DNA of 64,000 nt from Chitinophaga pinensis. Its GTDB lineage: Bacteria; Bacteroidota; Bacteroidia; NS11-12g; UBA9320. Below are positions 1-64,000 of this stretch, piece after piece. The translations under genes were made by a program, and so were the position numbers. Positions within the stretch are counted from its first letter, which is position 1, and each line of letters begins with the position of its first letter. The stretch spans positions 161,190 to 225,189 of the forward strand of contig CAMDSC010000001.1 in the NCBI GenBank assembly GCA_945907065.1, written 5' to 3'. A model generated the notes under the pieces. It did no database searches. It worked only from the letters and a program-made list of their open reading frames with translations, and was not told where the DNA came from.

Positions 1-115
1 AAAAGGTAGAGGTCTTAATAAAGGAATTCTTTATCTTCTTAGTATGCCTTATTTAGCAGTAGGCATAGCTGGAGTAGCTTGGTATTATAACAGTAAAAAG
101 AAACAAATTAAATAA
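1..115 (+). CDS. C-terminal end of a small membrane protein (5' truncated)
   Basis: An open frame enters from the left edge and stops with TAA at 113-115. The visible 37 residues contain one hydrophobic segment (around MPYLAVGIAGVAWYY) followed by a lysine-rich tail, NSKKKQIK. This suggests a membrane anchor with a positively charged cytoplasmic end. The stop lies two bases before the DUF983 start, so the two genes are probably co-transcribed. The family cannot be named from this fragment. Confidence 0.6.
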   Translation, partial: KGRGLNKGILYLLSMPYLAVGIAGVAWYYNSKKKQIK

Positions 116-117
116 TT

Positions 118-516
118 ATGTCATCAAGCAAGGGTTTTTTCCCTTCACTTATTGCAGGCAAATGCCCTAAATGCCGCACAGGAAAAGTTTTCACACATCC
201 TTTTTATAATTTTACAAAATTTAGTTCTGTTCATTCGCATTGCCCTGCATGTGGAACCAAGTTTGAAACTGAACCTGGATTCTTTTGGGGAGCTATGTAT
301 TTCTCTTATGCGCTTAATGTTGGTATTGCAATTATTACAATTTTAACACTCTTTATTCTTTTTAATGACCCTGAATATTGGGTTTATGTAACTGTTATAG
401 TTCCTCTAATATTAATTCTAAATATACCAATGGTTAGGTTTTCAAGGCTATTGTTGATGTATATGGCTGCACCTTACAGAAAGTACAATCCTAATTTGAA
501 GCTAAATACAAAGTAA
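118..516 (+). CDS. DUF983 family membrane protein
   Basis: 132 residues. Two CxxC pairs (KCPKC near residue 17 and HCPAC near residue 42) form a zinc-ribbon-like N-terminal part. Two hydrophobic segments follow (about residues 60-82 and 88-106), the second ending in the PYRKYNPN tail usual for DUF983. The function of the family is unknown; in Bacteroidota it often sits near cytochrome oxidase genes (family knowledge), but no such gene is visible here. It starts with ATG two bases after the preceding stop. Identity as DUF983 is secure, function is not. Confidence 0.88.
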   Translation: MSSSKGFFPSLIAGKCPKCRTGKVFTHPFYNFTKFSSVHSHCPACGTKFETEPGFFWGAMYFSYALNVGIAIITILTLFILFNDPEYWVYVTVIVPLILILNIPMVRFSRLLLMYMAAPYRKYNPNLKLNTK

Positions 517-600
517 CTTTTCAATTTATCTTTTAGTTAAGTTTATTTTTCTTAAAATAGTCAAGTATTGATTTTACGAGTATTTGGCTAATTTCGTTGC

Positions 601-2089
601 TTGCTGAACAAATATTTTACTTCAGAATATAGATTAAAATTAATTTTTAACGGAATTCTATTAATTCATTTTTTAGATTTATTACTTTTTTGCGTCAATT
701 TTCTTTTCGTTTATTCTGATAGCGACCAAACCATATTGTGGCAAGCTGCCAAGGATATGTGTAATGGTATGTTTTATGAACCTGCATTTTATGGGCAGGC
801 TTATAATACAATGGTTGAAGCTTTATTAGCAGTTCCTTTTATTAAATTAAATTTGTTTATACCATATGCGTTAGCTGTTTCATCTGTAATTTTTTCCTAT
901 TCCGTAATTTGGATTTTTTCGAGGTACTATTTTAAAAGACAAAATTATCTTTTAGCCATTCTTTGTTTGGCATTACCCATTATTTTACCTACCGAGTTTC
1001 AAATTATGATTACCATTTCAAGAGGTTTTATTCCTCGTATTTCATTTACACTTTTTGGGGTTTATATGCTATTAACTTATCAAGGAAGGCTAAAGCTAAT
1101 ATTTGCTGGTTTTTTTTTAGCAATGGGTTTTATTTTTAACCCTAATTCAAGCGTTATTCTTAGTGCTTTTTCAGTTTATTATTTGTAAAACCAAATCCTA
1201 ATATATGGCATGAAATAAAGTATTTAGTGCTGGGTGGCTTGCCAGCTGTGGCATACAAAGTTTATGTTGTTTGGTTTTATTCCTCATATCCCAATTACAA
1301 TTTACATATTTTTCCAAATGCTTTTGAGTTTTCGTTAAGTAATTGGGTGAACACAGTAAATGAAATTTATTATTTATTTATGGGATTATTTTCGGTTGTA
1401 AATAATGTTGGATGTTTGAGTATACTACTTTTGGTGATTTTTGTTTTATTTATTCTAAAAAAATCTAAAAAACGCCACGAGCAATTGGCAGCGATTTTGG
1501 CTTAGGTTTTATTATTTTCAGTTTTGGTATTAACAAGGTGTCGGATGGCTCTGGTTCTCCATTTTTTCCATATTCTCGAATGTTTTTAGGAATACCAATC
1601 CTCTATATTTTTTATTTAAGCATCCTTCAAAAATATAGTACCAATAAAATTTCGCTTAGTATTTTTGGCATTAGCATACTCATGGTTTTCAGTTTTAAAG
1701 CATATTCATTGCCCAATAGGATAAATTATATTGTGAAACATAATACTGGGGTTGTTAAAGTTTTTAAAATAAAAGCACTGTGCAAAACCTTTGATTCACT
1801 AGCTATGGTGCTTAAAAATACAAATAGTGAAGTGTTGGTTTTAAAAACCAAAAGAGATGAAATTAATTACGGATGCCCTGCATTAATCGAAGAAATGAAT
1901 ACCATTCATCCTAGTTATGAAGGACGACTGTGGGTTTATAAAAATTATATGTTTTCGGAGCTTAATCAATTTTTAGTTTATTCTGATTCGATTTTAAATG
2001 ATCCAAAGGTGGTAAGTTTGGGTAATAATTATTATTTGATAAAGAATGAAAAAACTACAACCCTTGAAGCATGGTATTATAAAAAATAA
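601..2089 (+). pseudogene. Frameshifted polytopic membrane protein (GT-C-like), three pieces
   Basis: Three collinear frames (601-1188, 1227-1505, 1538-2089) together encode about 495 residues of one multi-spanning membrane protein, followed by a soluble C-terminal part of about 120 residues. The first break is at the T run near 1167-1171: adding one T joins ILSAF to FSLLFVKPNPNIW. The second is at the T run near 1494-1497: adding one T joins AIF to GLGFIIFSFGINKV. Both are therefore one-base losses in homopolymers. No ATG begins the first piece, which opens at TTG 601 or the adjacent CTG. The mix of membrane segments and a C-terminal periplasmic-like domain resembles polytopic glycosyltransferases or surface-polymer proteins, but no signature motif was found. 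It is convergent with the GT39-like gene. It may be a true pseudogene or carry sequencing errors. Confidence 0.7.
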
Positions 2090-2140
2090 TTTTAATCTAA
2101 GACCATATAAAAAATAGGAGAAAATTTATTTGGATTTTGC

Positions 2141-3577
2141 TTACTTAAGTTTGTATATAAATAAGTTTTTTGTCTCAGCTAGTAATGGGTAATTAGGCAA
2201 GGTTGAAAATTCTCTTTTTATAACTACCAAATAGGTGTAGTTCCTATTTATTAAAAATTTCATATAGCTTGTATCCAAAGTCTGTTCCTGAGAAAGGCCC
2301 CACCCTTTGCGATGCGCAAAATACAAATATTGTGGTCCTGTATTTCCGGCTAAGGCTATCTTTTCTTTTAAGGGGACATAAGTATTAATTTCTTTTTCTA
2401 ATGAAAGTTTAAATTTTTCAGAATCTTTAATAAAAAAATCGTGGTGCTGATTGGCAATGGATTCGACGGTAATAAGAACCAAAAGTGGTAGATAAATTTT
2501 TGATGGAATGTAGGATAAACAAATACCTGCGATAAGAGCCATCACCGGAACAAACGGAATAATGTAATAGTTGTGGAAAGGAAATACACTACCTGTTTTT
2601 AAAGCGAAGGCTAAAAATACAGGAAATGTTACTCCCAAGATAAGAAGAGGAATTTTTAAACGATTTTTAAAACTTACAAAAACTCCGAATATGAAAGCCG
2701 AAAAGGCTAAGAAACTTTGAAAAGCAGAAAAATAAAACTGTTCTATTGATTTATCCCAGTATGGTCTCGATTCTTGAAGGCCTTCTTTTAAAGTTCTAGG
2801 GAAAAATAATTGATACCACCAGGTTCTAAATAAATATTCATCCCAGACAAAGTACCACCAGTAGCCGATTGATAAAACGGCAAGCGAAGTTACAACAATT
2901 GAAATTTTTGGAAGCCATGAATTCTTTTTGTTAAGAATAGGTAAAATTAAAATACTGAAAGCAAAAATTGCCGGAAGTTTAGCCAAAACAGCCAATGAAG
3001 CTAAAATTCCATAAGCCACCAATCTCCACACATCATTTTTTTTGATAAATAAAAAGGCATGATATATTGCAATGAGCATTAGCGAAATACTAAATGTATC
3101 GGGCATCGATTTTCGGCTAAAGCCAAACCATATAGAAATGGTTAGTAAAAATGTGGCATTAAAAGACACTGATTCTGAAAAGTACTCTTTTAGTAATTTA
3201 TAAAAATACCAAGCACCAATGGTAGAGAGTATAAGATTTATAAGTCTTCCATACCAATGGGAATAGCCAAATAATAATGAAACTAAATATACACAATAAT
3301 TAAATATTGGAAACTCAGAAGCAATAATTCCTGACTCGTGTCGGCCCCCATTATCTACTTTGGGATAAAAAGGATTGTTATCGGTTTCATAAAGATTGCG
3401 GCTTATCATATTGGTGAGGCATTGCCGCCAATCATGGCCCCGTTCCAATGGAGGATTAGTAATACCAACTAAACGTAAAACAAAAAAGAATGCCAGCCAA
3501 AATTTTATAGATTTTAGGCGAGGCAAGAATTTTGTAAGTATTTGTGAATTTTGAAACTGCACTATTATTGGTTCCAA
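2141..3577 (-). CDS. GT39/ArnT-like membrane glycosyltransferase
   Basis: 478 residues, with many membrane helices from about residue 25 to 370 and a short soluble C-terminus. Soon after the first helix stands the loop PLERGHDWRQ. An acidic residue in this first extracytoplasmic loop is the catalytic hallmark of the GT-C fold PMT/ArnT families, which transfer sugars from polyprenyl-phosphate donors outside the inner membrane. Sugar and acceptor cannot be predicted. The start is TTG at 3577; an in-frame stop lies seven codons upstream and no ATG is available near the N-terminus. It is separated from the upstream protease gene by a strong terminator hairpin, so it probably has its own promoter. 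Confidence 0.8.
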   Translation of the reverse strand: MEPIIVQFQNSQILTKFLPRLKSIKFWLAFFFVLRLVGITNPPLERGHDWRQCLTNMISRNLYETDNNPFYPKVDNGGRHESGIIASEFPIFNYCVYLVSLLFGYSHWYGRLINLILSTIGAWYFYKLLKEYFSESVSFNATFLLTISIWFGFSRKSMPDTFSISLMLIAIYHAFLFIKKNDVWRLVAYGILASLAVLAKLPAIFAFSILILPILNKKNSWLPKISIVVTSLAVLSIGYWWYFVWDEYLFRTWWYQLFFPRTLKEGLQESRPYWDKSIEQFYFSAFQSFLAFSAFIFGVFVSFKNRLKIPLLILGVTFPVFLAFALKTGSVFPFHNYYIIPFVPVMALIAGICLSYIPSKIYLPLLVLITVESIANQHHDFFIKDSEKFKLSLEKEINTYVPLKEKIALAGNTGPQYLYFAHRKGWGLSQEQTLDTSYMKFLINRNYTYLVVIKREFSTLPNYPLLAETKNLFIYKLK

Positions 3578-3595
3578 ATTTAGTAGCTTTTTGTG

Positions 3596-3619
3596 TTATA
3601 AAACCTTCCAGGTTTATAA
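3596..3619. repeat. Short inverted repeat in the intergenic gap
   Basis: TTATAAAACC and GGTTTATAA flank the five bases TTCCA, with one unpaired A. It lies next to the terminator hairpin 3622-3660 and resembles small palindromes scattered between Bacteroidota genes. No function is assigned. Confidence 0.5.
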
Positions 3620-3621
3620 AA

Positions 3622-3660
3622 ATAACAAAGCCCAAACCGATTGAGTTTGAGCTTTGTTAT
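3622..3660 (-). terminator. Rho-independent terminator of the M16 protease gene
   Basis: A 16-bp stem (ATAACAAAGCCCAAAC against GTTTGAGCTTTGTTAT, one imperfect pair that becomes a G-U wobble on the minus strand) closes a 7-base loop at 3638-3644. On the minus strand a T-rich run follows. It sits 20 bases past the stop of the protease and upstream of the GT39-like gene. Confidence 0.85.
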
Positions 3661-3680
3661 ATACTAATCTTTAAATTTTA

Positions 3681-6623
3681 TTAGTACCCGAAAATTTCTT
3701 CTAAAGTTAATTCTTTAACATTGCCAAATTTTTCAAGGTCACTCATTTTTATCTTTTCTTTATTTGCTATTAAGAAATAAGCGTAAGGCTTTTTGCTGTA
3801 GCATGTATTATGAAATGTTTCTAAATCCTTATAAGTTATTTTATCAATAGAATTATAAATGGCTTTGGATGGATCTGTTTTATAACCCCATTTCAAGGAA
3901 TTGTCAAACGCAAATAGTTTATCGGTTCCAATTGTGCGGTTGCTTTCAATTTGGCTTTTTATGGAGGCTTTGCAATTGATTAATAATAATTCAGATTCAG
4001 GAAGTTTGTCCAACAACTCGTTCATAGCTGGAATTGCTTCTGGTAATTTATCTGCTTGAGCTCCTATGTAAGCAGAAATTCCGTCATATTCACCGGGTTC
4101 GTTTCCTTGATTATAATATGAATAAGTGCTGTAGGCCAAAGCCTTGCTTTCGCGAATGGTTTGAAAAACCAAACTACTCATCCCTCCACCGAAGTATTCA
4201 TTGAAGACAGTAACTAAAGCATCTTTACTATGGTCTACTTTATCCAAACGACGGTACCAAGCAATTTCGGCTTGTACCATATCATAATTAGCAAAATATA
4301 CTTCATTTTCAGTTACCATGCGTTTTGTAAATATTTTTGCTACTGGCAGAACAAGGGGTTTGCTCACGCTGTTATGTTTATTATCTAAAAGCATTTTTAC
4401 TGTTTTACTATCTTGCGGGCCATAGTAAAATATTTTGTGCTGATATTTAACAAGATTATGTATATAGGTGCAAAGTTCTTCGGCTTTTAAATTATTAAGG
4501 TCGTTTTCACTAAGTATATTTTTAAAAGGATTATCAGAACCATACATTACATAATTGCGAAGCGCTGAATTTAAAATAGTGCTTTTGCTGAGTTTGCTGT
4601 CTTTACGTCCCTTTAATGTTCGGCCTACCAAATTTTTAAGGGCGGCTTCATCCGGTTTGGCATCTGCCAATAATTCTTCAAATAAAGATAATGATTTTTC
4701 AAAGTTTTCAGTTAGCCCGCTTAAGTATACATAGGATTGTTTGTTATTTACCGATACACCATAGTCACAAGCCAATTTATAAAATTCAGTAGCTATTTGA
4801 TCGGCGGTATATTTTGATGTTCCCAAATAAGGCAAATAATTCACGGCAAATGCAAGTTTTAGATCGTTATATTTTCCAGCATCCAACACATAATACAACG
4901 AGAATAATTGATTGGTTTCATTTTTTACTAAATATCCGTTCACTTTATTTTTTAGAGTTATTTTTTCTATGTCATTTTTATAATCCACATAAACTGGCAT
5001 AAGCTTAGCAGATGGTGTTTTTAAAATATTGTCAACAAACGGTGATACGGCGTCGCGATTCACTTCTACTTTTGTTATTATCGGTTTATCTATTTTTTGA
5101 ATGGAGTTGTCTTTACCCTTATGCTTATAGCAAATTACATAATCATTGGTGTAGTATTTATTTACAAAATCTACAATATCTTGTTTTGTGAATTGAAGCA
5201 AACGGTCGTTTTCTGTCAATCCTGCACCATAATCCGTTCCCAATATAAAATAGTCAAGCAAATTATAAGCCCTTCCACTATTTTCTTCAAATTGTCGCAT
5301 TTGGGTTACTTTATTATTAGCAACAATACTTCTTACCATTTTATAGTCGAAATCACCTTTGCGAAGCTTATCTAGTTCACCCAAAAGTAAGTCACGAACT
5401 TGCTCTAATGTTTGTCCTTCTTTTGGTTTTCCGCTAAACATATGTACACTGTAATTAGCCATTATATTAGGGCTAGATGAGGCCCCAAGTACTTTTTGAG
5501 ATTTTACCAAATTAAGATCAATTAATCCCGCACTACTATTACTCAAAAGTAAATCGGTAAGAGTTAACAAAGAAGCTTCGCGGGTTCCGGCTCCTGGTAA
5601 TCTGTATCCAATATATACATATTCAGCGTCAGGTCCATATACATCTACTGTTTTAGGCTCAGGATTAGCAATTTCTTGATTAAACTTGTATTGAGGAACA
5701 CCGTGTTGAACCATATAACTAAATTTTTCATCTATTTGAGCAATCAATTTATCAGGGTCAAAATCACCAGACATTATAATTGCCATATTATTTGGCACAT
5801 AATAAGTTTTAAAATAGTTTCTAATTTTTTCGAGTGAAGGATTTTTTAAATGCTCAACCGTTCCAATAGTGGTTTGTTTTCCATAATTATGTTCACGAAA
5901 AAGGTTTTCATACAAGGCTGTAAACATTTTTCTCCCATCATTATCAAGGGTTCTGTTTTTTTCTTCATACACAGCTTCAAGCTCGGTATGAAACAAGCGC
6001 AGAATTGGATTTCTAAATCTTTCGGCTTCAATGCTTAACCATTTATCTACCTCATTGCTTGGTATATCATTAACATATACAGTTTGCTCAAAACTTGTGA
6101 AAGCATTCGTTCCTGTAGCACCGATGCTTTGTAATAATTTATCATATTCATTTGCTATTGCATATTTGGCAGCTATGCCTGATACTGAATCTATTTCACG
6201 ATAAATACTCTTACGCAGCGCCTCATTGTTTTCATGATTATATTTTTCGTAAAGGGCATCTATTTGGTCGAGATATATTTTTTCTTTAGCAAAATCAAGA
6301 GAACCATATTTATCAGTTCCTTTAAATAACATATGCTCAAGATAATGAGCCAATCCTGTATTATCAGCCGGGTCACTTTTGCTGCCCGCTTTGGTTGCAA
6401 TCAAAGTTTGAATACGAGGTGTTGATTTATTAGGGGAAAGAATGATGGTAAGTCCATTGTTCAAGGTATACCAACGACTCTTTAGTGGGTCATTATCATA
6501 CTCTTTGTAAGTATATTTTCCATCAGGTGAACTTTTAAGATCAATTTTGAAAACCGTTGGTGTCCATTGCGAAAAAGCATTGAGCGAAAAGGCGCAAATT
6601 AGTAATGCAAATATTTTTTTCAT
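3681..6623 (-). CDS. Secreted M16 family zinc metallopeptidase (pitrilysin/insulinase-like)
   Basis: 980 residues with a clear signal peptide (MKKIFALLICAFSLNAFSQ). The inverted zinc motif HxxEH appears as HYLEH about residue 92, with a downstream glutamate region (ELEAVYEEKNR) that should supply the third ligand. Two M16 repeats are present: the N-terminal half carries the catalytic site, while the C-terminal half (about residue 580 on) lacks HxxEH, as is normal for the inactive partner domain. Both halves in one chain matches the periplasmic pitrilysin-type layout. It probably degrades peptides in the periplasm. It starts with ATG; a TATTTTCG sequence 30-odd bases upstream is one base off the TAnnTTTG promoter consensus. 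Confidence 0.93.
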   Translation of the reverse strand: MKKIFALLICAFSLNAFSQWTPTVFKIDLKSSPDGKYTYKEYDNDPLKSRWYTLNNGLTIILSPNKSTPRIQTLIATKAGSKSDPADNTGLAHYLEHMLFKGTDKYGSLDFAKEKIYLDQIDALYEKYNHENNEALRKSIYREIDSVSGIAAKYAIANEYDKLLQSIGATGTNAFTSFEQTVYVNDIPSNEVDKWLSIEAERFRNPILRLFHTELEAVYEEKNRTLDNDGRKMFTALYENLFREHNYGKQTTIGTVEHLKNPSLEKIRNYFKTYYVPNNMAIIMSGDFDPDKLIAQIDEKFSYMVQHGVPQYKFNQEIANPEPKTVDVYGPDAEYVYIGYRLPGAGTREASLLTLTDLLLSNSSAGLIDLNLVKSQKVLGASSSPNIMANYSVHMFSGKPKEGQTLEQVRDLLLGELDKLRKGDFDYKMVRSIVANNKVTQMRQFEENSGRAYNLLDYFILGTDYGAGLTENDRLLQFTKQDIVDFVNKYYTNDYVICYKHKGKDNSIQKIDKPIITKVEVNRDAVSPFVDNILKTPSAKLMPVYVDYKNDIEKITLKNKVNGYLVKNETNQLFSLYYVLDAGKYNDLKLAFAVNYLPYLGTSKYTADQIATEFYKLACDYGVSVNNKQSYVYLSGLTENFEKSLSLFEELLADAKPDEAALKNLVGRTLKGRKDSKLSKSTILNSALRNYVMYGSDNPFKNILSENDLNNLKAEELCTYIHNLVKYQHKIFYYGPQDSKTVKMLLDNKHNSVSKPLVLPVAKIFTKRMVTENEVYFANYDMVQAEIAWYRRLDKVDHSKDALVTVFNEYFGGGMSSLVFQTIRESKALAYSTYSYYNQGNEPGEYDGISAYIGAQADKLPEAIPAMNELLDKLPESELLLINCKASIKSQIESNRTIGTDKLFAFDNSLKWGYKTDPSKAIYNSIDKITYKDLETFHNTCYSKKPYAYFLIANKEKIKMSDLEKFGNVKELTLEEIFGY

Positions 6624-6687
6624 AGTTTGGGTTTGATAAATTTAAAGCAGCGAAAATAAGGAATTAATAAAAAAAGATGGTCTTATC

Positions 6688-7935
6688 TTAAAGATTAATT
6701 TTCATCCCTAATCGAACTCCGGCATTGTAATAATGCTGCTTAATTGTGTAATCGGGATTAAATATATTGGTCAATCCAACTTTAACTTGAGGATTGGCAA
6801 ATAGCTGGATAGTATTTGTGATATACTTATAATATATTATTCCAATTATAGCATTACTGCCATATTTTTGAAACACATTGGGATTGGAACCTGAAATTAA
6901 ATAATACCCATCATTGTCAAAATTATAAACCATTGCATTTACATAATCAAGTCGGGTAACAGATGCTCCGGCCTGAATCTCAAGGTTAGTGAGTTCATTA
7001 ATAGTTTTTATTTGGTAATTAACGATTAATGGGATTTCCCAATACGATAGATTATTGGCAAACCTTACATTATTATCAGAATTAAGTTCTTCGGGAGATA
7101 CAAAATCAGCCGTTCCTTCAAAAAAATAATGATTTTGAGCCCCAGTACCAGCCAATGAACCTGGACCTTTTGGTTCGGTAGTTATTTCTTTTAATAATAA
7201 TGATTCACCTGTATTTAAGAAAACCAATCCCGACTGAAAACTTAGTTTTTTATTAAATCTGAATATCAAATCCAATCCCAATGAATATTTCATCAATGCT
7301 TTGTCAAGATGGTTTCTATCATTTTGAGATTGAAAATAGCCAACTTGTCGTCCAATTATTTCATTCAAATTAGTATATTTCAATTTACGATAAGATATAC
7401 TTGGAGAAAGACTTAAACCTAATGACCACCTGCTAAATTTAACGTCTTTTACTTGCGGCAAAACGCCAAACTGTGTTATATTTTTAGAATACACCGATTT
7501 AATTATTGGCGTAAATAAATCGTTCGAATTAAGTAACGAGGCTATGGTTATTAAAGAAAATTTCTCAGTTCGTTTTTCCTTTTCTTTATCTGGTGAAATT
7601 AAGGATGGGGATGAATTAATTGGAGAAATGGTAAGATGATTTTGAAGTAAGGATTCAGCTTTTTTTAAAGCTTCTGAATTTTCAGTTATTACAATTAATG
7701 ATTTTGAAACTGGTGAAGTTGTTTTCGTCAATTCCTCAGGTGAATAACTTTCTTCTTTAGGCTCATCCGAAAATAATTTTGAAAGTGAATAGTTAATGTC
7801 AAAAATATCGAAACCTGTAGTTTTAGAAAATAATTGAAGCCCAATAATTAGAATTCCTAAACTTGCCAATATAGCAAAGACCTGTGAAACCACATTTACT
7901 TTCTTTGAAATATTTTCTCGTTCGAATCTTCCCAT
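6688..7935 (-). CDS. Inner-membrane-anchored protein with C-terminal outer-membrane beta-barrel-like domain
   Basis: 415 residues. A short basic N-terminus (MGRFERENISKKVN) is followed by one hydrophobic helix (about 15-36), a low-complexity Ser/Lys/Glu-rich linker (to about 165), and a C-terminal region of alternating aromatic/polar strands like the PorT/outer-membrane beta-barrel domains of Bacteroidota (SLGLSLSPSISYRKLKY, FQSGLVFLNTGESL, final strand YYNAGVRLGMKINL). The N-terminal helix is not a cleavable signal peptide by eye. Proteins with this layout sometimes act as membrane-spanning regulators in this phylum, but no anti-sigma domain is visible. A TAnnTTTG-type promoter stands 15 bases upstream. 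Function unknown. Confidence 0.7.
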   Translation of the reverse strand: MGRFERENISKKVNVVSQVFAILASLGILIIGLQLFSKTTGFDIFDINYSLSKLFSDEPKEESYSPEELTKTTSPVSKSLIVITENSEALKKAESLLQNHLTISPINSSPSLISPDKEKEKRTEKFSLITIASLLNSNDLFTPIIKSVYSKNITQFGVLPQVKDVKFSRWSLGLSLSPSISYRKLKYTNLNEIIGRQVGYFQSQNDRNHLDKALMKYSLGLDLIFRFNKKLSFQSGLVFLNTGESLLLKEITTEPKGPGSLAGTGAQNHYFFEGTADFVSPEELNSDNNVRFANNLSYWEIPLIVNYQIKTINELTNLEIQAGASVTRLDYVNAMVYNFDNDGYYLISGSNPNVFQKYGSNAIIGIIYYKYITNTIQLFANPQVKVGLTNIFNPDYTIKQHYYNAGVRLGMKINL

Positions 7936-7949
7936 TTAAGTTTTCGAAA

Positions 7950-7957
7950 CAAAAATA
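7950..7957 (-). promoter_or_regulatory. Promoter -7 element TATTTTTG
   Basis: The minus strand reads TATTTTTG, matching the Bacteroidota -7 consensus TAnnTTTG. The ATG of the beta-barrel-like gene lies 15 bases downstream, giving a very short leader. Confidence 0.6.
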
Positions 7958-8013
7958 TGGAATACCACCAATAATGCAATCTGAATTTTAGTCTGTTTAC
8001 TTAAAAATGGCAG

Positions 8014-9195
8014 TTATTTGGCAACTGTATTACAATAATCTTCCAATTGCAATGCAATGATATCCCAACTAAATTTTTCTTTGGCTACCAAATTACCTTT
8101 AGTTCCGGTTTGTTGTCGCAATGATTCAGATTGTAATAATTCAATTACTTTATTCGAAAATCCATTCGAATTGATTTCTAAAAACACTCCTTCTCCATTT
8201 TTAATTTCCAAGCCCTCAAAACCAATATTTCCGCTAACTACTGGTATACCCATGGCCATGGCTTCCAATACTTTATTTTGGGTACCGGCCCCAAACCGCA
8301 AAGGTGAAACCACAATGGCGGCTTGTTGATACATCACTTTTAAATCAGGAATAAATCCCGTTATCTCAATATTTGAAGCTTTTAAATACAAAACTTGTTT
8401 TACCGGACGCTGCCCGGCTATTATAAATTTTATATTTGGAAATTTTGAAGCAATGATTGGGAAAATGTCTTTTATAAAATACCCTACCGCATCCACATTT
8501 GGGGCATAATCCATGTTGCCAGTAAAAAGCAAAGTTGAGTTATTGTAGTAATCATGACCATCTGATTTGAAGGTATCCAAATCCACGCCATTTCTAAGTA
8601 AATCAATGTTTTCAGAGCCATGCTCTTGCTTCATATAATTCAAATCTTCCCTGGAACACACCAACCCAAGATTAAATTTTTTCACAATTTCCCCTTCAAA
8701 TTTATAAAGCCTTTTGTATTCTATTTTTTCAAAAAAACATTTGATTGGGTTTTGTTGATTTTCTATTCGCCGTTTCCAATACAATGAAAAAGCATCGGGT
8801 AAATCCAAAATTTTTGGCATCTGAATATCAGATGTAAACTGAGCCATTCGCAAATGCTGGGTATGAATGACATCAATTTTATTCTTACTCAAAAAATCAT
8901 GAACCAGCCGGTTCATTTTTCGGCTTTTAAAATAAGCCACCTGAAAGGGTATGTTTGAAAAAATGGCAATCAAACAATTGAGATACGATTGCCATTTAGG
9001 CAAACTAATAATATGAACTTGTTTGAATAATTTCCCCAATTCCTCACCATAGTTGTAGTCTTCCTTAGATTCAGCGAACGTGATTAAATAAATTCCATGA
9101 TGAATTGAAAGCCTTTTGGCAAGATTATAAATTTTTAGTTTGTCGCCCCTAAAAGGCGGGTAAGGAACCCGATTAGCCACAAATAAAATTTTCAT
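8014..9195 (-). CDS. GT4-type glycosyltransferase (TIGR03087-like)
   Basis: 393 residues from ATG at 9195. The N-terminus MKILFVANRVPYPPFRGDK and the GT-B fold C-terminus, with FTGNMDYAPNVDA (about 225), PLRFGAGTQNKVLEAMAMG (about 300) and the E-x7-E-like donor-sugar region, fit the family 4 transferases often called PEP-CTERM/EpsH1-associated sugar transferases. It acts in the cytoplasm, adding a nucleotide-activated sugar to a surface polysaccharide or lipid carrier; the exact sugar is unknown. An upstream TTG at 9210 is possible but overlaps a good promoter -7 element (9208-9215), which favours the ATG. No other polysaccharide genes are adjacent. Confidence 0.85.
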   Translation of the reverse strand: MKILFVANRVPYPPFRGDKLKIYNLAKRLSIHHGIYLITFAESKEDYNYGEELGKLFKQVHIISLPKWQSYLNCLIAIFSNIPFQVAYFKSRKMNRLVHDFLSKNKIDVIHTQHLRMAQFTSDIQMPKILDLPDAFSLYWKRRIENQQNPIKCFFEKIEYKRLYKFEGEIVKKFNLGLVCSREDLNYMKQEHGSENIDLLRNGVDLDTFKSDGHDYYNNSTLLFTGNMDYAPNVDAVGYFIKDIFPIIASKFPNIKFIIAGQRPVKQVLYLKASNIEITGFIPDLKVMYQQAAIVVSPLRFGAGTQNKVLEAMAMGIPVVSGNIGFEGLEIKNGEGVFLEINSNGFSNKVIELLQSESLRQQTGTKGNLVAKEKFSWDIIALQLEDYCNTVAK

Positions 9196-9207
9196 AATTT
9201 TAAGTGA

Positions 9208-9215
9208 CAAAAGTA
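9208..9215 (-). promoter_or_regulatory. Promoter -7 element TACTTTTG
   Basis: TACTTTTG on the minus strand fits TAnnTTTG. It ends 12 bases before the ATG at 9195 and overlaps an alternative TTG start, which decides the start choice for the glycosyltransferase. Confidence 0.6.
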
Positions 9216-9245
9216 ATTAAAGGAGAGAGGTGTTTTAAGTTTTTT

Positions 9246-10373
9246 TTACCCTTTCTCTTCTAATCTGCCATCACTATGCTTTGCAAATCGTCCTTTGTTT
9301 CTATCATGTACTTGGTCGTACTTTGGCCATGGCCATCCACCAAACTGGGTTTCATGATAATCTTCAAAGGCTTGGTTTATTTCTTCTTTAGTGTTCATTA
9401 CAAATGGGCCGTATTGTATCACAGGTTCACCAATGGGCTTGCCTTGCAACACCAAAATACTGGCATCAGTACTGAGATTTTCAATGGTAATTTCCATATC
9501 GGCTTCCACTTCCACAGCGCAATATTTATCAATGGTTTGGTCGGCTACGTTCAAGCCCTTTCCTTCATAAAAATACAAGGTGCGATTCACCCCAGCGGAG
9601 GCTCTGGGCAATGTCCATTTAGCATTGGTTTTCATTTTAATATTCCAAATGGCTACTTCATTAGTAGAGTCAGCAGCCCATGAATCAGGAGGGGGTGATG
9701 CAGCAATTTTATCTCCCAGTTTTCCTGCTATTACCTCAATATCGATTGTTTTTTCCTCGTTCAAATATCTTGGAATACTATCGCTCCATAGCATCTTAAA
9801 ATGTGCATCAACCATCTTGTTTTTCTTTGGTAGGTTCAACCAAATCTGAAACAATTCCATAGGATTTTCCTCATCTTTTTTCAATAATGGAAACATTTCG
9901 GAATGTTGAACACCTTTGCCCGCTGTCATCCATTGCACATCTCCATTGCCATATCTTCCGGCAGCTCCTAATGAATCGGCATGATCAACCAATCCTTTTC
10001 TTACAACTGTAATAGTTTCAAACCCTCGATGTGGATGTCCTGGAAATCCGGGAACAGTTTTGCCGTGATACATTCTGAAACCATCTTTTATAATAAAATC
10101 GTCACCCAAATGACGACCTTTAAAGTTGGATATATCTGGCCCCATCAAATCATTTCCTTTAGGAAAATAATCTTCATGATGCACACAGAATAAAAACGGA
10201 TCGGCGGTTTCCCATACAAATCCTAGGGGTTTAATATTTTTTATCACTGGTTTCATAGGTTCCTGTTCTTTTTTTAGGGTATTTGCTACTCTGGTAATTG
10301 GCATCGCAATTAAAGACGTAATGCCCAACGACAATCTGGTTACAAAATTTCGTCTTGGATATTTTTCAGACAT
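9246..10373 (-). CDS. Pirin family protein with Tat-type signal
   Basis: 375 residues. The N-terminus contains a twin-arginine motif (YPRRNFVTRLSLGITSLIAMP) followed by a mild hydrophobic stretch, so export through the Tat system as a folded metalloprotein is likely. The pirin N-terminal cupin is recognisable from HPHRGFETITVV (about 107) and the second metal-site region GKGVQHSEMFP (about 155); a C-terminal cupin follows (EGKGLN and later). Pirins are Fe-binding bicupins and some have quercetinase activity; the substrate here is unknown. A second pirin without a signal lies at 15183-15905. It has its own ATG and no partner gene. Confidence 0.88.
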   Translation of the reverse strand: MSEKYPRRNFVTRLSLGITSLIAMPITRVANTLKKEQEPMKPVIKNIKPLGFVWETADPFLFCVHHEDYFPKGNDLMGPDISNFKGRHLGDDFIIKDGFRMYHGKTVPGFPGHPHRGFETITVVRKGLVDHADSLGAAGRYGNGDVQWMTAGKGVQHSEMFPLLKKDEENPMELFQIWLNLPKKNKMVDAHFKMLWSDSIPRYLNEEKTIDIEVIAGKLGDKIAASPPPDSWAADSTNEVAIWNIKMKTNAKWTLPRASAGVNRTLYFYEGKGLNVADQTIDKYCAVEVEADMEITIENLSTDASILVLQGKPIGEPVIQYGPFVMNTKEEINQAFEDYHETQFGGWPWPKYDQVHDRNKGRFAKHSDGRLEEKG

Positions 10374-10460
10374 GATATTTTAAAAAATAGTATAACAGTT
10401 GAAATTTTGTAATGTTTTAAAACCTTTATTTCTCATTCAAATTTTCCCCTATATTAATCT

Positions 10461-10468
10461 TATTTTTG
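10461..10468 (+). promoter_or_regulatory. Promoter -7 element TATTTTTG upstream of ribBA
   Basis: TATTTTTG fits TAnnTTTG and is followed by C, as at most promoters in this window. It leaves a leader of roughly 25 bases before the ATG at 10501. That is too short for an FMN riboswitch, and none of its conserved blocks is visible in the 127-base gap. Confidence 0.6.
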
Positions 10469-10500
10469 CACCTTCTTTAAAAACCTGAAATAGGTTAATT

Positions 10501-11703
10501 ATGAAAACTAATTTAGATACTATTGAATCCGCAATTGAGGATATAAAAAACGGGAAGTTGGTGATTGTAGTGGACGATGAAAATCGCGAAAATGAAGGTG
10601 ATTTTCTAACAGCTGCAAGTAATGTTACTCCTGAAATGATAAATTTTATGGCCCGTGAAGGTCGTGGATTAATCTGTGTTCCTTTATCAGAAGACCGCTG
10701 TAAAGAACTTGGACTTGAACTTATGGTAACCAATAATACTGACCATCACCGTACTGCTTTTACAGTTTCTGTTGATTTGTTAGGACACGGTTGTACAACA
10801 GGAATATCAGCGCATGACCGATCTAAAACGGTTCAAGCTTTAGTAAATATAGAAACTAAACCAGATGATTTAGGGAGGCCGGGACATATTTTTCCTTTAA
10901 TAGCAAGAAGTGAAGGAGTTTTAAGACGTGCCGGACATACCGAAGCGGCGATTGATTTATCACGATTGGCAGGATTACCTCCAGTAGGTTGTATTGTTGA
11001 AATATTGAATGAAGATGGAACAATGGCTAGATTACCGGACTTATTAAAGGTTGCTAAAAAATTTGACCTAAAGATTATTTCTATTGAGGAACTCATTAAA
11101 TATAGAATTTCTAAAGAAAGTCTTATAAAAAGAATAATAAGTGTGGATTTGCCTACAGTACATGGTGATTTTGATTTGGTGGCTTATAACCAAATTAATA
11201 CCGATCAAGAACATATTGCTCTAATAAAAGGCAGTTGGAATGAAGGAGATGCTGTATTAACCCGGGTTCATTCATCTTGTATTACAGGTGATATTTTTGG
11301 AAGTTGCCGCTGCGATTGTGGTCCTCAATTAAGTGCTGCCATGGAGATGATTGAAAAAGAAGGACGAGGGGTGATTGTGTATATGAATCAAGAGGGACGT
11401 GGAATTGGTTTAATAAATAAATTAAAAGCTTATAAATTACAGGAACAAGGCTTGGATACAGTAGAGGCCAACTTGCAATTGGGATTTAAAATGGATCAAC
11501 GAGATTATGGAATTGGAGCACAAATACTTCGTGATTTAGGAGTTAAAAAAATGCGCCTGATGAGCAATAATCCTCAAAAAAGAACTGGTTTAGTAGGATA
11601 TGGATTAGAAATAGTTGAAAATGTTCCGATTAAGATAAAGGCCAATAAACACAACAAAAAATATTTAGACACAAAGCGTGATAAAATGGGGCACGATCTT
11701 TAA
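10501..11703 (+). CDS. ribBA: Bifunctional 3,4-dihydroxy-2-butanone-4-phosphate synthase / GTP cyclohydrolase II
   Basis: 400 residues with both riboflavin-pathway entry enzymes fused. The N-terminal RibB domain (1-205) has the acidic active-site loop [11 protein letters not shown] and the [14 protein letters not shown] segment; it makes dihydroxybutanone phosphate from ribulose 5-phosphate. The C-terminal RibA domain (about 207-400) carries the zinc cysteines in [17 protein letters not shown] and the QEGRGIGL motif; it opens GTP to the pyrimidine precursor. Both active sites look intact and the length is normal. The gene stands alone, so its control is separate from the rest of the pathway. 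The start is ATG with a good promoter 33 bases upstream. Confidence 0.97.
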
Positions 11704-11743
11704 GACTAAATCTAATTTTTTGATTCTAAAGTTCTTTAAAAAA

Positions 11744-11826
11744 AATATTCAATAATCAACGTTTAATACTCAATGTTCAATAAACAATTTCCAGTCATCT
11801 CGCTTCAGCTGTTCCCCTTTGAAGGG
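11744..11826. repeat. Degenerate TTCAATA-type repeats and CCCTT/AAGGG palindrome between ribBA and nhaD
   Basis: The gap contains several degenerate copies of ATTCAATA/CTCAATGTTCAATA spaced about ten bases apart. After them comes CCCTTTGAAGGG (11815-11826), whose arms CCCTT and AAGGG pair around TG. Elements of this look are frequent between Bacteroidota genes. The palindrome could help end ribBA transcription, though no T run follows. Confidence 0.4.
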
Positions 11827-11872
11827 AGCAGAGGGATGCATTTTTTTTATAACCAACCTATCGTATTTTAAA

Positions 11873-13144
11873 TTGACAATAATTATCCTTATCATTTTCA
11901 TCCTTGGTTATTTGGCCATTGCTTTTGAGCAACCCATAAAACTGAACAAAGCCGCCAGTGCTTTGATAACAGGGGTATTGTGTTGGGTGGTTTATATTTT
12001 TTTCAATACAGATAAAGATATAGTAAACGAACAATTGCTGCACCACTTGGGTGAAATTTCAAGTATCCTTTTCTTTTTATTGTGTGCCATGGTTATTGTT
12101 GAATTGATTGATGCACACGATGGATTTGAAATTATTTCGGAACAAATTATAACCACAAAAATTAGAAATTTGCTATGGATGGTCTGTGGAATTACTTTTT
12201 TTCTGTCAGCTATTTTAGATAATCTAACCACCACTATTGTTATGATTTCATTGCTTCGCAAATTGGTAGATGATTCAAAAAAGCGTCTTTTGTTTGCAGG
12301 TATGATAGTGATAGCAGCCAATGCCGGTGGAGCTTGGTCGCCAATAGGAGATGTAACTACTACCATGCTTTGGATTGGGGGGCAAATATCACCGTTCAAA
12401 ATTATTTCAAGTCTTTTTTTACCAAGTTTAGTTTGTTTACTCATTCCTTTAATAGTCGTTTCCTTTCGTTTCAAAGGGGCATTAAATTCCAAAGTGATTC
12501 AGAATGAAAAACAAAATTTGTCCTCAACTCCAATTGAACGAAACGTTGTTTTTTTTACTGGTTTGGGATGTTTAATTTTTGTACCGATTTTTAAAACCAT
12601 CACCCATTTACCCCCCGTAATGGGAATATTATTAGGACTAGGAGTTATGTGGGTTATTACCGAAATTATACATCACGAAAAGGATACCGCAGATAAAGAT
12701 CACCTTTCAGTAGCCGCTGCGCTTAGTAAAATTGATGCTTCAAGTATCTTGTTTTTTCTAGGAATTTTATTGGCTATTTCGGCTTTGGAAAGCACAGGTA
12801 TTTTGCAATCGATGGCTATATCGTTAAGCAAAATTACCGGAAGTGATACCTTAACTGTAATGCTTTTAGGAGTAATGTCAGCAGTAATTGATAATGTGCC
12901 CTTGATAGCGGCAGCTCAAGGTATGTATGGCTTGGAACAATTTCCTACAGACCATTATTTTTGGAAATTTTTGGCATATAGTACTGGGGTAGGGGGAAGT
13001 ACTTTAATAATTGGTTCAGCCGCCGGAGTAGCAGCAATGGGCTTAGAAAAAATAGATTTTTTATGGTATTTAAAAAATATTTCAATTCTGGCTTTGCTTG
13101 GTTTTTTTGCAGGGGCGGGGGTTTATATAATTATGAATCTGTAA
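11873..13144 (+). CDS. nhaD: NhaD-type sodium:proton antiporter
   Basis: 423 residues from TTG at 11873, about a dozen hydrophobic segments. Family-typical stretches are FILGYLAIAFEQPIKLNKAASAL at the N-terminus, ILDNLTTTIVMISLLRKL and ANAGGAWSPIGDVTTTMLWIGG, and near the end VIDNVPLIAAAQGMY. The polar residues in the DNLTTT and GGAWSPIGD helices are where ion-transporter superfamily members bind Na+. It exchanges internal Na+ for external protons across the inner membrane. A more upstream TTG (11819) would add 18 residues, but the family normally begins at the LTIIILIIF segment. No ATG is available. Single gene. Confidence 0.92.
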   Translation: MTIIILIIFILGYLAIAFEQPIKLNKAASALITGVLCWVVYIFFNTDKDIVNEQLLHHLGEISSILFFLLCAMVIVELIDAHDGFEIISEQIITTKIRNLLWMVCGITFFLSAILDNLTTTIVMISLLRKLVDDSKKRLLFAGMIVIAANAGGAWSPIGDVTTTMLWIGGQISPFKIISSLFLPSLVCLLIPLIVVSFRFKGALNSKVIQNEKQNLSSTPIERNVVFFTGLGCLIFVPIFKTITHLPPVMGILLGLGVMWVITEIIHHEKDTADKDHLSVAAALSKIDASSILFFLGILLAISALESTGILQSMAISLSKITGSDTLTVMLLGVMSAVIDNVPLIAAAQGMYGLEQFPTDHYFWKFLAYSTGVGGSTLIIGSAAGVAAMGLEKIDFLWYLKNISILALLGFFAGAGVYIIMNL

Positions 13145-13197
13145 TTAGGAATTAGGAATTTAAAATAACTCAATAATAAATAACACAATAACCAAAA

Positions 13198-15108
13198 ATG
13201 ATATCATTAAGTAATTTCTCCTTCGAATTTGGAGGGAGATACCTTTACAAAGATGCCGATTGGCACATTAAACCAAAAGAAAGAATTGGCCTTGTAGGCA
13301 AAAACGGAACGGGAAAGAGTACGCTTTTGCGCGTAATTACGGGTGAGTATCCATTGCGAGAAGGAGATATTAGTAAATTGAAAAGCCTTACAATTGGTTT
13401 TTTAAATCAAGATTTATTGTCTTTTTCAAGCGATGAACCCATAGTAAATGTAGCAATGCAGGCTTTTGAAAGGCAATTGTTTCTGGAAGCTGAAATTGAA
13501 AAGCTACTAAAAATAGTAGAAACAGATTATTCGGAAGATAACCTTCATAAATTGGGTGAAATGCAAGAAGAATTTCTTCACAGTGATGGTTACGATATTC
13601 GTTACAAAACCGAAGAAATATTAGAAGGACTTGGCTTTAGCACTGTCGATTTAAGCCGCCCTTTATCCGAGTTTTCGGGAGGATGGAGAATGAGGGTGAT
13701 GCTGGCCAAAATGCTTTTAATGAAACCCCAACTTTTGTTATTAGATGAGCCTACAAATCACTTGGATTTACCCAGTATAGAGTGGTTAGAAACCTATCTT
13801 ACAAGTTACGAAGGAACGGTAATTATTGTTTCTCACGATAGGTATTTTCTAAATCGAATGGTTACTAAAATTGTAGAAATAGCCAACCAAAAGGTTTACC
13901 AATACACCGGAAATTTTGAAGAATATTTATTGCAAAAAGAAGAACGTGATGATTTACAAACTCGCCAATACGAAAATCAACAAGATTACATTCGTCAGCA
14001 AGAAAGGTTTATAAACCGATTTAAAGCTAAAGCTAGTAAATCTACTTTGGTGCAAAGTCGAGTAAAAATGTTAGACAAATTGGATTTGGTTGAAGCTGTA
14101 GTTCAGGATAATTCTAAAATAAATATCCGGTTCAATATTTTAAAAGAACCCGGAAAAGTAATTTGTGAACTGAAAAATGTAAGTAAAGCATATGGACCAA
14201 TAGAGATATTAAAAAATGCTAATATATTGTTGGATAGAGGGGATAGAATAGCGCTAATTGGAGCCAATGGTAAGGGTAAAAGTACAGTTTTACGCATGAT
14301 TGCTGGAGCTGAAACTCATTCTGGTGAACGTGTAATGGGTTATAATCTTGTCCAATCATTTTATGCCCAGCATCAGTTGGAAAGTTTAAATTTGGATAAC
14401 GATATTATACAAGAATTGGCAAGTTTTGCTACCAATAAAACTGAAGGAGATTTACGAGGATTATTAGGTGGGTTTTTGTTTCAAGGCGATGATGTTTTTA
14501 AAAAAATTAAAGTACTAAGCGGTGGCGAAAAAGCCCGAGTTTCCTTAGCTAAAATGGTAACAACTGGTGCTAATTTTTTGGTGCTGGATGAGCCTACCAA
14601 TCACTTAGACATGCAGAGTATCGATATTTTAATTGATGTATTTAATGACTATGCCGGAAGTTTTATCGTGGTAAGCCATGACCGACATTTTGTGAGCCAG
14701 ATAGCTAATAAAATTTGGTGGATTGAAGATAATCAAATTAAAGAATATCCTGGAACGTATGCCGAATTTGAGCCATGGAACTTACAAAGGTTAAAAACCA
14801 AAGCTGCTACAAAAACTGTGGTTAAAGAATCACCAACAGTGCATGTAAAACCCAAAGCCGAAAATTTACCTCACAGAGATACTCTAATAAAAGTTTTAAA
14901 AAAGCAAATTGATGGTTTGGATATAGAAATTGCAGCCATTAAAAAGCAGATTGACAACAACGAAGCGGAAATGACCAAAGAATCGGTGTATACCAATGCC
15001 ATGGAACTTAAAACCATTTCACAAACCCTTGGCAAACTTAAACATGAACTGGTAGAGAAAGAACAGGAATATGAAACAGCTTTCGAGGAATTGATGGGGT
15101 TGGAATGA
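13198..15108 (+). CDS. ABC-F family ATP-binding protein
   Basis: 636 residues with two ATP-binding cassettes and no membrane helices. The first has GKNGTGKST (about 40) and FSGGWRMR; the second has GANGKGKST (about 357) and LSGGEKARVSLAK. Both have the LLLDEPTNHLD-type Walker B followed by the SHDR switch. A linker of about 80 residues between the domains is charged and helical (the P-site tRNA interaction motif region), and the C-terminus is a coiled coil (570-636). ABC-F proteins act on the ribosome. The C-terminal coil points to the Uup/YheS-like group rather than an antibiotic-resistance member, but the subclass is not certain. Confidence 0.93.
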   Translation: MISLSNFSFEFGGRYLYKDADWHIKPKERIGLVGKNGTGKSTLLRVITGEYPLREGDISKLKSLTIGFLNQDLLSFSSDEPIVNVAMQAFERQLFLEAEIEKLLKIVETDYSEDNLHKLGEMQEEFLHSDGYDIRYKTEEILEGLGFSTVDLSRPLSEFSGGWRMRVMLAKMLLMKPQLLLLDEPTNHLDLPSIEWLETYLTSYEGTVIIVSHDRYFLNRMVTKIVEIANQKVYQYTGNFEEYLLQKEERDDLQTRQYENQQDYIRQQERFINRFKAKASKSTLVQSRVKMLDKLDLVEAVVQDNSKINIRFNILKEPGKVICELKNVSKAYGPIEILKNANILLDRGDRIALIGANGKGKSTVLRMIAGAETHSGERVMGYNLVQSFYAQHQLESLNLDNDIIQELASFATNKTEGDLRGLLGGFLFQGDDVFKKIKVLSGGEKARVSLAKMVTTGANFLVLDEPTNHLDMQSIDILIDVFNDYAGSFIVVSHDRHFVSQIANKIWWIEDNQIKEYPGTYAEFEPWNLQRLKTKAATKTVVKESPTVHVKPKAENLPHRDTLIKVLKKQIDGLDIEIAAIKKQIDNNEAEMTKESVYTNAMELKTISQTLGKLKHELVEKEQEYETAFEELMGLE

Positions 15109-15182
15109 GGAATATGAAATTAAGATTTATAAAATTAAGTTATTCAAAATTTATTTAAATTTATTACAATAAATAATTTGTC

Positions 15183-15905
15183 ATGCCCCAATCCATCCTT
15201 CACAAAGCCAATACCCGCGGCCACGCCAATCATGGTTGGTTAGATGCCCATCATACGTTTAGTTTTGCAAGTTATTACAATCCCGAACGCCATAATTTTG
15301 GTGTTTTACGGGTATTAAACGATGATAGAATAGATGCCGGAATGGGTTTTGGAACCCATCCTCACGATAACATGGAGATTATTACCATTCCATTGGCAGG
15401 AGAACTAAGGCACCGCGACAGTATGGGCAATACAGCCGTAATTCATGCCGGTGAAATACAAGTAATGAGTGCCGGAACAGGAATTCAACACAGCGAATTT
15501 AACAGCAGTTCAGATACTACTTTAAATCTTCTGCAGATTTGGATTTTCCCCAATAAAAGAAATGTAATACCAAGGTATGATCAACAAATACTTAATGTGG
15601 CTGACCGACACAATAAACTTCAACAAATATTATCACCTAATTCGGATGATGAAGGGGTTTGGATTTATCAAAATGCCTGGTTTCATTTAGGGAAATTTGA
15701 CAAGGACTTTGAAACCTCCTATGCACTGAAACAAAAAGGAAATGGTATTTATGCATTTTTAATTAGCGGCGATATAACTATAAATGGACAATTGCTGAAT
15801 ACCCGCGACGGCTTAGGAATTTTGGATACCGATATTTTAAATATTAAAGCCGAAAGCCCGGATACAGAGGTTTTGCTTATGGAAGTTCCAATTAACCTGG
15901 AGTAA
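15183..15905 (+). CDS. Cytoplasmic pirin family protein (YhaK-like)
   Basis: 240 residues with no signal peptide. The bicupin metal site is shown by GWLDAHHTFSFASYY, GFGTHPHDNMEIITIPLAG (about 60) and GTGIQHSEFNSS (about 100). The length and the GHANHGWLDAHHTFSF start are those of the YhaK/YhhW branch, proposed to be quercetinase-like or redox-sensing. ATG start, with an AT-rich gap in front. It is convergent with the CDGSH gene, with only 13 bases between the stops. Confidence 0.9.
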   Translation: MPQSILHKANTRGHANHGWLDAHHTFSFASYYNPERHNFGVLRVLNDDRIDAGMGFGTHPHDNMEIITIPLAGELRHRDSMGNTAVIHAGEIQVMSAGTGIQHSEFNSSSDTTLNLLQIWIFPNKRNVIPRYDQQILNVADRHNKLQQILSPNSDDEGVWIYQNAWFHLGKFDKDFETSYALKQKGNGIYAFLISGDITINGQLLNTRDGLGILDTDILNIKAESPDTEVLLMEVPINLE

Positions 15906-15918
15906 AAGCTTTAAAAAA

Positions 15919-16173
15919 CTAACCTTGTTCAGGAAAATTTAGAGCATTTAATTCTTTATGCGAGCTGTCGCAAAATGGTGGTGTTTTGGTTTGCTTGCAG
16001 GTGCAATAGGAGCGAAGCTTTTTTTCGGTTATCTCAAATTTTAAAGGTTCACAATCAATATGGGTGCTTTCACAAAGTACCAGTTCAAAATTATCAGGGC
16101 AACTGCACCAATAATAAATTCCAGGTTCAAGTTCTAATTTTAAAGATTTAAAAAGTATGGGTTCGTTTTGCAT
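15919..16173 (-). CDS. CDGSH iron-sulfur domain protein with two motifs
   Basis: 84 residues. The second motif, CTCKQTKTPPFCDSSH (about 57-72), is a normal C-x-C...C-D-x-x-H 2Fe-2S site. The first, CSCPDNFELVLCESTH (about 23-38), keeps the C-x-C...C...H spacing but has Glu in place of the Asp and lacks the usual Pro. This tandem form resembles MiNT-type bacterial proteins, which may transfer electrons or clusters. Its start lies six bases after the TPR gene stop (its ATG at 16171-16173 precedes 16180 in map order), so it is the second gene of an operon with the TPR lipoprotein. Confidence 0.85.
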   Translation of the reverse strand: MQNEPILFKSLKLELEPGIYYWCSCPDNFELVLCESTHIDCEPLKFEITEKKLRSYCTCKQTKTPPFCDSSHKELNALNFPEQG

Positions 16174-16179
16174 GATTTA

Positions 16180-17196
16180 TTATTTTTCTAACCTTTTCAA
16201 GCCTTCTTTGGCCAGTTCAAAATTAGGGTTTAATTGAAGGCAACGCTTATAAAAAATTATGGCTTCTTCATTTTTCCCTTCGGCTTCTTTGGTCAAGCCA
16301 ACCATATAAACAGTTTTTTCAAATTCATCGTTCACTTTCATCGAAAGTTCAAAATGTTTAATGGCTAAAGGCCAGTTTTTTTGTGAGAAATATATATACC
16401 CTGCATTGTAATAAGCTAAGGTATGATAAGGATTGATGGTAATTGTTTTTTGATAATCGGCCATTGCTTTTTCATAATTACCGGCCAATTGATAATAATA
16501 GCCACGGGCATACCAAGCTTCCTCAATTCCCTCGTTGGTATTAATGGCGGCATCCAAATATTTTATAGCATCGCTGTTTTTTTGCTGGGTTAAAATTTGA
16601 CCCAATTGTAAATAAGAATCATAATCGCCAGCATCAATTTGAATGGCTTTTTTATAAAATTCGATGGCTCTAACTGTGTCCTGGGTTTCCTTAAACGATT
16701 GAGCTATAAAAAAATAAACCTTTGGATAACTTTCGTCAATTTTTAAAGCTTCATTCATATATCGCTTTGCTTCATCATATTTTTTTACAAATAGAAAAAA
16801 TTGGCCAGCTTTAAATAATACTTCTGCATCGTTAGGGTTAGCTTCTACTGCTTTTAGGTAGGTTTCTTTGGCTTTATAAGTTTGATTATCTCCAAAATAG
16901 GCATCGGCTAATTTGGTTTGATAAATTGATTTTTTAGGATTCATTTTTATAGCTTTCTCCAAGTCAGCAATAGCCAATTTATAATTTTTATCATTACTTA
17001 TTAAAACTATCGCTCGTTCGGCATAATAGTCATCTTGTTCGGGGTCATCCACTATTTTTTGCGACCAAGCTCTAACTTCTGCGCTCAATGTTTTGTCATG
17101 AGCCATTTTATAATTTGCATTATTCTTATTGCAGGAAGGTAATACACTAATTATCAGCGCCAATATTATTAAGCTTTTAAGTAAACGCCCAATCAT
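16180..17196 (-). CDS. TPR-repeat lipoprotein
   Basis: 338 residues from ATG at 17196. A lipoprotein signal (MIGRLLKSLIILALIISVLPSC) ends in a lipobox with Cys at about residue 21. About seven tetratricopeptide repeats follow (e.g. KLADAYFGDNQTYKAKETYLKAVEANP, YYNAGYIYFSQKNWPLAIKHFELS), filling the rest of the chain. Such proteins are protein-interaction scaffolds in the periplasm or on the outer membrane; the partner is unknown. A TTG at 17220 would add eight residues before the signal and is less likely. It is divergent from the homogentisate dioxygenase gene. Confidence 0.88.
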   Translation of the reverse strand: MIGRLLKSLIILALIISVLPSCNKNNANYKMAHDKTLSAEVRAWSQKIVDDPEQDDYYAERAIVLISNDKNYKLAIADLEKAIKMNPKKSIYQTKLADAYFGDNQTYKAKETYLKAVEANPNDAEVLFKAGQFFLFVKKYDEAKRYMNEALKIDESYPKVYFFIAQSFKETQDTVRAIEFYKKAIQIDAGDYDSYLQLGQILTQQKNSDAIKYLDAAINTNEGIEEAWYARGYYYQLAGNYEKAMADYQKTITINPYHTLAYYNAGYIYFSQKNWPLAIKHFELSMKVNDEFEKTVYMVGLTKEAEGKNEEAIIFYKRCLQLNPNFELAKEGLKRLEK

Positions 17197-17257
17197 TTTT
17201 TTTTTTAAATTTGAAAGCAAATTAGATACACTTTTTCAAACCACCAAACTTTAAACC

Positions 17258-18415
17258 ATGCCTTTTTACCACCGACTTGGAAATATTCCACCAAAACGCC
17301 ACACGCAGTTTCGCAAAGCTGACGGAAACCTATATGCCGAAGAGCTTGTAAGTACCCTCGGTTTTTCAAGTGTTTATTCGTTAGTTTATCATTGCCACCC
17401 ACCCACATTGGTCAAAGATATTGGCGAGGATTGGAGTGTAGAACCGGAGTATGTTCTTAAAAAAAACATGCAAAACCGCAGTTTCATTACTTTTAAAACT
17501 AAGCCTGAAGAAGATTACTTAAAAAGCCGTGTTGTGTTGATGGGAAACCAGGATTTAACAGTGTCATCAGCAGCCCCAACCAAAGGTACTACCGATTATT
17601 TTGTAAAAAATGCCGATGCGGATGAAGTTATTTTTATACACGAAGGCAATGGGAAATTGCTAACGGTATATGGTGAAATAGCCTTTGAATACGGCGATTA
17701 TCTGGTTATTCCCCGCGGAACAATTTACAAGATCCATTTTGATACGCCAACCAACCGATTATTTATAACCGAGTCGTTTTCGCCCATCGTTACTCCAAAG
17801 CGTTACCGTAATGAATTTGGACAATTACTGGAACATTCACCGTTTTGTGAACGGGATATAAAATTGCCTCAAAATTTGCAAACCCATGATGAGCAAGGGG
17901 ATTTTAAAGTAATGATAAAAAAACAAAACATGATTTATCCTTACACCTATGCCACCCATCCGTTTGATGCTATTGGTTGGGATGGGTTTGTATATCCTTA
18001 TGGTTTTTCTATTCATAATTATGAACCAATAACCGGCAGATTGCACATGCCACCGCCCATTCACCAAACCTTTGAAGGCCATAATTTTGTAATCTGTTCC
18101 TTCGTGCCACGACTTTATGATTATCATCCATTGTCGGTTCCTGCTCCTTATAACCATAGCAATGTGGACAGCGATGAAGTTTTATATTATGTGGACGGTG
18201 ATTTTATGAGCCGCAAACATGTGGAACGGGGAATGATTTCATTGCATCCCAAAGGCATTCCGCATGGCCCACATCCCGGAACGGTAGAAAAAAGTTTAGG
18301 GGCAAAAGAAACGAAAGAATTAGCGGTAATGATTGATCCGTTTTATCCGTTGCAACTTACACAAGCAGCTTTGGATATGGAGGATAAAGGATATTGGAAG
18401 AGTTGGGTGGAGTGA
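17258..18415 (+). CDS. hmgA: Homogentisate 1,2-dioxygenase
   Basis: 385 residues. The N-terminal half is cupin-like (DADEVIFIHEGNGKL, GDYLVIPRGTIYKIHF). The C-terminal half has the iron site region PPPIHQTFEGHNFVICSFVPR and ISLHPKGIPHGPHPG, where His and Glu ligands sit in this family. The enzyme opens the ring of homogentisate in tyrosine and phenylalanine breakdown, in the cytoplasm with Fe(II) and O2. At 385 residues it is shorter than the roughly 440-residue human-type enzyme, as is usual for the Bacteroidota branch. No other tyrosine-degradation gene is nearby. Confidence 0.9.
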   Translation: MPFYHRLGNIPPKRHTQFRKADGNLYAEELVSTLGFSSVYSLVYHCHPPTLVKDIGEDWSVEPEYVLKKNMQNRSFITFKTKPEEDYLKSRVVLMGNQDLTVSSAAPTKGTTDYFVKNADADEVIFIHEGNGKLLTVYGEIAFEYGDYLVIPRGTIYKIHFDTPTNRLFITESFSPIVTPKRYRNEFGQLLEHSPFCERDIKLPQNLQTHDEQGDFKVMIKKQNMIYPYTYATHPFDAIGWDGFVYPYGFSIHNYEPITGRLHMPPPIHQTFEGHNFVICSFVPRLYDYHPLSVPAPYNHSNVDSDEVLYYVDGDFMSRKHVERGMISLHPKGIPHGPHPGTVEKSLGAKETKELAVMIDPFYPLQLTQAALDMEDKGYWKSWVE

Positions 18416-18434
18416 AATTAGGAAATTCCTAATT
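18416..18434. terminator. Palindrome between convergent genes
   Basis: AATTAGGAA and TTCCTAATT pair around a single A. The element starts at the stop codon of hmgA and overlaps the stop of the MlaD-like gene coming the other way. It could stop transcription from both sides, but it is AT-rich and lacks a long T run. Confidence 0.45.
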
Positions 18435-19392
18435 ACTTCCCTCCGGCTTTATTCTTGTCCTTATCCGCTTGTTTACGCTGAGACTTAGTAATTCCTGTAT
18501 AACGACTTGGGTATTTTTCGATGTCTGCCGCTAGTTTGTTAAAAGTTTCAAGAGTGGCGTTTAGCTTTTTATAAAGTTCATCATCGGTGGCAATTTTACC
18601 TAAGGAGCCTTGGCCTTTATTAATATTACCAATGGTTGCAGATAAATCTGCCAAAACAGTTTTTAATTGTTTGATGGTAGCTTCCAGTTCCAGTTTTTTT
18701 AGTTCGGCGGAGGTTTCCTCAATATTGGCAAGTATGCTGTTTATTTTTGGAGTAGAGGTTTTTAAATCACCAGTTACCGAATTAATATTGCCCAATATCC
18801 CATCAATCTGTCCATTTTTACTAGTTATCATGGTTTCCAGTTCTTTAATGGCCACATCAGCCGTGCTTAAAGTTTTGTTCAAACTTTGAAGCGTGATTTT
18901 TATCTGATCACCACCAATCTGGCTGTTTATTTCACTAAGTAAGGTGTTTATTTTTTCTGATAAAGGAGCTATGAGTTTGCTTACTGTTTTGGCCATTCCT
19001 TGGTCTTTATCCGAATTAAGGGTATCGCCTGTTTTGGCAAATTCATGCGATTTTCCCATTAAAATTTGTATTCCTTTGGAACCAATCAAATCTGTATTTA
19101 CAATTTTTATCACAGCATCTTTTGATACCTTAATATTATTGGGAACCTTAACTTCTACTAATAGCTTTAAAGTTTTCGGGTCCATAACTACATCACTTAC
19201 CTGACCAATTTTGTAACCGTTAATCAGAACCGGATTGGATTTGAACAAACCGTCTACATCCTCATAAGCTGCATAATATCTGTTATAGGAAGTAAAAAGG
19301 TTCTCCCCTTTCATAAAATTATAACCCAAAATAAGGATGGTAATGGATATGGTTGCTATTGTTCCTACTTTGGTTTCGTTACTTATTTTCAT
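18433..19392 (-). CDS. MlaD/MCE family protein
   Basis: 319 residues. One N-terminal membrane helix (about 10-27) is followed by a single MCE domain (about 35-115; DGLFKSNPVLINGYKIGQVSDV is the signature region). A long helical segment (about 140-290) forms the tunnel-like tail. The C-terminus is basic. MlaD-type proteins form hexameric rings that shuttle phospholipids between the inner and outer membranes. The usual ABC partners (MlaE, MlaF) are not seen in the window. It lies 45 bases downstream of the amidase gene in the same direction, a pairing common in this phylum. Confidence 0.92.
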   Translation of the reverse strand: MKISNETKVGTIATISITILILGYNFMKGENLFTSYNRYYAAYEDVDGLFKSNPVLINGYKIGQVSDVVMDPKTLKLLVEVKVPNNIKVSKDAVIKIVNTDLIGSKGIQILMGKSHEFAKTGDTLNSDKDQGMAKTVSKLIAPLSEKINTLLSEINSQIGGDQIKITLQSLNKTLSTADVAIKELETMITSKNGQIDGILGNINSVTGDLKTSTPKINSILANIEETSAELKKLELEATIKQLKTVLADLSATIGNINKGQGSLGKIATDDELYKKLNATLETFNKLAADIEKYPSRYTGITKSQRKQADKDKNKAGGK

Positions 19393-19437
19393 GGAATTGA
19401 TAAAGTTTTATTAGTTTATAAAAACTGAACCGCGAAT

Positions 19438-20358
19438 TTACTGATTTGAATACCAATTACAGTAATTTCTAAATCCAACCATTAAACTATATGATAAATT
19501 TTTTCTGCCTTCATCAGAATTTAGCAGTTTTAAGTCGCTTGCATTGCTTAAAAAACCGGTTTCAATCAAAATGCTTGGCATTGCAGTTTTCCAAAGTACC
19601 AAAAATCCAGCTTGCTTTACTTCTTTAGTGTGCAAAACATTGTTTTTTCTAACGGCTTCGTGCACTTTACTGGCAAGTCGGGCACTTTGATCCATAAAGG
19701 CATTTTGGTATAATGAGAAAATAATATCAGATTCCGGTGAACTTGGATCAAAACCTTCGTATTCAGTATTGGTGTTGTAATCTTTTTCTAATAAAACTGA
19801 CTCATTCTCACGTTTGGATACTTGCAAATTAGCTGCTGTTTTATGAGTCCCCATAATGTAGGATTCAAAACCATTGAAGGTATTTACAGGGTTATAATTG
19901 CAATGAATGGAGATGAAAATATCAGCATTGTTGGTATTTGCAATGGAGGCTCTTTGAAAAAGTTCTATAAATTTATCAGTTTTTCGGGTATAAATTACTT
20001 TTACACCTTTAACACTATCTTCAATCAGTTTTCCCAATTTGAGAGCAATATCCAATGAAATATCTTTTTCAAAAACGTTTCCATGCACTACACAACCGGG
20101 GTCTTTTCCTCCATGGCCAGCATCTATTATTATAGTTTTAATTCTTTTATCGCCGGCCTGAAACCCATTTAATTCTAAATTATCAGAACCTGAAGTGGCA
20201 GAGGCATGATTTTTGTTAAAAACAGCCTGAATGCTAAAAACAACCAGAAGCACAAAAGAAATAATCCATACTCTGGTAGAAATAAAATTGCCAGACACAA
20301 AGCGCTTCTTAGCTTTATTCTGTTCATCATTCCAATCTCTGAGTTTTATTACTTTCAT
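19438..20358 (-). CDS. N-acetylmuramoyl-L-alanine amidase (Amidase_3)
   Basis: 306 residues. An uncleaved or late-cleaved membrane segment (about 29-46) is followed by the Amidase_3 domain from about 73. The zinc ligands are visible as IIIDAGHGGKDPG (His), VFEKDISL (Glu) and ISIHCNYNP (His), and the catalytic Glu as ILIETGFLSN near the C-terminus. It cuts the bond between MurNAc and the stem peptide in the periplasm, probably at division or in wall turnover. A Bacteroidota insertion lies in the middle (about 175-225). It is divergent from lptD with 61 bases between the starts. Confidence 0.93.
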   Translation of the reverse strand: MKVIKLRDWNDEQNKAKKRFVSGNFISTRVWIISFVLLVVFSIQAVFNKNHASATSGSDNLELNGFQAGDKRIKTIIIDAGHGGKDPGCVVHGNVFEKDISLDIALKLGKLIEDSVKGVKVIYTRKTDKFIELFQRASIANTNNADIFISIHCNYNPVNTFNGFESYIMGTHKTAANLQVSKRENESVLLEKDYNTNTEYEGFDPSSPESDIIFSLYQNAFMDQSARLASKVHEAVRKNNVLHTKEVKQAGFLVLWKTAMPSILIETGFLSNASDLKLLNSDEGRKNLSYSLMVGFRNYCNWYSNQ

Positions 20359-20397
20359 TTGGTCAATAACTAATTTTAAACCTCCCGTTTCTTATTG

Positions 20398-20405
20398 TAA
20401 TTTTG
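20398..20405 (+). promoter_or_regulatory. Promoter -7 element TAATTTTG of lptD
   Basis: TAATTTTG fits TAnnTTTG and ends 14 bases before the GTG proposed as the lptD start. It lies in the short divergent gap with the amidase gene. Confidence 0.5.
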
Positions 20406-20419
20406 GTGGCTGTTTATCA

Positions 20420-22987
20420 GTGCTTAATAATACATACAATATTATAACGAAAACCCCTCATAAAAAATTATTTGGTACATCTTTTTTCCATGTTTTATGG
20501 TTAATTGTATTGGTTTTTGTGCAGTTCAGTGTTAAAGCACAAACGGATTCAATTAAAACGGATACATTAAATTTTAAAGCAAAATCGGGCATTGAAACTC
20601 CGGTAGAATGCAGTGCCGATGATTCAATGATTTTCGACTTGCCTGGAAAAAAAGTCTATTTATATGGTAACGCTGAAGTTCATTATGAGGAGATAAATTT
20701 AGATGCAGGGTTTATCATGGTTGATTTTAATACCAAAGATATTTTTGCCCGTGCCTATCCTGATTCAAGCGGAAATAGAGTTCACAGACCGCACTTTTCT
20801 GATACCAAAGATCAGTTTACAAGTGACAGTATGAAATACAACTTTGATACTAAAAAGGCACTTGTTTATAATGCCAGAACCGTTCAAGGCGAAGGATATG
20901 TATTTGGTGAAAAAACCTATAAAGATCCACAAAATCAAACCTATATTAAAAATGCCCGATATACCACGTGCAATGATTCCACTCATCCACATTTTTATAT
21001 TTTAGCCAAAAAGTTTAAAATAATTCCTAATAAACAAGTGGTTACAGGCCCTGCCAATTTGGTAATTGCCGAAGTAAATACTCCCTTAATTATTCCTTTT
21101 GGCTTTTTTCCATTGCAAAAAGGTCAGGCTAAAGGAATAATATTTCCAACCTATGGCGAAGATCAGGTTCGGGGTTTTTTTTTAAGAAACTTAGGCTATT
21201 ACATTCCAGTAAATAAATATTTTGATTTATCCGTTACAGGTGATTATTTCTTTAGAGGTAGTTATGGTGTGCATGTTAATTCTAATTATGCCAAGCGATA
21301 CCACTTTAGGGGTAATATTGGTATAGACTATAATAAAAATAAGTTTGGTGAGAAAGAAGCCGGAATTACTGTATTAAAAGATTATAAAATAAATTGGAAT
21401 TTTGCTCTTGATCCAAAAGCCAGACCGGGCCAGTCATTTAATGCCAATGTAAATTATCAATCGCCAAATTATGGTAAAAATAATTCAACGCAGCAGCAAA
21501 GTATTATTCAGTCTACCGTTCAGTCTTCGATAAACTACCGAACTTCTTTTTTTAATAATAACCTAAATCTTAGTACGACTAGTCGTATTACCCAAAACTT
21601 AAATAAGCAAGAAGTAAATCTTTCCTTTCCTGAACTAAATATAAATGTGCCGCGAATTACTCCTTTTCAAAATTTGAATACACGAAATAAAGCCATAAAG
21701 AGCATCGGTTTGTCATACAATGGAGATATAAAAAATAGTGTATTTATGAAACAAAAAAACCTTGGTCCCGCTTTAGGTTTAGAAAAAAATCCTGAAAAAA
21801 TTAATATTTTTGATAGCCTTCAAAATGGAATGATTCACTCTATTCCTTTGACTGCTTCTATTAAATTGTTTAAATATTTTCAAATGAATCCAAATATTTC
21901 ATATACTGAATATTGGTATTTAAAATCTATTGAAAAAACATGGGATTCACTAAATGATACTTTGCTTAACAAGCAAACTCTTGGTTTTGATCGTGCTTCA
22001 TCTATTCAGGGTGGAATATCAATAAATACTATAATTTATGGTATGGCACAATTTAAAAAAGGAAGACTGCAAGCTATCCGTCATGTTTTAACCCCAAGTC
22101 TTAATTTTGGTTTTCGGCCGGATATGGAAACTCAAAAAAATGGTTTTAGAAAAGTGCAAACGGATCCCGCTGGAAATATTCAAAATTATTCCAGATACAG
22201 TACTACAGGAATGGGATATCCCTCCGGAGGTAAAAATGCATCCATAGGATTTAATATAAATAATAATATTGAACTAAAGACTCGAAAACACACCGATACA
22301 GGCATGGTTACTAAAAAGGTAAAATTGATTGAGATGTTAAATGTTTCGGCTAACCACAATTTTTTAGCAGATAGTTTTAAATGGACTAATCTTAATTTTA
22401 ACGGGCGTTCATCACTATTCAAAGGCAAGGTTGGGATTAATTATAACTGGGCTGTTGATCCTTATAAATATACAAATAGGAGGGTGGATGAATTGATTAT
22501 AATGGATGGAAAAAGCCTTGGTAGACTTACTAATTTTGGATTAAGCATGGGGACAAATCTTAATCCGCAGGCAAGAAAACCAAAATCTTCAGCCACGGCT
22601 AATCAGCAGGAATTGGCCATGATAAATAACTACCCGCAGTTTTTTATAGATTTTAATATCCCATGGAATTTGGCTTTAAACTATAATTTTTATTACAGCA
22701 AGCCTGTTCCTAACAAAGCCAATCAAATAACTCAAAGCGTTACTTTTAATGGTGATTTTAATCTGAGTGATAATTGGAAAGTAGCAATTGGTTCAGGGTA
22801 TGATTTTAAAACGAAAGAATTAGCTATTACAAAAATCGATTTGTTTCGCGACCTTCATTGTTGGCAGTTTAGTTTTGGCTGGATTCCAACAGGTTTCCGT
22901 CGTAGTTTTGATTTTACCATCCGTGTTAAATCATCTACTCTTCAAGATTTGAAATTGAATCGTAGAAATTTTTGGTTTGATAATTAA
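20420..22987 (+). CDS. lptD: LPS assembly outer-membrane protein LptD
   Basis: 855 residues from GTG at 20420. The frame stays open back into the divergent amidase gene (an ATG at 20231 would lie inside it), so the start is set by the signal peptide HKKLFGTSFFHVLWLIVLVFVQFSVKA just downstream and by the promoter at 20398. An OstA/LptA-like jelly-roll domain (about 60-230; VYLYGNAEVHYEEINLDAG) precedes a large C-terminal beta-barrel ending in aromatic strands. LptD with the lipoprotein LptE inserts LPS into the outer leaflet. An LptE gene is also in this window (31641-32162). Confidence 0.92.
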   Translation: MLNNTYNIITKTPHKKLFGTSFFHVLWLIVLVFVQFSVKAQTDSIKTDTLNFKAKSGIETPVECSADDSMIFDLPGKKVYLYGNAEVHYEEINLDAGFIMVDFNTKDIFARAYPDSSGNRVHRPHFSDTKDQFTSDSMKYNFDTKKALVYNARTVQGEGYVFGEKTYKDPQNQTYIKNARYTTCNDSTHPHFYILAKKFKIIPNKQVVTGPANLVIAEVNTPLIIPFGFFPLQKGQAKGIIFPTYGEDQVRGFFLRNLGYYIPVNKYFDLSVTGDYFFRGSYGVHVNSNYAKRYHFRGNIGIDYNKNKFGEKEAGITVLKDYKINWNFALDPKARPGQSFNANVNYQSPNYGKNNSTQQQSIIQSTVQSSINYRTSFFNNNLNLSTTSRITQNLNKQEVNLSFPELNINVPRITPFQNLNTRNKAIKSIGLSYNGDIKNSVFMKQKNLGPALGLEKNPEKINIFDSLQNGMIHSIPLTASIKLFKYFQMNPNISYTEYWYLKSIEKTWDSLNDTLLNKQTLGFDRASSIQGGISINTIIYGMAQFKKGRLQAIRHVLTPSLNFGFRPDMETQKNGFRKVQTDPAGNIQNYSRYSTTGMGYPSGGKNASIGFNINNNIELKTRKHTDTGMVTKKVKLIEMLNVSANHNFLADSFKWTNLNFNGRSSLFKGKVGINYNWAVDPYKYTNRRVDELIIMDGKSLGRLTNFGLSMGTNLNPQARKPKSSATANQQELAMINNYPQFFIDFNIPWNLALNYNFYYSKPVPNKANQITQSVTFNGDFNLSDNWKVAIGSGYDFKTKELAITKIDLFRDLHCWQFSFGWIPTGFRRSFDFTIRVKSSTLQDLKLNRRNFWFDN

Positions 22988-23042
22988 GAAGTTAAAAGAT
23001 TAAAATTAACAGTTAATAAAATTAGATAACAACAATCCATTC

Positions 23043-25313
23043 CTAAAAGTCCACCCCTTCAATGGGGTCAGGTTCTTCATCGGCAGGAGCATCATTATAG
23101 TCGCCTTTGTAGTTTTCACAATCCAGTTCTATTGTCATTTCAATATCAGGCTTTTTAAAGTCATTTTTGGTAATAACAATGGAACGGTCGTTGTAAATTT
23201 CTTTCATGTAATAAGCAAATATTGGCATAGCCATGTGGCCACCTTGCCCTAAAGCTGTGCTGCGAAAATGTACTTGTCGATCTTCACATCCCACCCAAGC
23301 ACCACTAACTAAATCTGGAGTTACCCCAATAAACCAACCATCTGAGTTGTTTTGAGTTGTTCCTGTTTTTCCCGCAATTGGTATATCGTAAGGAATTCCA
23401 TAAGTGGTTCTCATTCGCGATGCTGTTCCTCCAGATTGCGTAGTAAGTTCCATCATTTTGCAAAGCGCATAGGCTGTTTGTTTGCGCATGGCTTCGGTCC
23501 GTTTTGGTGTAAATTCTTCCAAAACGTTACCATATTTGTCTTCAATTCGAGTTATGAAAATAGGTTCAACAAATTCGCCAGCGTTTGCAAACGTGGAATA
23601 TGCACCTACCATTTCAAAAACCGATAAATCCATGGAACCCAAACAAATAGAAGGGTATGGGCGTATTTTAGTTGAATCAATACCCATTTTTCCAACTAAT
23701 TTTCTCACGGAGTACGGTGAATTGACACCCAATTTTTGCATTAAATGGGCTGTTACTGTATTTATAGATAATTTTAATCCTTGATAAAGAGTAACGTGCG
23801 ATGACTTAATTTTCATTGAATTTTTAGGTGTCCAATTTCCTCCTTCCGGCATTTTGAAGGTTACCGGACCTGTCGGTGCAACATAACATGGTGAAAGATC
23901 ATTATCAATAGCTAAGGCATACACAAACGGTTTAAAAGTAGAACCAACCTGTCTGTTTGAATGAGGATTAACATGGTCGTATTGGAAATTTTTAAAGTTA
24001 TTGCCTCCCACCCAAGCTTTAATTTCTCCACTGTGCGGATCCATGCTCATAAAGCCAGTATGAAGCAAGGATTTATAATATTTTAAAGAATCTACTGTAC
24101 TGAGCATGGTATCTCTATCACCACGCCAAGTAAATATTGTCATTGGTTCTTTTTTGCGGAGATAAAACATAATGGAGTCGGAGCCTTTGCCAAATTTATC
24201 TTCTAAATAGTCGTATTTGCTGGTTTTCTTAAGGTTTTTCCATAGATAATCTGGGTCTTCTTTCCAGCTTTCTTTTTCCTGTCTCCAAGGGTTTTGACCT
24301 TTCCATTCAGCAAAAAACTCATTTTGTAAAGATTGCATCTGTTTTTCAACCGCTTTTTCGGCATACCGTTGCATTTTGCTATCAATAGTAGTATAAATTT
24401 TTAAACCATCGCGGTAGATATTTAAGTTGCGCGATTTGCACCATTCTGATAAATATTCTTTTACATAATCTCTAAAATAGGGTGCTATTCCTTCATTTTG
24501 GTTTTGTACTGAAATTTTAAGAGTCAAGGGTTTTGATTTTGCTCTATCAAATTCACCATCTGTCAAATATTCATATTTATGCATTTGGGTCAATACCACG
24601 TTTCGGCGTTTGGTGGCTCGTTCAGGATTGCGAACAGGATTGTATAATGTACTTCCTTTTAGCATCCCAACAAGCATGGCTGATTCTTCAACAGCTAGTT
24701 GTTTTGGTTCTTTACTAAAAAAAGTTTTAGAAGCTGATTTTATACCAAATGAATTGCCTCCAAACGGAACGGTATTAAAATACAACATAACTATTTCGTC
24801 TTTTGTGTAGCGTTTTTCCAGTTCCACAGCAATTATCATTTCCTTTAATTTTTGCAACATACGGGCTGGTAAAAATGTGCTGCGGCTATGAAATAAGTTT
24901 TTGGCTAACTGCTGAGTAATTGTACTTGCGCCACCATCTTTACCCAAAAAAACAAAGGCACGGGTTAAGGCTTTTATATCAATACCTGAATGTTTGTAAA
25001 AACGAATATCTTCGGTGGCTACCAATGCATTAACCAGGTTTTTTGGCAACTCTTTAAATTCGCAATTAGCGCGGTTTTCATAATAATATTTACCCATTAA
25101 TACCTTATCGGCACTGTAAACTTCTGATGCCAAACTGGTTTTAGGATTTTCAAGTTCATCAATATCCGGCATTTTGCCAAACAATCCCACCTTTACCATT
25201 AATAAAAAGGCAATGACACCCAAAAGCCCAAAAAAGAAATATCTCCAAAGTTTCTTAGTTATGGCCTGATAATTATTCGGGTTGGAAATGGCTTTTTTAA
25301 ACTCCTTAATCAT
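23043..25313 (-). CDS. Class A penicillin-binding protein 1A
   Basis: 756 residues. One N-terminal membrane helix (about 27-44) is followed by the GT51 glycosyltransferase domain (about 75-255; ATEDIRFYKHSGID and GASTITQQLAKNLF are its motifs). The transpeptidase domain (about 410-690) has the active Ser in GSTFKPF, SIN in the LKLSINTV segment and KTGTTQNNSDGW. The acidic tail (DEEPDPIEG) is unremarkable. It polymerises glycan from lipid II and crosslinks peptides on the outer face of the inner membrane. A promoter stands 20 bases upstream. It is convergent with lptD, with a 55-base gap and no clear hairpin. Confidence 0.95.
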   Translation of the reverse strand: MIKEFKKAISNPNNYQAITKKLWRYFFFGLLGVIAFLLMVKVGLFGKMPDIDELENPKTSLASEVYSADKVLMGKYYYENRANCEFKELPKNLVNALVATEDIRFYKHSGIDIKALTRAFVFLGKDGGASTITQQLAKNLFHSRSTFLPARMLQKLKEMIIAVELEKRYTKDEIVMLYFNTVPFGGNSFGIKSASKTFFSKEPKQLAVEESAMLVGMLKGSTLYNPVRNPERATKRRNVVLTQMHKYEYLTDGEFDRAKSKPLTLKISVQNQNEGIAPYFRDYVKEYLSEWCKSRNLNIYRDGLKIYTTIDSKMQRYAEKAVEKQMQSLQNEFFAEWKGQNPWRQEKESWKEDPDYLWKNLKKTSKYDYLEDKFGKGSDSIMFYLRKKEPMTIFTWRGDRDTMLSTVDSLKYYKSLLHTGFMSMDPHSGEIKAWVGGNNFKNFQYDHVNPHSNRQVGSTFKPFVYALAIDNDLSPCYVAPTGPVTFKMPEGGNWTPKNSMKIKSSHVTLYQGLKLSINTVTAHLMQKLGVNSPYSVRKLVGKMGIDSTKIRPYPSICLGSMDLSVFEMVGAYSTFANAGEFVEPIFITRIEDKYGNVLEEFTPKRTEAMRKQTAYALCKMMELTTQSGGTASRMRTTYGIPYDIPIAGKTGTTQNNSDGWFIGVTPDLVSGAWVGCEDRQVHFRSTALGQGGHMAMPIFAYYMKEIYNDRSIVITKNDFKKPDIEMTIELDCENYKGDYNDAPADEEPDPIEGVDF

Positions 25314-25332
25314 ACAATTGCTATTGTGTTTG

Positions 25333-25340
25333 CAAACCTA
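25333..25340 (-). promoter_or_regulatory. Promoter -7 element TAGGTTTG of the PBP1A gene
   Basis: TAGGTTTG on the minus strand fits TAnnTTTG and is followed by C. The ATG lies about 20 bases downstream. Confidence 0.6.
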
Positions 25341-25421
25341 AGTAATAAATGTGGAACTGTGAATGAAGAACTATTGAACTTGATTTTTTAAACTATTCAA
25401 TATTCAAAGTTTATCATTTTT

Positions 25422-26393
25422 TTATTCATCCCGTCTTCCTATCATTTTACTTTTTTCAATCAGGGTTTGAAAAAAATTCTTCTCCTTTTCATCCTCTTCT
25501 TTTTTAGGTTCATATTTAATATTACCTAAGTCAGGCTGCCCTGCATCTAACCAGCAGGTATACCAAAGTGAACCCACAAGCTCAATAGATGCTCGGGCTC
25601 TTCGCTCTATCATTCCGTTCAATAGCTGATTATAATAGCTGCAAAAAGTTTCGTTATAGATTTTTGAAGTATTTCGGCCTTTTGCTTGCAAAACATATTT
25701 ATCTGGATACTTTTCTGTAGCAAGTTTTTCAAACAAAAGCACACTGTCCAAAGCCGTAAAACTTTGTGAAAATCTTGTCCAAATGGTTTCATTAGTATTT
25801 TGGATATACGAAGCTCGGCCTACTGCAAAGTCATAATCTTTATAAAATAATTCATAAAGCCGAGATTCCCATAGACTGTGAATTCCTTCCTGACTTGTTA
25901 GTTGGCCGTTATAATTTTGTGTACTATGCAGCGGCACATGCAAGTCGGCAGCATAATGTCCCAAGTCAGCACTCAGTTTAATAATCAAATAAAGATTTTT
26001 AGATTCAAAGGCTTTGGTGAGTTGATATTTTATCAATTCTAAATTCCATGGTACAGTTCCGTAGGCATTCAATGTATCCTTACTGTATTTGGCAAGGGCC
26101 TCTTTCCAGCCATGAGGTATTGTATCAATTGGAATTATTTTTTCATAATGGTCGGCATCCAAATAATGCTTGCAAGCTTCATCAGCTAATGAATAACGCC
26201 GCATATCAGCATTCACAGCTTTATCGGTTATTTCGGTAATGTGGGCTTTATAAAATTTAAAAAGTTCGGGAGGTAGGGTAAATACTGCGGCATTATTTAT
26301 TTGTTTATGAGCTGTAAAACCCCATGCTGCCAAATGATTAGGTAGAAATAATATATAACTTATAATCAATAATCGAATCCCTGATTTAATCAT
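25422..26393 (-). CDS. Zinc-dependent phospholipase C / S1-P1 nuclease-like secreted protein
   Basis: 323 residues from ATG at 26393. The signal peptide (MIKSGIRLLIISYILFLPNHLAA) is followed directly by WGFTAHKQIN. In this fold the mature N-terminal Trp and nearby His bind zinc, so cleavage should occur right before W. LGHYAADLHVPLHSTQNY (about 150) gives the H...D...H zinc cluster and GIHSLWES adds another His. It may be a periplasmic phospholipase or nuclease; sequence alone does not decide. A longer upstream reading would run through the rhomboid gene and is rejected. Its start overlaps the rhomboid stop by eight bases, so the two are translationally coupled. Confidence 0.85.
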   Translation of the reverse strand: MIKSGIRLLIISYILFLPNHLAAWGFTAHKQINNAAVFTLPPELFKFYKAHITEITDKAVNADMRRYSLADEACKHYLDADHYEKIIPIDTIPHGWKEALAKYSKDTLNAYGTVPWNLELIKYQLTKAFESKNLYLIIKLSADLGHYAADLHVPLHSTQNYNGQLTSQEGIHSLWESRLYELFYKDYDFAVGRASYIQNTNETIWTRFSQSFTALDSVLLFEKLATEKYPDKYVLQAKGRNTSKIYNETFCSYYNQLLNGMIERRARASIELVGSLWYTCWLDAGQPDLGNIKYEPKKEEDEKEKNFFQTLIEKSKMIGRRDE

Positions 26394-27153
26394 CTTTTTC
26401 CCATGGGTTAGCATTTTTTGGAACATATTTATACCGAATGGCAGGTTCTTGGTTGGGTTCATGTTCATCCTTTTCTTCTTCCACATTTTCATTATCCTTT
26501 TCATCTGCAAGCCAATATGGAGGCTCATCCCAATTATCATCATCCACATCCTCCGATATTTCTTCCACCGGTTTTTGGGGTCCTTTATTAATTAATAAAA
26601 ACGCCATTAAGGTTCCGGATATTGCACCGCCCAAGTGGCCTTCCCACGAAATATTTTCTTTTATCAGTTTTACATAATCTGGAAACAAGCCCCAAACCAA
26701 ACTGCCATATAAAAATACCATTAGTAATGCTACTGCTGCCAAATTTCTATGACCTCTTATTATACCTGATACAAGCAGAAAAAATACCAATCCATATACC
26801 AAACCACTGGCTCCAATATGGACGGTTCCGAGTTCGCCAATAAACCATAGAATAGTGCCACCCATCAGCCAAACGACACCACCAATTAGCCAAGTCCAGT
26901 TTTTAAAGTAATAAAAAAGGAAACTTCCGGCTACTAATAATGGAATGGTATTGCTGAATAAATGTTCGAAATTTTCATGTAAAAATGGCATTAAGATAAT
27001 TCCTCGCAATCCCTGTACAGAGTGAGGTTGTAACCCAAACTCTTCTAAATGCCAGTGGTAATTTATATTAAAAAAATAGGTTACCCATAGCGTCATTGCC
27101 AGTATTAGCGGGTAAATAATGCTATCTATTGCTGACCAAAGTAACCTAATCAT
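26386..27153 (-). CDS. Rhomboid family intramembrane serine protease
   Basis: 255 residues from ATG at 27153. Six hydrophobic segments lie between residues 10 and 200. The catalytic serine is in HIGASGLVYG (about 133) and the catalytic histidine in WEGHLGG (about 190); HENFEHLFSNT is the usual upstream motif. The C-terminal 55 residues are very acidic and hydrophilic (EEISEDVDDDNWDE...), probably cytoplasmic. It cleaves within membrane helices; substrates are unknown. A longer start at 27216 would add residues not matching a rhomboid and runs to the edge of the palindromic region, so the ATG is preferred. Confidence 0.9.
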   Translation of the reverse strand: MIRLLWSAIDSIIYPLILAMTLWVTYFFNINYHWHLEEFGLQPHSVQGLRGIILMPFLHENFEHLFSNTIPLLVAGSFLFYYFKNWTWLIGGVVWLMGGTILWFIGELGTVHIGASGLVYGLVFFLLVSGIIRGHRNLAAVALLMVFLYGSLVWGLFPDYVKLIKENISWEGHLGGAISGTLMAFLLINKGPQKPVEEISEDVDDDNWDEPPYWLADEKDNENVEEEKDEHEPNQEPAIRYKYVPKNANPWEKDD

Positions 27154-27218
27154 TTTCCGAAAGTAATAAAAATATTGAATACATGAAATTAGAGACGGAC
27201 AAATAGTAAGCCACAAGG

Positions 27219-27322
27219 GAAATTTGAAAATGGAAATTTGAAATTGTAGGGGTTCGAAATTTTGAACCCCTACAATAAAATGGATTCAATTACCAAATTT
27301 CCATTTTCCATTTTCAAATTTC
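27219..27322. repeat. Nested inverted repeat between divergent genes
   Basis: The outer arms are 27219-27240 (GAAATTTGAAAATGG...) and 27294-27322, complementary except for a 7-base duplication of CCATTTT in the right arm. Inside lies a perfect 13-bp stem: ATTGTAGGGGTTC at 27243-27255 pairs with GAACCCCTACAAT at 27264-27276 around 8 bases. It occupies almost the whole gap between the rhomboid and the 133-residue protein gene, ending two bases before the latter's promoter element. Confidence 0.9.
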
Positions 27323-27324
27323 TA

Positions 27325-27332
27325 TAACTTTG
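27325..27332 (+). promoter_or_regulatory. Promoter -7 element TAACTTTG
   Basis: TAACTTTG fits TAnnTTTG. The ATG of the downstream gene begins six bases after it, where transcription would start, so the message should be leaderless or nearly so. Confidence 0.65.
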
Positions 27333-27337
27333 CAACA

Positions 27338-27739
27338 ATGCTAAAAGACATAAAACTTGAAGAAGTAAAGGATATAGGAATAGCTGTGGTAAAGGAATCG
27401 GAGGCTGAAAACGATTGGAAAGTTTATCTTATAAATTTAAGCGACCACAGGCTAGAAAACGTAATTATTAACTCCAGTGGTTTTGGGGTTAATGATGATA
27501 ATCAGTCTATACAAACGGGTACGTTTCGACATTATATCGAATCCGTAAAACCACGATGTGCCATATCCTTCGAAATTATTATGGAAGAAATATTTCATCT
27601 CAGCAATCGTTTTTGGCTAAGTTATTATATTGATAAAAAAATACACGAACGCAAGTATGAATTTGTGCCGGGCAGTATTTCAAAAGAGTTTTTTGTAGCC
27701 GTGCCATTTACCGGCAATCAAGGGGTGATGATTATTTGA
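27338..27739 (+). CDS. Conserved Bacteroidota protein of unknown function
   Basis: 133 residues, soluble, no signal peptide. The sequence (MLKDIKLEEVKDIGIAVVKE..., ...FWLSYYIDKKIHERKYEFVPG..., ending GNQGVMII) looks like a small beta-rich domain that I have seen only as an uncharacterised protein in this phylum. It has no recognisable catalytic motif. The very short or absent leader and isolated position between a palindromic region and a convergent lpxB operon say little about its role. The name given to some relatives (phenylalanyl-tRNA synthetase subunit) is not supported by any visible synthetase motif. Confidence 0.75.
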   Translation: MLKDIKLEEVKDIGIAVVKESEAENDWKVYLINLSDHRLENVIINSSGFGVNDDNQSIQTGTFRHYIESVKPRCAISFEIIMEEIFHLSNRFWLSYYIDKKIHERKYEFVPGSISKEFFVAVPFTGNQGVMII

Positions 27740-27748
27740 AATTAATTG

Positions 27749-27788
27749 TCTCAATCCATTGCTGTTGGCTTTAGCCAACGGATAGAGA
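27749..27788. terminator. Bidirectional terminator-like hairpin
   Basis: GTTGGCT at 27764-27770 pairs perfectly with AGCCAAC at 27773-27779. An outer near-match (TCTCAATCC with GGATAGAGA) extends it, with a bulge on the left side. It lies between the convergent 133-residue protein gene and lpxB. Confidence 0.6.
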
Positions 27789-27794
27789 AATAGA

Positions 27795-28901
27795 TTATTC
27801 CGCAGCATTCACAACCAACTGTGCCACTCGCATGGAAGCACCCGAGCCGCCAACAATTGATTTTAATGATTTATAATTTTTTAAAACTTCAGACCGTCCG
27901 GGTTCATTTTTAATTTTATCCAATTCTGTTTTGATTTTTTCAGTGGTTAGGTCATTTTGAAGAAGTTCTTTAATTATTTCTTTACCCATAATTAAATTGA
28001 CCAAAGAAATGAATTTCACTTTTATAACCTGTTTGGCTATAGCGGCATTTATACGACTTGTCTTATAACATACCACTTGAGGAACATTTAATAAAGCGGT
28101 TTCAAGAGTAGCTGTGCCCGAAGTTACCAAGGCTGCTTGGCTAACCGTTAAAAGATTGTAGGTGTCGCCAATAATAAATTTTACTTCCTTAATATTTTTA
28201 AACGTGTTAAAATATGATAAGTCAAAGTTAGGTGCCACTGCCAAAGCAATGGTAAAATTATCCTTGTAGGATTCAATACTGTCAAGCATTAAAGGAAGTA
28301 TGGAGTTAATTTCTTGCTTGCGGCTGCCTGGCAATAAGACAAGGATTGGTTTATTGCCCAAATTATTTTTTGTGCTAAAATTCAAATCTGGAATAAATGC
28401 TTCAATAGCATCTACCAAAGGATTTCCAACATAATGAACCTTGTAATTAAATTGCTTATAAAAATCTACCTCGAAGGGAAAAATAACATAGAGGTGGTCA
28501 ATAATCCGTTTGATTTTTAAAGCCCGCTTGGTATTCCAAGCCCATACTTTAGGCGAAATATAATAATGCGTTTTAAAACCTTGCTCCTTGGCCCACTCTG
28601 CTATTCGAAGATTGAAACCCGGATAATCAATAAAAATTAAACGGTCGGGTTGGTAATCTAAAATATCCGTTTTGGCCATAGCCATAAGCTTACGTATTTT
28701 AAAAAGGTTTTTAATCACTTCCACAAAACCCATAAACGCTCGTTCCTTGATATGATTAACGTTTACCACTCCTTCGGCTTCCATTAAATCACCACCCCAT
28801 ACTCTAAACTCAGTAGAATTATCCAATTGCTTGATGGCTTTTATTAAATTGGCTCCATGCAAATCACCGGAGGCTTCACCGCAAATTATGTAGTATTTCA
28901 A
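27795..28901 (-). CDS. lpxB: Lipid-A-disaccharide synthase
   Basis: 368 residues, GT19 fold. ICGEASGDLHGANLI at the N-terminus, FIDYPGFNLR (about 90), the donor-site region VLLPGSRKQEI (about 190) and SGTATLETALLNVPQVVCYK (about 260) are family hallmarks. It joins UDP-diacylglucosamine to lipid X in lipid A synthesis at the cytoplasmic face of the inner membrane. The start is TTG at 28901; an in-frame stop lies just upstream and no ATG precedes the conserved KYYIICGEASGD. It is third in the surE, small membrane protein, lpxB operon. Confidence 0.95.
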   Translation of the reverse strand: MKYYIICGEASGDLHGANLIKAIKQLDNSTEFRVWGGDLMEAEGVVNVNHIKERAFMGFVEVIKNLFKIRKLMAMAKTDILDYQPDRLIFIDYPGFNLRIAEWAKEQGFKTHYYISPKVWAWNTKRALKIKRIIDHLYVIFPFEVDFYKQFNYKVHYVGNPLVDAIEAFIPDLNFSTKNNLGNKPILVLLPGSRKQEINSILPLMLDSIESYKDNFTIALAVAPNFDLSYFNTFKNIKEVKFIIGDTYNLLTVSQAALVTSGTATLETALLNVPQVVCYKTSRINAAIAKQVIKVKFISLVNLIMGKEIIKELLQNDLTTEKIKTELDKIKNEPGRSEVLKNYKSLKSIVGGSGASMRVAQLVVNAAE

Positions 28902-28945
28902 AGTGTTTATCTGGATTTAAAGATTCAAAATGAAAGATTTAATAA

Positions 28946-29215
28946 TTACCAAATATACATATACACGATACACAAGCCATAAATAATAGTGGAAAGCAAA
29001 ATTCCTCTGGGCAAATTGGTAAATCCTGTATTAAATGTTAATAAAAAAATTGCAAGGTTTCCTATCAATCCAATTCGTAAAAAAGCCGATAGTAATCGTA
29101 AAGAAAACATATCCCCCAAAAAACTAAAAAATGAACCGGCAATATGTTCTTGAACATAAATAACGATTAAAACTATGAGAGGAATGCTTGCACCAATAAT
29201 AGCCCCAATCCACAT
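28946..29215 (-). CDS. Small membrane protein between surE and lpxB
   Basis: 89 residues from ATG at 29215 with three hydrophobic segments (about 3-24, 42-63 and 68-87). Charged residues are almost absent. I do not recognise a named family. A TTG at 29245 would overlap surE by 13 bases and add ten residues (MGILIQKFDK), which cannot be excluded. Its place in the surE-lpxB operon suggests an envelope role only by association. Confidence 0.65.
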   Translation of the reverse strand: MWIGAIIGASIPLIVLIVIYVQEHIAGSFFSFLGDMFSLRLLSAFLRIGLIGNLAIFLLTFNTGFTNLPRGILLSTIIYGLCIVYMYIW

Positions 29216-29232
29216 TTTATCAAATTTTTGTA

Positions 29233-30000
29233 TCAAAATTCCCAAGTATTAAGTGTGGCAATAGCATGATGGGCAGTAAGGTCAAACTGGGTGGGAACCA
29301 CGGACACAAATCCATTGGCAAGTGCCCATTCATCAGTATCTTCACCATGATCATTATTTACAAATTTGCCTGTAAGCCAATAGTATTTTCTATTATGCGG
29401 GTCAGTTCGTTCATCAAATTCTTCTATCCATTTGGCTTTGGCCTGTCGGCAAATTTTCAAGCCTTTAATATCGGGCAAACCAAGGGCTGGAATATTTACA
29501 TTGAGCAGAGTTCCGGTTGGTAATCCTTTTTCAAGAACCCTTGAGGCAATTAATCGAGCATAATATGACGAAGCTTCAAAATCTGCATCAAACTTATAAT
29601 CATTTAACGAAAAACCGATGGCACTAATTCCTTCAATAGCTCCTTCTACCGCAGCACTCATGGTTCCACTATAGATTACATTAATGGAAGAATTGGAGCC
29701 GTGATTAATGCCTGAAACCAATAAATCAGGCCGGCGGTGCATTACTTTGTCAACCGCTAATTTTACGCAATCGGCCGGAGTTCCGCTGCATTGGTAGGCT
29801 TCCACTTTATCAAAAACATGAACCCGCTCCATTCGCAACGGGTGGTTCATGGTTATGGCATGTCCCATTCCACTTTGCGGGCTATCGGGAGCTACCACTA
29901 CCACATGCCCCAATGATTTCATGCTTTGAACCAAAGCGGCAATGCCAGGTGCTGTTACTCCATCGTCATTAGTTATGAGTATTAGTGGTTGGTTGTCCAT
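29233..30000 (-). CDS. surE: 5'/3'-nucleotidase SurE
   Basis: 255 residues. The metal-binding N-terminus ITNDDGVTAPGI (about 9), PDSPQSGMGHAIT (about 40) and VSGINHGSNSSINVIYSGTMSAA (about 95) are the SurE signature. It removes phosphate from nucleoside monophosphates and perhaps short polyphosphates, using a divalent metal in the cytoplasm. The C-terminal half has the usual Bacteroidota form (DPHNRKYYWLTG). The promoter element at 30009-30016 places the transcription start only a base or two before the ATG. First gene of the surE operon. Confidence 0.95.
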   Translation of the reverse strand: MDNQPLILITNDDGVTAPGIAALVQSMKSLGHVVVVAPDSPQSGMGHAITMNHPLRMERVHVFDKVEAYQCSGTPADCVKLAVDKVMHRRPDLLVSGINHGSNSSINVIYSGTMSAAVEGAIEGISAIGFSLNDYKFDADFEASSYYARLIASRVLEKGLPTGTLLNVNIPALGLPDIKGLKICRQAKAKWIEEFDERTDPHNRKYYWLTGKFVNNDHGEDTDEWALANGFVSVVPTQFDLTAHHAIATLNTWEF

Positions 30001-30008
30001 TTGGGTTG

Positions 30009-30016
30009 CAAAGATA
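30009..30016 (-). promoter_or_regulatory. Promoter -7 element TATCTTTG of surE
   Basis: TATCTTTG on the minus strand fits TAnnTTTG and is followed by C. It ends nine bases before the surE ATG, so the mRNA is likely leaderless. It lies just past the secG terminator. Confidence 0.65.
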
Positions 30017-30029
30017 AAATTTTGTAAAA

Positions 30030-30055
30030 CAAAAAAGCCCCGCCGAAGCGAGGCT
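30030..30055 (-). terminator. Rho-independent terminator of the sigma-54 regulator/lptE/secG operon
   Basis: On the minus strand an 8-bp stem (AGCCTCGC with GCGGGGCT, one G-U pair) closes a stable TTCG tetraloop and is followed at once by six T. It sits 25 bases past the secG stop and before the surE promoter. This is the clearest terminator in the window. Confidence 0.92.
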
Positions 30056-30079
30056 CAGAAAATATTTTTTTATTTTAAA

Positions 30080-30415
30080 TTATTGAGCAGGAGGAGGAGT
30101 GGCAGTTCCAGCCGGAGGATTAGGAGCTACAGAACCCGGAGTTGCATTTTCGATTTTATCTTTCATTAAAGAATCTTTTCCTGAACCACCGCTTCTGGTG
30201 ATGAAAAATGGACCGGCAAGTGAAAGTACTAAAAGTGATAAAGCCAAAATCCAAGTAATTTTTTCAACCCCTTCGGTAGTTTTATTAACTCCTAAAATTT
30301 GGTTGGCTGCTGAAAAATTAGCAGCTAATCCACCACCTTTAGGGTTTTGAATAAGCACGATAATTATTAGAAATACACATGCGATAATTGTAAGCCAGGT
30401 TATTAATGTAAACAT
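30080..30415 (-). CDS. secG: Preprotein translocase subunit SecG
   Basis: 111 residues. Two hydrophobic segments (about 3-24 and 52-74) flank the conserved loop IQNPKGGGLAANFSAANQILG. The tail (GSGKDSL...PPAGTATPPPAQ) is a Pro/Ala-rich extension common in this phylum. It is the accessory subunit of the SecYEG channel. Last gene of a minus-strand operon, four bases after the acidic 405-residue protein gene and followed by a strong terminator. Confidence 0.95.
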   Translation of the reverse strand: MFTLITWLTIIACVFLIIIVLIQNPKGGGLAANFSAANQILGVNKTTEGVEKITWILALSLLVLSLAGPFFITRSGGSGKDSLMKDKIENATPGSVAPNPPAGTATPPPAQ

Positions 30416-30418
30416 CTT

Positions 30419-31636
30419 TTATAATTTATTTATTAGTTCTTCTTTTAATGATTTTATTCGGGCTGCAAAAATGTCCTTTTTATCCGGATTTTGCAACATT
30501 AATTTTTCATACATTTCGAGCGAGGTATGAAGGTGCCCTTGCTTATAAAAAAGTTGGGCTAAAGTTTCACTTACTACTTCTCCATGAAATTCCTCGCTCT
30601 TGCGGGCCATATTTTCGGGTTTATAAAATTCAGCTTTAGGTCGCGATATACTTGGATTTTCTTTAATAAATCTATCCAATAAATTATCTATTTCAACTTT
30701 TGAGTTACTTTTAGTTGTAGTTTCTTTTTCTTCATCACTATCAGAATTTTTTACAAAGGCTTGAATATCATAAGCAATTTCCGCCCAAGCCGCAGGGTTA
30801 TAAATTATTTCAACGTCTTCATTTTCTTCTTCAAAATTTCCAGGAAGTTTTATATGTAGATTTTCTTCTATCTCATTCGGTTTATTATACTGCAGATTTT
30901 CGCTAATTGGCTCTAAAGATTCTTTATATTTAATTTCGTTATGGTCCTTATTATTAAAGTTGTCAAGCCAGCTATAAAAATCAAGTTCTTCGTCATCCGT
31001 ATCTTCTGTATCAGAGATTGTTATTTGTTCTTCCGCTTCTCCAATTTCGTCAATTATAATTAATTCGGGGGCTTGTTCTTGCTTTTCCTCAACTATTTCT
31101 TCTGTAATAATCAAAGTAGTTTCCTCAACAATTTCTTCAGTCTCATTAGCAGTTACTAAATTTTGAGATACTTCCGCTTCAGTTTCACTTGTCAAAATAT
31201 TTTCTTCAATTATTTCATTTAGTGTGTTGGCTGCATCTTTGGTTTCAGACGAATTTATTAATTCAAAAGATTCAGGAGTAATATGCTCTGTTGGAATTTT
31301 TATAAATAATTCAGAATTGCTTTCCGAATTATTAAGTTCTTCAATTATTTGTGCTTTAAGTTGAGATTGCTCAATTGAAAGTTCTTCTATATTTGGGTCT
31401 ATTTTTTCTGGTTCTGAATTAATAAATTTAAAAAGCACTTCCCTGTTACCAGCATAAAGTGAGGCTAATTTTAAATTTTTATTAAACCCAAATGCATTTT
31501 GATTCTTATGGCATTTGGCAATTAAAATATGAATAGCCTGAAAATATGGAAATTTTTTACGAAGAAGTTCTAAAGAATCAGCATCATGCGAGCCAAGATT
31601 TTGAGGGTTTGCAATATAGTTTTGAAGATTATTCAA
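30419..31636 (-). CDS. Acidic TPR-like protein of unknown function
   Basis: 405 residues, no signal. The N-terminus (NNLQNYIANPQNLGSHDADSLELLRKKFPYFQAIHILIAKCHKNQN) is helical and conserved-looking. Residues about 90-300 are a highly acidic, low-complexity stretch rich in Glu, Thr and Ile. The C-terminus has a TPR-type helix pair (ETLAQLFYKQGHLHTSLEMYEKLMLQNPDKKD). It starts with TTG (31636), four bases after the lptE stop. The same type of protein sits beside secG in other Bacteroidota (recollection, not verified). Role unknown; perhaps assembly of envelope proteins. Confidence 0.7.
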   Translation of the reverse strand: MNNLQNYIANPQNLGSHDADSLELLRKKFPYFQAIHILIAKCHKNQNAFGFNKNLKLASLYAGNREVLFKFINSEPEKIDPNIEELSIEQSQLKAQIIEELNNSESNSELFIKIPTEHITPESFELINSSETKDAANTLNEIIEENILTSETEAEVSQNLVTANETEEIVEETTLIITEEIVEEKQEQAPELIIIDEIGEAEEQITISDTEDTDDEELDFYSWLDNFNNKDHNEIKYKESLEPISENLQYNKPNEIEENLHIKLPGNFEEENEDVEIIYNPAAWAEIAYDIQAFVKNSDSDEEKETTTKSNSKVEIDNLLDRFIKENPSISRPKAEFYKPENMARKSEEFHGEVVSETLAQLFYKQGHLHTSLEMYEKLMLQNPDKKDIFAARIKSLKEELINKL

Positions 31637-31640
31637 ATAT

Positions 31641-32162
31641 TTACCAGTTGACGGCTGCTTTATTAAAAATTTCCTGAATTAATTGATCTGTAATGTCGGC
31701 TACTAAATTATTTTCAAGGGCTGAAAAATTTTTGGTTGCATCAAAATCCTGAAATCCGTTAAAGGTCTGTTCAAAATTTAACTCGGGATGTTTTAGGCAT
31801 TCAAATTTAACATTTACTGCAATGGAAAGTCGGTTTTGAGTAGCAGTTGCGTCGCCTTGAACTGTAACTGGAGAAATAGTATATCCTGTGATGGCGCCAT
31901 TAAAATTAAAATCCCCGTTTTCTCTAGTAAAGTTCAAGCGGGTATTGTTCATTTTATCTTTTAGTTTTTCGGTAATTATTTGACTCAGTTGTGGATTTAC
32001 AGTAGTTGCTTTATTTTCAAAAAAACCAACTGAATAGGTACTTACATCAGGGGGAATTGTACTGCCTTTTAGGCTGTAACATCCGCTTAATAGCACTGAA
32101 ATTAAAAATAATAGTGCAAAAAGTATAAGGGCAATATAAATGTTCCTATTATTCAAGGTCAA
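31641..32162 (-). CDS. lptE: LPS assembly lipoprotein LptE-like
   Basis: 173 residues. A hydrophobic signal ends in a lipobox (LISVLLSGCYS, Cys at about 28), followed by the LptE fold region SVGFFENKATTVNPQLSQIITEKLKDKM. It should sit in the outer membrane as the plug partner of LptD (20420-22987). The start is TTG at 32162 or 32156, both inside the last codons of the upstream regulator gene, so translation is coupled; no ATG is available. Confidence 0.85.
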   Translation of the reverse strand: MTLNNRNIYIALILFALLFLISVLLSGCYSLKGSTIPPDVSTYSVGFFENKATTVNPQLSQIITEKLKDKMNNTRLNFTRENGDFNFNGAITGYTISPVTVQGDATATQNRLSIAVNVKFECLKHPELNFEQTFNGFQDFDATKNFSALENNLVADITDQLIQEIFNKAAVNW

Positions 32163-33405
32163 ACTCCTTTATTTTTCTGTACAAAGTACGTTCCGAAATA
32201 CCAAGTTCATGAGCAGCGCGTTTTCTTCTACCATTATTTTTAAGCAAAGCTTTTTTTATCATTTCTTCTTCTTTGGCGTTTAAACTAAGATTTTCATCTG
32301 TATTTACCATATCGGAAGCTTCGAGTTGATAATCCTGAGTCAAAACTTCATCTTCATAATATGGAGCTTGTTTAGGTCTTACCATCAGGTCCTTTGTCCC
32401 GCGTGTGCTTTCGTCGGATGAAGGTAAAATTCGGGTAAGGGCTGCTTTATTGGTTTCAACAAATTCAGGGTTGCTTAATTGTTGATTTTCTAATAGGCCT
32501 AAAACGATTCCTTTTAAATCATTCATATCCTTTTTTAAATCATACAATACTTTATAAAAAATTTCCCGTTCGTTCATTCCTTCCTGCCTTCCATCAGTGG
32601 CAAGCATCAATGAAGTATTACTAGTTTCCTTGGGTAAATATTTGAGCAAGGTAGTTTCGTTTATTACTCTATCTTGCTCCAATACCGACATTTGTTCAAC
32701 AATATTTTTCAGCTGACGAATATTACCAGGCCAGCGATAATTGGTTAAAACAACTTCAGCATCGGGGGTAAGTTCCAAATCGCGTATATGGTATTTTTCT
32801 GCAAAATCAACTGCAAATTTTTTAAATAAAATTGGAATATCCGTTGGCCTTTCACGAAGTGCCGGCACATAAATAGGTAAGGTAGAAAGACGGTAATATA
32901 AGTCTTCTCTAAATTTACCTTTATGGCTTAAGGCCAGTAAATCCTTGTTTGTAGCTGTTACAACTCTCACATCTGTTTTCATCACTTTTGATGCACCAAC
33001 TCTAATAAATTCACCATTTTCTAATATACGAAGTAAACGGGCCTGAGTTTCAAAAGGCAATTCACCTACTTCATCTAAAAAAATAGTTCCGCCATTTACC
33101 GTTTCAAAATATCCTTTACGGGCTTCATTTGCTCCTGTAAATGATCCCTTTTCGTGGCCAAAAAGCTCTGAATTTATAGTGCCTTCAGGAATAGCGCCGC
33201 AGTTTATGGAAATAAACGGACCATGTTTGCGATTGCTTAAATGATGAATTATTTTAGAAAAAGATTCTTTTCCAACGCCACTTTCGCCTTGTATACATAC
33301 TGAAATATCAGTTGGAGCCACTTTCATAGCAGTTTCCAAGGCATAATTTATTCGTGGCGAATTTCCTGTAATGGCAAATCGTTGTTTTACTGATTGTAGT
33401 TCCAT
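32149..33405 (-). CDS. Sigma-54-dependent transcriptional regulator without receiver domain
   Basis: 418 residues. The AAA+ domain starts almost at the N-terminus (about 10-245). Walker A is GESGVGKE, Walker B is GGTIFLDEVGEL, and the sigma-54 contact loop reads GSFTGA instead of GAFTGA. R-finger and sensor motifs look intact (ALRERPTDIP). A variable linker (about 260-370) precedes a C-terminal Fis-type helix-turn-helix (RRKRAAHELGISERTLYRKIKEF). It lacks a receiver or GAF domain, so its signal is unknown. First of four genes with lptE, the acidic protein and secG, directly downstream of miaB (2-base gap). Confidence 0.92.
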   Translation of the reverse strand: MELQSVKQRFAITGNSPRINYALETAMKVAPTDISVCIQGESGVGKESFSKIIHHLSNRKHGPFISINCGAIPEGTINSELFGHEKGSFTGANEARKGYFETVNGGTIFLDEVGELPFETQARLLRILENGEFIRVGASKVMKTDVRVVTATNKDLLALSHKGKFREDLYYRLSTLPIYVPALRERPTDIPILFKKFAVDFAEKYHIRDLELTPDAEVVLTNYRWPGNIRQLKNIVEQMSVLEQDRVINETTLLKYLPKETSNTSLMLATDGRQEGMNEREIFYKVLYDLKKDMNDLKGIVLGLLENQQLSNPEFVETNKAALTRILPSSDESTRGTKDLMVRPKQAPYYEDEVLTQDYQLEASDMVNTDENLSLNAKEEEMIKKALLKNNGRRKRAAHELGISERTLYRKIKEFDLE

Positions 33406-33407
33406 AA

Positions 33408-34835
33408 TTATGGTTTTTCTGATTTACCAACGACTATTCCAATAAGGCTAGTTGTTGAACTTCTCTCTATTAATACATCTACATAATCTCCAGGTTTGTA
33501 ATTTTCTTTTGGAAAAATAACCACCATATTTTCATCATTTCTACCTTTGAGATCATTATTACTCTTTTTAGAAAATCCTTCGGCTAATACTCGAAAGATT
33601 TTTCCTTCCCGGTTTTTATTCTTTAGCTTAGAAACAGCATTTTGAGTTGCAATAATTTCTTGCAATCGTCTGCCTTTAACAACTTCTGGTACATCATCTT
33701 CCAATTTTCGTGCAGCTAGTGTTCCTGGGCGTTCGCTGTAATTATACATGTATGAAAAATCAAATTTTGAGAGTTCAATCAATGATAAAGTGTCCTTATG
33801 ATCTTCTTCCGTTTCAGTACAAAATCCTGAAATTATATCGCATGAAATTCCACAATTTGGAATTATTTCACGGATGCGGTTTACCTTTCCAATGTACCAT
33901 TCTCGGGTATAGTTGCGGTTCATTAAGTCAAGTATTCGGCTATTACCGCTTTGAGCCGGCAAGTGAATGTATTTGCAAATGTTGGGAAATTTGGCAATGG
34001 TATAAATTACCTCGTCGGATATATCTTTTGGGTGTGAGGTACTGAAACGAATTCGCATTGAGTCATCTACTAGGGCCACCATTTCTAATAGCTTAGCAAA
34101 ATTTACACTCTTTGTTTGTTCTTCTTCTGTTAAATTTACAAACTCTTTTTTGGGGCCACCGCCAAACCAAAGGTAACTGTCTACATTTTGCCCCAAAAGA
34201 GTTACTTCTTTATACCCTAAATCTGATAATTCTTTTACTTCTTTAACAATACTTTCAGAATCGCGGCTGCGTTCGCGACCACGGGTAAAAGGTACCACAC
34301 AAAAGCTACACATATTATCACAGCCTCTCATAATGCTTACAAAAGCGGTAACTCCATTGCTATTAAGTCGGGTTGGACTAATTTCAGCATAAGTTTCTTC
34401 TAATGATAAAATTACATTGATGGATTTATTGCCATCTTCCACTTCATTAAGTAGTTTTGGTAAATCACGATATGAATCGGGCCCGGCAACTATATCTACT
34501 AGTTTTTCTTCTTCCAGTAGATTTTTCTTAAGCCTTTCGGCCATGCAGCCCAATATTCCAATAACCAATTCATTGTTACGCTTTTTATTAGCTCGCAAAT
34601 GAATAAGTCTGTGACGGATTCGTTGTTCCGCATTTTCTCTAATACTGCATGTGTTTATCAATATCACATCAGCTTCTTCTTCATTTTTGGTAGTATTGTA
34701 TCCGTTTTCTAATAAAATGGAAGCTACAACTTCGCTATCTGCAAAATTCATTGCGCAGCCATAACTTTCAATGTATAGATTTTTGATTTTTTGGGTAACT
34801 GTATTTATTGTTGTTTCCAGTAGTTGGGTTTCCAT
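33408..34835 (-). CDS. miaB: tRNA-2-methylthio-N6-dimethylallyladenosine synthase
   Basis: 475 residues from ATG at 34835. The UPF0004 N-terminal domain has cluster Cys residues ([33 protein letters not shown]). The radical-SAM domain has [23 protein letters not shown] (CxxxCxxC). A C-terminal TRAM domain follows. It adds the methylthio group to ms2i6A37 of tRNAs, using two 4Fe-4S clusters. An upstream start at 34883 would pass through the promoter and is rejected. Lead gene of a probable five-gene run down to secG. Confidence 0.96.
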
Positions 34836-34846
34836 ACGAATGGCCG

Positions 34847-34854
34847 CAAAGATA
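34847..34854 (-). promoter_or_regulatory. Promoter -7 element TATCTTTG of miaB
   Basis: TATCTTTG on the minus strand fits TAnnTTTG. It ends 12 bases before the ATG at 34835 and so fixes the miaB start. A TTG and a palindrome lie in the -33 region. Confidence 0.65.
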
Positions 34855-34863
34855 AATATTATT

Positions 34864-34880
34864 GGTGACAGATTGTCACC
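34864..34880. promoter_or_regulatory. Operator-like palindrome upstream of miaB
   Basis: GGTGACA and TGTCACC are perfect inverted arms around GAT. The element overlaps the -15 to -35 area of the miaB promoter and lies before the divergent gene's promoter, so a dimeric regulator could control one or both. No regulator is identified. Confidence 0.5.
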
Positions 34881-34925
34881 CAAAAATTGAGGTATTTTTT
34901 ATTTATGAGTAACTTTTAGTTTTTA

Positions 34926-34933
34926 TAGGTTTG
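34926..34933 (+). promoter_or_regulatory. Promoter -7 element TAGGTTTG
   Basis: TAGGTTTG fits TAnnTTTG, 26 bases upstream of the ATG at 34959. Confidence 0.55.
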
Positions 34934-34958
34934 GTATTAATTTAGCAACCTATTAGTG

Positions 34959-35390
34959 ATGTCAGATTTTTTTGAAATAGCGGGATGGATATTTTTGTCA
35001 TCGGTAAAATATATTGTTGTTATTATTGCCTTATTAGCTAATTCATCAAGGTTTTGGTTGTATGATTTGCTAATAGTGGCAGTTGGTGGAAGCATAGGTG
35101 TTGCGGTATTTACCTTTCTTGGTTCACTTATATCCAAGTTTTTTGAAAGGTTTTCTTTTTTTAGGGTCAGTTATAAAAATTTAAGAAGAGTTGTTTTAGT
35201 AAAAAATGGATATGGTTTAATTGGTCTTGTTTTTTTAACGCCGTTAATTCTTGGTGTTCCTTTTGGTTGCATTATTACAACATTATTTGAACCTGATAAA
35301 AAGAAAATATTTAAAATGCAGCTAACTTCTGTAATACTTTGGAGCATATTTCTATTCGGAGTTAAAGGGATAATTCAGTTTATGAATTGA
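34959..35390 (+). CDS. Small multi-spanning membrane protein
   Basis: 143 residues from ATG at 34959 (a GTG three bases earlier is equally possible). Four hydrophobic segments are visible: about 5-24, 30-55, 85-108 and 120-140. The loop FFERFSFFRVSYKNLRR is basic. The glycine-rich VGGSIGVAVFTFLG and GVPFGCIITTLF pieces resemble the small multidrug export/DedA-like group, but this is a weak resemblance. Divergent from miaB; the AI-2E gene downstream has its own promoter. Confidence 0.65.
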   Translation: MSDFFEIAGWIFLSSVKYIVVIIALLANSSRFWLYDLLIVAVGGSIGVAVFTFLGSLISKFFERFSFFRVSYKNLRRVVLVKNGYGLIGLVFLTPLILGVPFGCIITTLFEPDKKKIFKMQLTSVILWSIFLFGVKGIIQFMN

Positions 35391-35401
35391 AAATTTACCA
35401 C

Positions 35402-35430
35402 TTTGTTTTATTAATCTTAAGCTAACTTTG
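35402..35430 (+). promoter_or_regulatory. Two-part promoter of the AI-2E transporter gene
   Basis: TTTG at 35402-35405, then 17 bases, then TAACTTTG at 35423-35430: both halves of the Bacteroidota -33/-7 promoter. The ATG follows eight bases later, so the leader is very short. Confidence 0.65.
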
Positions 35431-35438
35431 AAAATCAT

Positions 35439-36560
35439 ATGAGTACTATTAAAAATTATCCATTTTATATGCGGGCTACATTTGTATTGCTTGCATTAGT
35501 GCTTACTGCAGTTATACTCTATCTTGGTCAGCATATTATTTTTCCAGTATTATTGGCCATGTTATTTTCTATTCTGTTAAGCCCATTAGTAGCTAGGTTT
35601 AATAAAAAATTAAGATTTCCTTATGCATTAGCAGTCGCCGTGTCTGTAATTCTAAATATCGTTGTTATTTCAGGAATTGTATTTTTTGTTTCGTGGCAAA
35701 TAGGTGATATAGCAAATGATTGGGTTAAAATTAATAATAATCTTTCCATACACTACCACAATATTCAACATTGGATAAAGCAAAGTTTTCATGTTAGCTA
35801 CTCCGAGCAGAACAAATATATAAAGCAGATTACGAAAGAATCATTAACAAATTCAACCGCCAATGTAGGAACTACAATAAGTTCATTTACCGATGTGTTA
35901 ATGAATTTAATTTTGATACCCATTTATACTTTTTTGTTCCTTTTGTATAAAAGCTTGTTTGTAAACTTTCTGTACAAGTTGTTTTCAAAAGAGCATCACG
36001 ACAAACTTAAAGATATTTTGAGCAATGTGAAATTAGCTATTCATAGTTTTTTAATTGGTTTAATCGCTGAAATGTGGATAGTTGCTACACTTACAAGCAT
36101 TGGTTATATGATTGTTGGGGTGCAATATGCTTTGTTGCTTGGAGTAATTACCGGAATATTAAATTTAATACCATATATAGGAATTACTATTGCAGCCGTG
36201 TTAAGTATTTTTGCAACACTCACTGGCTCTACAGATCTTTCATTGATATTAGGAGTAATAATTGTAAACGGTATTGTTCAGTTTTTTGATAACAATATTT
36301 TGGTGCCAATGGTTGTAAGCTCAAAGGTAAAAATTAATGCCTTTGTTTCAATAATAAGTATAATTATTGGAGGAGCCATTGCAGGAGTAGCTGGAATGTT
36401 TATGGCCATTCCAATGCTTGCAATTATAAAAGTAATTTTTGATCGTATTGATTTTTTAGAACCTTGGGGATATTTAATGGGAGATAATTTGCCTGCCAAT
36501 CAAAAGACGGTAAAAATTAAAATTCCATTTTTCAAAAAAAGGAAGTCTTCTGAAAAGTAA
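35439..36560 (+). CDS. AI-2E family transporter
   Basis: 373 residues. About eight hydrophobic segments: two pairs at the N-terminus (about 10-75), a soluble loop (about 95-140), and the conserved C-terminal half with GVITGILNLIPYIGITIAAV (about 235) and NNILVPMVVSSKVKINAFVSI (about 285), the family signature. Members export small molecules or exchange Na+/H+; autoinducer-2 export is shown only for TqsA. The basic C-terminal tail (KIKIPFFKKRKSSEK) is cytoplasmic. Single gene convergent with an ABC ATPase gene. Confidence 0.92.
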   Translation: MSTIKNYPFYMRATFVLLALVLTAVILYLGQHIIFPVLLAMLFSILLSPLVARFNKKLRFPYALAVAVSVILNIVVISGIVFFVSWQIGDIANDWVKINNNLSIHYHNIQHWIKQSFHVSYSEQNKYIKQITKESLTNSTANVGTTISSFTDVLMNLILIPIYTFLFLLYKSLFVNFLYKLFSKEHHDKLKDILSNVKLAIHSFLIGLIAEMWIVATLTSIGYMIVGVQYALLLGVITGILNLIPYIGITIAAVLSIFATLTGSTDLSLILGVIIVNGIVQFFDNNILVPMVVSSKVKINAFVSIISIIIGGAIAGVAGMFMAIPMLAIIKVIFDRIDFLEPWGYLMGDNLPANQKTVKIKIPFFKKRKSSEK

Positions 36561-36589
36561 GTATTATAAACACATTAAAGATTTGATAA

Positions 36590-37285
36590 CTAAGAGATAC
36601 TTGCAGTAGTTCCTTCCAAATCAATCATTCCGTCAATCATTCTCACAATTCGTTTGGCTCTTCGGGCTACATCTTCCTCGTGAGTTACCATCACAATGGT
36701 GTTTCCATTTTTGTGTATTTCATCAAAAAGGTCTAATATCTCGCTTGAACTTTTGCTATCAAGGTTTCCAGTTGGCTCATCAGCAAGTAAGATTGAAGGA
36801 TTATTTACCAAAGCCCTGGCAATAGCGACCCGCTGACGTTGCCCGCCCGATAGTTCATTGGGGCGATGATGCATTCTGTCTTTTAGGCCTACAGAAGTCA
36901 ACGCTTTTTCTGCCCGTTCTAATCGTTCTTTTTTAGGAATACCGGTATATATTAGTGGTAAAGCCACATTTTCTAAAGCATTCATCCTTGGCAATAGATT
37001 AAAGGTTTGAAAAACAAATCCAATTTCCTTGTTTCTAATTTCGGCCAAAGCATTATCATTCATTTTAAATACTTCGGTTCCGTTAAGAATATAGGTTCCG
37101 GAAGTAGCGGAGTCCAAGCAGCCAATAATATTCATTAAGGTAGATTTTCCGCTACCCGATGGTCCCATAAGCGCAACATATTCGCCTCGGTTTATATCGC
37201 AATTCAATTTTTGCAAAGCATAAACCTTTTGATTACCCATCACGTAAGTTTTTTCTATATCGTGTAATTGAATTACAGGGTTCAT
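36590..37285 (-). CDS. LolD/MacB-type ABC transporter ATP-binding protein
   Basis: 231 residues, one ATPase domain. Walker A is [10 protein letters not shown]-loop [11 protein letters not shown], signature [15 protein letters not shown], Walker [13 protein letters not shown] and switch His VMVTHEED. The [12 protein letters not shown] stretch marks the LolD/MacB/FtsE group that powers lipoprotein release, efflux or division permeases. No permease is adjacent, so the partner is unclear. Last in the minus-strand run that begins with the DUF4199 gene; gatC ends 14 bases upstream. Confidence 0.9.
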
Positions 37286-37299
37286 TTAATGAATAGTAC

Positions 37300-37590
37300 T
37301 TATTTATTTATAAACTTTGGAACCTTAAAGTAGTCGGAGTCTTTACTCGGAGCATTTTTTAAAGCTTCTTGTTTGGTGATTTCTTCTTTTACAATATCGC
37401 TTCGCAAATTATTATGACGGTCGCTCATGTATATCAATGGCTCAACATTATCTGTATTTACTTCCGAAAGTTTATCAAAAAAACCAACAATTCGTTCCAA
37501 GTCAGCTTTAATTTTTACCTTTTCGGTATCTTTAAATTCTAATCGGGCCAAGTGAGCTAGTTCTTCTATTTTTTTATTAGTAATCTCCAT
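37300..37590 (-). CDS. gatC: Asp-tRNA(Asn)/Glu-tRNA(Gln) amidotransferase subunit C
   Basis: 96 residues. IEELAHLARLEF at the N-terminus, IVGFFDKLSEVNTDNVEPL in the middle and LRSDIVKEEITKQEAL with DSDYFKVPKFI at the end are the usual GatC sequence. It stabilises the GatAB complex that makes Gln-tRNA or Asn-tRNA by transamidation in the cytoplasm. gatA and gatB are not in this window. Confidence 0.95.
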   Translation of the reverse strand: MEITNKKIEELAHLARLEFKDTEKVKIKADLERIVGFFDKLSEVNTDNVEPLIYMSDRHNNLRSDIVKEEITKQEALKNAPSKDSDYFKVPKFINK

Positions 37591-37650
37591 TTTAAATTAA
37601 ATTATTCTAAAATTTTAAATTGTTTTTTTGCTCTTATACAATAAGTATTT

Positions 37651-38394
37651 TTAAATTTCAAAATTATTGTATTTCCTAAACTCCGCATCAATAATACTAA
37701 ATACTTTTTCTTTCAGTTCATCCTTATGTTCCAAATTTAGACCAACAGTATTTACCTCACGATGAACCACCATTCTTATCCGGCCAGGAGTAAGTCCATT
37801 ATCTAATCCACCACCCGGCAATCGTTTCCAATTATCAGGTAAGGTTATTGGTACTATTGGAATTTGGTTGTCAATAGCTAATCTGAAAGCTCCTGCTTTA
37901 AATTTTGCCATGGGTGGCACATTTTTATGAATACCCCCTTCGGGAAAAATAAGGACACTGGTTCCTTCTTTTAATCGTTCAGATGCCATAATAAAAGCAT
38001 GATGTGATTCACGATTATTTTTTCGATTTACTGAAATATCAATAGTTCTGAAAAAAATGCCAAATACAGGAATCTTTGCCAATTCATCTTTTGCCATAAA
38101 ATTAAAATAATTGGGCAGCAATAAATTGGTTATAATAATATCGAGATATGAAAAGTGATTGGAACAAAAAATGTAAGTTTTGTTTTTATCAAGTTTTTCT
38201 TCAAAATATACTGAAGGAAAAATAAAACATGGGTATAAAATACAAACTGCCCAAAATTTTCTAAGATTATGGGCTGCTGGAAACCATTCTTTTCGGGATA
38301 ATAAAATTCTAAAGGGAATATACAGAATTATAAAAACCGTTATAAAAAGTATAAGAAACCAAATAGCCCAAGCAAATCGTAAAAATTTAAACAT
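37651..38394 (-). CDS. plsC: 1-acyl-sn-glycerol-3-phosphate acyltransferase
   Basis: 247 residues with an N-terminal hydrophobic segment (about 7-30). The catalytic H(x4)D motif is HFSYLD (about 80), and the substrate motif FPEGGIHKN follows about 70 residues later. It acylates lysophosphatidic acid to phosphatidic acid at the inner membrane. Seven bases separate it from the upstream SRPBCC gene, so they are co-transcribed. The exact acceptor could be another lysolipid. Confidence 0.92.
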   Translation of the reverse strand: MFKFLRFAWAIWFLILFITVFIILYIPFRILLSRKEWFPAAHNLRKFWAVCILYPCFIFPSVYFEEKLDKNKTYIFCSNHFSYLDIIITNLLLPNYFNFMAKDELAKIPVFGIFFRTIDISVNRKNNRESHHAFIMASERLKEGTSVLIFPEGGIHKNVPPMAKFKAGAFRLAIDNQIPIVPITLPDNWKRLPGGGLDNGLTPGRIRMVVHREVNTVGLNLEHKDELKEKVFSIIDAEFRKYNNFEI

Positions 38395-38401
38395 TTGGTT
38401 T

Positions 38402-38806
38402 CTAAGTTTCGGATAGGGCTGTATTCACTTTGCTGGCCATATAATCAGCCAACCCTTGTAAAGGTTTTGTGGCCACCATTTTCATAAACATATTTAGGTC
38501 GGCAAATATGATGACTTTTACTTTGCAGTTATTTCCATCAATGGAAATATGCCATTCAATATATAAATCGACTGGAGTAGTGCCTATAGGAACAATTTTT
38601 ATATAAGAATTTGGAACTGTTTTATCTCTTTTTAAATGTAAGGTTCCCAATCCTTGTACTTTCATTTTAGCTTCATCATCATTGCTCCACCATTCGCTAA
38701 CTTGTGGTGGCATTAGTTTTTGATGATTATTACTATTGCTTAAAAACGTAAAAACCTTTTCAGCACTTGCAGTTACTTGATTTAAAGAACTTTCAATTTC
38801 TGTCAT
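38402..38806 (-). CDS. SRPBCC (START-like) family protein
   Basis: 134 residues, soluble. The pattern of an N-terminal strand and helix (SSLNQVTASAEKVFTFLSNSNNHQKLMPP), a curved sheet (MKVQGLGTLHLKRDK, VDLYIEWHISIDGNNCKVKVIIFADL) and a long C-terminal helix (PLQGLADYMASKVNTAL) fits the START-like fold. Such proteins bind small hydrophobic ligands or lipids. It lies two bases from the DUF4199 gene and seven from plsC, which fits a lipid-related role. Confidence 0.78.
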   Translation of the reverse strand: MTEIESSLNQVTASAEKVFTFLSNSNNHQKLMPPQVSEWWSNDDEAKMKVQGLGTLHLKRDKTVPNSYIKIVPIGTTPVDLYIEWHISIDGNNCKVKVIIFADLNMFMKMVATKPLQGLADYMASKVNTALSET

Positions 38807-38808
38807 AC

Positions 38809-39321
38809 TTATCTTTCGCTTCGGCTATAAACAAATGCAGTCACAAATATTGAAACTAAAATTCCAATAATAACTGACGAAAAAAGACTTGGTAATAAAA
38901 AACCTCCGGGTGTAAATTGCTGATGAATGCTTTCCATAGCTTTCGCAATATTTATGGTGGAATCCCTTTGAATTTCGGCATTATGAACAAATTGCTCTTT
39001 GGCTATTTGTTCAGGTTTTACCAATAATGCTGGCATAGAGACAAATAAAAGGCTGAATAAAATAAAATTAACCAATCCATTAATCAACGAAACCATAAAT
39101 CCTGTGAACATACTCCGCATAAAACTGATTGTATTTCCATTGATTTTTTTGGCAGCTATGATTGCAAATATTACACAAAGTGCCAAAATGATTACCGAAA
39201 AACCGCGAAACAAAAGATTGTTTTCACGCATGGTATACAATTCTTTTTGATAATAAAAATAAAGAAAAGCAGAAGTTACTATTCCGCTAACTGCCCCAAA
39301 AATTCCATATACCTTATTCAT
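38809..39321 (-). CDS. DUF4199 family membrane protein
   Basis: 170 residues from ATG at 39321. Four hydrophobic segments (about 5-22, 35-55, 70-97 and 140-162) with the family pattern YGIFGAVSGIVTSAFLYF... and SLINGLVNFILF. Function of DUF4199 is unknown. A TTG eight codons upstream would overlap the promoter element at 39343-39350 and is rejected. Lead gene of the operon down to the ABC ATPase. Confidence 0.85.
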   Translation of the reverse strand: MNKVYGIFGAVSGIVTSAFLYFYYQKELYTMRENNLLFRGFSVIILALCVIFAIIAAKKINGNTISFMRSMFTGFMVSLINGLVNFILFSLLFVSMPALLVKPEQIAKEQFVHNAEIQRDSTINIAKAMESIHQQFTPGGFLLPSLFSSVIIGILVSIFVTAFVYSRSER

Positions 39322-39342
39322 ACCCAATATTAATAATGGGTG

Positions 39343-39350
39343 CAAAACTA
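39343..39350 (-). promoter_or_regulatory. Promoter -7 element TAGTTTTG
   Basis: TAGTTTTG on the minus strand fits TAnnTTTG, followed by C, about 22 bases before the DUF4199 ATG at 39321. Confidence 0.6.
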
Positions 39351-39367
39351 ACTAAAAAAAAAGATGA

Positions 39368-39688
39368 TTATTGGTTTTCTGATAGTTCGGGCGCTGTACT
39401 ATCGTTGTCGCGTCTAAACTCATCAAAGTTGTATTCAGGCATTAGGTCGGTCTTTACATAGTTTATGGTTTCCTGAAAGGCTTCCATAAACTTATTGAAA
39501 TCTTCTTTATATAAAAAGATTTTATGCTTGATATACATTCCATCTTCAGGCCTTTTCTTGCTCTCAGTAATGGTAATGTAGTAATCATTCCCTCTTGTTG
39601 CTTTCACATCAAAGAAATAGGTTCTTTTACCCGCCTTTACTTTCTTTGAAAAAACTTCCTCATTTCCTTCTCTTGTAGAATCGTACAT
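39368..39688 (-). CDS. DUF3276 (PUR-alpha-like) nucleic-acid-binding protein
   Basis: 106 residues. The sequence EVFSKKVKAGKRTYFFDVKATRGNDYYITITESKK and HKIFLYKEDFNKFMEAFQETINYVKTDL is a single PUR repeat as in the Bacteroidota DUF3276 family. PUR domains bind single-stranded DNA or RNA. The C-terminal tail is acidic (DEFRRDNDSTAPELSENQ). ATG start, 267 bases from the leucine dehydrogenase gene on the other strand; its own promoter is not clear. Confidence 0.9.
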   Translation of the reverse strand: MYDSTREGNEEVFSKKVKAGKRTYFFDVKATRGNDYYITITESKKRPEDGMYIKHKIFLYKEDFNKFMEAFQETINYVKTDLMPEYNFDEFRRDNDSTAPELSENQ

Positions 39689-39955
39689 AACGCCTTTTTG
39701 TTTTTTATTTGTAAATCAGACTGCAAAAAACATGTTTAATTTGATTATCACAACTTTAAAAAGTTAATAAATTATAAAAAAAAATTAAGTCTCTGAAATT
39801 CAGTATGTTTATTTATAGGTAGCCAGTTTGGCTAAATGGTTATATTAATCATTTTTGTTTAAATTAGTATGATTTTAAAACCTTTTTGCTCGGATAATTG
39901 AATACTAATAAAATTATAAAAAGTAGTATTTTTGCCCAAGTTATTAGAAAACTAA
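39689..39955. other. 267-base intergenic gap, largest in the window
   Basis: No open frame or RNA gene could be recognised. It contains a small hairpin, AGCCA/TGGCT around GTT (39821-39833), AT-rich runs and the promoter of the leucine dehydrogenase gene at 39927-39934. Confidence 0.6.
39927..39934 (+). promoter_or_regulatory. Promoter -7 element TATTTTTG
   Basis: TATTTTTG fits TAnnTTTG and is followed by C. It stands 21 bases upstream of the leucine dehydrogenase ATG. Confidence 0.6.
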
Positions 39956-41056
39956 ATGATTGATTTAAAAGAAAAAACCGTATTGCAGGATGCCAGAATA
40001 TTTGGTCCTATGAGTGAGTTTGAGCATGAGCAAGTAATGCTCTGTCACGATAAAGAAACAGGATTAAAAGCCATAATTGCAATTCATAATACCGTTTTGG
40101 GGCCAGGATTAGGAGGAACACGATTTTTTAATTATAGTTCAGAAAACGATGCACTTCGCGATGTTTTAAGACTATCAAGAGGCATGACCTATAAAGCTGC
40201 AATTTCCGGGCTAAATCTTGGAGGAGCAAAAGCTGTTATCATCGGTGATCCTAATGTCCTAAAATCAGAAGGATTGTTTAGAAAATTTGGTCGCTTCATT
40301 CAAAATTTAAACGGAAAATATATTACTGCTGAAGATGTTGGAACCACCACTCGTGATATGGAATACATCAGTATGGAAACAAAATATGTGGTAGGCTTAC
40401 CAGAAATTAAAGGTGGAGGAGGTGATCCATCTCCGGTTACTGCTTATGGAGTTTTTATGGGAATGAAAGCATCAGCAAATTATGTTTACGGAACCGATTC
40501 GTTAAACGGCAAAACTGTTGCTGTGCAAGGTATTGGTAAGGTTGGTTGGCATCTTGTCGAAAGACTGTATAAAGAAGGAGCAAAAATTTATGTTTCCGAT
40601 ATTAATGATACGCAATTAAAAAAGGCCGCTTCCGAATTTGGAGCCATTGTAGTAGATAGTCAAGATTTATTTGATTTGAATATTGATATTTTTGCCCCTT
40701 GTGCAATGGGAGCAATTTTAAATACAAATACAATAGAAAGATTAAAATGTTCCATCGTTTCAGGTGCTGCCAATAATCAGCTTGAGCATGAAGACGAACA
40801 CGGAACAATGCTTAAAGAAAAGGGAATTATTTATGCTCCTGATTTTTTAATAAATGCCGGAGGTTTAATAAATGTTTACTCTGAATACACCGGTTATAAT
40901 CGTGAAATAGCATTAGGACAAGCCGAAGATATTTACGATACCACTCTTGAAATTTTGAAAACAGCTAACCAAGAAAATATTCATACTCAAAAAGCTGCAA
41001 TAATGCTTGCTGAGAAAAGAATTAGACAAATGAAAAGTGTAAAATCAACAATCTAA
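39956..41056 (+). CDS. Leucine (Glu/Leu/Phe/Val) dehydrogenase
   Basis: 366 residues. The substrate-binding glycine-rich region GPGLGGTRFFNY (about 43) and GMTYKAAISGLNLGGAKAVI (about 77; both lysines conserved) are followed by an NAD-binding domain with VAVQGIGKVGWHLVERL (about 183). It oxidatively deaminates branched-chain or aromatic amino acids to 2-oxo acids with NAD+; the length and motif set favour leucine. Cytoplasmic. Stands alone; the gene after it is unrelated. Confidence 0.93.
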   Translation: MIDLKEKTVLQDARIFGPMSEFEHEQVMLCHDKETGLKAIIAIHNTVLGPGLGGTRFFNYSSENDALRDVLRLSRGMTYKAAISGLNLGGAKAVIIGDPNVLKSEGLFRKFGRFIQNLNGKYITAEDVGTTTRDMEYISMETKYVVGLPEIKGGGGDPSPVTAYGVFMGMKASANYVYGTDSLNGKTVAVQGIGKVGWHLVERLYKEGAKIYVSDINDTQLKKAASEFGAIVVDSQDLFDLNIDIFAPCAMGAILNTNTIERLKCSIVSGAANNQLEHEDEHGTMLKEKGIIYAPDFLINAGGLINVYSEYTGYNREIALGQAEDIYDTTLEILKTANQENIHTQKAAIMLAEKRIRQMKSVKSTI

Positions 41057-41152
41057 TTAAAACGTTGATTAACAAGGCAATTCTGATTAAAATTTAATTA
41101 AAGCATTAAATATTTAAGGCAGATGTGATTCTTTTCATCTTCAAACTGTATT

Positions 41153-42619
41153 ATGAAAATCAAGGAAATAATTAAAAGTGAAAATTTTTACCTTGGTGTT
41201 CTCACTACTTTTTTACTAAGCCTTTTTATTTACTATGCTATTATTTCGCCCGGTTGTGAAGGAGGGATGGATAGTTACAATCATTATCTAATATCAAGAT
41301 ATAGTTGGAAATATCCTCATCTTTTTCTTAATCAATGGGGCAAACCTTTATACAATATTCTTGCTTCCCCATTTGCCAATATTGGTTTTTTAGGGGTCGA
41401 AATATTTAATATACTTCTATGGCTAGGCTCAGCTTGGTTAACTTGGGCTACAGTTAAAAAACTTGGATTATCATATGCTTGGTTGGGGTTTTTATTAGTT
41501 ATTCTTCCACAGGTTTCTATCGAAAATACTATTTCGGGTCTCACCGAGTTTCTGAATGAATTTTTATTAATATTATTCCTTTTTTTAATTGCATCAAAAC
41601 GCTGGAATTTGGCTGCTGCAATTTGTGGATTGTTGCCATTTGCTCGCAGTGAAGGCTTTGTAATAATGGCAGCCGCAGGTTTTTATTTAGTAGTTATTGA
41701 AAAGCAATATAAAAGCCTGATATGGTTTGTAGCTGGACCAATTATTTTTAATGCAATTGGTTGGATGGTGGAAGGTGACCCATTCTGGATAATTACAAAT
41801 AATCCTTACATAAAGGCCCAAGTAAAGGGATTGAATTTATGTGGTAGCGGAAGTTTAATTCATTATGTCAAACTTTCACGATTTATATTTTCATTGATCG
41901 GAAGTGTGTTGGTGATTTTAGGGACTTTATCAGCGCTTTTTTATGTTGTAAAATCGTTCGGACAAAAAATCTTTTTACACAAGTTTATGTTTTGGTTAGT
42001 TGGTGGAATCTTCTGGCTATATTTTGGGGTTCACTCATTTATTTGGTGGAAAGGAATGATGGGAAGTTGCGGCTATACAAGGGTAATGATTGTGATAACC
42101 CCACTAATGGCCTTGCTTGGAACGTATGCTTTAAATATTTTAGTTCAAAATTTTACAAAGTATAAAAACTACATCTTGGGAGTAACTCTAGTTTTACTTA
42201 TAGTTTCTGCATCTCATTCCTATCAGTATATTAAGCGTAGTTTTCCCCTTCAAATTTCGGATGAACAAAAGGTATTTTTGAAAGTAGGGGATTGGTTGAA
42301 AACAATAGACTACAAAAATGGAATGACTTATCATCTTTATGCCTATCTAAGTGTGTTGGCAAATATTGACCCGTATGATAAAGACCATTTTACCGATTTA
42401 TGGAGCTTTGATTTTGAATATTCGCCCATTGGTAGTATCATAATTTGGGATGGACACTTTGGCCCTAACGAATGCCAAATTCCGTTAAAAAAATTGCAAA
42501 GCAATCCTGATTTTGTTTTATTAAAATCATTTATTCCTAATCCCTCTTTTAATACTTTGAACAATTATCCTTTTGAAGTACATGTATTTAAAAAGGTAAA
42601 AAACACTGTGAAAAAGTAG
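41153..42619 (+). CDS. GT-C-type membrane protein, probable glycosyl/mannosyltransferase
   Basis: 488 residues, about ten hydrophobic segments to residue 365 and a soluble C-terminus of about 115 residues. The first loop has GCEGGMDSYNHYLISRYSW, an acidic residue in the position expected for GT-C enzymes. Later LLPFARSEGFVIM resembles the RxE motif of mannosyltransferase-like proteins. The C-terminal domain contains FDFEYSPIGSIIIWDGHFG. It differs from the GT39-like protein at 2141-3577. Donor and acceptor are unknown. Isolated gene upstream of nusB. Confidence 0.7.
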   Translation: MKIKEIIKSENFYLGVLTTFLLSLFIYYAIISPGCEGGMDSYNHYLISRYSWKYPHLFLNQWGKPLYNILASPFANIGFLGVEIFNILLWLGSAWLTWATVKKLGLSYAWLGFLLVILPQVSIENTISGLTEFLNEFLLILFLFLIASKRWNLAAAICGLLPFARSEGFVIMAAAGFYLVVIEKQYKSLIWFVAGPIIFNAIGWMVEGDPFWIITNNPYIKAQVKGLNLCGSGSLIHYVKLSRFIFSLIGSVLVILGTLSALFYVVKSFGQKIFLHKFMFWLVGGIFWLYFGVHSFIWWKGMMGSCGYTRVMIVITPLMALLGTYALNILVQNFTKYKNYILGVTLVLLIVSASHSYQYIKRSFPLQISDEQKVFLKVGDWLKTIDYKNGMTYHLYAYLSVLANIDPYDKDHFTDLWSFDFEYSPIGSIIIWDGHFGPNECQIPLKKLQSNPDFVLLKSFIPNPSFNTLNNYPFEVHVFKKVKNTVKK

Positions 42620-42631
42620 CGGCTTAATGAT

Positions 42632-42639
42632 TACTTTTG
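42632..42639 (+). promoter_or_regulatory. Promoter -7 element TACTTTTG of nusB
   Basis: TACTTTTG fits TAnnTTTG, followed by C, 26 bases upstream of the nusB ATG. Confidence 0.6.
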
Positions 42640-42665
42640 CAGCCCGTTTTAAAAAATAATTATTG

Positions 42666-43610
42666 ATGCTGAATAGGAGGTTAATACGTGTGAAGGTGCT
42701 TCAAGCTGTGTATGCTTATCATCAATCAGAAGTAAAGGATTTAAGATCTGCCAAGTCGTTTCTCAAAAAATCAATACATGGAATTGAAGATACTTTTATC
42801 AATATTCTTCAATTTCCTTATGACTTATTTCATTTTGTAAAAACCAATTACAATCCGGCCGATAAGCATTTAAAAGTTAAAAATGAAAGCGGTTCTGTAT
42901 TCAATTATCTTTCTGATAATAAGTGCTTAGATTTATTAGTTAATAATCCTAAATCTAAAGAAATATTTACCAGTTCATCCTACAACTGGAATAAAGACAG
43001 TGATTTTTTGTTTATGATATACAAACAAATTGGTGAAGCCGATTGGATTCAAAAATTTGAAAACGAGGATAGTAATGATTTTTCAAGAAGTCATGAATTT
43101 TTGACCACACTATATAAATATCTTATAGAAAGCTCGGAGGATTTTAATATTAAAATGGAAGAAATCAACATCCATTGGCATGATGAAAAAATTCCTGTTC
43201 TAAAGTCAATTGAAAAGTTATTGAAATCATGCACCGAAGATGGAGGTAAGGTTGAAGTTCCTTTAATTTCAAAAGATTTAGAAGATGATTTGGAGTATTC
43301 CGAGAAACTATTGGAACTTACTACCAAAAACCATTCTGAATACGAAGAATTAATAGCTAAGCGAACCCCTGAATGGGACTCAGAGCGAATAGCCAGAATT
43401 GACCTTTATATTATGATTATGGCTTTAGCTGAGTTTATGGAGTTTCCTTCTATACCTGTAAAAGTAACATTAAATGAATATTTGGAATTAGCAAAAATTT
43501 ATAGCACTCCTCAAAGTTCTAAATTTATAAATGGAATACTTGATAAATTGCTTAACGAACTGAAAAAGGAAGGAAAAGTGAATAAGCAAGGTAGAGGATT
43601 AATTGAATAA
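42666..43610 (+). CDS. nusB: Transcription antitermination factor NusB (long Bacteroidota form)
   Basis: 314 residues from ATG at 42666 (a TTG just before is in frame). The N-terminal RNA-binding face is MLNRRLIRVKVLQAVYAYHQSE. The C-terminal part carries the NusB core ERIARIDLYIMIMALAEFMEFPSIPVKVTLNEYLELAKIYSTPQSSKFINGILDKL. The middle insertion (about 60-210) makes it twice the length of E. coli NusB, as is normal in this phylum. It binds boxA RNA with S10 for rRNA antitermination. First in a run with DUF1573, yajC and coaE. Confidence 0.93.
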   Translation: MLNRRLIRVKVLQAVYAYHQSEVKDLRSAKSFLKKSIHGIEDTFINILQFPYDLFHFVKTNYNPADKHLKVKNESGSVFNYLSDNKCLDLLVNNPKSKEIFTSSSYNWNKDSDFLFMIYKQIGEADWIQKFENEDSNDFSRSHEFLTTLYKYLIESSEDFNIKMEEINIHWHDEKIPVLKSIEKLLKSCTEDGGKVEVPLISKDLEDDLEYSEKLLELTTKNHSEYEELIAKRTPEWDSERIARIDLYIMIMALAEFMEFPSIPVKVTLNEYLELAKIYSTPQSSKFINGILDKLLNELKKEGKVNKQGRGLIE

Positions 43611-43640
43611 CAAGGTGATTTTTAAGGATTATAAAATTAT

Positions 43641-43648
43641 TACATTTG
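43641..43648 (+). promoter_or_regulatory. Promoter -7 element TACATTTG
   Basis: TACATTTG fits TAnnTTTG, followed by C, 25 bases upstream of the DUF1573 lipoprotein ATG. Confidence 0.6.
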
Positions 43649-43673
43649 CACAAATATTAGAAAAATACAACAG

Positions 43674-44135
43674 ATGAAAAACAAGCTTTCTTATTTAGTA
43701 ATTGTCTCAATCGGTTTGCTATTCTCTTGCAGTAGTGAACCCAAATCTACTGATTCCAGTATTATTGAATCTTCCTCCACAGCCGATAATCCGAAAGGAA
43801 ATGGAAAGGTGCCTATAATGACTTTTGAACATGAAACTTGGGATTTTGGTATATTAACAGATGGTGAAGTAGTAGAACATGAATTTGGTTTTAAAAATAC
43901 AGGAACCAAGGCGCTATTAATCTCTGATGTTCAAGCATCATGCGGTTGTACCATTCCTAAATGGCCGCGTGAACCTATTTCACCAGGCCAGGAATCAGTA
44001 ATAAAAGTAAGTTTCAACAGTGCAGGTAAACATGAAAATATAAATAAGGATGTTACCATTTTTGCCAATACTAGTCCAGTAAAAAAGAAACTTACGTTTA
44101 AAGCTTATGTTAAAAACAAGCCGGAAACAAAATAA
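43674..44135 (+). CDS. DUF1573 lipoprotein
   Basis: 153 residues. A lipoprotein signal (MKNKLSYLVIVSIGLLFSC, Cys 19) is followed by a Ser/Thr-rich spacer. The DUF1573 immunoglobulin-like domain (about 45-150) has HEFGFKNTGTKALLISDVQASCGCTIPKWPREPISPGQ. The CGCT piece is the family signature. Probably anchored in the outer membrane or inner membrane; function unknown. 24 bases before yajC. Confidence 0.9.
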   Translation: MKNKLSYLVIVSIGLLFSCSSEPKSTDSSIIESSSTADNPKGNGKVPIMTFEHETWDFGILTDGEVVEHEFGFKNTGTKALLISDVQASCGCTIPKWPREPISPGQESVIKVSFNSAGKHENINKDVTIFANTSPVKKKLTFKAYVKNKPETK

Positions 44136-44159
44136 TTTAAAAACTAAATAACCCAATCA

Positions 44160-44477
44160 ATGCACGAAATTTTATTAATGGCTCCTGGAAAAGGAAGCAA
44201 TGGATCGATGAACATGATAATGATATTATTGATGTTCGTTGTTATGTATTTTTTTATGATTTTACCTCAAATGAGAAAAGGCAAAGCACAAAAGAAATTT
44301 TGGAGTGAGCTTAAAAAAGGTGACAATATCATTACTTCTGGTGGCATCCATGGTAAAATTACAGATTTGAAAGAAACCTCTGTAGTGATAGAAACTGAAG
44401 GTGGAGGAAAATTAAAAATAGAAAAATCAGCTATTTCACTTGAAATGACAGAAGCTGCCAATAAAACCGCAGCCTAA
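44160..44477 (+). CDS. yajC: Preprotein translocase subunit YajC
   Basis: 105 residues with one helix (about 18-37) and the conserved IITSGGIHGKITDLKETSVVIETEGGGKLKIEKSAI segment. YajC is a small partner of SecDF. The N-terminus MHEILLMAPGKGSNGS is periplasmic. Followed 27 bases later by coaE. Confidence 0.93.
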   Translation: MHEILLMAPGKGSNGSMNMIMILLMFVVMYFFMILPQMRKGKAQKKFWSELKKGDNIITSGGIHGKITDLKETSVVIETEGGGKLKIEKSAISLEMTEAANKTAA

Positions 44478-44504
44478 TTTTTTTATTTTCATTAATCTGA
44501 ATTA

Positions 44505-45128
44505 ATTATCAAATTTCATTTAAAAGTTGGTGTAACCGGTGGTATAGGCAGTGGAAAATCTACTGTTTGCCAGATATTTGAACGATTAAATGTTCCCATT
44601 TATGATGCTGATATTAGAGCGAAGGCTCTTATGCAGGAAAAACCTGAACTAAAAAAGCAAATAAGGAAAGCTTTTGGGTGGGATGCTTATGATGAAAAAG
44701 ATAATCTCAATCGGCCATACATTGCCAAAATAGTATTTAATAATACCTCCAAGCTTAATATTCTTAATGGCTTGGTGCATCCTGCAGTTTTTGAAGATTA
44801 TCGCCATTGGGTAAACAATCAGATGGATTCTGCTTATTCAATAAAAGAGGCGGCATTAATGTTTGAAACCGACAGTTATAAAGAACTTGATAAAATTATT
44901 GTGGTTACGGCCCCAATTAATACCAGACTTGAAAGAGTAGCAAAGCGTGATAATGTTAAAAATGACGATGTGTTAAAACGGATGGAAAATCAAATGAACG
45001 ACCGTGAACGAATAGCAAAGGCTGATTTTATTTTAAAAAATGATGGTAAATCATCATTGATTAAACAAGTGTTGCATTTACATCATTATTTTTTAGACTA
45101 TGTAAAAGAAATGAATAAAGCTATTTAA
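44505..45128 (+). CDS. coaE: Dephospho-CoA kinase, no canonical start codon
   Basis: 207 residues if it begins at ATT 44505 (ATC 44508 is the alternative). The P-loop VGVTGGIGSGKST begins a few codons later and must be included, so the later ATG at 44631 is rejected: it would remove the nucleotide-binding site. Between the in-frame stop at 44493 and the P-loop there is no ATG, GTG or TTG. YDADIRAKALM, LVHPAVFEDY and DKIIVVTAP match CoaE. The enzyme phosphorylates dephospho-CoA to CoA. The start may be a true ATT/ATC start or reflect a sequence error. Confidence 0.88.
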   Translation: MIKFHLKVGVTGGIGSGKSTVCQIFERLNVPIYDADIRAKALMQEKPELKKQIRKAFGWDAYDEKDNLNRPYIAKIVFNNTSKLNILNGLVHPAVFEDYRHWVNNQMDSAYSIKEAALMFETDSYKELDKIIVVTAPINTRLERVAKRDNVKNDDVLKRMENQMNDRERIAKADFILKNDGKSSLIKQVLHLHHYFLDYVKEMNKAI

Positions 45129-45141
45129 TTTGTATCTATCA

Positions 45142-45648
45142 ATGTCAGACAAACGCACCATCATATTAACCCATCCTGAAATAGAGCGCAAAATGCAACG
45201 CATGGCTTGGGAAATTTTTGAAAATAACCATTTGGCCTCACGTTTAATAATTATTGGAATTACCAATAATGGAAATCACCTGGCAAAAGCCATTGGAAAA
45301 ATACTTTCTGAAATATCTAAAATTACAATTCAATACGGTCGCATTGATTTAGATAAAACAAAAGGTTTTAACTCTGATGTGAAATTAGATTGTGACATAA
45401 ATATTAAAGGAGAAACCGTGGTAATGGTGGATGATGTGCTAAATAGCGGACAAACCATGTTGGCATCCATGTTGCCTGTAATTGCTCAAAAACCTTCAAA
45501 AATTCAAACCGTAGTATTGGCCAATCGCAATCATAAAGCGTTTCCTGTAAACGCTGATATTGTTGGAATATCTTTGGCCACTACTTTGCAAGAGCATATT
45601 TGGTTCGAAATGGGACAGGATAATAAAATGCTTGTCTTTTTAACCTAA
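45142..45648 (+). CDS. Type I phosphoribosyltransferase (PyrR-like)
   Basis: 168 residues from ATG at 45142 (TTG 45130 possible). The PRPP-binding motif is VVMVDDVLNSGQTM (about 97). IIIGITNNGNHLAKAIG and LATTLQEHIWFEMGQ are also in place. It could be a PyrR or hypoxanthine-type enzyme; no pyrimidine genes are near, so the base used is unknown. It starts 14 bases after coaE. Confidence 0.85.
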   Translation: MSDKRTIILTHPEIERKMQRMAWEIFENNHLASRLIIIGITNNGNHLAKAIGKILSEISKITIQYGRIDLDKTKGFNSDVKLDCDINIKGETVVMVDDVLNSGQTMLASMLPVIAQKPSKIQTVVLANRNHKAFPVNADIVGISLATTLQEHIWFEMGQDNKMLVFLT

Positions 45649-45665
45649 AGATCTTTTAAAAATAT

Positions 45666-46094
45666 ATGAAAAAAGCGGGAATTATTATACCACTTCTTGT
45701 TTTGATGGCTATCAACCTTCAAAATTGCCAAACCTGTGACGACTGTCAGGTAACTCCTCCACCAAAAGAAGTAGAAGTGGTTAATTCAAAAGGTGTCAAT
45801 CTTATTTTTGGAGCCTCAGCCGTTTATAATCCTGATAACATTATAATAAAAAATAACTTGGGCGAAACCGTTGAATTTTTTACCAATACCTCTAACGGAA
45901 CCATTGATTTTGGATTTACAATAACTGCCGATACCTACTCTATTAAACTCAATGCTTCAAATACTGAAACCATTAAATTTACCTATGGTAAAGATAAAAA
46001 TATTGACTGTTGCAATGAGTTTGATGTAACCAAAACTACAACCGTTAACGGTATATTAGTGAGTAATAGCGATAAAATCAGTATCGTAAAATAA
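45666..46094 (+). CDS. Small lipoprotein of unknown function
   Basis: 142 residues. Signal with lipobox ending NLQNC (Cys 21), then a Cys-rich start (QTCDDCQVTPPP) and a beta-rich domain that contains two more Cys (IDCCNEF). I do not recognise it. ATG start, 17 bases after the phosphoribosyltransferase. Confidence 0.75.
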   Translation: MKKAGIIIPLLVLMAINLQNCQTCDDCQVTPPPKEVEVVNSKGVNLIFGASAVYNPDNIIIKNNLGETVEFFTNTSNGTIDFGFTITADTYSIKLNASNTETIKFTYGKDKNIDCCNEFDVTKTTTVNGILVSNSDKISIVK

Positions 46095-46129
46095 TCTAAA
46101 TTTTTGGGTGAAAGCCTTCAAGTTTTCTT

Positions 46130-46538
46130 ATGAAAATGCAAAATGTTTCATTTCAAAATGTGGATGAGTTTCTTGATTTTCTGTCGGAGGAAGAGTTGAA
46201 AATTGTTACGGTTTTTGCGAATCCTTGTTTTAGATTGTTTACCCAATTGCAAAGAAAAACTATCTTTTAATGTTCCCTTTTATTTCCTTAACAAAAGCGT
46301 TTGTTTTATTTGGCCGGCCTCCGTTACATGGGGTAAAAAGGAAACGTATAAAGGAGTACGAATCGGTTTTGCTAAAGGCTATTTACTAAGTGATGAAATG
46401 GGTTATTTAGAAAAAGGAAACCGCAAGCAAGTTTATTGGCGCGATATTGAACGCCTCGAAGAATCGGATATTGAACTTCTAAAATCGTATCTTTTTGAAA
46501 CAGCCATGCTCGACGAACAGGAGAATATTAAAAAATAA
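46130..46538 (+). pseudogene. DUF1801 family gene with a one-base frameshift
   Basis: ATG at 46130 (or 46136) opens MQNVSFQNVDEFLDFLSEEELKIVTV, which then runs to a stop at 46269. The rest of the domain continues in the next frame from the T run at 46212-46216. Removing one T yields ...TVLRILVLDCLPNCKEKLSFNVPFYFLNKSVCFIWPASVTWGK..., which fits DUF1801 from end to end (about 135 residues). It may be a real pseudogene or an error in a homopolymer. DUF1801 proteins are small cytoplasmic proteins of unknown function. Only two bases separate its stop from the sulfatase gene of the opposite strand. Confidence 0.85.
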
Positions 46539-46570
46539 AATCATTCCTTTATAACCTTTATAAAATGATT
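46539..46570. terminator. AT-rich hairpin between convergent operons
   Basis: AATCATT plus TTATAA pair with TTATAA plus AATGATT around CCT, with a three-base bulge. It overlaps the end of the sulfatase coding region. A weak candidate for stopping both convergent transcripts. Confidence 0.35.
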
Positions 46571-48121
46571 AGCTTCACCTAGTATTTCTAAATAGTAGAT
46601 TCCTTTTGTTAAATTAGAAAAATCTTGATTTTCAATTTTGTATCCTTTAAAAATTAATTGCCCATAGCAATTTATCATTCTATATTCTTGGTTCATTTGA
46701 TTTGAAATAACCTTAATATAATTGGCAAATGGATTGGGAATTACATAAAACATTGACCGGCTATTTAAATTTGATACTCCAAAGGTTGAACAAAATCTAT
46801 TAATCCCTACCAAGGTTGTCATTTCACCACACAAATAATTGTAGTTGGTTTGATCCGTTGAACTTAATGTTCCAGATAGCAAGTCGTTATTCTCAGTAGG
46901 GTCTTTCGTGAGATTAAAAAACTTTTGAGTTCCATTATCAAAGTCGATTAATTTGTAATCCTTGTTTCGCATTGCCTTGCCATCGCCTGCAACGGTGGGT
47001 ATTTTAAATACTTCAGTAAAAACCCAAGGTCGAATATCTGATGTCTTATTCTTAAGTATGGGTAAAATGCTTTTACTGTCTAAAGGTTTATTCCCGGGTA
47101 TTTGGGATTGCCAGCTGCTGTATCCGAACAATTCTAAAATTGTGGCAAATAGATCATGGGTATTAACCAAAGCATCATTGGTTCTTCCGGGTGCAATTAA
47201 CGATGGTCCTGATATTATAAATGGCACACTCACACCTTCCTGATAAACGCTTCCTTTGGCTCCACCAGTATTTTGAGCAACCTGTGGATCATCACCATTA
47301 TCCCCAATAAAAATAATATCGGTACTGTCCCATTTATTTAATCGTTTCAATGAATCAAATACTCTTCCGATTTCATGGTCCAGCGCTTCCATAGCTGCTT
47401 TAAAATATGGTTTTGGATTGGCGGTAATATCCGCATCAAGTCCAGTCAGTGTTGTATCCGAATGCAGCGATTTAGGCGGCAAATGAAAAGGGACATGTGG
47501 TGCATTAAATGCCAGCCATAAAAAGAAAGGCTTGTTTTGGGCTTTTATCCATCTAACCGCATTATCGGCTGTTTCTGTGGTTGCATAATTTGTATTGTTG
47601 GTGGCTACACCGTTGGTAACCTTTGTCCAACTGTAGTAACTTTTTACCACTCCTGTAAAATTACCTTCATAATGGTCGTAGCCCATTTTGTTCGGAAAAA
47701 TATAATTAGAAGTAGGTGTAGGCAATTGTAAATGCCACTTTCCAATATTGGCTTTGGCAATTCCGTTTGGTTTAAATTTGTTTAACAATATGGGAATAGT
47801 CATTTCAGCTGTATCCAGAACAGCCGAAGTAGCTCCACCAACTGCATTTCCAACTCCTGTTCTAAAACTGTATCGGCCTGTTAGTATTCCAGCTCGGGTA
47901 GGGGAGCAGAGCGGGTTAGACCATGCTTTATTAAAACGGACACCAGAGCTTAATAATCTTCTGATATTTGGCATGCCGATGGTATCCAAATGGTTTTCAT
48001 AAAATCCGCAATAGTCTTTACCTAAATCATCAGCTATAATCAGAATGACATTTCTTTGAGCCGAGACCAGATAGGAAGTAACAGAAAAAAGAACTAAAAT
48101 TAGTATTTTTTTGAAAATCAC
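46541..48121 (-). CDS. Secreted T9SS sulfatase (first paralogue, standard CxPxR motif)
   Basis: 526 residues. Signal peptide to SAQ (22), metal-site start ILIIADDLG, and the formylglycine motif NPLCSPTRAGILTGRY with the catalytic Cys at residue 72 in a normal C-x-P-x-R. The alkaline-phosphatase fold metal region FIGDNGDD is at about residue 272. The last 80 residues are a T9SS sorting domain (YVIPNPFANYIKV...). It would remove a sulfate ester from an outside substrate; no target is visible. GTG start overlapping the upstream stop (GTGA). Last gene of the operon; paralogue of 54802-56385. Confidence 0.92.
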   Translation of the reverse strand: MIFKKILILVLFSVTSYLVSAQRNVILIIADDLGKDYCGFYENHLDTIGMPNIRRLLSSGVRFNKAWSNPLCSPTRAGILTGRYSFRTGVGNAVGGATSAVLDTAEMTIPILLNKFKPNGIAKANIGKWHLQLPTPTSNYIFPNKMGYDHYEGNFTGVVKSYYSWTKVTNGVATNNTNYATTETADNAVRWIKAQNKPFFLWLAFNAPHVPFHLPPKSLHSDTTLTGLDADITANPKPYFKAAMEALDHEIGRVFDSLKRLNKWDSTDIIFIGDNGDDPQVAQNTGGAKGSVYQEGVSVPFIISGPSLIAPGRTNDALVNTHDLFATILELFGYSSWQSQIPGNKPLDSKSILPILKNKTSDIRPWVFTEVFKIPTVAGDGKAMRNKDYKLIDFDNGTQKFFNLTKDPTENNDLLSGTLSSTDQTNYNYLCGEMTTLVGINRFCSTFGVSNLNSRSMFYVIPNPFANYIKVISNQMNQEYRMINCYGQLIFKGYKIENQDFSNLTKGIYYLEILGEANHFIKVIKE

Positions 48122-49338
48122 TTTTGTATTGAAAATTTATATGTGAATGATGTGTTGTTATCTTTTACCGTTAAAAAATACAATCCATTGGTAAGCGCTT
48201 CTGTATTAAAATGAAATTGATTATTGTTTAATACAGGTTCTTTAATATAAACAGTTTGCCCTAAATTATTAAATAGTCTAAATTGTAATTGATCGGAGTT
48301 CTCAACTTCTGATGAAAGATAGAAGCCCGTAGTTGCAGGATTAGGAAAAATATATGCAGATTTAACTTTTTTAGCAGTTTTTCCTATACCGCCGATTATC
48401 TGATTGCCCCCTCTTACACAAATAAAATAATTGGTGTTTGTTTTATCATCATAGGTTGTTATTCCAAATTGGGTTGATAAATACCAAGCCTTTGAAGTTA
48501 GATTTGGCAAGGAAGTAGATGACCAGTATTTATTTGGAAGAATCGTCGTAAAAAATAAATTATCAATTGAAGGACTACCTATTTTGTAATCACTAAGAGA
48601 TTGTAATTCTTTAATATTTGGTAATCGCCAGTCGGTTTTCCCGGCAATTGAAAGATTCTCAGCATAAATTAAAGCTTGTTCCCAGACATTGGAGTTAGGA
48701 TTGGGTATCTGCTCCCAAATTAAACCTGTAAGATGATCGGTAACAGTACCATCACCATTTTTAGTCAATCTGCTTTGAACCAAAGATGGAAACGTAACAT
48801 CCCTAACCGCTCTTACATGAAATTTCTTAGTTCCACCTGCACTTATTGTCTCGGTTTTGGGGTGGTTGCCAATACCACCACCGGCATTGATTACCCAAAT
48901 TCGGGTAGCATCATTGTATTGCTTATCTCCCGTCCACCAGTATTCAGATAAGGTTTTGGTAAAAACTGTTGTATTTAGGGCCGGGCCATTATTTTGGTGA
49001 TTTAATATACTGAATGACTCATGTGCATCGGGTAATCGCCAGTTGGTATAACCACCCAGGGTAAGTGAATCGCAATAGATAACGGCGTTTTCAATTGTCA
49101 TTTCACCCCCGTCAGTTTGCTGCCACATCAATCCTGTTATGGTGTCGGTTACGGTTCCGTTGCCATTGTTTTTAAAAAAAGGCGCATTTATGGTGTAGTC
49201 ATTGTCTTCGCCAAAAGTTGCTGTATAACTTGTATTTTGTCCGGTATCAGGAAGACGCTTCATGGTTTTGGTAACGCTTTGACTATGTGACAGATAAGTT
49301 GAAATTAAGAAAATAAGTGTTAAAATAGAATTCTTCAT
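48118..49338 (-). CDS. T9SS protein with two DUF1566/Lcl C-terminal domains
   Basis: 406 residues. Signal peptide (to about 20), then two DUF1566 repeats beginning GTVTDTITGLMWQQTD and GTVTDHLTGLIWEQIP, each with the WRLPD/WRLPN motif and a final RAVRD/CVRGG. A T9SS sorting domain ends the chain (YIFPNPATTGFYL...). DUF1566 (Lcl_C) has a C-type-lectin-like fold; Legionella Lcl binds sulfated glycosaminoglycans (family knowledge). ATG overlaps nothing upstream (13-base gap), and its stop overlaps the sulfatase start by four bases. Confidence 0.88.
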   Translation of the reverse strand: MKNSILTLIFLISTYLSHSQSVTKTMKRLPDTGQNTSYTATFGEDNDYTINAPFFKNNGNGTVTDTITGLMWQQTDGGEMTIENAVIYCDSLTLGGYTNWRLPDAHESFSILNHQNNGPALNTTVFTKTLSEYWWTGDKQYNDATRIWVINAGGGIGNHPKTETISAGGTKKFHVRAVRDVTFPSLVQSRLTKNGDGTVTDHLTGLIWEQIPNPNSNVWEQALIYAENLSIAGKTDWRLPNIKELQSLSDYKIGSPSIDNLFFTTILPNKYWSSTSLPNLTSKAWYLSTQFGITTYDDKTNTNYFICVRGGNQIIGGIGKTAKKVKSAYIFPNPATTGFYLSSEVENSDQLQFRLFNNLGQTVYIKEPVLNNNQFHFNTEALTNGLYFLTVKDNNTSFTYKFSIQK

Positions 49339-49351
49339 GATTTTATTCCGA

Positions 49352-50584
49352 TTATTCGATAATTAATTTCTGTATTACTTGATCATTACCGCTCATGATT
49401 TTAATAAAATAAACTCCGGAAGGTATCAAAGGAAGTTCTATTTTTTCATTAAAATCATCTGATACATAAACATTTTCACCGATTCCATTTAAAATTCTGA
49501 TTTTGTAATTTTTATTATTTGACAAACCTTCTATACCTTGAATTAGGAAACTATTTTTTGCCGGGTTAGGATAAATCCGAATTTTCAAATCCGGCAATTT
49601 ATTGTTGAAAATTGAAACGGGACTTGCAACCGTATACCTCACAATCACCTCATTATCTAAAATAACATTGGAGCTCCAGATAAATTCGGCATCGTTGGAA
49701 GCATCGTCAAAAATACCTTTAAAATAGGTATAAGTTGGTTTATTGTCAACGCCAATTGTTGTATTGGTATACGTAGATGCTGATGGCCAAGACGAATCAT
49801 CAAACGATGTACTCATCCATTTGACTGGCCGGCTCCAGTGCAACCCGTAATATTTACTTCCGTCATTTGAGTTTTGGGTACTACAATTGTTCGACAACCG
49901 TGAAGTGCCGGACTCTGTTGGACAGGTTAAATCTGTTAAAGGTGAAGTGTAAAAAGTTTGAGCCTTCCATTTATTACCTGTGGATGCAACTATTTTGTTG
50001 GAGGCATCTTTAAAAACTGCTACCATACCCCCGTCGCCTGGATGGTAAGCGAAACCACCGTTTAATTCTGAACCGAGTCCCAGATTTTCTTCCCAATCCA
50101 CCAAAAGCATGGCGATGGTAAATGGTCTTTTTACTTTAAAGCGTACAATGCTTGAGTTGAATTGAGTGAAAGGAACTCTATCTTTTCCAACAGCTGTCCC
50201 GTTAATGTACATTTCAAAGTAATTATCTGCAAAAACATATGCTGTAATTACTTCTCCATCGGCATCAACTGTAACAATATCAGAACCGTTTAAGGCCGCC
50301 AAAGCAGAGGCGACAGTGGTGTAGTTGTTTCCATTACAAACGTTGTTTAGATCAGAAGAAAACGGAAAAGAGGTGTTTGTGAAATTAACAATTGCTGGAA
50401 CTATCCAACTAGAATTATCTGTGGCTTTTATGGTCCCGATACCCGATAAACGGCCTCCGCTGCATGAATACAGGTTAGTAACGGTGGTACTTGCAGGTCC
50501 CTGGGTAACCGAGCCTGTTCCTTTGTACTGAGCAAAAGAATTAATTGAAATAAACAGAGCTATCAGGTAAACGATTTTTTGCAT
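49352..50584 (-). CDS. T9SS-secreted beta-rich protein of unknown function
   Basis: 410 residues. Signal peptide (MQKIVYLIALFISINSFAQ), then a large beta-sandwich-like region (FADNYFEMYINGTAVGKDRVPFTQFNSSIVRFKVKRPFTIAMLLVDWEEN) that resembles carbohydrate-binding or PA14-like folds, and a T9SS sorting domain (RIYPNPAKNSFLIQG...KLIIE). Several Cys residues (CSGGRLSG, CNGNNY, CPTESG, NNCSTQ) suggest disulfides. No catalytic motif recognised. Nine bases after the YHYH protein gene. Confidence 0.75.
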   Translation of the reverse strand: MQKIVYLIALFISINSFAQYKGTGSVTQGPASTTVTNLYSCSGGRLSGIGTIKATDNSSWIVPAIVNFTNTSFPFSSDLNNVCNGNNYTTVASALAALNGSDIVTVDADGEVITAYVFADNYFEMYINGTAVGKDRVPFTQFNSSIVRFKVKRPFTIAMLLVDWEENLGLGSELNGGFAYHPGDGGMVAVFKDASNKIVASTGNKWKAQTFYTSPLTDLTCPTESGTSRLSNNCSTQNSNDGSKYYGLHWSRPVKWMSTSFDDSSWPSASTYTNTTIGVDNKPTYTYFKGIFDDASNDAEFIWSSNVILDNEVIVRYTVASPVSIFNNKLPDLKIRIYPNPAKNSFLIQGIEGLSNNKNYKIRILNGIGENVYVSDDFNEKIELPLIPSGVYFIKIMSGNDQVIQKLIIE

Positions 50585-50593
50585 TTTTTTTGA

Positions 50594-52216
50594 TTATTGA
50601 ATGCTAATTTTTTTAACAAACTGCTGTTTATATGCCTGAATTTTAACCAGATAAATGCCTCTTGAAAGATTCCTGATATCAATGTTTGGGACATATTGCC
50701 CGGCATGATAAACCATTTCGCCATTTAGGCTGTAAACAGAAATTTCCTGAATATCCTTTTCCAATATCTGTTTGGATAACTTTAAATTTAATACTTCCTT
50801 AACTGGATTTGGATAAATTGAAATTTCATTTTCCAGAAACACCAAATTGACCGATGCCGTAGAAACTTTACAAATCGTGGTTCCTGTATAATTAGTCGTT
50901 GTTTTTACCCCTGATACATAATAATTAAACGTAAAAAATCCTGCAGGCGTCCAGCTGTAAACCACCGAATCTGTTCCACCTGAAAGAGTGTAGGTCAGTT
51001 TATAACCATTCCCAGCTTTGTTTGGGATACAACTTGTAATAACGGCTCCTTTTAATGGGGTGCCGGCAGGACGGACCCCTTTGGCGGCAGCCTGAGGAAT
51101 TATTTGAAGGGTGGCATCTTCGGTAACCTGACCCACCATGTTTCCAATCATATAAGGTGCTGTTGGTGTTCCGTGATAATGGTAAACCCCGTTACTGCCA
51201 TCGTGCCCGTGATTGGCATCGAGTGTTTTCATGGCTGAACCATCAGGCTCAAGACTGCCGTAAACGGCATATCCGTCCAGTGCAAAGGCAATGGGTAAAA
51301 TATCTGCAGTTTTATCATCTAAAAATAAAGGCGCAATGTGATAATGGTAATCATCTGCACGGCCGCAGTGGCCTCCATAATTATCAAGCTGACCATCCAA
51401 CAGAGCATCTACACCGGTATTGGTGTAAGGATTGAAGATGGCTACCCCATTGGCAGCAATGGCAACCGCACCGCGCAAAAAATGTTGGGCATTTACGGGG
51501 ACCGGCGTTGCGGCTTTCACCGGATTTAAGGGAATACTCCAGGCATTGGAACCAATATAACACTGAGGAATGGGAAACTGTTGCTGCCATCCTGTTATTC
51601 CTGACATCATTAAATGTTCGGGGATGCCAAGGGACTCAGCATAAAAATAGGTATTGTCCCAACGGGTATTGACATTGGGTTTGAAGGGTGAAAATGCTGA
51701 ATTAACAAATGCAGGATCAGTGGTTGTGCCTAAAACGCCAATGACTTTGGTGGTGAAACTGTAAAGTGACAGTAAAATCGTAACCAAAAAAATCGGAGCT
51801 AAATATTGAATCTTTTGTTTCTGTGCAATCTTAAAAATATAAAATCCGGACAATATCAGGAGAGCTAAAAATACGAAGAATTTAATATCAAATATGCTTA
51901 GAACACAAACCTTTGGTTTTGCCCGTTCTGCTATTTGATGGTTTAATTTTTCAATCCGGGCATATTTAGCCAAAACAAACGCCTGATCTTCTTTTGTGAA
52001 AGCTGTTAAAGGATAGTTAATGATTTTGTCATGATCGGTTTCAATGTAAACATTCCCATTTTTATACATAAAAAAAGAACCTTCGAAAGTCTTCGACTCC
52101 CTCGCAAGCGTCCAGTGTTTTTGATTGGAATAGTCATAATGGCTGTCATGGGCAAACAATAAATTGCCCATCAGGCAAATCATGAGTAGGAAACTGTATT
52201 TTTTTATTTTGTTCAT
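50594..52216 (-). CDS. YHYH protein with SHD1-like domain, two membrane helices and T9SS tail
   Basis: 540 residues. Signal peptide (about 1-22), an N-terminal SHD1-like stretch (HWTLARESKTFEGSFF...NYPLTAFTKEDQAFV, about 34-90), then two hydrophobic helices (about 108-130 and 138-157). A YHYH domain follows (about 185-400; HCGRADDYHYHIAP, GVYHYHGTPTAPYMIG, FALDGYAVYG). The C-terminus is a T9SS sorting domain (ISIYPNPVKEVLNL). YHYH domains are His-rich and uncharacterised; metal binding is plausible. Two internal helices in a T9SS substrate are odd, see findings. Confidence 0.85.
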   Translation of the reverse strand: MNKIKKYSFLLMICLMGNLLFAHDSHYDYSNQKHWTLARESKTFEGSFFMYKNGNVYIETDHDKIINYPLTAFTKEDQAFVLAKYARIEKLNHQIAERAKPKVCVLSIFDIKFFVFLALLILSGFYIFKIAQKQKIQYLAPIFLVTILLSLYSFTTKVIGVLGTTTDPAFVNSAFSPFKPNVNTRWDNTYFYAESLGIPEHLMMSGITGWQQQFPIPQCYIGSNAWSIPLNPVKAATPVPVNAQHFLRGAVAIAANGVAIFNPYTNTGVDALLDGQLDNYGGHCGRADDYHYHIAPLFLDDKTADILPIAFALDGYAVYGSLEPDGSAMKTLDANHGHDGSNGVYHYHGTPTAPYMIGNMVGQVTEDATLQIIPQAAAKGVRPAGTPLKGAVITSCIPNKAGNGYKLTYTLSGGTDSVVYSWTPAGFFTFNYYVSGVKTTTNYTGTTICKVSTASVNLVFLENEISIYPNPVKEVLNLKLSKQILEKDIQEISVYSLNGEMVYHAGQYVPNIDIRNLSRGIYLVKIQAYKQQFVKKISIQ

Positions 52217-52307
52217 GTTTTTTCGAAAACTTTCACCTACATATTAATATAATTGTTTTGAAGAATAGACATAACAAATTTCTTATTTATTCGCAGATTT
52301 AAAATTT

Positions 52308-52919
52308 TTATTTTCTAAAGTGTATTTGACATCCGATGGATTTAGTCTCTTTTATTTCAACTTCCTTCTCATTTAAGAGTTGGTCAAGAGCCCTTGAAAT
52401 GTAATTGTTTTCAACCTTTTCGGGTTCAGCACCATTATCGTCGATTGCCCCCTTGTATTTGATTTTCCATATTCCTTTTTCTTTCCAAATCACATAGGCA
52501 TGGGGCGTTTTTTGTGCATTGAAATTTTTGGCAACTAATTGTTGTGAATCATATAAATAAGGGAAGTTAAAAGATTCATTATTTGATTTTTCAACCATTT
52601 TGATATAAGTATCTTCTTCATAGGCAATGGTGTCTGTAGAACTGATGGCTAGAAGCGGAATTCCCATTTTTTTATATTTTAAATTTAATTCATTTAATCT
52701 GGCTGGGTATAGCTTAGCAAAAGGGCAATGATTGCAGGTAAAAATAATAATGAATCCTTTGGCATCGGGATAATCGCTTAGTGAAACATAGCTTCCATCC
52801 ACATTTTTTAGTTTAAAATCTATTACATTATCACTATCCCTGAATGTAAAATTAACAAGTGTGAAACCTAAGATGGCTAGGATCAGGCCGGTTTGAATTT
52901 TAAAAATGCTGTGTTTCAG
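52308..52919 (-). CDS. Membrane-anchored thioredoxin-fold redoxin, CTG start
   Basis: 203 residues if it starts at CTG (52917-52919). This sits as CTGA over the stop of the upstream thioredoxin gene, the same geometry as the ATGA and GTGA overlaps elsewhere in the operon. The N-terminal part LKHSIFKIQTGLILAILGFTLVNFTF forms a signal/anchor. The redoxin domain has FTCNHCPFAKLYPARL as the CxxC-containing active site. The GTG at 52802 (VDGSYVS) would drop the anchor. No ATG/GTG/TTG exists earlier in frame. Probably periplasmic; AhpC/TSA-type. Could reduce thiols or serve in metal delivery. Confidence 0.75.
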   Translation of the reverse strand: MKHSIFKIQTGLILAILGFTLVNFTFRDSDNVIDFKLKNVDGSYVSLSDYPDAKGFIIIFTCNHCPFAKLYPARLNELNLKYKKMGIPLLAISSTDTIAYEEDTYIKMVEKSNNESFNFPYLYDSQQLVAKNFNAQKTPHAYVIWKEKGIWKIKYKGAIDDNGAEPEKVENNYISRALDQLLNEKEVEIKETKSIGCQIHFRK

Positions 52920-53398
52920 TTTGCAAATTTCTTTAATAAGCTATAGGAAAGGGATTCTGTGGTAAACCTTCGGTTATCAGAAGCCTTATGAAGTATCAGA
53001 GTGGCCGGAATTACACCACTCCAGGTATTATCAATTTTGTCTATCCATTCATTGGCGTCCGGTTCATCCAATAAATAAACCGTTTGATTGATATTTAAAT
53101 TCTGAACCATTGGTAACAAACTCTCAGACATGTTTTTTTTAAAATCCAGACTTACAAAAATCACCCTAACTTTTTTGTTCTTATTTTCATCAGCATATTT
53201 CAAAAATTCCGGGATTTCCTTAATGCAGGGTGCACACCACGATGCAAAGAAATTAACAACATACACGGTATCAGGATTTGATGTAATCCTTTGCTGTAAT
53301 GTCTCAAATTTAATTATTGAAATATTTTGAGAAAAAGCAACATTATGAAATAAAAGGAATACGGCAAATATTTTCAATTTCATAGTCTTTTTATGCAT
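52916..53398 (-). CDS. TlpA-like thioredoxin
   Basis: 160 residues. Signal peptide (MKLKIFAVFLLFHNVAFSQ, ATG at 53383 or 53398) and the thioredoxin core with WCAPC in FFASWCAPCIKEIPEF (about 53), then ATLIL near the cis-Pro (GVIPATLIL). TlpA-type proteins reduce disulfides in the periplasm, often for cytochrome c or copper centres. Its neighbours include a diheme protein and a multicopper oxidase, which fits such a role. Overlaps the redoxin by four bases. Confidence 0.88.
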   Translation of the reverse strand: MHKKTMKLKIFAVFLLFHNVAFSQNISIIKFETLQQRITSNPDTVYVVNFFASWCAPCIKEIPEFLKYADENKNKKVRVIFVSLDFKKNMSESLLPMVQNLNINQTVYLLDEPDANEWIDKIDNTWSGVIPATLILHKASDNRRFTTESLSYSLLKKFAN

Positions 53399-53429
53399 TG
53401 TTTATTATCAAATATGCACGAAAGTTAAC

Positions 53430-54800
53430 TTATTTATAAACTTCAACCTTCTTAGTTATCGAACCTTTATAGTTAGAAATTTTAATTATATATTCTCCAC
53501 TATATATTGTTTTGGTATCGAAGTAAACGATGGTACTTCCCTGGTTTATGACAGCATTTTGAATCATTCGTCCATTTAAATCATACAGGGATACCGTTGT
53601 ATTTTCTCTTGACAAACCATTCATTTGTACCGCAATCAAATCACTGCTCGGATTTGGGAAAACAGAAATTTGATTGTCCTCAAGTTTCTGAATAGCCACT
53701 GCAGGTGCATAGGTTTGAACCGTTTCGGTAATGCTTGTTACTTTAGAGGCAGTTTTTGTTCCATAAAAAGTAGGACCTACGATGTATGGGTAAGCCGAGT
53801 TCCAATTTTTATCAACGGTGGCGTAATAACAATAAATACCATCAGGATATTCCGGGGTTTTACAAAAACGTCCGTTGTGTTCATCTAAATAATCGGGTGT
53901 GGTTGGCGAAGTGGTATTGTACTGATAATCCTCCCTAAAATAACCTAATTTATAGGTAGCATCAACATCAGGCCCTGCCGTTACGGTAGTTCCGGTATAA
54001 TATGTTGTCCGAGTTGTAATATTTCTTAGGCTATAACTGGATTTCATTCGTGTAATTCCGCCGGTACCATCTGTATTTTTATAGGCATATGCTCCGTAAA
54101 TAGGAAATCCATCATAGGCAAATCCTATTAAAGGTGAATGCTTGGTGCTGTCAATTACATACAATCCATCGGCATCGTATAAATTGCAAACAGTAGATAT
54201 TACAGTTAAATCCAATTTAAAGGCACTTGGATTCTGGTGGTGATGATAATTGCCCATAGCAGGATCTACTTTGGAACCAGCAGGATGTCCTTTGGAACAA
54301 TCAAAGCCTAACTTTTCACCAACCACTGCATCGCGGTTCCAAACGCCATCGCCAATTCCGCCTAAAGGACCGCCTTTTAAAGAACTTGAACTGTTTTGCC
54401 ACGAAACCCCGTCGCGGTAATCAAACAAGGCCACGCCATTAATAAAAATACCAATATTTCCACCGGTGGTGGCTGTAAATGCTCCCGGATTTTTAACAGG
54501 TTTTAATGATATTTTAAAAATTGCATTTTGGGCGCTAGCCAATGAAGGATTGTTGTCCAAAAAAGGTCCGGTAACATAAGCAGGAATACCCTGGGTGCTT
54601 ATGTAAACCCAATCTGCAGAATATTTAACATTTTGAACATTTGCTAAAGTGGCATCGGTAATTGCTGTGGAATTGCCCTTTACATAATGTCTTCCTGTTA
54701 TGTTTGTGGTGTTTTGAAGCCAATTCAGAATAGCCGGATTGGTTTGTGCATTTGAGGCAATGCTTATAAAAAGCAAGCTGAAGGCCATTAATTTTTTCAT
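53430..54800 (-). CDS. YHYH protein with T9SS sorting domain
   Basis: 456 residues. Signal peptide (MKKLMAFSLLFISIASNAQ), a YHYH domain with the variant core GNYHHHQNPSAFK (about 188), LIGFAYDGFPIYGAYAYKN and YYATVDKNWNSAYPYIVGP, then a linker and a T9SS sorting domain (ISVFPNPSSDLIAVQM). Unlike the 540-residue relative it lacks internal helices, so secretion is straightforward. The DEHNGRFCKTPEYPDGIYCYY segment has two Cys. One base follows the sulfatase stop. Confidence 0.85.
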   Translation of the reverse strand: MKKLMAFSLLFISIASNAQTNPAILNWLQNTTNITGRHYVKGNSTAITDATLANVQNVKYSADWVYISTQGIPAYVTGPFLDNNPSLASAQNAIFKISLKPVKNPGAFTATTGGNIGIFINGVALFDYRDGVSWQNSSSSLKGGPLGGIGDGVWNRDAVVGEKLGFDCSKGHPAGSKVDPAMGNYHHHQNPSAFKLDLTVISTVCNLYDADGLYVIDSTKHSPLIGFAYDGFPIYGAYAYKNTDGTGGITRMKSSYSLRNITTRTTYYTGTTVTAGPDVDATYKLGYFREDYQYNTTSPTTPDYLDEHNGRFCKTPEYPDGIYCYYATVDKNWNSAYPYIVGPTFYGTKTASKVTSITETVQTYAPAVAIQKLEDNQISVFPNPSSDLIAVQMNGLSRENTTVSLYDLNGRMIQNAVINQGSTIVYFDTKTIYSGEYIIKISNYKGSITKKVEVYK

Positions 54801-54801
54801 A

Positions 54802-56385
54802 TTATTCTTTTAATAATTTTATGGTTTGATTTTTTTTATTTGAAATTTTAAGGAAATAAATCCCATTTGGCAAGTTTGAGAAATTTTGAAGTTCTATGTT
54901 TTTTCCGGTAAATAGAATTTGCCCAACACAATCGGTAAGCTCATAAATTTCCCGATCCGTAAAGGATTCACTGCGAATATAGGAATGGAAAGGATTAGGA
55001 TAAATATCTGATTTCTGATCTACAATATTTTTTATGTCGGATGAACTGTTACAGAAGGATCCCTTGCCAATCAATTTTGTCATTTCACTGCACAAATAAT
55101 TGAAATTGGTCTGTTCTATTGAAGATAAATTTCCTTTTAACAAATCATTTAATTCATCGGGGTCAGTATTTAAGTTATAGAATTCTTCTTTACCATAATC
55201 CAATTTGATGAGTTTAAATTCCTTGTTTCGCATGGCTTTTCCATCTGTTGAATCCGGTGTTAATTTAAAATTTTCACAAAATTGCCAAGGACGTATTTCT
55301 GTGCTCGTGTTTTTTAAAATGGGAAAAATACTTTTGCTGTCCACCGGCTTGTTTGATGGTATTAGCGTCGGCCATGACTTGTCCCCAAATAAATCCAGAA
55401 CGGTTGCAAAAATATCCGTGGTATTTATTAAAGCATCACTTTTTCTTCCCGGATTTACGACCGAAGGCCCGGCAATGATAAATGGAACGTGAACGCCATA
55501 TTGGTAAACCGTTCCTTTGGCTTTTGCTGTATTTGTAATTTGAGCTGTCTGAATGGTATTGCCATTGTCCCCTATAAAAATAAAATCAGTGCTGTCATAG
55601 CGGTTCATCTTTTTTAATGAGTCGTAAAATCTTCCAATTTCATGATCCAATGCCTGAAGCATAGCTTTGAAATACGACTTGGGGTTTTTCGAAATATCTA
55701 GTGTTGTTCCACTTAAGGTGGTATAAGAATGCAGATTGGCAGGCGGTAAATGATAGGGAGCATGTGGTGCATTAAAAGCCAACCACAAAAAAAATGGTTT
55801 TGAATTTTGTTGCTTTAACCAACTTACCGCATTATTTACATTTTCAGTGGTGGCATAGGTGGTTACATTACTTGAAACCCCATTGGTATATTTAGTCCAG
55901 TTTGTAAAACTTGGAAGTTGACCAATAAAAGGGCCTTCAAAATGATCGTAACCCATTTTATTGGGATTTAATAAGTTAGATGCCGGAGTTGCTTGATGCA
56001 AATGCCATTTGCCAATATTTGCTTTTGCAATATTTGTATTAAATTTTTTAAGTAATCGAGGAATGGTTATTTCTGAAGTATCCAATTGATTGGAACCTCC
56101 TGCTCCTCCTACAATACCTCCAACGCCTGTTCTAAAACTATACCTGCCTGTTAAAATTCCTGAGCGGGTGGATGAACAAACCGGATTGGACATGGCATTG
56201 CTAAACCGAACTCCTTTTTTTAGCAATGCTCTGATATTCGGGACATCCACAGTATCCTTATAATCTTCGTAACAACCTAAATAATCAGTTCCTAAATCAT
56301 CCGCAATGATCAATACGACATTCCTTTGAGAATAGGAATAATAAGATAAAACAATTGTAAAAATGCTTAGGACCAGTTTTCTCAT
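54802..56385 (-). CDS. Secreted T9SS sulfatase (second paralogue, atypical CSSTR motif)
   Basis: 527 residues with signal peptide (to SQ 20), VLIIADDLGTDYLG, and NPVCSSTRSGILTGRY: the Cys (about 70) and Arg are kept but the motif proline is Ser. The rest closely tracks the paralogue at 46541-48121 (FIGDNGN, WHLHQATPASN, PWQFCENFK), ending in a T9SS domain (DIYPNPFHSYIRSESF). Activity depends on formylglycine at Cys; the changed motif may need a different maturation enzyme. ATG overlaps the oxidase stop by four bases. Confidence 0.9.
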   Translation of the reverse strand: MRKLVLSIFTIVLSYYSYSQRNVVLIIADDLGTDYLGCYEDYKDTVDVPNIRALLKKGVRFSNAMSNPVCSSTRSGILTGRYSFRTGVGGIVGGAGGSNQLDTSEITIPRLLKKFNTNIAKANIGKWHLHQATPASNLLNPNKMGYDHFEGPFIGQLPSFTNWTKYTNGVSSNVTTYATTENVNNAVSWLKQQNSKPFFLWLAFNAPHAPYHLPPANLHSYTTLSGTTLDISKNPKSYFKAMLQALDHEIGRFYDSLKKMNRYDSTDFIFIGDNGNTIQTAQITNTAKAKGTVYQYGVHVPFIIAGPSVVNPGRKSDALINTTDIFATVLDLFGDKSWPTLIPSNKPVDSKSIFPILKNTSTEIRPWQFCENFKLTPDSTDGKAMRNKEFKLIKLDYGKEEFYNLNTDPDELNDLLKGNLSSIEQTNFNYLCSEMTKLIGKGSFCNSSSDIKNIVDQKSDIYPNPFHSYIRSESFTDREIYELTDCVGQILFTGKNIELQNFSNLPNGIYFLKISNKKNQTIKLLKE

Positions 56386-58127
56386 TCTTTAATAAATTTC
56401 TTTGTAGTCATTATTTTTGTTTCATCTTGTGTTATTTGCAATGTATATATTCCGGAAGCCAATCCTGAAATATCAATTCCTTTTTCCAATTCAGGTTTTG
56501 GCAACATTAATACGGTTTTTCCAAGAGCGTTTACGATTCTTATATAATAGACCTTTGAATTCGATTGGTCATAGGCTACAAATAATTTGGTGTTCGCAGG
56601 ATTTGGAAAAATATTTATTTGAGGGTCAGATTTTTGCAGTGAGTTGAATGAACCTGCAGGACTTGTCACTAAAAACTGTCCCATCATGCCTTCATCTTCA
56701 TGCAATGAAATATGGCAATGGAACATAAATGGGTGTGAGGCATCTGCATAGTCATCAAATTTTGCAATGAATCTTACAACAGATGCGGTGGTTCCTGTTT
56801 TACCCGGAATAAAAACCACATCTTTCCATCCTGCTTGGGCAGCCGCAGGAGCCGCACCCTTGACCGACAAAATATTAAACTCCACATCATGGATATGAAA
56901 AGGATGGCCGAAAACGGAGTTGCTGGTAATTTCCCAAATTTCGGTATTGTTCAAGGCAATATTGTAATCGGTAACATTTAGCTTAAATAGTTTGTGGTTA
57001 ATCACAAATGCATTGGGACCAAGAATGACCGGGACTTTAACGCCTGCACTGTCACTGATGGTCACTTTTCTTGTAATAACAGCATCTGCTGAATTAAGTG
57101 GTTTATTAATAGTCAGCATTACAGGTACAGTTGTAATTGGTGAAACGGTAATTGCTCCAATTTTTAAATGCAAAATATTAAAATCTTTTTTACCCAGGGC
57201 ATTGGCAAAAGGGCCGTTGACAAAGGCCTCGCCTCCGGCAACAAAATTACCCAAGGTGGAATTGTAGGCTTTTAAATCCAGTGAAGTGCCCGATTGTGAA
57301 ACGCAATTGACTAAAATTTCAATGCGTTCGCCTGCATGTAATAAATATCTTGTCACAGAAACCGGAGCATTTAAAAGTCCACCATCGGAAGTTATGATAT
57401 GAAAGGTCCTGTTATCACTGAAACCAAGGTTATAAGAACGTTCAATTGCGGCATTCAAAATTCTGAATCGCACAACCTGTGCGGGAATAGAGAACTCAGG
57501 ACGAAGCGTTCCGTTTACCATCATGGTATCGCCATAAGGCACTGCCACAAATTGATTGGATGTGTTAAAATCACGGTCTGTTAATACCAATGGAATATCA
57601 TCCACGCCATATTTTCTTGGCAAGGCCAAAGCAGATTCTATGCTGTCTCTCACAATAATCAACCCTCCAATTCCCTTGGTAATTTGGTCCATAGTCATTT
57701 CATGTAAATGTGGATGGTACCAATAGGTAGCGGCGTTGTTGGTCACTTTCCAGTAAGGTTGCCAAAGAGTACCGGGAGGAATCACCTGGTGTGGACCTCC
57801 ATCCATAACTGCAGGCAAGTGCATGCCGTGCCAGTGAAGTGTCGTGGAATCATTCAGGTTATTTTTAACATTCATATGCACCACATCTCCTTTTTTAATA
57901 AATAAGGTCGGACCCCAAAATTTACCATTGATGCCCCCCGTAATGGTTTGGTTACCCTTGCTCACGATTTGGGCGAAGGTATCTTTGATATTCAGGTTAA
58001 AATTATTCCCCGAAAGCGTGTCGGGTATCCAAAGTGTGTTGTATTGTGCCTTACTTTGACCTCTTGACAATAAAATAAGAAGGATGGAAAAAAACAGAAG
58101 AAAAATTCGTTGCTTTGTTTTATGCAT
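56382..58127 (-). CDS. T9SS-exported multicopper oxidase
   Basis: 581 residues, signal peptide to about 28, three cupredoxin domains. All copper motifs are intact: HWHG (about 98), WYHPHLH (about 136), HPFHIH (about 408) and HCHISLHEDEGMM (about 470), the last giving the type 1 Cys and the possible axial Met. A T9SS sorting domain ends the chain (NIFPNPANTKLFVAY). Such oxidases can oxidise Cu(I), Mn or phenols; CueO/CotA-like. In this operon Cu(I) detoxification or use is the likely role. 36 bases separate it from the diheme protein. Confidence 0.92.
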   Translation of the reverse strand: MHKTKQRIFLLFFSILLILLSRGQSKAQYNTLWIPDTLSGNNFNLNIKDTFAQIVSKGNQTITGGINGKFWGPTLFIKKGDVVHMNVKNNLNDSTTLHWHGMHLPAVMDGGPHQVIPPGTLWQPYWKVTNNAATYWYHPHLHEMTMDQITKGIGGLIIVRDSIESALALPRKYGVDDIPLVLTDRDFNTSNQFVAVPYGDTMMVNGTLRPEFSIPAQVVRFRILNAAIERSYNLGFSDNRTFHIITSDGGLLNAPVSVTRYLLHAGERIEILVNCVSQSGTSLDLKAYNSTLGNFVAGGEAFVNGPFANALGKKDFNILHLKIGAITVSPITTVPVMLTINKPLNSADAVITRKVTISDSAGVKVPVILGPNAFVINHKLFKLNVTDYNIALNNTEIWEITSNSVFGHPFHIHDVEFNILSVKGAAPAAAQAGWKDVVFIPGKTGTTASVVRFIAKFDDYADASHPFMFHCHISLHEDEGMMGQFLVTSPAGSFNSLQKSDPQINIFPNPANTKLFVAYDQSNSKVYYIRIVNALGKTVLMLPKPELEKGIDISGLASGIYTLQITQDETKIMTTKKFIKE

Positions 58128-58163
58128 ATATATTTGATCTTATAGTTTGACGATTTTAAAATT

Positions 58164-59201
58164 TCAATCCTTCGGTAAAGATAGAAGAATATTTTTGGGA
58201 TAGCCGAATTCGGTATTAAATAAGAACTTTTTATCACTTAAGGTTAGCAAAAAGCTAATCAAATCTATCTTTTCATTGGCCGATAAAACAATGGGTTGCT
58301 CCAATTGCAAAGCCAAAGTTTTACTTTTTACAATGCCTGTGGTGTAATGATCCAATACCGCATTCAAATTTTTAAATCGGCCGTCGTGCATGTAGGGATA
58401 TGAAAATTCAATATTTCGAAGCGTAGGCACTTTGAATTTTAAAGAGTCATTTGGGTTTTGGGTAACCTTCATTCTTCCAAAATCTTTTAATTCCAAATCT
58501 AGGGGCAAACCGTTATTTTCAAATTTCTGATTGGTAAACAACGGTTCAGTATGACAGGAAGCACAGTTTTGCTTATAAAGTTTATATCCATTTTTCTCTT
58601 GCCTTGTAAATACTGATTCTTTTCGCTTTAAACTGTCGTATTTTGAATTGGCACTCACCAGAGTTAGCATAAATTGAGAAATTGCTTTTAACAGGTGTTC
58701 ACCTGATGCAATGCTGTCGCCAAATGCTTTAAAAAAAAGATGATGATATATTTTAGATTGATTGAGTTTATAAATTACGTGTTCAATGCTTTCGCCCATC
58801 TCATCGGGATGGCTTATCGGCGCGAGTGCCTGCATATCCAAATGGTTTATGGCGCCATCCCACATAAAGGTTTTGTTCCATGCCAAATTAATCAGCACCG
58901 GTGCATTTCGTGTTCCAATTCGGTCATAAATTCCATGGCTTAAAGCATGATCGACATGAGCAAATGCGGTAAATTGGGAATGGCAACTTGAACAAGAAAT
59001 GGTATTGTTTTGGGATAAAATCGGGTCATAAAACAGGGCTCTTCCTAAATCTATTTTGTCTTTTGTTAAAGGGTTTTTTGAAAAATTGTAGTTCGGCTTC
59101 GGCCAATTTAGAGGAATATTAAAAAGTCCATCTTTGCTAGTAACAAATGCTGAGACGCATATAAATAATAAGCAAACCGAAACATTCCTCCTCCAATTCA
59201 T
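58164..59201 (-). CDS. MbnH-like diheme cytochrome c peroxidase/MauG family protein
   Basis: 345 residues, signal peptide (about 1-22), two heme c sites CSSCH (70-74) and CASCH (213-217), HPDEMG (about 131) and VPTLRNIEFSYPYMHDGRF (about 260). The family contains bacterial cytochrome c peroxidases, MauG and MbnH. The neighbour encodes an MbnP-like protein, and in the known pair MbnH oxidises a Trp of MbnP to kynurenine to make the copper site. This is why MbnH is favoured. Overlaps the MbnP gene by four bases. Confidence 0.92.
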   Translation of the reverse strand: MNWRRNVSVCLLFICVSAFVTSKDGLFNIPLNWPKPNYNFSKNPLTKDKIDLGRALFYDPILSQNNTISCSSCHSQFTAFAHVDHALSHGIYDRIGTRNAPVLINLAWNKTFMWDGAINHLDMQALAPISHPDEMGESIEHVIYKLNQSKIYHHLFFKAFGDSIASGEHLLKAISQFMLTLVSANSKYDSLKRKESVFTRQEKNGYKLYKQNCASCHTEPLFTNQKFENNGLPLDLELKDFGRMKVTQNPNDSLKFKVPTLRNIEFSYPYMHDGRFKNLNAVLDHYTTGIVKSKTLALQLEQPIVLSANEKIDLISFLLTLSDKKFLFNTEFGYPKNILLSLPKD

Positions 59202-59896
59202 TCTTTAATTTTAAAGAGTTTACCCAGTTGATTAGATAATATTAATGCATCCTTATTGGGTGACATAACAGAAGGCTTATTCTCTAAGTCCACATCGCTT
59301 AAAAACGTTTTTAGGTCAAATTTAATGCTCACATCTTGGAGATTGGAAGTCAACAGCGAGATGGTTTGTAATGAGTTGTAAGGATGAGTATAACCTCCCA
59401 AATGAAATTGAAACTCATGTTTTCTCGATCGACAAAGATTGCTTTTTCCTTCCAGTTTAAAATTTACGTACCCACTTTGCCATGTCCAATACATGCCTTT
59501 TATGGGGTCTAAATCGCCCCCTATGGCACCTGAAACATTGGTTAAACTGTCGATACCGAGTTTAAATTTTATCTCAGCGTATATCATATCGGAAGGAACT
59601 TTAAAGGCCAATTTTAAGGTGTTGCTGTCCGATGCATCCATTAAATGAAAGCTGTTTGGTTCTATCCAAACCGGTGCTGAATTATTCCAAAACTCTATTG
59701 CGGAAACATAAAATTTCAAGGTTTCAAATTGAATGCTGTCGATCTTATTCAGTTTATAAACGGAGTCATTCAATTGCAGAACGGAATTGCCGAACATCGG
59801 TTTAAAATTCAAGGATAGTATTCGGAAGTTTTGAGCAAGAAGTTGATTACTGTAAAATGATAAAACTATTGGAAAGAAGGCTAAGCGCTTCTTCAT
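59198..59896 (-). CDS. MbnP-like periplasmic copper-binding protein
   Basis: 232 residues, signal peptide to about 22. The family pattern is LNFKPMFGNSVLQLND near the N-terminus, ETLKFYVSAIEFW, FHLMDASDSNTLKL, and GGDLDPIKGMYWTWQSGYVNFKLEG with W137 and W139, one of which may be the Trp converted to kynurenine. FQFHLGGYTHPY (about 165) supplies His residues. Probably exported to the periplasm or outer membrane for copper binding. Start is ATG overlapping the sensor protein stop by four bases. Confidence 0.88.
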   Translation of the reverse strand: MKKRLAFFPIVLSFYSNQLLAQNFRILSLNFKPMFGNSVLQLNDSVYKLNKIDSIQFETLKFYVSAIEFWNNSAPVWIEPNSFHLMDASDSNTLKLAFKVPSDMIYAEIKFKLGIDSLTNVSGAIGGDLDPIKGMYWTWQSGYVNFKLEGKSNLCRSRKHEFQFHLGGYTHPYNSLQTISLLTSNLQDVSIKFDLKTFLSDVDLENKPSVMSPNKDALILSNQLGKLFKIKE

Positions 59897-60351
59897 CTTG
59901 GGTTTATAGTTCGAGGACGTCTTGAAAACAAAGAGGCCAACTCCTCTGTCAGTGCGTTGAATGCAGGTAGCTGATTTTCATTGCAAAGTTTCTTAACATC
60001 CTGGAAATGTTTGTAATGAATGGACTCTATTTTTATCTGACATTGTCCAATGGCATTAATGATGGAGTCTTTATAAAGATTATTTGAGTCCCGGGCAAGG
60101 CTTTCATAAAGTGTATTTTTTAAACCTTTGATTTCCAATTCAGTGTGTTGTATTTTCTTTCTATGACCATCTATTAATACGTCATATTTTTCAATCTGAC
60201 CTTTATCAAACTTCAGCCTTTCCAGAATTAGACTTCTTGGTCCATTAGGACCTCCATGTATTGGTTTTTGTAAAACAATAAAACCGATTAAGAGTAAATT
60301 GGAAAGGAGTAATCCAATAGATAGAAGGCTTAAAATTTTTACTTTGCTCAT
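59893..60351 (-). CDS. Periplasmic heavy-metal-sensor-like protein (CnrX/Spy-type)
   Basis: 152 residues with one N-terminal helix (about 6-27) and an otherwise helical, charged periplasmic domain (GPRSLILERLKFDKGQIEKYDVLIDGHRKKI..., QCQIKIESIHYKHFQDVKKLCNENQ). It fits the Metal_resist/Spy-like group. His, Met and Cys are few but include HRKKIQH and IHYKHFQ. By its position next to the sigma and one-helix genes it is the likely sensor. Overlaps both neighbours by four bases. Confidence 0.78.
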   Translation of the reverse strand: MSKVKILSLLSIGLLLSNLLLIGFIVLQKPIHGGPNGPRSLILERLKFDKGQIEKYDVLIDGHRKKIQHTELEIKGLKNTLYESLARDSNNLYKDSIINAIGQCQIKIESIHYKHFQDVKKLCNENQLPAFNALTEELASLFSRRPRTINPR

Positions 60352-60623
60352 TTATATAATGAATTATCAGGCATTAAATTGAATGTATTAACCAAAGTAT
60401 TATCACTTCTAATTTGATGTATACGTTTGTTTATCACCATAAAATTTAATGCCAAAACTAAAATAAATGAAAGACCAATTGACCAGGTTAACTTTAATGA
60501 AAACCTTGAGGTGCAAGTATTCTCAATCTTTTGTTTAATGCGGGTAAATAAAAATGGCGGTGCATCTACTTTGTGTATTTGCCCTAACAGGTCCAAAGAT
60601 AATTTTTTGTTATTGCTGTTCAT
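60348..60623 (-). CDS. One-helix anti-sigma-like protein (CnrY-type)
   Basis: 91 residues. A cytoplasmic N-terminus (about 1-44; LLGQIHKVDAPPFLFTRIKQKIENT), one helix (about 45-63) and a short periplasmic tail. Its length and layout match CnrY, which binds the sigma factor in its N-terminal helix; the sequence itself shows no known anti-sigma motif. ATG start, 32 bases after the sigma gene, and its last bases overlap the sensor gene. Role inferred from context. Confidence 0.7.
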   Translation of the reverse strand: MNSNNKKLSLDLLGQIHKVDAPPFLFTRIKQKIENTCTSRFSLKLTWSIGLSFILVLALNFMVINKRIHQIRSDNTLVNTFNLMPDNSLYK

Positions 60624-60655
60624 TGTTTGTTATTATTAGTTTGACGCTAATTTTT

Positions 60656-61180
60656 TCAATTTCCTTCGTTGATGTTTATTTTTTTCTGTAAACTTGTTTT
60701 AGCACGCTGAATTAAAGATTCAACTGCTTTAACACTTAGGTCCATTATTTCAGCAATTTCTGCTTGTGTCTTTTGTTCTATTTTACTTAAAATAAGTGCC
60801 GTTTTTTGATTTTCAGATAATCGATTGATATGCTTAAATAATTGCTGCAACGCCTCTTTATTTTCAAGTTGCACCCCAGGATGATTAAATTCGGGTTTTT
60901 CATATTTTACTTCAATTGAATTTTCAGAAAAAAGAGAATAAAAAATACCAAACCTTTTTTTGCGTTGTCGGCTTTTAATAAAATCCAACGATTTATTAAT
61001 GGTTATTCTGTGAATCCAAGTGCTAACTTTAGATTGCTCCTTAAATGAATTTAACGATTTATTTACAGATACAAATACATCCTGTGTTATTTCTTCGGCA
61101 TCTTCACAATTTTGAACATATTGCAAGGCAAGGTTATAAACAAGATTCTTATTGGAATTGTATAAATCTTCAAATTTCAA
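60656..61180 (-). CDS. ECF RNA polymerase sigma factor
   Basis: 174 residues. Region 2 covers about 1-70 (YNLALQYVQNCEDAEEITQDVFVSVNKSL, VSTWIHRITINKSLDFIKSRQRKKR) and region 4 about 115-165 (RLSENQKTALILSKIEQKTQAEIAEIMDLSVKAVESLIQRAKTSLQKK). The start is TTG at 61180; an in-frame stop lies seven codons upstream and the only nearby ATG is out of frame. First gene of the 14-gene metal operon; likely drives it and itself. No sure promoter was found for it. Confidence 0.93.
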   Translation of the reverse strand: MKFEDLYNSNKNLVYNLALQYVQNCEDAEEITQDVFVSVNKSLNSFKEQSKVSTWIHRITINKSLDFIKSRQRKKRFGIFYSLFSENSIEVKYEKPEFNHPGVQLENKEALQQLFKHINRLSENQKTALILSKIEQKTQAEIAEIMDLSVKAVESLIQRAKTSLQKKININEGN

Positions 61181-61349
61181 TCTTGCATTTTTATTAAGCT
61201 ACGATATTAATACATTTCAAAGCCAATTTTAGTTTGAGAGCATACTACTAAAAAATAAATTAGATATTTTTTGATGTCATATTGAAGTCCATAATCAAGT
61301 GCTTGTAACACAAATTTTTGTACTTTCGTCTTTTATAAAAGGAGAAACG
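61181..61349. promoter_or_regulatory. Divergent control region of the metal operon and the BNR protein
   Basis: 169 bases. On the minus strand TGGCTTTG (61218-61225) is one base off TAnnTTTG, 37 bases before the sigma gene. On the plus strand TACTTTCG (61321-61328) is one base off, and a small palindrome ACAAA/TTTGT (61310-61321) overlaps it. None is a perfect match, which is what one expects if an alternative sigma factor reads this region. Confidence 0.4.
61337..61344 (+). promoter_or_regulatory. Shine-Dalgarno site AAAAGGAG
   Basis: AAAAGGAG lies five bases before the TTG at 61350. Such sites are scarce in this window, so it decides the TTG start of the large BNR protein. Confidence 0.65.
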
Positions 61350-64000
61350 TTGAAAAGATATACACTATTATTAATTTTTCTTTACTCATTACTTAAAGTA
61401 TCCGCCCAAACCGATACGGCTTCCTATCCTTATTGGATAGATATGATGCAGAATGAAACGGTTAATTTTTTTCAAACCCAACGAGCGTTTGAATTATACT
61501 GGCAAAATCGCCCTATAGAAAAAGGTTCAGGTTGGAAAGCCTTTAAACGTTGGGAATACAGTACAAGTCTTCGGACAGATATTAATGGAAATATAACTCC
61601 CGCTTCTGTTTATTATTACAATATTACAAAATGGGACAGTGCCAATGCTAACAAAAAATCAAAATATACAACTCTTGCTGCCCCTTGCTATTCCAATGGT
61701 TTGTGGAAAGAATTGGGGCCTCTAAAGTATCCAGTTAATAATACAGGCCAGCCTACAGGAATGGGGCGAATCAATGCATTAGCATTTCATCCCAAAGACA
61801 GCAATACAATTTATGCCGGAGCACCAGCTGGCGGCCTGTGGGTTAGTCGTGATTATGGTAAAACCTGGACGTGTAATACCGATACATTGCCCACTCTTGG
61901 CATTTCTTCTATAGCCATTGACTATAATGCACCCGATACAATTTATATAGGAACCGGAGACAGGGATGCAAGTGATGCTTCAAGTTTAGGAGTAATGTGG
62001 AGTAAAGATGGTGGTAAAAATTGGCTAAGCCGTAATTCAGGCATGGGCTCATTAACCGTAGGTCGATTAATTATTCATCCTCAAAACTCAGCTATTCTGT
62101 TAGCAGCCACCAATAACGGAATTTATCGTTCTACTAATTATGGAAGTAGCTGGACACAGCGAATAGGTGGTAATTTTAAAGATGTAGTTTTTTCTTCAGG
62201 TAGTCCAAATACTATTTTTGCAACTGCAAGTGGATTGTTTTATAAATCAAAAGACAATGGGGTTAGTTGGGCCCAAATAACAAAGGGGTTACCTACCTCT
62301 GGTATTTCAAGAGGTGTAATAGCAGTTACTCCTGCCGATTCCAATTATATATATTTTTTAGAAACCAGCGGGTCAGTATTTAAAGGGATGTATCGCAGTA
62401 TTGATAAAGGCGATTCATTTACAACCCGCAGCACCACTCCAAATATTATGGATTATAGCAACAATGGCTCGGGCGGTGGCGGACAGGCATGGTATGATTT
62501 GGATGTGGCAGCAGATCCAAACAATAAAGATGTTGTTTATTCCTGTGGTGTCAATATTTTTAAATCGGTAAACGGAGGCACTACATGGGCTATCAATGCC
62601 CATTGGGTAGGGTCGGGGGCACCTGCGGTTCATGCCGATAATCATGTTATGGAATACAATCCGCTCAATGATAATTTATATACAGGTTGCGATGGGGGAG
62701 TGTATTATACCCAAAATGGGGGTACAAATTGGAACAATATTTCATCGGGTTTAGGAGTTTCTCAAATTTATAAATTAGGCCAAAGTGCTACCAATAAAAA
62801 TGTGGTAATGAATGGCTATCAGGATAACGGCTCAGCACGCTATGACGGAAATTTTTATACAGTGTTTGGTGGCGATGGAATGGATTGTTTGGTTGATTTT
62901 ACAGATGAGTCCGTTGGTTTTGGAGAGATTTATTATGGCGATATTTTTAGAGTTAAAAATAATAATTCGCAAGGTTATATAGCTGGTAATGGTAAAAATG
63001 GAATAACCGAAGGTGGCGCATGGGTTACACCATTTGTATTAAAAGCTAATGATGCCAACACCATGTTTATTGGTTATAAAAATATTTGGCGAAGCTCAAA
63101 TGTAAAAGCTTCTTCCACGGCTTCCGTTACTTGGACAAAAATTTCGAATAGCCTTGCTGGAACCAACAGTAATAATTTTAACTTTTTGGAAAGTAATATT
63201 GCACAGCCTAACATGCTATATGCCGCAAGGGGCGATGCTAAATTATTTAAAACTTCCAATGCTAATGCGGCCACTCCAATATGGACAGATTTAACTTCTG
63301 CATTGCCCAATACGGCCACAGTTAGTGCTATTGAAACCAATTCAAAGGATAGTAATATTGTTTATATTTCTCAATCCAATAAAATTTATAAATCCACCAA
63401 TCAGGGTGCATCATGGACCAATATTACAAGTAATCTTCCAAGTGCCTCTTACCTTACTATAGTGCTTGATACAAACAGTACTAAGGAAGAAATTTATGTA
63501 GGTGGATGGGCGGGAGTCTATTATAAAGATAATACAATGACCAATTGGATTAAGTACAGTTATGGCTTACCCAAAACCACTCGTGTTCAGGATTTAGAAA
63601 TTTATTATTCACCTTCCGGCAAACCAAAAAGTCACTTGATTTGTGCCACCTATGGAAGGGGCAATTGGATTACTCCATTGCACGATGATAATAAAATTCC
63701 TGTAGCACAATTTGATGTAAAAGATACTGCGGTTTGCAAGCTCACATCCATTCAATTAACCAGTACGTCACTTAATTTACCAAGTAGTTTTTTATGGCAC
63801 ATTACTCCCAAAACCTATTCTTTTGCTGGAGGAACGGACAGTACTTCCGAAAATCCTATGGTTATTTTTTCTAATTTGAATAAATACAGCATCACCTTGA
63901 TTGCTGAAAATTGTATGGGCAAGGATACCATGATTCAAAATTTGAAGGTTGAAACATTTGACACAGTACGAAGGGCAAAGTGTAAACCTACAACTACCAA
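61350..64000 (+). CDS. Large secreted sortilin/BNR-repeat protein, cut by the window edge
   Basis: The frame is open from TTG 61350 to the window end (at least 883 codons). Signal peptide (about 1-20; MKRYTLLLIFLYSLLKVSAQ if TTG is read as Met). Then many beta-propeller Asp-box-like repeats: SRDYGKTW, SKDGGKNW, STNYGSSW, SKDNGVSW, SVNGGTTW, TQNGGTNW, STNQGASW, spread to about residue 690. A PKD-like region begins at about 775 (VAQFDVKDTAVCKLTSIQLTSTS). The mix is usual for T9SS-exported adhesins or glycosidase-like proteins. Divergent from the sigma gene and could share its control. Confidence 0.88.
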   Translation, partial: MKRYTLLLIFLYSLLKVSAQTDTASYPYWIDMMQNETVNFFQTQRAFELYWQNRPIEKGSGWKAFKRWEYSTSLRTDINGNITPASVYYYNITKWDSANANKKSKYTTLAAPCYSNGLWKELGPLKYPVNNTGQPTGMGRINALAFHPKDSNTIYAGAPAGGLWVSRDYGKTWTCNTDTLPTLGISSIAIDYNAPDTIYIGTGDRDASDASSLGVMWSKDGGKNWLSRNSGMGSLTVGRLIIHPQNSAILLAATNNGIYRSTNYGSSWTQRIGGNFKDVVFSSGSPNTIFATASGLFYKSKDNGVSWAQITKGLPTSGISRGVIAVTPADSNYIYFLETSGSVFKGMYRSIDKGDSFTTRSTTPNIMDYSNNGSGGGGQAWYDLDVAADPNNKDVVYSCGVNIFKSVNGGTTWAINAHWVGSGAPAVHADNHVMEYNPLNDNLYTGCDGGVYYTQNGGTNWNNISSGLGVSQIYKLGQSATNKNVVMNGYQDNGSARYDGNFYTVFGGDGMDCLVDFTDESVGFGEIYYGDIFRVKNNNSQGYIAGNGKNGITEGGAWVTPFVLKANDANTMFIGYKNIWRSSNVKASSTASVTWTKISNSLAGTNSNNFNFLESNIAQPNMLYAARGDAKLFKTSNANAATPIWTDLTSALPNTATVSAIETNSKDSNIVYISQSNKIYKSTNQGASWTNITSNLPSASYLTIVLDTNSTKEEIYVGGWAGVYYKDNTMTNWIKYSYGLPKTTRVQDLEIYYSPSGKPKSHLICATYGRGNWITPLHDDNKIPVAQFDVKDTAVCKLTSIQLTSTSLNLPSSFLWHITPKTYSFAGGTDSTSENPMVIFSNLNKYSITLIAENCMGKDTMIQNLKVETFDTVRRAKCKPTTT

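Follow-up and report, generated by a model that had tools for sequence, protein, structure and literature searches.

The controls of most Bacteroidota ECF sigma factors are unknown (PMC7406223). The closest described regulators to the one considered here are CnrYXH and NccYXH of Cupriavidus metallidurans, in which an ECF sigma factor is grouped with a one-helix anti-sigma factor and a membrane-anchored hairpin sensor, and whose output is an RND efflux pump; the switch logic of CnrX has been described (PMC7689651). The second described system is the MbnP/MbnH pair (TIGR04052/TIGR04039; GenProp0940), with MopE/SACCP and CorA/CorB, in which MbnP and a MauG-like MbnH are adjacent and tryptophans are invariant. 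Links to copper are documented for MbnP/MbnH and MopE/CorA, and some Methylosinus pairs lie near an ECF sigma factor (PMC3621798). The regulator of the known pairs is FecI/FecR with a TonB receptor. The two systems respond in opposite directions: related methanotroph pairs are copper-repressed, whereas CnrX systems are metal-induced. A third element, the YHYH domain (PF14240), has a conserved His cluster and an Asp; in phages it is part of the tail, and phage YHYH has been predicted to be a metal-dependent hydrolase (PMC7824862).

All three elements are brought together in the window, by which we mean the whole 64,000-nucleotide stretch of DNA that was analysed. The ORF listing contains the run of 14 minus-strand genes at 46541–61180 that had been pointed out in the preliminary description, and the spacing given there (4-base overlaps or small gaps, the largest 91 bases) was found as described. 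Overlaps of 4 bases join the anti-sigma and sensor, sensor and MbnP, MbnP and MbnH, multicopper oxidase and first sulfatase, and Lcl and second sulfatase genes. The two thioredoxin-fold genes also overlap by 4 bases, provided that the second starts at an in-frame CTG at 52919; its orthologue in a related locus (L036) has an ordinary start at the equivalent position and the same overlap. The remaining gaps are 32, 36, 1, 31, 91, 9, and 13 bases. Since gene order in the first part of the run is conserved in dozens of genomes, the arrangement is more than a product of chance.

The run begins with SIG (60656–61180), an ECF sigma factor with a TTG start and matches to PF04542 and PF08281. It is distantly similar to CnrH (4cxf_A, E = 2.6e-9), and RpoE and SigW scored higher. 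The next gene, ASF (60348–60623), codes for a 91-residue protein that was assigned to no family in our search, and whose alignment retrieved nothing relevant from PDB sequences, the solved CnrY included. Its architecture is that of a candidate class-II (CnrY-like) anti-sigma factor, small and with one helix: a single hydrophobic helix was present in all 88 equivalents, with about 47 residues before it and 28 after, while the class I zinc motif occurred in just 2 of the 88. As a separate observation, a class I anti-sigma domain lies close to just about 6% of the ECF sigma factors of Bacteroidota. A shared promoter motif was sought and none was clear: one-block Gibbs sampling returned the sigma coding region only, and a two-block search upstream of 56 sigma genes reached 10.4 bits against at most 9.8 in shuffled sequences.

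The third gene, SEN (59893–60351), had been called heavy-metal-sensor-like. It matched no Pfam or NCBIfam family, Metal_resist (PF13801) and LTXXQ (PF07813) at their Pfam cut-offs included, and so the call had to be evaluated by structure prediction. A single-sequence search of the PDB returned no match, and comparison with a viral fold library gave nothing convincing. The AlphaFold2 model (pLDDT 89) was compared with the PDB by Foldseek, and solved CnrX and NccX structures occupied ranks 1 to 15, albeit at E-values of just 0.01–0.1; Spy and CpxP were absent among the 50 matches listed. A hydrophobic N-terminal segment would anchor this predicted CnrX fold in the membrane, and the sensor domain covers residues 36–152 or thereabouts. 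Together with the architecture of ASF, the fold match bears out the proposed analogy of the cassette to CnrHYX, in the gene order sigma–anti-sigma–sensor.

The predicted metal site differs from that of CnrX. In place of the CnrX ligands H42, H46, E63, and H119 and the signalling residue M123, SEN has H63, H115, and C123, which are kept in 63, 61, and 66, respectively, of 68 MbnP-linked sensors. Sequence similarity to CnrX/NccX is marginal. In a profile comparison with NccX (E = 0.077, itself marginal), H115 was the sole residue to be aligned with a ligand, the histidine equivalent to H119. H63 sits one turn away from the position of CnrX E63, and H42, H46, and M123 have no counterpart. In the model, H63 and H115 should face each other within the hairpin.

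The regulator is followed by MBNP (59198–59896), which passed the Pfam PF20243 cut-off (146 bits versus 27) and contains a WxW motif whose W137 and W139 are invariant in the alignment; a sequence search of the PDB returned nothing relevant. MBNH (58164–59201; PF03150) is a MauG/MbnH-type di-haem enzyme with CxxCH motifs at 70 and 213, and TIGR04039 is its best NCBIfam match. Both proteins score under the NCBIfam equivalog cut-offs that define the known pairs (42.8 bits versus 140 for TIGR04052, and 212.6 versus 362.85 for TIGR04039). Next come MCO (56382–58127), a CueO-like multicopper oxidase with a complete set of four His motifs (HWH, HPH, HIH, HCH), and the sulfatase SULF1 (54802–56385; PF00884, PF18962). 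YHYH1 (53430–54800; PF14240, 182 bits) is a long YHYH protein in which H172, H186–188, H221, and D230 are invariant; its structure model (pLDDT 47) was unusable. TRX1 (52916–53398) is a thioredoxin-fold protein with a CAPC motif, and TRX2 (52308–52919, from the probable CTG start) is an AhpC/TSA-like redoxin with CNHC. As had been proposed, a type IX sorting tail is present on MCO, both sulfatases, both YHYH proteins, the unknown protein, and the Lcl protein. The YHYH protein of this locus would be surface-exported and is tied to MbnP/MbnH, unlike its phage counterpart, and it is an extra conserved partner when compared with the known MbnP/MbnH pairs.

Neighbourhood searches upheld the suggested pairing of the regulatory cassette with MbnP/MbnH and YHYH. 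The six-gene core (SIG, anti-sigma, sensor, MbnP, MbnH, YHYH) is kept across many families of class Bacteroidia; the carriers include a cultured strain, Fluviicola chungangensis MAH-3 (L148). In 295 genomes, an MbnP/MbnH or YHYH gene was found beside 26 of 30 strong sensor matches, and five related sensor cassettes are adjoined by YHYH and the copper chaperone SCO1 in place of MbnP/MbnH. Scanning from YHYH1, we found MbnP in 40 and MbnH in 42 of 52 complete loci. MCO, the sulfatases, and the thioredoxins are optional members. The regulator itself is dispensable for the module, because about two thirds of the complete YHYH1 loci (35 of 52) have no detected SIG and SEN cassette. Some loci count against the reading of the cassette as a copper switch: certain sensor loci (L186, L190) have no copper-type neighbour, and in L039 the same core lies under a cassette of the SEN2 type described below, without H63 and H115.

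On balance, we lean towards a periplasmic metal switch of the CnrYXH type, probably for copper, that drives the MbnP/MbnH/YHYH module. ASF would keep SIG tethered to the inner membrane, while SEN would read periplasmic metal through its hairpin histidines H63 and H115, possibly together with H112 and C123. Metal binding, or its loss, would set SIG free to transcribe its own operon, the conserved output of which is MbnP, MbnH, and the type IX-exported YHYH metalloprotein. Copper handling is the likely purpose, with MbnH oxidatively modifying MbnP and thereby allowing it to bind periplasmic copper; W137 and W139 are the candidate sites for the conversion of tryptophan to kynurenine expected of such a pair. 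YHYH1 and the optional multicopper oxidase and sulfatases may work at the cell surface. The core gene set probably makes copper-binding and surface proteins.

Two other signals could be read by such a cassette. As an envelope-stress switch akin to Spy/CpxP, it would respond to misfolding, oxidation, or redox state with no metal sensing, and MbnH and the thioredoxins would then serve surface redox or damage control. Redox sensing would fit the invariant cysteine and the window's pair of thioredoxin-fold genes, and SEN2, the sister sensor from L036, scores over the Pfam cut-offs of Metal_resist and of LTXXQ, the Spy/CpxP family. We nevertheless consider this unlikely, given the ranking of CnrX/NccX over Spy and CpxP in the fold search, the conservation of paired hairpin histidines, and the copper-type neighbours, SCO1 among them, at most loci. 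Sensing of nickel, cobalt, or zinc in the manner of CnrX/NccX, with an output that protects surface metalloenzymes rather than supplies copper, is decidedly improbable. The fold matches of SEN are indeed Ni/Co sensors, and a zinc-dependent hydrolase activity has been predicted for YHYH (PMC7824862), but a scan of the neighbours turned up no Cnr/Ncc/Czc-type efflux pump, and those neighbours whose metal use is known (MbnP/MbnH, MCO, SCO1) are copper ones.

The downstream end of the run has a different origin. YHYH2 (50594–52216; PF14240, 58 bits), the unknown protein UNK (49352–50584), and LCL (48118–49338), a lectin-like protein with an Lcl C-terminal domain (PF07603), belong to a second module, B, which ends with the second sulfatase, SULF2 (46541–48121), a gene also present in relative G006. 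A recent sulfatase duplication was considered and ruled out, SULF2 DNA being about 66% identical to the sulfatase 1 genes of relatives. Two close relatives (L036 and L037) carry both modules, and there module B has its own ECF cassette, as it also does in L120. In relatives G006 and G004 the junction (52217–52307 in the window) is occupied by a 4.95-kb stretch coding for SIG2, ASF2, SEN2, and the metallophosphoesterases MPE1 and MPE2. Set against L036 and L037, the window lacks these 4.95 kb at the exact site of the second cassette, where the 91-base gap is found, and the first phosphoesterase occurs nowhere else in the genome of the window. Because the second cassette lies exactly where the stretch is missing, the 14-gene run does not go back to a single ancestral operon; through a deletion, it has acquired at its end the last genes of another ECF module with a different sensor.

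The preliminary description had treated all 14 genes as a single metal operon, to be refuted if its halves occurred independently. That is partly the case: the core half proved conserved, and the downstream half is at separate loci in L071–L073 and convergent in L043 and L044. That the 14 genes, the sulfatases and YHYH2–Lcl included, form one metal-responsive unit under SIG is therefore very unlikely, even though spacing is tight along the whole run, there is no obvious separator within the window, and both parts are contiguous and in one orientation in L077, L083, L088, L093, L096, and L134.

Our literature search, mostly outside subscription journals, found no report linking MbnP/MbnH or CnrX-type sensors with YHYH. 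The locus unites in one conserved unit a CnrX-type metal switch and an MbnP/MbnH pair, which were known separately, and YHYH as a fixed third partner gives context to an uncharacterised domain. More broadly, and tentatively, the pairing of a CnrX-fold sensor with a tiny anti-sigma factor of one helix may be a widespread class of ECF control in Bacteroidota. The histidine branch of this class would be a periplasmic copper switch for an undescribed MbnP–MbnH–YHYH system with a surface-exported arm, while branches with other ligands would drive other sets of surface enzymes, such as the metallophosphoesterase module.

The open reading frame listing confirmed 14 minus-strand genes at 46541-61180, spaced as the preliminary description had it, with a largest gap of 91 bases. 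Most of the gene names proposed there agreed with family searches; for SEN, the third gene, proposed as a periplasmic metal sensor, sequence searches gave no family match whatsoever. MbnP is a solid member of PF20243, yet falls under the NCBIfam equivalog cut-off, and MbnH scored below the cut-off of its nearest model, TIGR04039. No usual start codon was found at the likely N-terminus of TRX2, the second thioredoxin-fold gene. An in-frame CTG at 52919 (window 52916-52919), which overlaps the TRX1 stop by 4 bases (CTGA), restores a hydrophobic leader and agrees with the 203-residue orthologue at locus L036 of a near relative, where an ordinary start occupies the same position. TRX2 seems to start at the CTG.

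The gene order SIG-ASF-SEN-MbnP-MbnH-YHYH1, where SIG is the ECF sigma factor and ASF a 91-residue one-helix anti-sigma candidate, was seen again, unchanged, in relatives. A sensor profile found matches in 61 of 295 genomes of the same class as the window genome. MbnP/MbnH was nearby at 32 of the 61 sensor loci examined, and MbnP/MbnH or YHYH at 39; among matches above 100 bits, the latter fraction was 26/30. We estimate chance closeness at ~1%, given about two MbnP genes per 3-4 Mb genome. The junctions are tight, with a median of -4 for both sensor/MbnP and MbnP/MbnH. The proposed pairing of regulator and copper genes is real and conserved and, as far as the literature searched shows, undescribed. 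A scan led by YHYH1 alone returned 80 named loci, and where enough upstream sequence was available (n = 52), MbnP was present in 40, MbnH in 42, and a detected ECF cassette (SIG-ASF-SEN) in 17. MbnP-MbnH-YHYH1 is therefore the firmer unit, with the cassette in part of the loci. Among the carriers are Fluviicola chungangensis (L148), several Crocinitomicaceae MAGs, and one Kapaibacterium MAG (L151). At five other loci (L054, L168, L171, L179, L187), a related sensor accompanies a short YHYH protein, a MORN-repeat protein, and SCO1, which is a second copper connection. The window genome has two more MbnP genes (G000:C1:96620-97156, L057; G000:C8:18874-19458, L058). One of them lies close to a DsbD-like gene and is paired with an MbnH of its own; the sensor cassette is absent from both.

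An AlphaFold2 model of SEN, built from an alignment of 27 relatives, has a membrane helix followed by a helical hairpin (pLDDT 89). In a Foldseek comparison with the PDB, ranks 1-15 were all CnrX or NccX (probability 1.00; target-normalised TM-scores 0.60-0.81). At 0.012 and above, the E-values were modest, which is to be expected when a fold is small and helical; the consistency across ranks is persuasive for the predicted fold. The sequence profile reached NccX at E = 0.077, with H115 aligned to an NccX histidine that we take to be the equivalent of CnrX H119. Among 68 sensors beside MbnP/MbnH, H63 is present in 63, H115 in 61, and C123 in 66. From the helix limits of the model, H63 should lie opposite residues 111-115 across the hairpin. 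CnrX residues H42, H46, and M123 have no counterpart in SEN, which would therefore combine the CnrX fold with another set of ligands.

The 14-gene run had been read as a single operon, and as a conserved unit this did not hold. In near relatives G006 and G004, TRX2 is followed by a second ECF cassette (SIG2-ASF2-SEN2), two T9SS metallophosphoesterases, YHYH2, an unknown protein, and Lcl; sulfatase 2 is also present after Lcl in G006. Alignment of L036 with the window revealed a clean gap: 4,952 L036 bases are absent, window DNA is aligned on both sides, and the site is the window's 91-base gap. Elsewhere in the window genome the first phosphoesterase has no copy; essentially only sorting tails matched. 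Since the two phosphoesterases occupy the same place in the more distant loci L083, L088, and L093, the evidence points to loss in the window and not to gain in the relatives. The 14-gene run is a local product of deletion, and its second half is another module. The phosphoesterase/YHYH2/Lcl set, or part of it, stands apart from the core in L071-L073, is convergent with it in L043/L044, and in L120 both modules occur in reversed order, each with its own ECF cassette. The metallophosphoesterase/YHYH2 set is a module of its own, with surface enzymes that may be related to phosphorus. With Y or F in place of H63 and Q in place of H115, SEN2 probably reads another signal than SEN. A SEN2-type cassette precedes MbnP-MbnH-YHYH1 in L039, so cassettes can be swapped. 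The SIG2 cassette, with its sensor lacking H63/H115, the two metallophosphoesterases, and YHYH2 lie at L036 11152-16038, L037 4928-9809, and L120 1-6310.

Evidence for a mechanism comes from sequence or prediction: gene order, conservation, the CnrX fold, paired histidines, di-haem and multicopper motifs, export tails, and the missing stretch. The metal read by the switch would be copper, SIG would transcribe its own operon, and MbnP would be modified by MbnH, which reportedly turns one of its tryptophans into kynurenine, accompanied by the binding of copper. The copper site of MopE includes such a converted tryptophan, the CorA/CorB genes are repressed by copper, and an ECF/FecR-type system lies near some Methylosinus MbnP/MbnH pairs (PMC3621798). 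YHYH is a predicted metal-dependent hydrolase (PMC7824862), and YHYH1 would act on the cell surface. Metal binding by CnrX loosens the hold of CnrY on CnrH (PMC7689651). The direction of the response is not readable from sequence, because the CnrX precedent is metal induction and that of CorA copper repression.

Cassettes were also observed beside other genes. In L186 (3487-11215) and L190 (4803-11229), the same cassette stands ahead of genes for an ATP-grasp protein, a PLP decarboxylase, and a urea transporter-M23 peptidase fusion; the sensors keep H63/H115/C123, yet the neighbours show no copper link. Six loci of one genus (L200, L202, L203, L205, L209, L210) have a ~900-residue outer-membrane protein after the cassette; that of L203, the only one scanned, is a TonB-receptor-like beta-barrel. 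Directly opposite SIG in the window, a divergent plus-strand gene (61299-63998) encodes a large exported protein with SxDxGxTW-like repeats, and the intervening DNA is conserved in part with L037.

All 88 ASF equivalents have a single hydrophobic helix, with ~47 residues N-terminal and 28 C-terminal of it; two carry the zinc motif that many class I anti-sigma factors have. The C-terminus (window 60348-60380 for the 91-residue protein) is a short L-Y/F tail in 46 of the 88, against 5% of other small ORFs, and may be the docking place of the sensor. This architecture fits a CnrY-like class II anti-sigma candidate. Among the ECF sigma factors of Bacteroidetes, just 6% are encoded close to a class I anti-sigma domain (PMC7406223), and cassettes of the SIG-ASF-SEN type could therefore account for part of the missing Bacteroidetes anti-sigma factors.

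Follow-up and report, generated by a model that had tools for sequence, protein, structure and literature searches.

In MbnP/MbnH chemistry, a diheme enzyme turns a Trp into kynurenine, and the kynurenine-containing copper sites described so far belong to a handful of methanotroph proteins. Reportedly, the first Trp of a WxW motif is the one that becomes kynurenine, and a His and a Met are said to contribute to the MbnP copper site. The structures 7l6g (MbnP) and 6e1c (MbnH) are those of the Methylosinus trichosporium OB3b proteins (Manesis et al. 2021, Kenney et al. 2019). In the methanotroph systems CorA/CorB and MopE/SACCP, a kynurenine-containing copper site is found beside a diheme peroxidase-like partner gene, and the copper ligands of CorA are H64, H114, water and Kyn62 (PMC3912023). 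The occurrence of MbnP/MbnH outside methanobactin operons was reported in 2013, in an article that describes the pair as conserved far beyond producers (PMC3621798). Because this has been in print since then, pairs outside methanobactin clusters are not in themselves new.

The window, a stretch of 64,000 nucleotides of Chitinophaga pinensis DNA, contains such a pair, and in these bacteria MbnP/MbnH is usually accompanied by a secreted YHYH protein. The reading that we favour, with modest confidence and on sequence comparisons, is that of a metal-regulated copper operon with MbnH-made kynurenine in MbnP and YHYH1 as a regular third component. The features of the locus are listed in Table 1.

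Table 1. Genes of the mbnP-mbnH locus in the window, in the order of transcription.
Feature	Position	Strand	Length	Basis or remark
ECF sigma factor	60656..61180	-		PF04542 and PF08281 over cut-off; TTG start as listed
One-membrane-segment protein, candidate anti-sigma factor	60348..60623	-	91 aa	lies between the genes for ECF and Spy; also kept at homologous loci
Spy/CpxP-like membrane-anchored protein, candidate periplasmic metal sensor	59893..60351	-	152 aa	Spy profile
MbnP-like protein	59198..59896	-	232 aa	PF20243, fold, residue conservation; Sec signal peptide, one Cys only
MbnH/MauG-type diheme enzyme	58164..59201	-	345 aa	PF03150, PDB profile, Tyr286, tree
Multicopper oxidase, optional unit member	56382..58127	-		PF07732, PF07731; T9SS tail
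Sulfatase-family protein, optional member	54802..56385	-		PF00884 153.5 bits; T9SS tail
YHYH1, full-length PF14240 protein	53430..54800	-	456 aa	PF14240 182 bits; type 9 secretion tail
Thioredoxin/TlpA-like protein	52916..53398	-		PF00578 34.8 bits
AhpC/TSA-family protein	52308..52802	-		PF00578 47.2 bits
YHYH2, second YHYH protein, partial PF14240 match	50594..52216	-		PF14240 58.3 bits; T9SS tail

By profile and predicted fold, the window MbnP is a member of PF20243 and of the MbnP fold. It scored 146.1 bits against PF20243 (Pfam gathering cut-off 27), a family present in 109/149 sampled genomes, and its AlphaFold2 model (mean pLDDT 89.5) had 7l6g as the sole confident Foldseek match in a PDB fold search (1.1e-8). 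Comparison with 7l6g_C gave a VIA Z of 18.0 with an rmsd of 2.7 over 206 aligned residues, and the next entry reached a Z of 4.5. Sequence identity to the solved MbnP was 14-16%. The PDB searches started from the window MbnP, from a profile of 21 relatives (only a chance match) and from another MbnP of the host genome did not retrieve 7l6g; a search from a proteobacterial MbnP did. The score against the NCBIfam MbnP equivalog TIGR04052 was 42.8 bits, under the curated cut-off of 140, and the four-Cys motif named in the molecule title of 7l6g is absent, with a single Cys in the whole protein. The lipobox, as a simple pattern, was matched by only 5/65 window-clade MbnPs. MbnP and MbnH are without type 9 tails, and both should be periplasmic.

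The motif MYWTWQSGY with W137 and W139, to which the initial annotation had drawn attention, is present at these residues within GMYWTWQSGY, which also includes M135. The overlapping next gene had been assigned there to the two-heme MauG/MbnH family, and this assignment held: its product carries two CxxCH motifs and scores 179 bits against PF03150 (CCP_MauG, cut-off 25.6), and the two genes share four bases (59198-59201). The same annotation had seen no methanobactin biosynthesis genes. In accord with this, the host genome (99.93% complete) had no match over the cut-off to PF05114, the MbnB family (best score, 12.2 bits), and this MbnB-family search supports a location of the pair outside any methanobactin cluster. 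PADLOC gave no match, and the repeats at 46400-61300 were weak, chance-like ones only, plus two sulfatase paralogues.

The neighbourhood of the pair was compared in the best 80 of 512 confirmed loci, which came from named genomes of Bacteroidota or near relatives (Ignavibacteria, Kapaibacterium) and had been retrieved by means of a WxW-containing pattern. A diheme ORF followed mbnP in 78/78 of those loci with at least 300 bases left (76 by script; the longer overlaps of L093 and L097 were recognised by eye), and the mbnP-mbnH gap was zero or negative in 66/76. No other gene of these best 80 of 512 was as recurrent as YHYH1: its linked cluster (70 YHYH1 and 10 multicopper-oxidase matches) occurred in 68/80 loci, followed by Spy (36) and ECF (33), and apart from these no gene was seen in more than 13/80. 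In 53 of the 67 loci with room (among the best 80 of 512), the YHYH1 gene started no more than 3.5 kb downstream; it lay elsewhere in the locus in 7/67 and was missing from 7/67.

Co-occurrence was examined in 149 class-wide genomes chosen without the WxW pattern, in which a diheme was counted from 350 bits against the window protein upwards and a full-length YHYH from 140 bits upwards. Full-length YHYH was present in 30/32 genomes with the window MbnH type vs 18/117 without it (Fisher 1e-16); one genome scored as YHYH-less, G220, has a 61-bit YHYH fragment adjoining its diheme. Within 14 mixed families the counts were 25/27 with the MbnH type and 6/28 without (permutation P 5e-6); the family table was compiled by hand, and genomes without a listed family were excluded. 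A YHYH match lay within 6 kb of 28/33 window-type dihemes (one of them partial), and within 3 kb of 27, vs 4/28 with a match nearby for dihemes of 271-350 bits. In four genomes the YHYH gene was upstream rather than downstream. Since its position is not fixed, the tie was either made more than once or survived a rearrangement.

YHYH1 is thus associated with MbnP/MbnH by direct count, and its role would be that of a metal protein. Its invariant residues among 54 sequences are H172, H186, H188, H221, H308, C168, C205 and W154. The structure model of YHYH1 was weak (mean pLDDT 72, residues 163-213 mostly below 50), and both PDB fold matches and sequence-profile matches covered the type 9 tail only. 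The host genome has just two YHYH genes, both within the window. In the open-access literature searched, we found neither YHYH in a relevant copper context, nor MbnP with Bacteroidetes, nor the wider unit with YHYH, parts of which may be mentioned in the 2019/2021 MbnP/MbnH neighbourhood analyses. As far as we searched, therefore, the MbnP/MbnH pair is known and the YHYH-linked unit (ECF, candidate anti-sigma, Spy-type, MbnP, MbnH, YHYH) is a new form of it. The initial annotation had placed the pair in a Bacteroidota operon; the pair itself stands, and the wider conserved unit, namely YHYH and the sigma/Spy module, was missing from that description.

The alternative that survives best, although we regard it as unlikely, is that YHYH1 is a passenger that shares a common sigma/Spy regulon and is unrelated to the MbnP copper site. 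It would account for the other-type YHYH proteins (which score about 200 bits against the window query) found without MbnP/MbnH, for the loci mentioned above from which YHYH1 is missing, and for two loci (L281:7477-11162 and L285:4273-11140) in which YHYH1 stands with regulator or accessory genes and MbnP/MbnH is not nearby. Against it stand the recurrence of YHYH1, unequalled by any other gene in the best 80 of 512 loci, and its upstream position in four genomes, which points to a repeated tie or to one that outlived a rearrangement. In the genomes of L281 and L285 the pair is on other contigs, and YHYH1 is accompanied either by the genes for ECF, the 91-aa protein and Spy or by those for a sulfatase, a multicopper oxidase, a thioredoxin and AhpC. 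The 18 genomes with YHYH and without the window MbnH type weigh against the favoured reading. Eight loci of the other YHYH type had no common neighbour gene by eye. On a Deinococcus plasmid (L307:7779-9855), a YHYH protein gene is followed by a gene of the HupE/UreJ family, which is metal-related.

Among the best 80 of 512 loci, 67 were scored for genes upstream of the pair, with Spy-like genes in 27, ECF sigma genes in 27 and the 91-aa protein in 21. A profile of 26 Spy-like homologues matched Spy 3oeo (E 2.8e-6), and PF13801 (Metal_resist) was found in 12/26 of these members, the window member itself being unmatched; H63, H115 and C123 are conserved in the Spy-like protein. The 91-aa protein had no Pfam match. 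Downstream, a multicopper oxidase was present within 6 kb in 8/56 loci and a sulfatase in 3/56 (both among the best 80 of 512). The best NCBIfam model for the window multicopper oxidase was CueO, at 376.1 bits under its cut-off of 525. Type 9 tails are carried by YHYH1, the multicopper oxidase, the sulfatase, YHYH2 and three more products further down, and these tails make copper chemistry on the cell surface likely. A second run of type-9-tailed proteins is encoded at 46541-52216 on the - strand, comprising a paralogue of the sulfatase in Table 1, a protein with an Lcl_C domain, a 410-aa protein in which no domain could be named and the second YHYH protein.

To assess the Trp and the copper ligands, 169 MbnPs were aligned together with 7 references, the window MbnP being represented by L036, a 99% identical orthologue. 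The sample was all MbnPs found in L034-L068, L149-L152 and L156-L275 (including four plasmid records). Of these, 142 had a diheme ORF no more than 1.5 kb away, 2 lay at contig edges, and the 25 unpaired MbnPs had no diheme gene despite at least 1.5 kb of downstream sequence in the fetched stretch. The first Trp of WxW was aligned in 142/142 paired MbnPs (140/142 in an earlier profile alignment) and in 126/126 paired representatives below 70% identity. The second Trp was present in 128/142 and replaced in 14; on the diheme tree, the partners of paired MbnPs that have lost it fall together in a single group (10 rows, support 96). The equivalent of M135 was kept in 129/142, that of H165 in 135/142 (absent from 7), and position 211 was occupied by Met in 63 MbnPs and by His in 62 (Met or His, 125/142). 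The protein 7l6g has M, W, W, H and M at window M135, W137, W139, H165 and M211, as do the MbnPs of Ideonella, Paracoccus, Methylocystis and Pseudoalteromonas; the Deinococcus MbnP has His at 211 and the Trichormus MbnP has Leu at 135. In a separate alignment, A2, the invariance of M135, W137 and W139 is by construction and uninformative because the loci were drawn with a pattern containing these residues; only H165 and M211 are free of the selection pattern.

The initial annotation had named the WTW as a candidate for kynurenine formation, and alignment with a known MbnP had been set beforehand as the comparison that could overturn it. The candidate Trp is present, both Trp align with 7l6g, and the proposal can be narrowed to one residue: since the first Trp aligns in 142/142 and the second is dispensable in a clade of paired MbnPs, W137 is the better candidate for the kynurenine site of the window MbnP, and W139 is dispensable. 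H165 and M211, the latter at the Met/His position, are likely to be copper ligands, and M135 would be a conserved neighbour of the proposed site. The idea that WxW occurs strictly near diheme genes was rejected, because 15/25 unpaired MbnPs keep WxW. The second Trp was commoner in paired (128/142) than in unpaired (15/25) MbnPs, with a Fisher value of 0.0005 that, the sequences being related, does not stand for independent events. The first Trp was found in 24/25 unpaired MbnPs, so that its conservation alone is no proof of W137 oxidation.

Those unpaired proteins bear on a second alternative, which we consider improbable, that window-clade MbnP binds metal without kynurenine and W137 is a structural residue. 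The first Trp is indeed kept in solo MbnPs that carry WGM or WQM and have no diheme gene nearby, as this alternative would have it. Nevertheless, the zero or negative mbnP-mbnH gaps in most of the best 80 of 512 loci and the full conservation of site residues in common with 7l6g speak against it, and dihemes encoded away from any MbnP in the host genome (L278 and L279) could act in trans on solo proteins. MbnPs in which WGM or WQM replaces WxW, and whose fetched stretch has no diheme gene, were seen at L035:9791-10552 (host contig C8), L054, L057, L059, L270, L272 and L273. L278 (C7:95204) and L279 (C3:75140) are two more MbnH-like dihemes with a distal Tyr; neither is near any of the host genome's three MbnP genes, and they could serve the solo MbnP.

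In the window diheme protein, the CxxCH motifs are at C70..H74 and C213..H217, W114 lies between the hemes and Y286 occupies the distal-ligand position. The NCBIfam MbnH equivalog TIGR04039 gave 212.6 bits, below its cut-off of 362.85 and yet the best of all NCBIfam models, and MauG TIGR03791 gave 182.5 bits, below its cut-off of 443.85. A PDB search with a profile of 40 relatives placed MbnH 6e1c on top (7.5e-51), nearly level with the peroxidase bCcP 1iqc (9.4e-51), so that the score by itself is not decisive and the residues decide. Every member of the window clade has Y286 (40/40), and five MbnH references, two MauG and the Deinococcus diheme have an aligned Tyr, whereas the same position was Met in 6/7 peroxidase-labelled sequences and His in the seventh (Sphingomonas). 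The diheme tree comprised 73 sequences, namely 14/40 window-clade rows and 32/107 WxW-paired rows (both random draws), 10/14 others and all references except OWN_L276, L277 and L280, and was a quick search with SH-aLRT support only. The window diheme fell within a 21-row set (99) nested in an MbnH-side group of 65 rows (94), apart from MauG and from five or six bCcPs (99 for five); the peroxidase-labelled Sphingomonas row fell inside the MbnH-side group.

The remaining alternative, that the diheme is an ordinary H2O2-reducing cytochrome c peroxidase with MbnP as its electron donor or scaffold and W137 unmodified, would suit the near-tie with 1iqc, the first rank of bCcPs in a single-sequence PDB search and the retained catalytic Glu (E134), but it is very improbable given a distal Tyr in place of Met throughout the window clade, the tree placement and the mbnP gene adjoining the diheme in all 78 judgeable loci of the best 80 of 512. 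By sequence the window diheme is to be placed among MbnP-partnered dihemes and not among classical peroxidases; a grouping with plain cytochrome c peroxidases, raised in the initial annotation as the other outcome, was seen neither at Tyr286 nor in the tree. In plasmid records, dihemes of the MbnH type go under the name 'methanobactin export MATE transporter MbnM' (L149:6777-7946, L150:6824-8095 and L151:5832-6983; two CxxCH motifs in each of the first two translations), and in Methylocystis parvus (L303:3902-5062) a gene is named mbnM and its product called hypothetical. The 'MbnM' label looks like a propagated naming error.

In the copper operon that we favour, judged from gene order and families, the Spy-like periplasmic sensor and the small membrane anti-sigma would release the ECF sigma, and transcription of the operon would follow. 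Oxidised MbnH would then draw electrons from MbnP and convert W137 of the WxW to kynurenine, by homology with the described pair, and mature MbnP would bind a single copper ion close to H165, M211 and Kyn137. YHYH1 would be exported by the type 9 system and is probably a surface metal protein that receives or uses the copper, with the window multicopper oxidase and sulfatases as optional additions. A bolder version, which we hold as doubtful, is a three-part Bacteroidota system in which the kynurenine that MbnH forms in MbnP would ready Cu(I) for secreted YHYH, the YHYH family being copper proteins and possibly enzymes, and the kynurenine site existing in a His/Met and a His/His form that are interchangeable. 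Should the pair work here, kynurenine copper sites would be common in Bacteroidota. The recurrent YHYH link offers a first testable function for the YHYH family.

Among known systems, the window shares with OB3b MbnP/MbnH the MbnP fold, the M-x-W-x-W motif, the aligned H and M and an adjacent diheme with a distal Tyr. It differs in having no methanobactin operon, in the extra YHYH, Spy and ECF genes, and in a shorter MbnP with one Cys where OB3b has the four-Cys layout. MauG of Paracoccus belongs to the same diheme superfamily and has the aligned distal Tyr; however, it forms a separate long branch, and the annotated window neighbours include no methylamine dehydrogenase genes. CnrYXH-type systems consist of a sigma factor, an anti-sigma factor and a metal sensor, and the window has an ECF sigma, a small membrane protein and a Spy-family membrane-anchored protein in a row, a likeness of layout and fold family only. 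With MopE/SACCP and CorA/CorB the locus has in common a diheme partner gene adjoining a putative kynurenine copper-site protein. In CorA, two His together with water and kynurenine hold the copper (PMC3912023), whereas the window MbnP would be His/Met; by analogy, the His/His form at 165/211 would resemble the CorA site, and the Met/His alternation at 211 predicts which MbnPs are OB3b MbnP-like and which are MopE/CorA-like.
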